Below are positions 1 to 23,205 of a DNA stretch of 23,205 nucleotides, piece after piece. Position numbers and translations under genes: made by a program. The stretch lies in IMG/VR virus record IMGVR_UViG_3300021091_000439, positions 1 to 23,205 of that record; one strand, written 5' to 3'. The notes beneath the pieces were generated by a model that saw nothing but the letters and a program-made list of their open reading frames with translations, ran no database searches and was not told where the DNA came from. Each line of letters starts with the position of its first letter. Position 1 is the first letter of the stretch. Source of the DNA: a virus.

Positions 1-756
1 AACTGCTCCATTATTAATTGCTGCGGTTGCAGATTGACCAGCAAGACCACCACCAAGAGTTACGATAGGTGGGTATATATATCCAGCACCAGGATTTGTG
101 ATTTCAAAGCGTTTGAAATATCCACCATTTGATAAATTAGCAACCGCAGTTGCTCCTGATCCTGTTGTTGTATCAGTAATAGTTACGATTGGTGCTAATT
201 CATATCCAGAACCCCCAGAGGTTACATTAATTGATGCAACTGGTGTATTGATTATTGACACTGAAGCAGTAGCTTGTCTTCCTAAATTTGGCACTGGAAG
301 ACCAGCAGTGGTAGTGTCTAGTTGATACGCAGGAGAATTGTAAAAATTACTATCTACATTCAATCCTGCTTTCAATACGATTTGACCTAGACTGTTCTTC
401 TTTTCCAGAGTTTCATAATGATGAATAGCATCTGGATTACCATATGCTTTTACAACCATCTCATATAGATCTGATTCTTTTACGGGTAAATCAAAATAAG
501 AATTGATGATATTATTTGATAGAAGAATTACCCAATCATATTCGGATGTGTTGTAAAATTTATATGAAAGATAATCTAAACGATCTTCATCTGTCATTGT
601 ATATTCATTAAAGAAATTTTGAAAGTTGTATGAACTTTCAGTGATCTTAAATCTTCTAAAGAAATTTTTCGCAAGAATATACTCTTTTTCTGAGAAGGGA
701 AATACGAATGGTTTCTCTTCATACTCTATGTTTGGTAAGCGATTAAAGTATGCCAT
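1..756 (-). CDS. gp53: Baseplate wedge subunit gp53 with C-terminal extension (partial)
   Basis: The reading frame opens with ATG at 756-754 and stays open to the left edge, giving 252 visible codons. It starts MAYFNRLPNIEYEEKPF and continues with segments typical of cyanophage gp53 (YNTSEYDWVILLSNNIINSY, then AYGNPDAIHHYETLE). T4 gp53 is a baseplate wedge protein of about 196 aa, so this copy is already longer. From about residue 145 the sequence becomes a Gly/Ser/Thr-rich beta-type extension with repeated SGGSGY and NPGAGY motifs, each followed by P-x-V-T; these are likely decoration repeats rather than part of the wedge core. It is the last visible gene of the leftward operon and begins 2 nt after the gp48 stop. 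The gp53 assignment is strong; the function of the extension is unknown. The C-terminus lies outside the window. Confidence 0.85.
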   Translation of the reverse strand, partial: MAYFNRLPNIEYEEKPFVFPFSEKEYILAKNFFRRFKITESSYNFQNFFNEYTMTDEDRLDYLSYKFYNTSEYDWVILLSNNIINSYFDLPVKESDLYEMVVKAYGNPDAIHHYETLEKKNSLGQIVLKAGLNVDSNFYNSPAYQLDTTTAGLPVPNLGRQATASVSIINTPVASINVTSGGSGYELAPIVTITDTTTGSGATAVANLSNGGYFKRFEITNPGAGYIYPPIVTLGGGLAGQSATAAINNGAV

Positions 757-758
757 GA

Positions 759-1667
759 TTATCTTGCTTTATTATCTACTAAATCTTGTCTGAATACAAG
801 TTTGGTTTCCATTAAAGTTATTGTTAATGAAATACCTAGAGGTTTGCCATCTGAGTATGACATGTAACCATTATCTGTAATGTAATTAGCACTCACTGAA
901 CGTATACCAGACACTTTATATTTTGGAAGATGATCATTTTCTACTAATCCACCCGAGGATCCTCTAGTTTTAAATGTTACTTTGCAAAGATCTGGTATTG
1001 ATATAAAATTATTTCCTTTTGATCCAAAGATTGCTCCATCTGCATCAGGTAATGCTGCTTTCTTGAACGAATCTACTATACCTATAACTTGATCTGCTTC
1101 AGATGAAGATCTAGGAATAAGTTTAAAATTATAACCATGCTCTCTTAACTGAGGACCGCCATACAACAGTTCAGTATTAGGATTTAAAATTTGATTATTA
1201 GTTAATTGTAAAATATCACTAGCAGATAAATTGGATCCTATTCCTTGAATTCGATTGAAACCATTTGCTAATGCTTTTAATACATCATCTCCTAAAGCTT
1301 TACCTAAACTTTTGTATGTGTCTTTATTAGTTAAATCAGTAAAAATTCCTTGAGTAGCACCGCCAAGATCTCCACTAGCTAAAGCTTTAGATACTGGTGT
1401 TGCAATAGTTTTTAATCCAAATTGTGCAAGTGATGTAGTATCTTTACCTCCCCATCCTCCAGTAAATGAACTGCCAATATCACTTGGCATATTTAAATAA
1501 ACGCTAGGAATAGAAGATCTTGTTAACTTTGAAAAGTCTGTAGTGTAGTTTATAGCAACATTAGATCCACTTCCACTTGCTCCTGCGATTGGGGTTTGAT
1601 ATTTAAAAAATTCAAAAAATACAAAGTCACTGCAACTTTCTATGTCTGATGGATATCTGTATGTCAT
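759..1667 (-). CDS. gp48: Baseplate tail tube cap protein gp48
   Basis: A 302-aa protein. The block at about residues 160-200 (NPNTELLYGGPQLR, then NFKLIPRSSSEAD) is the diagnostic segment of the gp48/gp54 family, which is distantly related to the gp19 tail tube fold. In T4, gp48 (about 364 aa) sits on the baseplate and caps the initiation complex from which the tube polymerises. The N-terminal part is rich in Gly, Ser and Ala (TGGWGGKDTTSL) and probably flexible. The start at 1667 follows the gp2 stop by 3 nt, and its Shine-Dalgarno (AGGA) lies within the last gp2 codons, which points to translational coupling in the gp4-gp2-gp48-gp53 transcript. A later internal Met (MPSDIGSSF) is possible but has no better ribosome site. 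Confidence 0.85.
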   Translation of the reverse strand: MTYRYPSDIESCSDFVFFEFFKYQTPIAGASGSGSNVAINYTTDFSKLTRSSIPSVYLNMPSDIGSSFTGGWGGKDTTSLAQFGLKTIATPVSKALASGDLGGATQGIFTDLTNKDTYKSLGKALGDDVLKALANGFNRIQGIGSNLSASDILQLTNNQILNPNTELLYGGPQLREHGYNFKLIPRSSSEADQVIGIVDSFKKAALPDADGAIFGSKGNNFISIPDLCKVTFKTRGSSGGLVENDHLPKYKVSGIRSVSANYITDNGYMSYSDGKPLGISLTITLMETKLVFRQDLVDNKAR

Positions 1668-1670
1668 TGT

Positions 1671-2351
1671 TTACATCCTAACATTGTCGATGTCTTCTGG
1701 TCTACCATAACCTTTGATAATCCTCTTGGCTTTGATACGGTCATTGTATTTTTCGTTGGTTTCTTTCCACACATCAGAAGATTTGTATGGAATTAATACA
1801 CCACTTTTCTCTCTCACAAAATGTTCTACAGGTAGAGTGATAGCGGTATCCCATTCATCAATAGCAAGATCTAATAAGAATCCATCTACGTGGTCTAAAA
1901 TATATTTATGAAAGCATGATCGAGGTAAGTCAATACGATCATCTTTTAATTTTTCAATAGCAATTATTCTTTTTCTTGGTTCCATGTAGTGCAAATTAGC
2001 GCCAAAGAAATGATCTGAGTTTGCTTTAATAACATAAACTAAAGGAAAGGTATCGTAGTATGGAAGATACTTCATCTTTGCTTTGTATTCAAAAAGAAAT
2101 AATCTTCCTTGTCTGGCATAACGTCTCAACATATTTTCATCGCGGGCATCTTCATCATCTGTTTTATCTCTTCTCTCATCACGAATAGTTTTATCTGGGT
2201 GTTGTTTATATTCTAACGCCATCGAACGAACAGTCTTTCTATACCATTGCCAAGACTGTTCTTCTCCACCCGCTTTTTCTTTGACTCTTTCAAATAAAGT
2301 ATTATAACTTTTCTTCTTTTGCTTCTCTTCTTTTTTAAATCCCTTTGCCAT
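1671..2351 (-). CDS. gp2: DNA end protector protein gp2
   Basis: A 226-aa protein with a very basic N-terminus (MAKGFKKEEKQKKKSYNTLF). Conserved blocks are SWQWYRKTVRSMALEY, GRLFLFEYKAKMKYLPYYDT, and FGANLHYMEPRKRIIAIEKL. This matches the cyanophage protein annotated as gp2, which in T4 (about 274 aa) binds the ends of packaged DNA and protects the injected genome from host RecBCD. The gene lies directly after gp4 and close to gp53, matching the T4 gene 2-4-53 neighbourhood and supporting the call. The start at 2351 is 3 nt past the gp4 stop, with a G-rich Shine-Dalgarno-like stretch in the preceding codons. The family call rests on recognised sequence similarity; protection of DNA ends is inferred from T4. 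Confidence 0.75.
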   Translation of the reverse strand: MAKGFKKEEKQKKKSYNTLFERVKEKAGGEEQSWQWYRKTVRSMALEYKQHPDKTIRDERRDKTDDEDARDENMLRRYARQGRLFLFEYKAKMKYLPYYDTFPLVYVIKANSDHFFGANLHYMEPRKRIIAIEKLKDDRIDLPRSCFHKYILDHVDGFLLDLAIDEWDTAITLPVEHFVREKSGVLIPYKSSDVWKETNEKYNDRIKAKRIIKGYGRPEDIDNVRM

Positions 2352-2354
2352 TTA

Positions 2355-2789
2355 TCATACCCCCAAGTGATCTTCGGTGAGAATAAGGAACTGCATTTGT
2401 CTATCCTCACACCAGTCACTTGCGGCTTCCCATTTCGCTTGGTTCTTCAGGAACGTTAGCACTTTATCTTTATAAAGTTTTGTCTGTTTCTTTGAGGGAG
2501 GTGGAGGTATTGTTTGATTCTTTGGTTTGACTTCAATGAGATACTTTTTGATTTCATTTGTTTTTGTATGCACTTTAATATAGAAGTCTACATAATACCT
2601 ATGCACCCTACCATCCACAGGTGAACGATAAGGTATCACAACTTCCTCACTGCCCCACTCAATCACACTTGGATTTCTATCACAGAATGTCATGAACTTT
2701 CTTTCCCAGAGAGAACGATAAACAATGTTCATCGGATTGCCTCTGTATTTTTTGGGATTTATGGGGCGATAAAATCCCGAGTATGCCAT
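2355..2789 (-). CDS. gp4: Head completion protein gp4, nuclease-like fold
   Basis: A 144-aa protein close in length to T4 gp4 (about 150 aa), which acts after DNA packaging to complete heads before tail joining. Conserved blocks are NIVYRSLWERKF, EWGSEEVVIPYRSPVDGR, HRYYVDFYIKV and KKYLIEVKPKNQT. Asp68 (YYVDF) and Glu86/Lys88 (LIEVKPK) form a D...ExK pattern like TnsA-type PD-(D/E)XK nucleases, with Glu29 in the LWERKF helix as a possible fourth residue. Whether it cuts DNA is not shown here. It is the first gene of the leftward operon and starts 25 nt downstream (on the minus strand) of a late-promoter-like octamer in the divergent gap. Confidence 0.85.
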   Translation of the reverse strand: MAYSGFYRPINPKKYRGNPMNIVYRSLWERKFMTFCDRNPSVIEWGSEEVVIPYRSPVDGRVHRYYVDFYIKVHTKTNEIKKYLIEVKPKNQTIPPPPSKKQTKLYKDKVLTFLKNQAKWEAASDWCEDRQMQFLILTEDHLGV

Positions 2790-2792
2790 AAA

Positions 2793-2800
2793 TATAAATA
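2793..2800 (+). promoter_or_regulatory. T4-type late promoter (rightward)
   Basis: This is an exact TATAAATA octamer 23 nt upstream of the start at 2824. T4 late promoters consist of this single -10 element, read by the sigma-like gp55, and cyanophages use an NATAAATA version. Transcription would start near 2806, giving a leader under 20 nt for the 2824-18012 operon. Confidence 0.75.
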
Positions 2801-2813
2801 TAACTTCTCAAGG

Positions 2814-2821
2814 TATTTATT
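2814..2821 (-). promoter_or_regulatory. T4-type late promoter (leftward)
   Basis: Read on the minus strand this octamer is AATAAATA, which fits the cyanophage NATAAATA late consensus with one change from T4 TATAAATA. It lies 25 nt before the gp4 ATG at 2789 and would drive the gp4-gp2-gp48-gp53 operon. It sits between the rightward octamer and the start of the 2824 gene, so the two promoters face apart with overlapping footprints. Confidence 0.6.
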
Positions 2822-2823
2822 CG

Positions 2824-3441
2824 ATGGGAGTTCAGGCTTATATACAAGCTATATCTAATGGAAGAGGAATGGCGAAAAGCAATCGCTATTCTGTTTACTT
2901 TCAAGGTGGCACCATCGTGCCTTATCTTATACAAAAAGGATTTGGTGGAATAGATGCGAAGGTAAGAGATACTATATCATTAGTCGGAGAAAGAGTTCTC
3001 ATTTTTTGCGACGAAGTTTCTTTACCAGGAGCTCAATCTAATACTGGATCAATAGTTAGACATCCTGGTGCTAATCCAATTTATTATCCAACAAATCCAA
3101 TATATAATGATCTCCAATTATCTTTTATGTGTGATGCTGAAATGCAAGCATTGAAGTTTTTGACAACGTGGCGCGAAAAGATATATAAAAAAGTTGGTCG
3201 TTCGTATCAAGTAAATTATCCTGATGAATATGAATGTAATATTGTAATTGAAAAAAATGAACCCACTCGTTCATCTGAAGTTGGAAATTCTCCAGCAAAA
3301 TACACCCTTAATAAAGCGTGGCCTTACTCTGTAGATGCAATTCCTTTGTCATATGGATCTTCGCAGTTAGTTAAAGTTACTGCTAATTTCTATTATCGAG
3401 ATTGGGAATCTACTTTCACACCTATCTCACCTATAACCTAA
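2824..3441 (+). CDS. gp54: Baseplate tail tube initiator, gp54-like
   Basis: A 205-aa protein with tail-tube-like features: MAKSNRYSVYF near the start, FCDEVSLPGAQSNTGSIVRH, a YNDLQLSFMCDAEMQALKFL helix, and a C-terminal beta segment ending KVTANFYYRDWES. This is the arrangement of gp19/gp54/gp48 tube-type folds. T4 gp54 (320 aa) binds gp48 on the baseplate and starts tube polymerisation. The shorter length here could alternatively fit another tube-like paralogue, so the gp54 label is inferred from fold-like motifs and context. ATG 2824 is preferred over the internal ATG at 2869, whose purine-rich run GGAAGAGG is too close to serve as a ribosome site. It is the first gene of the rightward operon. 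Confidence 0.6.
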   Translation: MGVQAYIQAISNGRGMAKSNRYSVYFQGGTIVPYLIQKGFGGIDAKVRDTISLVGERVLIFCDEVSLPGAQSNTGSIVRHPGANPIYYPTNPIYNDLQLSFMCDAEMQALKFLTTWREKIYKKVGRSYQVNYPDEYECNIVIEKNEPTRSSEVGNSPAKYTLNKAWPYSVDAIPLSYGSSQLVKVTANFYYRDWESTFTPISPIT

Positions 3442-3478
3442 ATATTTTTACGAACATATTATTTGCTTTGGAGTAATC

Positions 3479-4195
3479 ATGACTTTACCAAAACCCCCAG
3501 TTCCTACTTATGAATTGGAATTACCATCAACAGGAAAACCAATTAAGTATAGACCATTTCTAGTTAATGAAGAGAAAATTCTTCTCATGGCTATGGAGTC
3601 TGAAGATGAAAAACAAATCACAACTGCGGTAAAAGATATTGTAAAAGCATGTGTGATTACAAAAGGAATTAAAATTGAGGAACTGGCATCATTTGATATT
3701 GAATATCTTTTCCTCAATATTCGTGGCAAGTCTGTTGGTGAAGAAGTTCAAATGAAAATCACATGCAGTGATGATGATGTCACTGAGGTCGATTATACTT
3801 TGAATATATCTGAGGTTAAGGTTCAGAAAGATCCAAATCATAATAATAAAATTATGTTGGATGATACTACTGGAATTGTTATGAAGTATCCTGGAATGGA
3901 TCAGTTCATTCAAACTCAGATTATGATGAAGACATTGAACGCAGAAGAAGTTTTTGATATCATCGTAGATTCTGTGCATCAAATTTTTGCAGGCGACGAT
4001 GTTTATGAAGCAAAAACTACACCCAAAAAAGAAGTTGAAGATTGGTTAGGTGGATTAACATCCAAGCAATTTGAAAAGATCAAAGACTTCTTCGCTACGA
4101 TGCCTAAACTTTCCCACACATTTAAGATCACCAACCCAAACACAGAAGTTGAATCGGAATATACTATTGAGGGTCTTGTAAATTTTTTCGGGTGA
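3479..4195 (+). CDS. gp26: Baseplate hub assembly protein gp26 (T4_baseplate family)
   Basis: A 238-aa protein, slightly longer than T4 gp26 (208 aa). The N-terminus has the family signature YELELPSTGKPIKYRPFLVN followed by EEKILLMAMES. The middle contains a conserved segment of the type IMLDDTTGIVMKYPGM, and the C-terminus holds DFFATMPKLSHTFKI. T4 gp26 is needed to assemble the central baseplate hub. Start 3479 has a good ribosome site (GGAG, about 7 nt upstream). The last codons (GTA AAT TTT TTC GGG TGA) contain two in-frame slippery heptamers, and the next short ORF lies in the -1 frame; see the findings for a possible gp26-gp51 frameshift fusion. By position just before the tape-measure-like genes, it may act as a tail assembly chaperone. 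Confidence 0.8.
   Translation: MTLPKPPVPTYELELPSTGKPIKYRPFLVNEEKILLMAMESEDEKQITTAVKDIVKACVITKGIKIEELASFDIEYLFLNIRGKSVGEEVQMKITCSDDDVTEVDYTLNISEVKVQKDPNHNNKIMLDDTTGIVMKYPGMDQFIQTQIMMKTLNAEEVFDIIVDSVHQIFAGDDVYEAKTTPKKEVEDWLGGLTSKQFEKIKDFFATMPKLSHTFKITNPNTEVESEYTIEGLVNFFG
4180..4189 (+). promoter_or_regulatory. Candidate -1 ribosomal frameshift site
   Basis: AAATTTTTTC contains two overlapping X-XXY-YYZ heptamers in the gp26 frame: A AAT TTT (4180-4186) and T TTT TTC (4183-4189). A -1 slip would leave the gp26 frame two codons before its stop and read CGG GTG AGC straight into the ATG of the 4198 ORF, giving a fusion of about 294 aa. I see no strong downstream hairpin. Confidence 0.5.
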
Positions 4196-4197
4196 GC

Positions 4198-4362
4198 ATG
4201 TTCCATGACAATTTGGCTAACTATTATCAGTCAAATTTTAATCTCATGTATGTTCATAAGTTTTCTTTGACTGAGTTAGAGAACATGCTTCCTTGGGAAA
4301 GAATTGTATATGTTACTATGTTGAATCAGTACATAGAAGAGCAGAACAATAAAAACAAATGA
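4198..4362 (+). CDS. Short gp51-like hub assembly ORF, possible frameshift extension of gp26
   Basis: A 54-aa ORF starting 2 nt after the gp26 stop. It reads MFHDNLANYYQSNFNLMY, then VHKFSLTELENMLPWERIVY, VTMLNQYIEEQNNKNK. The SLTELENMLPWER...YVTML segment is a recognisable conserved motif of the small protein that follows gp26 in T4-like marine phages, where it is usually called gp51, the hub assembly catalyst. It is much shorter than T4 gp51, so equivalence is uncertain. It lies in the -1 frame relative to gp26, has only a poor Shine-Dalgarno (GGTGAG too close to ATG), and its stop overlaps the next start as ATGA. It may be made mainly as a gp26 fusion, by coupled re-initiation, or both. 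Confidence 0.6.
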   Translation: MFHDNLANYYQSNFNLMYVHKFSLTELENMLPWERIVYVTMLNQYIEEQNNKNK

Positions 4363-7205
4363 ACCCAGCACAACCGCCAGAAGGAATACTAGATCCCAAA
4401 AAACCTTATTGGTCTGCTGATAGGGTTGGCGAGGCAACTTGGTTGCGTCTCAAAGGTAATCTAACTGGTAGACGAGTAGAGGGGTTGAGCGAAAACTTCA
4501 CATCCTATGTAAAACTTGGTGATGCTGATGCTGATAAGTTAATTGAAAACCTTAAAAAATGGGGTAAGTATCCTCAACTAAATCAGACGGATAAGTCTGG
4601 TGGTGCATATAATGCTGAAGCATATCAGAAGTGGTTGGTAGAAGAGTTCCTTGAGAAACCATTTAGAGAACAAGTAGATCAGAAGATTGAAGATGCTGAG
4701 ATTGATAGACTTGTAAATACAAGAAGAGAAAATAAAGTAAAACCACAGACGCCTTTAGTTCCCAAGCAAGAAGAACCAAAACCTGTGGTCTTACCTCCTC
4801 TTCCACCAGAACCAAAGGTAGAATTAACACCACAACTTCCTGCCACTCCTGCTCCTCCACCACCAGCTCCAGAACCAGAAAAAAAGAAACCATTCACACT
4901 TGATGGTGTTGATTTAATATCACCACGTCAAATGCCATCGAATGTTTCTAGAGCGATGGCGAAGTATGGCACTGCTTTAGATTCTATTGGTAACCAATTA
5001 TCTAGACAAAATTCTATTCTTACTAGGAACCTTGGATACCTTAGAAGAATTGAACAAGGTTTAGATGATACTAAGTTCTTACTACAACAGATGGGTGAGA
5101 ACTATCAAGAGGCATTAGATGATTTTGAAACTGAAGAAAGGAAAAAAGAATTCAGAAAGAAAATAATTCTTCGTTTAACTTCGCCATTCAGAAAAAAGAA
5201 AGAGCAGCAACCCATATCATCATCTGCACCAAAAAAACCAGAGAAAAAATTATCTCAAGGTGGATTTTTAAACAGTGGATATCCTACAGCATTTTCTAGT
5301 GGTGGTGTAAATTTTGGTGGTCAACAGTCAGGTAAAATTATACAACCAGGAGTATACACAAATCCTGTTCGTGGATTTTTACCACCAGGATCTATTGTCA
5401 TTCCTCGCAATAGAAACTTCGGAAAAGAAGCACTGAATTTATATGATACTCAAAAATATCAACAGGCACATGGAGAATCTTTACAAAAATCTGTAAGTGT
5501 TTTATTGGGTGCTGGTGTTTCTGTATATGGTTCTGTGCTTCGTAGTTTGGGTCCTTTAGCAGGTTACTTCAATGCTAGTATACCTAAAATTATTCCGACT
5601 GTTTCTTCTATACTTGGCATATCTACAAGAGCAGTAATTGATATGTTTGGTGGTCCTGCTTATGCAGGAACGATGCCTAACAATAAAGAAATGCAAACTT
5701 TCCACAAGTCATGGAAAGCATATATGGATAGAAGAGGATTGTATTTTCCTGGAGGTGTTAATGCTCCTGGAGATAATAATCCACAAGGAGCTGGAGAAGG
5801 TGTCGATTCTGGAGGACCAGAAGTAGAATGGGCAGGTGGTCTTGAATATGCACCACCATCAAATCCATTTGCTGATACTGATGGGCAAGAAACAGGTATT
5901 GATATATCATTGAAGGGTAAGGGATCGAATGGTTATGGTCAAGGATTAACCATTCGTAACCCATGGGATAATCTTTACTACTTCTCAAAAGTTCCGAAAG
6001 GATTTCAGAATCCTGGTTCTCCAACTAGAGGTATACAAGGAACTTCTCAACGAGTTGCTAAGGGTAGAGGTCCTTCTGGATTCGGTCACTGGGCAACATA
6101 TTACGTTAAAGATTCTGACGGAACATTCTATGAATTGATGATAGGTCACTTAGACAGACCAGCACCAACTTGGGATGATACTGGTAGTGGAGTCAAACTT
6201 AATAAAGGAGTTAAGATTGGTGTTCAAGGTGCTAGTGGATCATCAGTAGGTAATACTCCTGATGGCACATATGATCACATGACCACTCATATTAATTCGC
6301 CTGGCAGAAGAAACCCAGGAAGATCTGGTCAACTCCTTATACAATGGGCAAGAGATTTGAATGCATTTAAACCATCTAACATGCCGCAACAACCACAGAT
6401 TGCACGTAGACAATTAGGTGGTTGGGTATCTAGTTTGTTATCTCCTTTCATGAAACCAAAAGGTTTAGGATTTAGTGGAGTGAGAGCTGGATTTACTGGC
6501 ATGGCAAAACAAGGATTTGATGCTATCATGGGTGGCGATAAATTTAGATTAGGTAGATGGAAACCACAACTTCTTGGTAGAGGAGCATATGCTGCTCCAA
6601 CTGTGAAGGGAGCGCAAAGATATGCTGGTGCTGCTGGATCTATGGGTGGCAAACAACTTCCAGGTGGTGTAATTAAAACTATTGTTCCTAGAGGTGCAGT
6701 TGGCAATGTTTTAATTGATATAGTCGAACCACAATTCAAAGTAAATCCAGCAACATTTGATAAAGGAAAACTATTAGCTGATAAATTATTGCGTGGTCAA
6801 TATAGTAATAGTAAATTAGCAAATGCACTTCGCTCTCAACTAATCACAGGTAAATCTGTTCAAACAATGTCGCAGATTTCTGGATTAGGAAGAGGTGCTG
6901 CATTAATGTCTTTCGGTTCTGGATTGACAAAATTAGGTGGTAGATTCTTGGGTATATTAAACTTACCTGTAATTGGTGATGCCATATTACCAGAAGGAAC
7001 TAGTTCATTTGATCAAATATCTGGTCCTAACGCATACTATAATGCTCCTGGATATAGAGGACCTAAACCAGTGACTACAATAGAAATGCCAGCAGCATCT
7101 CCTGCTCCTGCAGCAACATCTTCAGCATCATCTAAACCACAGTTCGTGAATCTAGATATTCCTACCAGCACGGTGATGCAATCTACTCAGATGAGGCGCA
7201 TGTGA
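4359..7205 (+). CDS. Large tail protein with M23 peptidase-like domain (tape-measure-like 1)
   Basis: A 948-aa protein starting inside the stop of the preceding ORF (ATGA overlap). Layout: N-terminal globular part (1-120); Pro-rich linker (about 140-175, LPPLPPEP and APPPPAPEPE); coiled coil (about 205-270); hydrophobic module (about 378-456) ending MQTFHKSWKAYM and shared with the next protein; an M23 (LytM)-like domain at about 508-650; and a Gly/Ala-rich basic C-terminus. In the M23-like region TGIDISLKG, Asp515, IGHL (His597), VKLNKGVKIGVQGASGSS and DHMTTHI (His640, His644) follow the usual motif order, but the first zinc ligand His of HxGxD is Glu511, so activity is uncertain. M23 domains in tail proteins open peptidoglycan during DNA entry. 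It is the first of three giant genes; a tape measure role is inferred from position and the coiled coil. Confidence 0.6.
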   Translation: MNPAQPPEGILDPKKPYWSADRVGEATWLRLKGNLTGRRVEGLSENFTSYVKLGDADADKLIENLKKWGKYPQLNQTDKSGGAYNAEAYQKWLVEEFLEKPFREQVDQKIEDAEIDRLVNTRRENKVKPQTPLVPKQEEPKPVVLPPLPPEPKVELTPQLPATPAPPPPAPEPEKKKPFTLDGVDLISPRQMPSNVSRAMAKYGTALDSIGNQLSRQNSILTRNLGYLRRIEQGLDDTKFLLQQMGENYQEALDDFETEERKKEFRKKIILRLTSPFRKKKEQQPISSSAPKKPEKKLSQGGFLNSGYPTAFSSGGVNFGGQQSGKIIQPGVYTNPVRGFLPPGSIVIPRNRNFGKEALNLYDTQKYQQAHGESLQKSVSVLLGAGVSVYGSVLRSLGPLAGYFNASIPKIIPTVSSILGISTRAVIDMFGGPAYAGTMPNNKEMQTFHKSWKAYMDRRGLYFPGGVNAPGDNNPQGAGEGVDSGGPEVEWAGGLEYAPPSNPFADTDGQETGIDISLKGKGSNGYGQGLTIRNPWDNLYYFSKVPKGFQNPGSPTRGIQGTSQRVAKGRGPSGFGHWATYYVKDSDGTFYELMIGHLDRPAPTWDDTGSGVKLNKGVKIGVQGASGSSVGNTPDGTYDHMTTHINSPGRRNPGRSGQLLIQWARDLNAFKPSNMPQQPQIARRQLGGWVSSLLSPFMKPKGLGFSGVRAGFTGMAKQGFDAIMGGDKFRLGRWKPQLLGRGAYAAPTVKGAQRYAGAAGSMGGKQLPGGVIKTIVPRGAVGNVLIDIVEPQFKVNPATFDKGKLLADKLLRGQYSNSKLANALRSQLITGKSVQTMSQISGLGRGAALMSFGSGLTKLGGRFLGILNLPVIGDAILPEGTSSFDQISGPNAYYNAPGYRGPKPVTTIEMPAASPAPAATSSASSKPQFVNLDIPTSTVMQSTQMRRM

Positions 7206-7206
7206 T

Positions 7207-9429
7207 ATGTTACTCAACGATCAAATAAAATCTAAAGCAAAACAAACGAGAGAAGAATCAAAAAGTTTTGAAACTTCTTTGGCATCTGAGTTTAAAAGTC
7301 TCACGGATAAGAGTGGGGAAAATTTAAACAAGGTAAATGAACAGTTAGATCTTTTAATAAAATCTGCAGAAAAGGAAAACGAGATTGCTAATCGCGTTGC
7401 AGTTTTATCTGCGATGTTTTCAAAGAATGCATTATTAGAAAGACTAGTCTTCAATAAAATAGAAGATAAATTATCTTCTTTTCCTAAGAGAACTGAAGAT
7501 GTAGAAATTAAAGAAGATAAACCAAAACAAAAATCTAAAACCAGAGGATTACCTACATATAAACCACCGAAGTCTCCAAAGAAAATGGCGAGTGGTGGCG
7601 TAACACCAGGAAGCAGTGCAAAGCAACAAGAAAAAACTGATAAAGAATTAATTCCATACTCTCAAACATTAGCAGTATCTTTAAAAGCATCTGGCATAGC
7701 CGCTATCACAACCTTGGGGCAATTCATTGAGGGAACTGGAGCATTAGGTGGATTTTTTGCACCATACATGAAGAGTGTAGTAAAACCTTTTGCTGCAGCA
7801 TTGGGCGTGGGTGGTAATCTTGTTAACAGTTTATTAGGTGGACCAGTTCAAGCGGCAACATTAAATTTAAATAAACAACAAAGACATTTTGGTAAAACAT
7901 GGGGTAGTTATTTAAATGATCCTTCGTTTATCAATCAATATATTGACAAAGAAGCAGCGGGCGATAGTTTAGATCCTGACAATCCTTCTGGTTATGTTCC
8001 AGCTAAGTGGGATGAAGATCCAGAATTTGTTGCATTGGTAAATGCTTTTGCTCAAGAATGGAATTTAAACGCTGCTGGATTGCTTGCATTAATGGCAAGC
8101 GAAAGTGGATTGAGACCAAATGCTCGGAATAGTGATGGGTGCGTAGGATTGATTCAGTTCTGCCCTAATGGAGGATTGGGTGGAACTGGTAAAACTGCTG
8201 ATGAATTGAGAGCAATGACTCGTTCTCAACAGTGGCCTTATGTAACTAACTATTGGATTAAATCTGGTTTAGAGAAAGGAATGACTGCGGGTGATCTCTA
8301 TGGATTAACGCATGTTCCAAACTGGTATAAAAGAGCAGTAAAAGGAAAACCTATTGGATCTGCGGCAAGAATGAATGCGGCTGTTGCTACATCAGCTGAT
8401 GGTGGTGCTTATTGGCGTAACCTACGATTAGATTTTAATGGTGATGGTAAAATTACTGTGCTAGATTACGACCAAGAAGTTAAAAGAGTCGGAATAAAGT
8501 TTGGAATTAAATACGAATCTGGTGGATTTAGAAAGAAAAAAAATATATTTGATAATACTCCTTTTTTAGTATCTGGTTCAGAGTCTGGATTTGAACAGGA
8601 AATATTTGGAACAAAAGTTATACTGCATGGTAGTGAGATTGTTGTTCCTGGAGATAAAGGATTCTATGTTTTTCCTGTTGCTAACCGAAGATATAATTTT
8701 TGGTATGACTTTATAAAACAAAATGTATTTGGCGAGAGAGGAGATGGAACTATAGAACGTTGGAAACAAATTGCTAGTGGAACATTTGGCAGTGGAAAAT
8801 CATTTTCTGCTGGTGGAACAGCAGAGTTTTGGAAAGTTGCTGCGCTAGCTTCTAAAGAAGATAGTTTACATTCACAGGGACAAGCAGATGTTGCACAGTC
8901 TTTATATAATCGTGCTGCAATTGGTTCTTATCCTGGCGGAAAAAGTATATCATCTATTATAACTGCTCCTGGACAGTATCAACCAACATTTAATAATGCT
9001 GGTAAATGGAATGCTATTAAAGATCGAAAATCTGCTATTGCTGCGGCTGGGAATGCAAGTAAAGTTGATATGGCAGCAAAATCTATAACAAATCCCACTT
9101 TACAGCAAGCAGCAGCAAGATTTGTTGGTGGCAGAACAGATTTTATGGGAGAAAGTCAGAAACCTTATATGAAACCTGGCGATATTACTAGAGGACCAGG
9201 ATACAATTTCCATGGATGGTTTTATGATGCCAAATTACCAAAGGCAGCACCTATACCTAGATCTATTGCTACTCCAGACAAACAAAAGCCAACAGTAGTT
9301 GTTAATAAAATGTCTGCTCCTTCTCAACCAAACATTATTCAACAAACACAAGGAGCTATAATGGAATTTACTAATATGATTTTTAATCCACATCGAGTTA
9401 AAAAAGAACTTAACTTAAAGCGTATCTAA
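7207..9429 (+). CDS. Large tail protein with SLT and SleB-like hydrolase domains (tape-measure-like 2)
   Basis: A 740-aa protein starting 1 nt after the previous stop. Layout: N-terminal coiled coil (about 1-95); basic linker; hydrophobic module (about 155-245) ending RHFGKTWGSYL, paralogous to one in the preceding protein; lytic-transglycosylase-like domain (about 265-390) with LMASESGLRPNA (predicted catalytic Glu299) and GLIQF (314-318); an EF-hand/dockerin-like loop at 409-420 (DFNGDGKITVLD); a LHGSEIVVPGDKG segment typical of tail tape measure proteins; and a SleB/Hydrolase_2-like domain (about 540-620) with ASKED (Glu551), GQADVAQSLYNR and APGQYQP. The C-terminus (TVVVNKMSAPSQPN) is also of tape-measure type. 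It likely degrades peptidoglycan during infection. Domain calls are by motif; both catalytic glutamates are present. Confidence 0.65.
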   Translation: MLLNDQIKSKAKQTREESKSFETSLASEFKSLTDKSGENLNKVNEQLDLLIKSAEKENEIANRVAVLSAMFSKNALLERLVFNKIEDKLSSFPKRTEDVEIKEDKPKQKSKTRGLPTYKPPKSPKKMASGGVTPGSSAKQQEKTDKELIPYSQTLAVSLKASGIAAITTLGQFIEGTGALGGFFAPYMKSVVKPFAAALGVGGNLVNSLLGGPVQAATLNLNKQQRHFGKTWGSYLNDPSFINQYIDKEAAGDSLDPDNPSGYVPAKWDEDPEFVALVNAFAQEWNLNAAGLLALMASESGLRPNARNSDGCVGLIQFCPNGGLGGTGKTADELRAMTRSQQWPYVTNYWIKSGLEKGMTAGDLYGLTHVPNWYKRAVKGKPIGSAARMNAAVATSADGGAYWRNLRLDFNGDGKITVLDYDQEVKRVGIKFGIKYESGGFRKKKNIFDNTPFLVSGSESGFEQEIFGTKVILHGSEIVVPGDKGFYVFPVANRRYNFWYDFIKQNVFGERGDGTIERWKQIASGTFGSGKSFSAGGTAEFWKVAALASKEDSLHSQGQADVAQSLYNRAAIGSYPGGKSISSIITAPGQYQPTFNNAGKWNAIKDRKSAIAAAGNASKVDMAAKSITNPTLQQAAARFVGGRTDFMGESQKPYMKPGDITRGPGYNFHGWFYDAKLPKAAPIPRSIATPDKQKPTVVVNKMSAPSQPNIIQQTQGAIMEFTNMIFNPHRVKKELNLKRI

Positions 9430-9435
9430 TAAATA
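9428..9435 (+). promoter_or_regulatory. Possible internal late promoter
   Basis: AATAAATA overlaps the stop codon of the preceding gene and lies 24 nt before the ATG at 9459, the same spacing as at the other late promoters in this window. It fits NATAAATA. It falls at one of the larger gaps in the operon (29 nt), so a late start here is plausible but unproven. Confidence 0.45.
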
Positions 9436-9458
9436 CTTTTAATAGGTAGGATAAATAG

Positions 9459-12203
9459 ATGTCTTTTGGAACCGTAAGTTCAACACCAACTGGGGGAGGA
9501 TCAACCCTTACGGGATTCATATTATCTAAAGCGTCTCAAAGTAGAAAAGAAGCGAAAAAAAAGGATAGAACAGCAGAACGCAAAGAGAAAAAGAAAGATC
9601 AATCAACTACTGAGACAAAAAGTAAAGAACAAAAATCAAATCCAGCAAGTAAATTGCTGGGCAGTCTTCCAAAAATAGGAGATCTTTTTTCTTTTAAAAA
9701 ACCTCAGATAAAAAGTGAGGAACCAAAAACCAGAACGTCAGGGGGAGCAACTGGATTAGCACAGATTCTCACTCAAGGATTTGGATCTCTTAGTGCTGAT
9801 ACGATGGGTATATCATCTGGATTGGCATCAGTAACTCAGGTGATGAATAGTTCTTTAAAAGCACAATCATTTACTGCGACTGGTATTCAAACTATTGCTA
9901 GTATACTATCAGATCAACTAGAGAATCAAGGATCTATATTATCTACTGTCAAATCTCTTCGCCCTGGCGGCGGTGGTGGCGGAGGAGGTAAGAGTTTGTT
10001 CGGAACTTCTAAATCTAGAGGAACATCATCAGATACTTTAACCGAAGCATTAATAAATGCAGCAATAGAAAAAGGTATTGGTAGATTTATTACATCAAGA
10101 TTATCAAGACTCAATCCATTCAAAAAATCTCCAATAACTCAAGGAGCGGGTGGCAAACCCACTAGACCTAGAATACCTGGCACTGGTCCTAGGGTTACTA
10201 CGAGTGGTGGAGCTCCTGCTCCAGCAGCAAAGCAACCATGGTGGAAAAAGATGTTACCTTTCGCAGATGATGCTGCAAAAGGTGGCACTAAAGCAGGAGC
10301 AAAGGGTGTATTAGGAAAGGGTGTCGAAGCAGGTAAAGGATTACTTGGCAAAGCAAAAGGTTTTGGTGACGATGCACTTCGCATGGGTGGATCATTATTA
10401 GATAATCCTATCACAAAAAGATTGGCAATAGCAGGAACAAAATTCGGTGGAAGAGCTCTTCCTTTTGCTGGATCTGGATTTAGTGCCGCTGAGGCAGCAG
10501 ATAGAGCAAAAAAAGGAGATGCAGTTGGTGCATGGTTAGCAGGGTTAGGTGCTGGATCTGGAACAGTTGCTACTGGAGCTGCTATAGCATCAGCAGGACC
10601 TCAAGCAGTAGCAACAGGTCCCACTGCTTTAATAGCGGAAGGAACATCTTTAGTTGCTGATCTTGGGTTGCTTGGATATGATATTTTTAGAGCATTTAAA
10701 CCAATGGCTCAGGGTGGAGTGATGGTTGGAGAGTCTGCTGGTTCTCAGGGTGAAGAAGTAATGTCACTGACTTCTGCAGCAGGCAGAAAGATTACAGGTG
10801 ACAAAGGATCTACTTCTGACCCTGGAATGCAGGCATCAGCAGCATCAACTTTATCAGTAGTTGATCAATTTATTAAAGGTATGGGGCCATTAGGTGCTCC
10901 AGTTGCTCAAGCATTAGGGCCAGACATTGCTAATCTTACTAGAACTTTTGGTATGTCTCAGACACTTCCTAATTTAAAACTAGGAGGTGGTAAATTTAAA
11001 GAAGATGGAAATGCTAAAAGAACTAGGGATAACTTCTTACAAAAATTAATTTCTGGTTCATTGGAAGCATTGGGTGCCAAGAAAAAGGGAGATGCCACAG
11101 CACCACCAACAGGAACAGCGCCGCCATCTAATCCTGGAGATACTGGAACAGCAGCACAACAAAAAGCACAACAACAGGCAGCTGCTTCTATGGTAAGTTC
11201 AGTTAATAATATGCAAATTCCTGGTAAACCACAAGGAACTATGGGAACCACTGGTGTTAGTTTACCTGGAGGTAGTGTTGCTCCTTCTACGCCAGACAAA
11301 TTAAGACCAGTAGAAAATGGAAACAATAAGTTTTGGTATGATAAAGATGGTCAAATATATCATTGGCAAGCAGCAAAAGATAAGGCAGGAAAACCAGTTG
11401 CATCTGAATTAAAAGCATTGAATAGAACTGAAATGGGTGAAGGTGCTGATGTATCTGGAAACTTAATGGCAAACCAACCACAGTCAACTTCAAAAAGACG
11501 TTTCTTTATACGCGATCCTTATACTGGTAAAGTTAAATTATATCAACCTTCATGGATGGAAACTAGTGGAGTTGGTGATATTCTCCAGTGGATTGGAGGC
11601 AAAGGTAAGGATGAGTATGATAATAATATTCCTCAGGGATATTACAGTTATAAATGGGACGATGTTTACATGGGTAAAGGTGGGGATAATAAAGCAAAAT
11701 GGAAAAGAGCATCTGGTGCTGGTGATATTCCTCCTTTCGGTGGAACTGCTCAAAAGTTTCAGAAAGGTGGTAAGGTAAAACCATGGTGGGATTTCTTAAA
11801 CTTAACTCAACAAAAAAAACCAAAGGAAAGAGCACTAGGTTCCAAGGCAAAACTAAAAGGCAAAGATGTTTATTGGGCTGGTAAAGATTACGGTTGGCAA
11901 CAACAAAAAGATAGTGGAAGTGCCACTATGAATGCACTGAACAAACCAAGTGTTCAGAAAAAATTTATTCAGGATAAACCAAAACCAAAACCAAAACCAG
12001 CTAGAGCACCAGTCGCTGCTACTCAGCAAGCAAGTTCTGATATGGATTCGACAACAGTTATTAATGTTGTTAGCGCGGGCGGGGGAGGATCTGCTCCAAT
12101 TGCATCTAATACACAAACACAAGCATCATCAAACTATATAAGTAATCCATGGCCTAATGGATTAGCAGGAGTTATATGTACATCTCCATGGAGTGTAGTG
12201 TAA
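9459..12203 (+). CDS. Large Gly/Ala-rich tail protein (tape-measure-like 3)
   Basis: A 914-aa protein of unrecognised family. Visible parts: a highly charged Lys/Glu N-terminus (about 25-60); a coiled or helical segment (about 100-167) with IASILSDQLENQGSIL; a poly-Gly run at 170-177; a basic region; an Ala/Gly-rich hydrophobic stretch (about 325-410); a tape-measure-style GGVMVGESAGSQGEEVM segment; a Pro/Gln-rich linker; a C-terminal region with FWYDKDGQIYHW and YKWDDVYMGKGG; a PKPKPKPKPA linker near 840; and a final hydrophobic tail ending CTSPWSVV. No hydrolase motif is visible. Size, low complexity, hydrophobic stretches and position just before the gp27-like hub gene suggest a tape measure or hub-tube component, possibly the counterpart of T4 gp29. 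The stop abuts the next ATG without a gap. Confidence 0.55.
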   Translation: MSFGTVSSTPTGGGSTLTGFILSKASQSRKEAKKKDRTAERKEKKKDQSTTETKSKEQKSNPASKLLGSLPKIGDLFSFKKPQIKSEEPKTRTSGGATGLAQILTQGFGSLSADTMGISSGLASVTQVMNSSLKAQSFTATGIQTIASILSDQLENQGSILSTVKSLRPGGGGGGGGKSLFGTSKSRGTSSDTLTEALINAAIEKGIGRFITSRLSRLNPFKKSPITQGAGGKPTRPRIPGTGPRVTTSGGAPAPAAKQPWWKKMLPFADDAAKGGTKAGAKGVLGKGVEAGKGLLGKAKGFGDDALRMGGSLLDNPITKRLAIAGTKFGGRALPFAGSGFSAAEAADRAKKGDAVGAWLAGLGAGSGTVATGAAIASAGPQAVATGPTALIAEGTSLVADLGLLGYDIFRAFKPMAQGGVMVGESAGSQGEEVMSLTSAAGRKITGDKGSTSDPGMQASAASTLSVVDQFIKGMGPLGAPVAQALGPDIANLTRTFGMSQTLPNLKLGGGKFKEDGNAKRTRDNFLQKLISGSLEALGAKKKGDATAPPTGTAPPSNPGDTGTAAQQKAQQQAAASMVSSVNNMQIPGKPQGTMGTTGVSLPGGSVAPSTPDKLRPVENGNNKFWYDKDGQIYHWQAAKDKAGKPVASELKALNRTEMGEGADVSGNLMANQPQSTSKRRFFIRDPYTGKVKLYQPSWMETSGVGDILQWIGGKGKDEYDNNIPQGYYSYKWDDVYMGKGGDNKAKWKRASGAGDIPPFGGTAQKFQKGGKVKPWWDFLNLTQQKKPKERALGSKAKLKGKDVYWAGKDYGWQQQKDSGSATMNALNKPSVQKKFIQDKPKPKPKPARAPVAATQQASSDMDSTTVINVVSAGGGGSAPIASNTQTQASSNYISNPWPNGLAGVICTSPWSVV

Positions 12204-13613
12204 ATGGCAGATCTTAATGCTGAAGTAAGAAAGGTTGTTCTTACTGATACGAAAGGAAAACAACATTTTTTAACTGGGCAAAATCCAGAGGCACAACTTA
12301 ATGCTATTAGAATCTATGAAAGCATAGAGTTAAATTCTATTGCTGCCGAACTTGAAGTATTTGACACCGCAATTAATTTAATAGGATCTCTACCTATTGT
12401 TGGAACAGAGACTGTTGAGATTGAAATGGTTGCACCAAATATTTCTAACACGGTATATAAATGGAAGTTTGTTGTTTATGGGGTTAGAAATAGAATTGTT
12501 TCTAAAAATATTCAATTATATATTTTAGATTTATTTTCTCCAGAAGCACTGAGAAATGAAACATTAAGAATTGGTAAAGCAATAGAAGGAACAGGTGATG
12601 CAATCGTCAAACAAATTTTAAGTAATTATGTAGAGACTAAAAAACCAGTATTAACTGAGACATGCAAGTATAAGTTCAAACAAATACCAGCATTGAAAAG
12701 ACCATTTGATCTTATCACATCGATGCTTCCTGAATGTGTGTCGTCTGCAACTACAGTTCCATCTAGTTCCTCATCTTCAACATCTAAAGCGGGAGGATCT
12801 TCTAGTGCTTCTGGTGGTAAAACTGAGGCAGCAACAGCCAGTAATTCTAAAGTTATTTCTGGATCTGCAGGTTACATGTTCTTTGAAACTTATGATGGTT
12901 ATGTATTCAAATCTATTGATGCATTGATAAAAGAAAATCCCACAAAGCACCAGGAATATGTTTATGGTATGGCACAAAGAGAAGGATCAGATGAGAAAAC
13001 AAATTCATATTTAATTCTTAATTATGCTTTTGGTAGTCAAGAAAATATTCTACAGAAGATGAGATATGGTGTCTACTCCTCTATGATTTCATTCTTCAAT
13101 CCATCTACATTAGATTACGAAGAATACTTTTTTGATTTAACAAAAGAATATCCTAAGATGGTTCACTTGGGAAAGGATGAAGATATCCCAGAAAATATTA
13201 AAAAATTGTCACAGTTCCCTTCTAGAATTATGTGTCAGTTTTATGATCATGAAACTTTCCATACTGGAACTACGATTGCAGATCCTCAAGTAGCACAAGG
13301 AAAAGGTGGCACTCAGTATCCAGATTTCAGAAAACAATGGATGGCACAATCTATCAGTAGAAGTATGATACTGAACAATCAGATACTAAATATCACTATA
13401 CCTATTAATTTTAATATTAGAGCTGGTGATAAATTGAATGTTAAGTTACCAAACTTATCTGTATCATCAGAAAGAGAAAAGGAAAAATACGATAAAGCAA
13501 ATAGTGGATTATATCTTGTCAAAAAAATATCCTATGATATTACTAGAGATTCTGATAAAGGCGTGATCGCTGTCTGTAACTTAGAACTTATCCGAGATAA
13601 CTTAGGGAGTTAA
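12204..13613 (+). CDS. Baseplate hub protein, gp27-like
   Basis: A 469-aa protein. The N-terminal block (AIRIYESIELNSIAAELEVF, then DTAINLIGSLPIVGTETVEI) and the following beta segments (KWKFVVYGVRNRIVS, IQLYILDLFSPEALRNE) have the pattern of gp27/gpD/VgrG hub proteins, which form the trimeric ring at the tail tip holding gp5. T4 gp27 is 391 aa; the extra length is largely a Ser/Gly/Ala-rich linker at about 181-225 separating the two halves. The C-terminal part (INFNIRAGDKLNVKLPNLS, LYLVKKISYDITRD) resembles the second barrel-like domain of hub proteins. Its place two genes before a gp5 OB-fold protein supports the role. The gene begins immediately after the preceding stop. Confidence 0.65.
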   Translation: MADLNAEVRKVVLTDTKGKQHFLTGQNPEAQLNAIRIYESIELNSIAAELEVFDTAINLIGSLPIVGTETVEIEMVAPNISNTVYKWKFVVYGVRNRIVSKNIQLYILDLFSPEALRNETLRIGKAIEGTGDAIVKQILSNYVETKKPVLTETCKYKFKQIPALKRPFDLITSMLPECVSSATTVPSSSSSSTSKAGGSSSASGGKTEAATASNSKVISGSAGYMFFETYDGYVFKSIDALIKENPTKHQEYVYGMAQREGSDEKTNSYLILNYAFGSQENILQKMRYGVYSSMISFFNPSTLDYEEYFFDLTKEYPKMVHLGKDEDIPENIKKLSQFPSRIMCQFYDHETFHTGTTIADPQVAQGKGGTQYPDFRKQWMAQSISRSMILNNQILNITIPINFNIRAGDKLNVKLPNLSVSSEREKEKYDKANSGLYLVKKISYDITRDSDKGVIAVCNLELIRDNLGS

Positions 13614-13615
13614 TT

Positions 13616-13828
13616 GTGGAGAATATTCAAAAACATATCGAATATGATAAAAAAATTCTAGATGATCCTTTAGCATCATCTCAGGCACGTAGACATGTTG
13701 AAGAAGAATTAGGATCTTTAGAAAGATATCAACAATCTCATCCAAATGATGATCATGATCCTACGCCTTTGGAATTATATTGTAATGACAATCCTAGTGC
13801 ATCAGAATGTAAAATGTATGATGATTAA
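13616..13828 (+). CDS. cp12: CP12-like Calvin-cycle regulator (auxiliary metabolic gene)
   Basis: A 70-aa acidic protein with a GTG start preceded by a good Shine-Dalgarno (AGGGAG, about 6 nt upstream). Its C-terminus, DPTPLELYCNDNPSASECKM plus YDD, closely follows the CP12 signature: DPL, a Cys pair eight residues apart (Cys56, Cys65), Asn-Pro between them, and a terminal acidic-aromatic motif. HVEEELGSLE at 27-36 corresponds in position to the CP12 core VEEL helix, though the full AWD-VEEL is not kept. CP12 bridges GAPDH and phosphoribulokinase in a redox-dependent inhibitory complex; cyanophages carry it to shift host carbon flux toward the pentose phosphate pathway. There is no N-terminal Cys pair, as in some other short variants. 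It lies tightly between hub genes (2-nt gaps), so it is likely co-expressed late. Confidence 0.7.
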   Translation: MENIQKHIEYDKKILDDPLASSQARRHVEEELGSLERYQQSHPNDDHDPTPLELYCNDNPSASECKMYDD

Positions 13829-13830
13829 TC

Positions 13831-16473
13831 ATGTTGTTACCTGAGTTAAATTTACCAGTTGGATTTGCTGGCAAAGATGGATTCTATTGGTGGTTTGGTC
13901 AGGTAGAATCTGAAGCAGACCCGAAGAATTCAAATCGTCATAAGGTAAGAATCGTAGGTCATCATGTGATGAGTTGCGACGCTGTTAGCGTTGATGATTT
14001 GCCATGGGCAGTTTGTATGTTCCCTGTTACTCATCCAGCAGCAGAAGGTAACAGCACTTACACGCCGTCTGGATTGCAGAAGGGTGCATGGGTCATTGGA
14101 TTCTTTATGGATGGTGCTAGAGGGCAGCAACCTGTTATCATGGGCACTCTCGGTAAAGTTACTAATTCATCTAAAGATACTAGTCTTTCTAATAAGTTTG
14201 GAAATGATGAGTGTTTAGCATTCAAACGTTATGTTCCTGATACTAATCCTATCATCACTCAACCAGCAGGATCTAAGTCTAAGAAGGATGCTACTGCTAG
14301 ACCTGGAGGAAATAATCCAGTTGGTCGTGCATCAGTTGTATCTGCTGCTGGTGGTGCTGAAGGTCCATCAGGTGCTAATCCTTACGCAAGATTTGGATGT
14401 ATTGAACGTGCTGATGCAAAGTGCGATGATCCCAATCAAAGTAAAAGTAGATTTGAACAAATTCTTACCGAATTATTTGGAGCTGTATCACAAAATGGTG
14501 GTCAAATAGGAACACAATTACTCAGTGAGGCATCAGGAAAACTATTTGATTATGCTAGTGCTGCCAATGGATATGTAACTAGAGTGTTTGGAGTTGCTAA
14601 AGCATATTTGAGAGCAGGTAAATTTAAATTGTATGCATTGCTTAAGGAAGGAGTTAAAGCAATCATCAAATTTGTTATGGCAATTCCTAAACCAGATGTA
14701 AATCCAAAGACGGGGGAAGCAATAAAAACAAAGAAGACTGGTGCATTAGGAAAATTAACTGAATGGTTGAACGAACAACTAGGTAAAATTAATTGTCAGA
14801 TTGCTGATCTAGAAGATAAGGTTTTTAATTTTTTATCTAATCTATTATTTGGGTTACTTTCTGATGTTGTTTCTGGTGCTTTGTGTGTTATCGAAGCAAC
14901 GGTATCAAAAATACTATCAGAATTAGAATCATTCTTGACTAGCACAATCAGTGCTATTCTTGGACCACTTCAATCTATTTTGGGTATCATTGCCAGCCCT
15001 CTGAATATTATTGGTGCTGCACTAAATTACATATTCACTCTGTTTGGTATCACATGTTCTGGTGCTGGAAATAAATGTGCTGATGCAGAGAATTTAAAAC
15101 TTTGCACTGGATCTGCAAACAAAAAGAAACCAGGAGAAGACGATTTTAAAGCATTAGATGATTTAATTGCCAACATAGAAAAAGATGGAGTAACCGAATT
15201 ACAAACTAGTTGTGAGCAATCGCAAAGTTTACCTTGCCCAGAACCAACAGCAGCAAATGTTGCTGGAGGAACACCTAACCCAGATGAATTTACTGGCCCC
15301 CCAGTATTCGCTCCAACTGATCCACCTGACGAAGATTTTGATGATTATTTTAATGACATACCTAATGATATAGATCAGGTTCAAGACACGCCAATTCCTC
15401 CAACACCAGTAGCAGTTAACGAAACAGTAGCATCCGAAGTAACTGCACTTGTTGCGGGTTCTACTGTATTGGTAGCAACTGTGAATGGTATTGATACATA
15501 TGTTTATCCATCTTCGGGTGAAGTTCAAATAGAATCTGCGTCAACAATTCAATTCTCACCTACCTTCTCAATAATAGAGACAACTAATTACACTTTAACT
15601 GCTAACAAAACACAAGTTTCTCAGGGAGAAACAATAACTTTTACATTAACATGCACTAATGGTAATGTCTCAGATGGCACGGTATTTAATTATATTATGT
15701 TTGGTTTGATTCAAGCATCTGATTTTTCGGATGGAACTACTTCTGGATCAATGATAATGAATGGTAATGTTGCGATTAAAAACATAACAATATCTAATAA
15801 TATAAGTATTGCTACTAGTGAGACAGTATTATTCTCAGTTGCTCAATCAGGATTAGCTGTTAATTTTGATATTATAAATTCAAACTATGATCCAACAGAT
15901 CCTTTCGATCAACCAAAGCAACTACCTATACCTAATACTTTCACTCCTCCAGTATTAGGAGAACCAGAAGTAGATAACAATGGCAATATAATTTTTATAC
16001 CTATCTTGAATCCAGGAGATCCTTATTCATTTCCACCATTTGTAAATATTACTGGCGAAGGTTTCGGTGCGGCTGCTACTGCTGAATTAGATACGGAAGG
16101 AAAGTTGTCTAAGATAATCATAAAAAGACCAGGAGTAAATTACTTACCAAATAAAAAACAAGATACTAATTGTGTTCTGGATAGTTTTGTTATAATTAGA
16201 CCTGGATCTGGATACACTAGTGATACTGTAATACTTCTAGATGGAGAACCTAATCTTGCAAAACCAGTAGTCAATGATGCTGGCAATATCATTTCGGTTG
16301 ACATAATAAATAAGGTCAAAACCTATGAAAAACTACCAAAGGTAGAAATTATTGGTGGTGGTGCAGGAGCAAAAATGATACCATCACTTTCGTGTTTAGC
16401 AACTCAACAATACAATCAATATGTTACAGATTTTGCTCCTTCTGGAACTGATAGTGTGATTGATTGCCCCTGA
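13831..16473 (+). CDS. gp5: Baseplate hub gp5-type protein, OB-fold, no lysozyme domain
   Basis: An 880-aa protein. Residues about 15-115 are the gp5 N-terminal OB-fold: KDGFYWWFGQVESE, RHKVRIVGHH, LPWAVCMFPVTHP, LQKGAWVIGFFMDG, QPVIMGTLG. T4 gp5 (575 aa) continues with a lysozyme domain and a triple beta-helix needle. Here I see neither; instead comes a helical region (about 195-300), a strongly hydrophobic amphipathic segment (about 320-410), a Cys-containing stretch, a Pro/Asp-rich linker (about 475-530), an Ig-like beta domain (about 580-690, NYTLTANKTQVSQGETITFT), and a C-terminal beta region (about 720-870) with RPGVNY and RPGSGYTSD motifs like the gp53 extension. The needle is probably supplied by the next gene. 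The start follows the CP12-like stop by 2 nt. Confidence 0.75.
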   Translation: MLLPELNLPVGFAGKDGFYWWFGQVESEADPKNSNRHKVRIVGHHVMSCDAVSVDDLPWAVCMFPVTHPAAEGNSTYTPSGLQKGAWVIGFFMDGARGQQPVIMGTLGKVTNSSKDTSLSNKFGNDECLAFKRYVPDTNPIITQPAGSKSKKDATARPGGNNPVGRASVVSAAGGAEGPSGANPYARFGCIERADAKCDDPNQSKSRFEQILTELFGAVSQNGGQIGTQLLSEASGKLFDYASAANGYVTRVFGVAKAYLRAGKFKLYALLKEGVKAIIKFVMAIPKPDVNPKTGEAIKTKKTGALGKLTEWLNEQLGKINCQIADLEDKVFNFLSNLLFGLLSDVVSGALCVIEATVSKILSELESFLTSTISAILGPLQSILGIIASPLNIIGAALNYIFTLFGITCSGAGNKCADAENLKLCTGSANKKKPGEDDFKALDDLIANIEKDGVTELQTSCEQSQSLPCPEPTAANVAGGTPNPDEFTGPPVFAPTDPPDEDFDDYFNDIPNDIDQVQDTPIPPTPVAVNETVASEVTALVAGSTVLVATVNGIDTYVYPSSGEVQIESASTIQFSPTFSIIETTNYTLTANKTQVSQGETITFTLTCTNGNVSDGTVFNYIMFGLIQASDFSDGTTSGSMIMNGNVAIKNITISNNISIATSETVLFSVAQSGLAVNFDIINSNYDPTDPFDQPKQLPIPNTFTPPVLGEPEVDNNGNIIFIPILNPGDPYSFPPFVNITGEGFGAAATAELDTEGKLSKIIIKRPGVNYLPNKKQDTNCVLDSFVIIRPGSGYTSDTVILLDGEPNLAKPVVNDAGNIISVDIINKVKTYEKLPKVEIIGGGAGAKMIPSLSCLATQQYNQYVTDFAPSGTDSVIDCP

Positions 16474-16485
16474 TAGAGGTAAAGA

Positions 16486-18012
16486 ATGGCGACTAGTTGG
16501 TTACAGTTACAAAATCAATTAAAAACAGGAGCTAAAACATTAGCTCTACCAGCAGATCCTTCTAATTGTGGTGGGGGATCAAGTAGTCTGCTGCCAGATT
16601 CTATATTAAATTTACCAAATCCAACGGAAGCAACTCAGGTAGTTAATGATTTCTTATCTAATGTTCAGGGAACTATAGATGAGTTTGGCGCTGAAGTCAT
16701 GGGAGTGCTTCAAGATATTGGGGCATGGATTCCACCTGAACTTCAAGGTCAAGGCACAGGATCTTCGAAAGAAGAAGCAGAGAGTTTAAAACCAGCAGCA
16801 GTAGATAAAGTTCAGCAAGAAAATAAAAATCCAGAAGTTTGTGTAGTTTCTGGGCACAATACTCAGACTGGAGATGGATACTACTCAGTAATTAATAGTA
16901 GTGGTTCATCTATGCATTTGGATGCTGATGGTAGTGTAATTTTTAGAGCAGCAAAAAACCCATCAGATGTTCCAACTACAGGAAGATTTGATGTATGGGC
17001 AGATGGAAACGGAATCATTCATATTGGTGAAGGGTTACATATACAAGTAAAAAATAACAGCAAAATCTGTGGAACTAGTGCATACTCTTTATATGTGACG
17101 GGTGACATTGATATTCAATCGACAGGTGGAAACATTGGATTGAAAGGAGATAATATTAAATTGTCTGCTGACAAGTCTTTAGAATTGATTGGAGCTGATA
17201 TTAAAATACATGCAGGTGGAGGTCAAGGAACGTCAAAGAGCGCAAATACAAAGTCACCTACTGAGTATGGTGGATCTATTGATATGCGTTGTGGAACATA
17301 TAAGGTAAGCTATTCAACAAAACAAGGTGTTGAGACAGCAAGTTATGCTAAGTCAGAAGGAGAAGTTGCTTTCTTGATGCCAAATACCCAAGGAAATTTT
17401 GGTATTGAATCTGCAGGAACACTATCAATCAGAACTGGTGGTGACATGCTAGAGGAGATTGGTGGTAGGAAAATGACTGAGGTTATGAATGCTCCGTTGG
17501 GAGGATTAAGCTTGGATTTTCCAACAACACCACTAATCAATGGAGTATCTGCTGGATATTATATTGTAAATAAAAATCCAATTCCTCCTGCTATTGGTGC
17601 TAGTGCTGAACTAGTGCCTCCATTAGTGTATATTCACTCTCCATTAGTAAGTGGAGATGGTGGGTCGCCTGGGCATGGATTTAGATTCTCTACCTTAGGA
17701 AAAGGAGATGTTAATTTTTATACAGCTGCAGGAAATTGGACATTAGCAAACGAAAATAATTTAGTTGCGAGTATTATAACACCTTTTAGCACAAAAGTCA
17801 CTAGCACTCCAAAAATCTTGACAACTATGAAAGAGCCAGGTATGTATCTTGCCTCGCTATTGTCAAGGGTGTTTATAAGTTCTAATACGGAGGTCATCAC
17901 TAAAGCAGGTCCTTTCTCTCTTGCACCACCCGTTAGAGGTGTTGGAACTTATATTAAGGTGTCTCCTATAGCAACAGAGATCTCAAACAAGACAGGAATT
18001 TATTTGAACTAA
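16486..18012 (+). CDS. Beta-helix needle-like tail spike protein (gp5 C-terminal-like)
   Basis: A 508-aa protein with a clear ribosome site (AGAGG about 7 nt before ATG). The N-terminal 100 residues are helical with Pro/Gly-rich linkers. From about 115 to 260 the sequence is beta-rich, and about 195-255 shows the alternating repeat of gp5/VgrG triple beta-helices: LYVTGDIDIQSTGGNIGL, then KGDNIKLSADKSLELIGADI. The pattern continues more loosely (NFGIESAGTLSIRTGGDMLE). In T4 this needle is the C-terminal third of gp5 and punctures the outer membrane. A separate gene directly after the OB-fold gene suggests a split cell-puncturing device. No tip metal-binding HxH motif stands out. It is the last gene of the rightward late operon. 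Confidence 0.6.
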   Translation: MATSWLQLQNQLKTGAKTLALPADPSNCGGGSSSLLPDSILNLPNPTEATQVVNDFLSNVQGTIDEFGAEVMGVLQDIGAWIPPELQGQGTGSSKEEAESLKPAAVDKVQQENKNPEVCVVSGHNTQTGDGYYSVINSSGSSMHLDADGSVIFRAAKNPSDVPTTGRFDVWADGNGIIHIGEGLHIQVKNNSKICGTSAYSLYVTGDIDIQSTGGNIGLKGDNIKLSADKSLELIGADIKIHAGGGQGTSKSANTKSPTEYGGSIDMRCGTYKVSYSTKQGVETASYAKSEGEVAFLMPNTQGNFGIESAGTLSIRTGGDMLEEIGGRKMTEVMNAPLGGLSLDFPTTPLINGVSAGYYIVNKNPIPPAIGASAELVPPLVYIHSPLVSGDGGSPGHGFRFSTLGKGDVNFYTAAGNWTLANENNLVASIITPFSTKVTSTPKILTTMKEPGMYLASLLSRVFISSNTEVITKAGPFSLAPPVRGVGTYIKVSPIATEISNKTGIYLN

Positions 18013-18092
18013 TAGCGATTTCAAAATTGACCTTCAAATACCAAAAGGTCGCAAAAAAAATCTCGGGTAATTTTTGGTCAAAAAAGTCGAGC
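18013..18092 (+). other. AT-rich gap upstream of the early promoter
   Basis: About 80 nt with no ORF. It contains a 6-bp inverted repeat (GACCTT 18029-18034 / AAGGTC 18045-18050, 10-nt loop) followed by an A-run rather than a T-run, so it is not a normal rightward terminator. AT tracts just before the -35 (18071-18086) could act as an UP element. No convincing terminator for the preceding late operon is visible. Confidence 0.4.
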
Positions 18093-18121
18093 TTGACACA
18101 ACTCCTAAATATCGCTATACT
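18093..18121 (+). promoter_or_regulatory. Sigma70-type early promoter
   Basis: A perfect -35 TTGACA (18093-18098), a 17-nt spacer, and -10 TATACT (18116-18121, one change from TATAAT) predict a start near 18128, about 24 nt before the ATG at 18152. This is a host-polymerase promoter, unlike the late octamers elsewhere in the window, and should drive the 18152-19341 cassette early in infection. Confidence 0.85.
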
Positions 18122-18151
18122 AGCAATGTGGCGCTTTGAGGTCTGAGTCTT

Positions 18152-18340
18152 ATGAATCTCCAAAACCCTTCCGAACAGGCTCTTGACAAGGTAACGATAG
18201 ACCTGTATAATAAGAAGATAATCATCAGAGGAGAGGAGGGAACTGCTCTTACCTTCAAATGTGCTACAATCAATGAGTTGGTTGACTTAAAAGAAAAATG
18301 TGCTAGACTACTCAAAACAGAAAATTTCATCTATCGTTGA
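18152..18340 (+). CDS. Small hypothetical protein, first gene of the early cassette
   Basis: A 62-aa protein of no family I recognise. It is a compact alpha/beta-like sequence with a beta hairpin pattern (KVTIDLYNKKIIIRGEEG, then TALTFKCATI) followed by an amphipathic helix (NELVDLKEKCARLLKTE), with two Cys. It starts about 24 nt downstream of the predicted sigma70 transcription start, and GAGG about 11 nt before the ATG is a weak ribosome site. Its stop codon is 1 nt from the first base of tRNA-CAU, so the tRNA must be processed from the same transcript. Small early proteins in this position often modify host functions, but there is no direct evidence here. Confidence 0.7.
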   Translation: MNLQNPSEQALDKVTIDLYNKKIIIRGEEGTALTFKCATINELVDLKEKCARLLKTENFIYR

Positions 18341-18341
18341 T

Positions 18342-18414
18342 GCTGGTTTAGCTATCTGGTGAAAGCACCCGACTCATAATCGGATACAGGTGAGTTCGAT
18401 CCTCGCAATCAGCA
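18342..18414 (+). tRNA. tRNA-Met or tRNA-Ile2 (anticodon CAU)
   Basis: A 73-nt cloverleaf: acceptor GCTGGTT/AATCAGC (one G-T), D stem GCT/AGC, anticodon stem-loop with loop CTCATAA (anticodon at 18375-18377), T arm GTGAG/CTCGC with TTCGATC, discriminator A. There is no encoded CCA. The G1-C72 pair argues against an initiator. CAU could read AUG, or AUA if the host lysidine synthase modifies C34; the sequence alone does not decide. The first anticodon-stem pair (C-A) is mismatched. Confidence 0.85.
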
Positions 18415-18417
18415 TAA

Positions 18418-18500
18418 GGGAGCATGGTGGAATCGGTAGACACACCAGACTTAAAATCTGTTGGGCAGTGCCCGTGGGAGTTCAAGTCTCCCTGCTCCTA
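18418..18500 (+). tRNA. tRNA-Leu (anticodon UAA)
   Basis: An 83-nt class II tRNA: acceptor GGGAGCA/TGCTCCT (terminal G-T), D stem GTG/CAC with GG in the loop, anticodon loop CTTAAAA (anticodon at 18452-18454), long variable arm GGGC-AGT-GCCC, T arm GGGAG/CTCCC with TTCAAGT, discriminator A. No encoded CCA. It reads UUA, a codon favoured in this AT-rich genome. It lies 3 nt after the tRNA-CAU. Confidence 0.92.
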
Positions 18501-18502
18501 TT

Positions 18503-18527
18503 TCTCACTAAATACGTTGTAGTGGGA
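18503..18527 (+). other. Hairpin between tRNA-Leu and the 88-aa ORF
   Basis: TCTCACTA (18503-18510) can pair with TAGTGGGA (18520-18527), 8 bp with one G-T and a 9-nt loop. There is no following T-run, so it is not a terminator. It starts 2 nt past the tRNA and ends 5 nt before the ATG at 18533, so it could affect tRNA 3'-end processing or ribosome access. Confidence 0.4.
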
Positions 18528-18532
18528 ATGTT

Positions 18533-18799
18533 ATGAAATACACACTATCGCAAGCATATGTCTTTTATATGGGACAGGTTGTTCGTATGTATTTCATACA
18601 AAATCTTCCTTATACCTATGATGAACTTCCACAATTAATTCAAGATCATCCTGCAGTTCAAACTGACGCATTATCTCATAGAGATTATGATGATGAAGAT
18701 ATGTGGAAAATTTCAAATTATCTTATAATGGAAGAAATGCATCCTTTGATGTTTGACTTAGAAGTAGAAAACCCCGAATTGTTACCTAAAGATGATTGA
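18533..18799 (+). CDS. Hypothetical acidic protein upstream of cpeT
   Basis: An 88-aa acidic protein I do not recognise. The N-terminal half is aromatic-rich (YVFYMGQVVRMYFIQNLPYT) and could form an amphipathic or membrane-peripheral helix; the C-terminal half is Asp/Glu-rich (RDYDDEDMW, DLEVENPELLPKDD). There is no signal peptide. Its last codons overlap the cpeT start by 8 nt (ATGATTGA), so the two are translationally coupled and may act together. The ATG at 18533 has only a poor Shine-Dalgarno and lies just after a hairpin. It is read from the sigma70 promoter at 18093 as part of the early cassette. Confidence 0.75.
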   Translation: MKYTLSQAYVFYMGQVVRMYFIQNLPYTYDELPQLIQDHPAVQTDALSHRDYDDEDMWKISNYLIMEEMHPLMFDLEVENPELLPKDD

Positions 18800-19277
18800 C
18801 GAATTTTGTGAATACTTTGAGGGAACTTTTGAAAATAAAATGCAAGCAATGTGCGAACCCACAAAGTTTGCTATGATTGAACTACTTCATATTCCTTATG
18901 GTGAGCGTAAATATCGTTGTATTCAACGTTATTATGTTGACAAGAATCAATATCGAAATACTATTATTTCGGTAGAACAACAAGATTCTAGAATTCTTGT
19001 AAAGAACTATAAGGAAGAAACGCCTGATAGTGGGCAGTTGACATACTTAGAAGGATGTGATACAATATTTGAGAGGATAGGCAATGAGTTTCACGGCAAA
19101 AATCTTTGTAAGACCTGCTATGTGAATTGGTCGGGGAAACAAACCTACCTTCAAATAGAGAGTATTCTTGGAAGAGGATACTATCGCGTTATAGACAAAG
19201 GATATGACGTAAACACTGACGAACATATATGGGGTTCCTTTTATGGGAGCTTCCAGTTCGTCAAATCGCCTGAGTAG
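18792..19277 (+). CDS. cpeT: CpeT/CpcT-family phycobiliprotein lyase (auxiliary metabolic gene)
   Basis: A 161-aa protein with the marks of the T-type bilin lyase family: EYFEGTFENKMQA near the start, IQRYYVDKNQYRNTI (44-58), LEGCD (86-90), a Cys pair at 106/109 in the usual FxGxxLCxxC-like region, DKGYDVNTDEHIWGS (135-149) and a final YGSFQF. Cyanobacterial CpcT/CpeT attach or carry phycobilins for the beta-subunit of phycocyanin or phycoerythrin; the cyanophage version studied in the literature binds phycoerythrobilin but its lyase activity differs from the host enzyme. The role in infection is thought to be keeping light harvesting or managing pigment. It overlaps the preceding gene by 8 nt. 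Its last 10 nt, including the TAG stop, are the 5' end of tRNA-Thr. Confidence 0.9.
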   Translation: MIDEFCEYFEGTFENKMQAMCEPTKFAMIELLHIPYGERKYRCIQRYYVDKNQYRNTIISVEQQDSRILVKNYKEETPDSGQLTYLEGCDTIFERIGNEFHGKNLCKTCYVNWSGKQTYLQIESILGRGYYRVIDKGYDVNTDEHIWGSFYGSFQFVKSPE

Positions 19278-19341
19278 CTCAGCTGGATAGAGCAACGGTT
19301 TTGTAAACCGTAGGTCGTCGGTTCAAGTCCGACCTTAGGCT
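19268..19341 (+). tRNA. tRNA-Thr (anticodon UGU)
   Basis: A 74-nt cloverleaf: acceptor GCCTGAG/CTTAGGC (one G-T), D stem GCTC/GAGC, anticodon stem ACGGT/ACCGT with loop TTTGTAA (anticodon at 19302-19304), T arm GTCGG/CCGAC with TTCAAGT, discriminator T. No encoded CCA. It reads ACA/ACN codons. The first 10 nt overlap the end of cpeT, so the same transcript cannot serve as intact mRNA and processed tRNA. Confidence 0.93.
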
Positions 19342-19364
19342 TCCGTGTGAAGGAAGTGGAATTA

Positions 19365-19388
19365 CCTGAGGTTCGCCTCAGGTTTTTT
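19365..19388 (+). terminator. Rho-independent terminator of the early cassette
   Basis: Perfect 7-bp stem CCTGAGG (19365-19371) / CCTCAGG (19376-19382) with a stable TTCG tetraloop, followed by six T. It lies 23 nt after tRNA-Thr and would end transcription from the sigma70 promoter at 18093. Confidence 0.92.
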
Positions 19389-19390
19389 CT

Positions 19391-19398
19391 TATAAATA
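19391..19398 (+). promoter_or_regulatory. T4-type late promoter
   Basis: Exact TATAAATA, 2 nt past the terminator T-run and 40 nt before the ATG at 19438. It would give late transcription of the large structural gene, insulated from the upstream early cassette by the terminator. Confidence 0.8.
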
Positions 19399-19437
19399 AC
19401 TCAGAAGAAATCACCATATTCGCGGGTCACTGAGAAG

Positions 19438-22400
19438 ATGCCATTAACAAGATTAGATAATCTAATTTCTAGTAAGACTGGAAAATATCTATATGTTTCA
19501 CCTGATGATTTTAATGCAACAGATGCGCTTGATAACAGAGGTAATTCTCCCCTAAGACCTTTTGTTAGCATTCAGAGAGCATTTCTTGAGGTAGCACGCT
19601 TCTCGTATTTACCTAATGTCGATAATGATAGATTTGACCAGTTCACTATCATGTTGTCTCCTGGCAATCACTATATTGATAACCGCCCAGGTGTAGCGGA
19701 TGTTGCTTCTTTACCGATTTTTCAATATAATCAAGCAGCGCAAGAATGGGAAGCAAATACTAATGTAAGTTTTGATCTTTCTGACACAAATAATATCCTT
19801 TATAAGTTTAATGGTCGTGATGGTGGCGCGACTATTCCTAGAGGAACTTCACTTGTCGGAACAGACCTTCGTAGAACACAAGTTCGTGCTCTGTATGTTC
19901 CAGATCCTGCAGATAAGGATATTCCTCGCACAGCACTTTTTAACGTAACTGGTGGTTGCTATTTCTGGCAATTTACAATCCTTGATGGTGATTTAGAGTC
20001 AAGTTCACCACTTTATAATGTTGGATCTCCTGTTGGTGTTGGTAAAGTTTACACTCAACCAAACGACAGCACAAATTTAGCAATTCCCGAATTCTCTCAT
20101 CACAAAATTACAAACTTTGTGTTTGCTGATAGAGAAGATTTAGGATTACTGTATAGAAAAGTATCTCGTGTATTCAGCGATTATCAAGCATCTATTGATG
20201 ATGTATATGTAGAAGGAGCTTCTTCACCTGTTACTGAATCATGGAATAGCACAACTACATATCAAATTGGAGATAAAGTTCTTTATGATGGAAATGCATA
20301 TGTTGCGAGTGCAGTTTCTACTAATGTAATTCCAAGTAACGACGAACTTAAGTGGGGTCGTCTTGTTATTCGTGGTCGTGAATTTGACTATAGAGTTCAA
20401 GAAAATAGAATTGTAGGTCCTCTCTCTGATGCTATTCGTCTAGACGAAATTACTATTACTGATAGTAACCCCACTGGTCTTGTTACTGTAAAGGTAAGAA
20501 CTAAAATTAACCATGGATTCTTCCCTGGTCAATATGTTGCTATTTCTAACAATGGATTGAATACTACACTAAATGGTGTATTCAAAGTTACCTCTATTAG
20601 TCAAATTGATCCTAAAGAATTTGAATATAAAGTTGCTACAACTGCAACTGGTTTAGGATTGATTAGTGGAGCAGTTTATACTGTTGTTTCGTCACCTTCA
20701 TTGGATACTAACGCTACTGTTCAGGCGGAAGTTGACTCGGTAGAATCTGCTTCACCATACGTTTTTAACTGTTCGATTCGTTCAACTTGGGGTATTTGTG
20801 GTATCTGGGCGGATGGTCGCAAAGCAACTGGTTTTAAATCGATGGTTATTGCCCAGTATACGGGTGTTTCTCTACAGAAAGATGACCGTGCGTTCATTCG
20901 TTATGATGAGTTCAGCAACACCTGGAATCAAGCTCCTCTAACCGATGCATTTGCAACAACCCCTTATCACATCAAAGGTGATGCATATTGGAAGGATGAT
21001 TGGAGAAACTTCCACGTTCGTGCTTCAGATGACTCCTTCATTCAGAACGTTTCGATCTTCGCGGTTGGTTTCGCTGATCACTTCCTGCTTGAGTCTGGTG
21101 GTGACATGTCTATCACCAACTCTAACTCCAACTTTGGTAATACTTCGATGCATTCGAAGGGATTCAAAGGATTTGCTTTCTCTCAAGATAAAGGAGGATA
21201 TGTTACACACGTTGTTCCTCCTAAATCTCTATCAACACTTAAAACTACAAAGCAACAATACTATGCATTTGATGTTCAGTTAACTAGAGATGCTAATAAC
21301 TTCACCAAGTTGTATCTTGGATCTGATGATGCTACAAATCCAGAAAGTCGCCCAGCTGCGTCTATTGGTGGATATAGACTTGGTGCAAGAAGAAATGAAA
21401 AGATTTTTGTTAAATTAGATACTACTGCTCCTAAGCAAGCAGAACTATCTCCATCTGGATTTAAAAAGTGGGTTGCTTCATTATCAACACTAACACCATC
21501 TAGTTCACGTTCAGTTGAAGATGCAACTACTCTATATGTTTCATCTACCACAAATATTGCTGTTGGTAATCTTGTAAAAGTAGACGACGAATATTTTCTA
21601 GTTAGTGCTAAAACTGCAACATCTTTAACTGTAAGCAGATCGCAACTAGGATCTCTGCCAACAGAGCACCTAAATGGATCTACTGTTACCAAGTATGTTC
21701 AAAATACTCAAGCATCGACCGTAGTTAATGAAACGGTAGATGCCACTGAGACAATTTTAACTCTTACTAACACTACTGGATTTATTCCTAATGGATTTGC
21801 ACAAATCAGTAATAATCAGACATCTGTTACTGAGATTGTTCGTATTGTTTCAGTAGAGAATAATGATATTGTTGTTCAACGTGGAGCACTTGGAACTATT
21901 GCTGTGCAGCAACCAGTTGGATCAACTGTTACTGCTACCTTTTTAAACAATACATATTCGCCAGCATCTCCAGCAGTTACTACTACTTTAACTGAAAGAT
22001 ATCCAAAGATTATTCCTGCGTCTAATGCTTCTGAAAGAGATTACAATTTAGCACAAGATGCTGCTAATTTAATTGATGCAAATAAAACGTTTATTCAGGC
22101 AGAAGCATTTGGGTATATTTTAGAGAAATTCCCATATTTACAAAATATTCCATATGTTAATCCAAACATTACTGCTGAGACTGGAAGATATAGAGATGCT
22201 TCTAATTTAATCAAAGGAAACCGACAAGAGATTATTGATTATGCATATAATCAATTAACCACTGCTTTTCCAACATTTGTGAATCCAGATGCTGCTAAGT
22301 GCAAGCGTGATATCGGATACATCATTGACGCTATTGCAGATGATCTTTACGATGGTGGTAATGCTCACATGGTTGAAGCAACTAAATCATATTTTGATGG

Positions 22401-23205
22401 AAACGGTGCTTTAATTACTAATGGTGTTCTAGGAGAGCAAACTCAGTCTGTATTTGCTTTTAATAGAGCAAGAGATTGGGCGAAAAAAGCAATTTCCAAT
22501 CTTTTAACAGAAAATTCTCTACTTTCAGTTGCTTCTATTACATCTAGTGGAACAACTGTGACTGTAACTACCACAAATAATCATGGATTGAAAGAGGGTG
22601 ATAAAGTAACAGTAGGTGGAGCAACGCAAACAGCATATAATGGAAAAGTAACTGTTCTTGCTGCTGGATTAAGTGCTACTCAATTCAGATATACTGCTGC
22701 ATCTGCGCCATCAGCATCTCCAGCAACAGGAGCATACTATGTTTCTACAATCACTATTGATCCTGTAAATGATGATCCTGAAGTGGGAAGATTTAAGGAT
22801 GCTCGTAACTTAATTAATGCCAATCGCCAAGAAATTATTGATAGAGCTGCTGCTCAAATTGCAATTGACTATCCTAATTTTTATTATCCAGGTGATTCTC
22901 AAACTACGGTTTCATCAAGATTCAAAGATTCTTATCGCCTAATTCAGCAAAATAGACAGCATATTATTGATAGAGCAGCAGCAGAGATTGCAGTTCAACA
23001 TCCAGATTTCTATTATCCTGGTGATCCAGCAACAACTGCTGTATCAAGATTCAAAGATGCTTATCGACTAATCCAACAAAACAGAACAGCAATTATTGAT
23101 ACTGCTTTTGCTGCAATTGCTCCTGCGTTCCCAACTTTTGTTATCAACGCAACAAATACAGCTAAGTGTAAGAGAGATATTGGTATCTTCGTTGATTCTG
23201 TATCT
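19438..23205 (+). CDS. Very large repetitive virion structural protein (partial; tail fibre/baseplate adhesin-like)
   Basis: The frame is open from ATG 19438 (GAGAAG ribosome site) to the right edge: 1256 codons with no stop. The N-terminus reads MPLTRLDNLISSKTGKYLYV, then NRGNSPLRPFVSIQRAFLE, a start typical of large T4-type cyanophage structural proteins. Visible parts: a beta-rich, probably beta-helical N-terminal half (about 1-570, DMSITNSNSNFGNTSMHSKG near 555); a CBM5/12-like module (269-306, WNSTTTYQIGDKVLYDGNAY to the closing Trp306); two NHG...YNG-type small beta modules (about 350-400 and 1040-1085); and helical repeats RxxDAxxLIxxNRQEII at 917, 1118, 1161 and 1204, two of them leading into CKRDIG segments (955, 1244). 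It is probably an exposed baseplate- or tail-attached fibre, possibly host-binding. No specific T4 gene number can be assigned. Confidence 0.75.
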   Translation, partial: MPLTRLDNLISSKTGKYLYVSPDDFNATDALDNRGNSPLRPFVSIQRAFLEVARFSYLPNVDNDRFDQFTIMLSPGNHYIDNRPGVADVASLPIFQYNQAAQEWEANTNVSFDLSDTNNILYKFNGRDGGATIPRGTSLVGTDLRRTQVRALYVPDPADKDIPRTALFNVTGGCYFWQFTILDGDLESSSPLYNVGSPVGVGKVYTQPNDSTNLAIPEFSHHKITNFVFADREDLGLLYRKVSRVFSDYQASIDDVYVEGASSPVTESWNSTTTYQIGDKVLYDGNAYVASAVSTNVIPSNDELKWGRLVIRGREFDYRVQENRIVGPLSDAIRLDEITITDSNPTGLVTVKVRTKINHGFFPGQYVAISNNGLNTTLNGVFKVTSISQIDPKEFEYKVATTATGLGLISGAVYTVVSSPSLDTNATVQAEVDSVESASPYVFNCSIRSTWGICGIWADGRKATGFKSMVIAQYTGVSLQKDDRAFIRYDEFSNTWNQAPLTDAFATTPYHIKGDAYWKDDWRNFHVRASDDSFIQNVSIFAVGFADHFLLESGGDMSITNSNSNFGNTSMHSKGFKGFAFSQDKGGYVTHVVPPKSLSTLKTTKQQYYAFDVQLTRDANNFTKLYLGSDDATNPESRPAASIGGYRLGARRNEKIFVKLDTTAPKQAELSPSGFKKWVASLSTLTPSSSRSVEDATTLYVSSTTNIAVGNLVKVDDEYFLVSAKTATSLTVSRSQLGSLPTEHLNGSTVTKYVQNTQASTVVNETVDATETILTLTNTTGFIPNGFAQISNNQTSVTEIVRIVSVENNDIVVQRGALGTIAVQQPVGSTVTATFLNNTYSPASPAVTTTLTERYPKIIPASNASERDYNLAQDAANLIDANKTFIQAEAFGYILEKFPYLQNIPYVNPNITAETGRYRDASNLIKGNRQEIIDYAYNQLTTAFPTFVNPDAAKCKRDIGYIIDAIADDLYDGGNAHMVEATKSYFDGNGALITNGVLGEQTQSVFAFNRARDWAKKAISNLLTENSLLSVASITSSGTTVTVTTTNNHGLKEGDKVTVGGATQTAYNGKVTVLAAGLSATQFRYTAASAPSASPATGAYYVSTITIDPVNDDPEVGRFKDARNLINANRQEIIDRAAAQIAIDYPNFYYPGDSQTTVSSRFKDSYRLIQQNRQHIIDRAAAEIAVQHPDFYYPGDPATTAVSRFKDAYRLIQQNRTAIIDTAFAAIAPAFPTFVINATNTAKCKRDIGIFVDSVS
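22789..23175 (+). repeat. Tandem 129-nt (43-aa) repeats in the large structural gene
   Basis: Three consecutive units start at 22789, 22918 and 23047, exactly 129 nt apart, each encoding R-F-K-D-(A/S)-x-x-L-I-x-x-N-R-x-x-I-I-D. Units 1 and 2 end with (N/D)FYYPGD-x-x-T-T; the third diverges to PTFVINATNTAKCKRDIG. A related, more distant copy begins at 22186. The units are helical and probably form a rod-like or spacer region. Confidence 0.85.

Follow-up and report, generated by a model that had tools for sequence, protein, structure and literature searches.

The gene at positions 13616 to 13828 on the plus strand of the window (the whole virus record analysed here, 23205 bases) encodes, by its sequence matches, a true CP12, a protein known to inhibit the host carbon-fixing cycle. 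Among the T4-like cyanophages sampled, the order gp27-cp12-gp5 is the majority arrangement, and the position of the gene is not anomalous. In the reading preferred here, to which a probability of about 0.6 is given, this phage CP12, with its C-terminal Cys pair only, would be transcribed from a late-type promoter at 9428, bind host GAPDH and remain cytoplasmic.

The window is a fragment of a T4-like cyanophage. Its minus strand carries an open-ended ORF, the tail tube cap, the DNA end protector and the head closure protein. The plus strand begins with the tail tube, baseplate hub, hub assembly catalyst and three large structural-type ORFs, one of which (9459 to 12203; phrog_11440) is the first gene of a putative transcription unit. 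It is followed by a gp27-like baseplate hub/tail protein (12204 to 13613; phrog_350, E 7e-94), cp12, the gp5 baseplate hub subunit and tail lysozyme (13831 to 16473; Gp5_OB PF06714; phrog_1922, E 1.5e-146) and a second baseplate hub/tail lysozyme-like ORF (16486 to 18012; phrog_4540, E 7e-13), the presumed last gene of the unit. Three tRNAs, two small ORFs, cpeT and a long fibre-like ORF that runs off the end complete the plus strand. The cp12 ORF encodes 70 residues and is tightly enclosed: the gp27-like stop TAA (13611 to 13613) is followed by two nucleotides (TT) and the cp12 GTG at 13616, and the cp12 stop TAA (13826 to 13828) by two nucleotides (TC) and the gp5 ATG at 13831. A good ribosome-site-like stretch, AGGGAG (13604 to 13609), ends 6 bases before the GTG and lies inside the last gp27-like codons (TTA GGG AGT TAA). 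One GGG codon, a codon that makes up 5% of Gly codons here, falls within this stretch, which is intact or almost intact in close relatives.

The protein matches Pfam PF02672 over residues 2 to 69 (E 4.4e-12; profile positions 3 to 70 of 70; 47 bits against a curated cut-off of 22.7), phrog_627 (E 4.2e-27) and CP12 chains of the PDB (E 1.5e-5 to 2.5e-4), and because of these matches a chance resemblance to CP12 is untenable; a search of NCBIfam gave no match. The C-terminus reads C56-N-D-N59-P60-S-A-S-E-C65-K-M-Y-D-D, and its final 21 residues can be aligned with CP12 proteins and peptides solved in complex with GAPDH (3zdf, 6gfo). An AF2 model (pLDDT 91.3) places helices at residues 4 to 15, 22 to 41 and 51 to 58. 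Fold comparison of the model with the PDB ranked mostly generic helical pairs first, with the CP12-GAPDH complex 6gfo at rank 15 (Z 4.8, rmsd 5.1, 57 residues aligned). Matches to the protein occur in 375 phage records, nearly all of them cyanophages, and an identical copy is present on a second metagenomic contig. Strong purifying selection on phage cp12 is shown by a median pairwise dN/dS of 0.075 among close orthologues, and the C-x8-C spacing is kept in 76/76 distinct phage CP12s collected. The preliminary description of this DNA is accurate as to the ORF, its GTG start and ribosome site, the 2-nt gap at each end and the C-terminal pattern; its assignment to CP12 is borne out by the profile search and the PDB chains, and the Cys pattern is present in the orthologues.

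A scan of residues 1 to 55 found no Cys. An N-terminal Cys pair is likewise absent from all 76 distinct phage CP12s, with a single Cys in one of them, and from all 22 picocyanobacterial CP12s retrieved, a host set gathered with phage-derived patterns that could miss forms carrying the pair. According to a review, classical CP12 occurs in all cyanobacterial groups except the marine picoplankton (PMC3906501). Since picocyanobacterial CP12s also lack the pair, its absence from the phage protein is best read as an inherited type rather than decay. The earlier suggestion that only the GAPDH-type C-terminal contact is preserved therefore stands in part: the C-terminal segment does align with CP12s from GAPDH complexes, but the missing N-terminal pair, common to picocyanobacterial CP12s, points to a type kept as acquired and not to a loss.

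Comparison with known CP12s places the window protein among those of cyanomyoviruses. The cyanomyovirus CP12 (T4-GC 337; Sullivan et al. 2010) has the same length, the C-terminal Cys pair, no N-terminal pair and the same location between gp27-like and gp5; the window gene differs only by sequence divergence and by the tight 2-nt spacing without a spacer promoter. The CP12 of DSL-LC03 (WJZ47894.1) is 71% identical to that of the window. Identity to host CP12s is 40-51%. The picocyanobacterial protein, exemplified by that of Synechococcus WH7803 (72 aa), resembles the phage form in its C-x8-C, its lack of N-terminal Cys and its HDPTPLELYC...ECRVYDD segment, whereas the phage proteins are two residues shorter and carry DDPxxSxQxRRH in place of a host segment. 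In a tree of 70 columns, the phage sequences form a clade apart from those of the hosts (support 100/96). With classical CP12-N/C (T. elongatus 6gfo, Arabidopsis CP12-2), the window protein shares the C-terminal GAPDH-binding segment, but it lacks the N-terminal Cys pair and the AWD of the core AWD_VEE motif; the corresponding stretch reads ARRHVEEEL, in which the VEE part alone is recognisable.

The location of cp12 had been presented as unexpected for an auxiliary metabolic gene (AMG), an impression that does not survive comparison with other phages: a position near gp5 has been known since 2010, when cp12 was described as lying close to psbA or to gp5, often with tRNAs beside it (Sullivan et al. 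2010; PMC3037559). Among 76 distinct cp12 genes from IMG/VR and phage records, a sample biased to sequences resembling that of the window, 65 lie between gp27-like and gp5. A recognisable gp27-like gene stands directly upstream in 62 of the 76; in three more, gp5 follows cp12 without a gp27 match upstream, and in two or three of these the contig ends there. The hub order is seen in DSL-LC03, DSL-LC02, Syn9, S-CREM1, S-WAM2, ACG-2014e, S-RIM2, P-SSM3 and S-SZBM1, and in marine members, cpeT, tRNAs or a 2OG-Fe(II) oxygenase often stand between cp12 and gp5. The identity of the gp27 and gp5 relatives falls to about 25%, while CP12 holds at 41-78%. Exceptions are P-HM1 and P-HM2, in which cp12 adjoins talC, S-TIM5, in which it lies in a metabolic gene region, and several contigs with cp12 among small ORFs. 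These non-hub genes are scattered among the hub ones in the CP12 tree, and at least four changes of position are needed. Every one of the closest relatives by gp27 (L100-L107) has cp12, and no pair with and without the gene was found among them. The contig NZVD01000042.1, assigned to a Rhodopirellula bin, has gp27-like, a phage-type CP12 (5001 to 5228 of the extracted locus, L117) and cpeT and is most likely a mis-binned cyanophage fragment. In P-SSM2, the 88-aa PSSM2_066 (3809 to 4075 of locus L089) matches the CP12 C-terminus weakly over its last 24 residues (E 0.2).

Conservation of the place between hub genes in most relatives could also mean that the product is a baseplate-hub protein merely resembling CP12. 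This is extremely improbable given a Pfam match well over the cut-off, the identity to host CP12s and the repeated occurrence of cp12 away from hub genes. No hub or baseplate family was matched by the product in Pfam, PHROGs or NCBIfam; a T4-like baseplate hub family was considered for it and is disfavoured by the PF02672 match and the absent hub-profile matches. Packaging of CP12 with the tail hub and delivery at infection, raised in the preliminary description, is scarcely more probable. The two virion genes that flank cp12 would suit it, as would the finding of other non-structural proteins in cyanophage virion preparations (PMC10665884, PMC9602691), but P-HM1, P-HM2, S-TIM5 and other contigs have their cp12 away from the hub region. 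In S-SZBM1, moreover, CP12 (SSZBM1_64) adjoins the gp27-like SSZBM1_65, and the virion proteome of 30 proteins includes the latter and neither CP12 nor gp5 (_61) (PMC9146016 Table 1), even though a 9-kDa protein was detectable. That evidence is weak because gp5 is absent too and hub proteins are near the detection limit; the idea of packaging nonetheless finds no support.

Transcription of cp12 was considered through the cyanophage late motif, NATAAATA (PMC2984593). The plus strand of the window has six copies. Two, at 2787 and 2793, precede the tail-tube gene by 37 and 31 nt; two more, at 9428 and 9450, precede the 9459 ORF by 31 and 9 nt; another, at 19391, lies 47 nt upstream of the fibre-like ORF, and the sixth is within gp5. 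On the minus strand, a copy precedes the head closure gene by 32 nt. Matches to TATAAATA with one mismatch were at chance level, so only NATAAATA was used, by position; a sigma-70 scan of 11500-19500 was also at chance overall (28 against 27.7), and only sites of at least 11/12 were used. The window has four of these on its plus strand, where 0.7 would be expected. Within 100-120 nt upstream of the cp12 start there is neither a late motif nor a sigma-70-like site above 9/12, a score common by chance. The promoter-like motif most suitably placed for cp12 is AATAAATA at 9428 to 9435, two genes upstream, which would reach cp12 by read-through and whose position is conserved in relatives; a second late-promoter-like motif, GATAAATA, lies at 9450-9457.

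In other phages, exact NATAAATA occurs at -45 to -20 of cp12 in 19 of the 76 genes, against 0.38 expected. The relaxed motif N[ACT]TAAATA is found at -45 to -18 in 28 of the 29 hub loci with a spacer of at least 20 nt, in one of the 32 tight hub loci (spacer below 20 nt) and in none of 61 control windows; both the 20-nt threshold and the relaxed motif were chosen after inspection of the upstream sequences, and the motif often partly overlaps the gp27 stop codon TAA. Sigma-70-like sites of at least 10/12 precede cp12 in only 3 of the 62 hub loci; Syn9 has one of 10/12 at 89 nt upstream and S-TIM4 a perfect one. New here are the late motif at 9428, which appears best placed to serve this stretch of the window, and a putative late-type promoter motif at a fixed distance in the spacer-bearing hub loci. 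The cp12-talC unit of P-HM2, whose CP12 is orthologous to that of the window, differs in lying in the psbA/talC region, in its overlapping early- and late-type motifs and in its middle expression. Upstream of this cp12 (5266 to 5301 of the extracted locus, L133), TTGACA-17-TAGGAT overlaps CATAAATA, an arrangement that may serve this middle-expressed gene as a dual early/late promoter.

The promoter architecture at the hub loci favours late transcription of the cp12 found there, in agreement with the late timing envisaged earlier, but the reports on P-HM2 and Syn9 point the other way. The P-HM2 gene is in the middle cluster of that phage, whose AMGs are "exclusively" middle (PMC5082946), and a review table lists, secondhand, the hub-located Syn9 cp12 (gp17) as expressed in early infection (PMC6359870). 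Published data, middle at another locus and early at the hub locus, do not settle the timing. Middle control in cyanomyoviruses has been proposed to use overlapping early and late promoters (PMC2984593), a proposal that the middle timing and overlapping motifs of P-HM2 fit; since that middle gene also has CATAAATA, a late motif is not enough to determine the expression class. The main rival to late transcription, a serious contender of rather less than even probability, is that cp12 is early or middle despite its position, through upstream read-through or a promoter inside gp27-like missed by consensus scans, with the position a historical insertion accident. Both expression reports, the overlapping-promoter proposal and the sigma-70-like sites of Syn9 and S-TIM4 speak for it; against it are the chance-level score upstream of the window gene and the rarity of such sites at hub loci, where late motifs are strongly over-represented.

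Under late transcription from 9428, the promoter would read the 9459 ORF, gp27-like, cp12 and gp5, and translational coupling within the unit would raise the CP12 level with that of the hub genes; some earlier read-through into cp12 may occur. By homology with the solved CP12-GAPDH complexes, the C-terminal disulfide hairpin and YDD tail would bind host GAPDH in the cytoplasm, not the virion, and lower the use of NADPH by the Calvin cycle. Recruitment of PRK as well does not follow from the sequence, since both N-terminal hallmarks, the Cys pair and the core-motif AWD, are missing. Infection models put CP12 with early or middle metabolic genes, and the detailed expression data considered here come from P-HM2, with its cp12 elsewhere and under a different promoter; late expression of the hub-located gene, the common form in the sample, would call for a new view of when the Calvin cycle is blocked. 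A wider and still doubtful proposal is that, in most T4-like cyanophages, hub cp12 is a late-class metabolic gene that renews or prolongs this block during virion assembly, whereas P-HM-type phages have the gene next to talC, with a dual promoter and middle timing.

Downstream of the hub genes, the tRNA/small ORF/cpeT cassette has three sigma-70-like sites of 11/12 or 12/12 (18093-18121, 18183-18211 and 19038-19066), of which the first, a strong promoter-like TTGACA-17-TATACT before the cassette, contrasts with the region upstream of cp12. An 88-aa protein encoded at 18533-18799 (phrog_4134, unknown function) overlaps the start of cpeT and is 82-91% identical in close relatives, above the surrounding virion genes. 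At 19364-19398, upstream of the fibre-like ORF (19438), a terminator-like hairpin with a T run leads straight into an exact TATAAATA.
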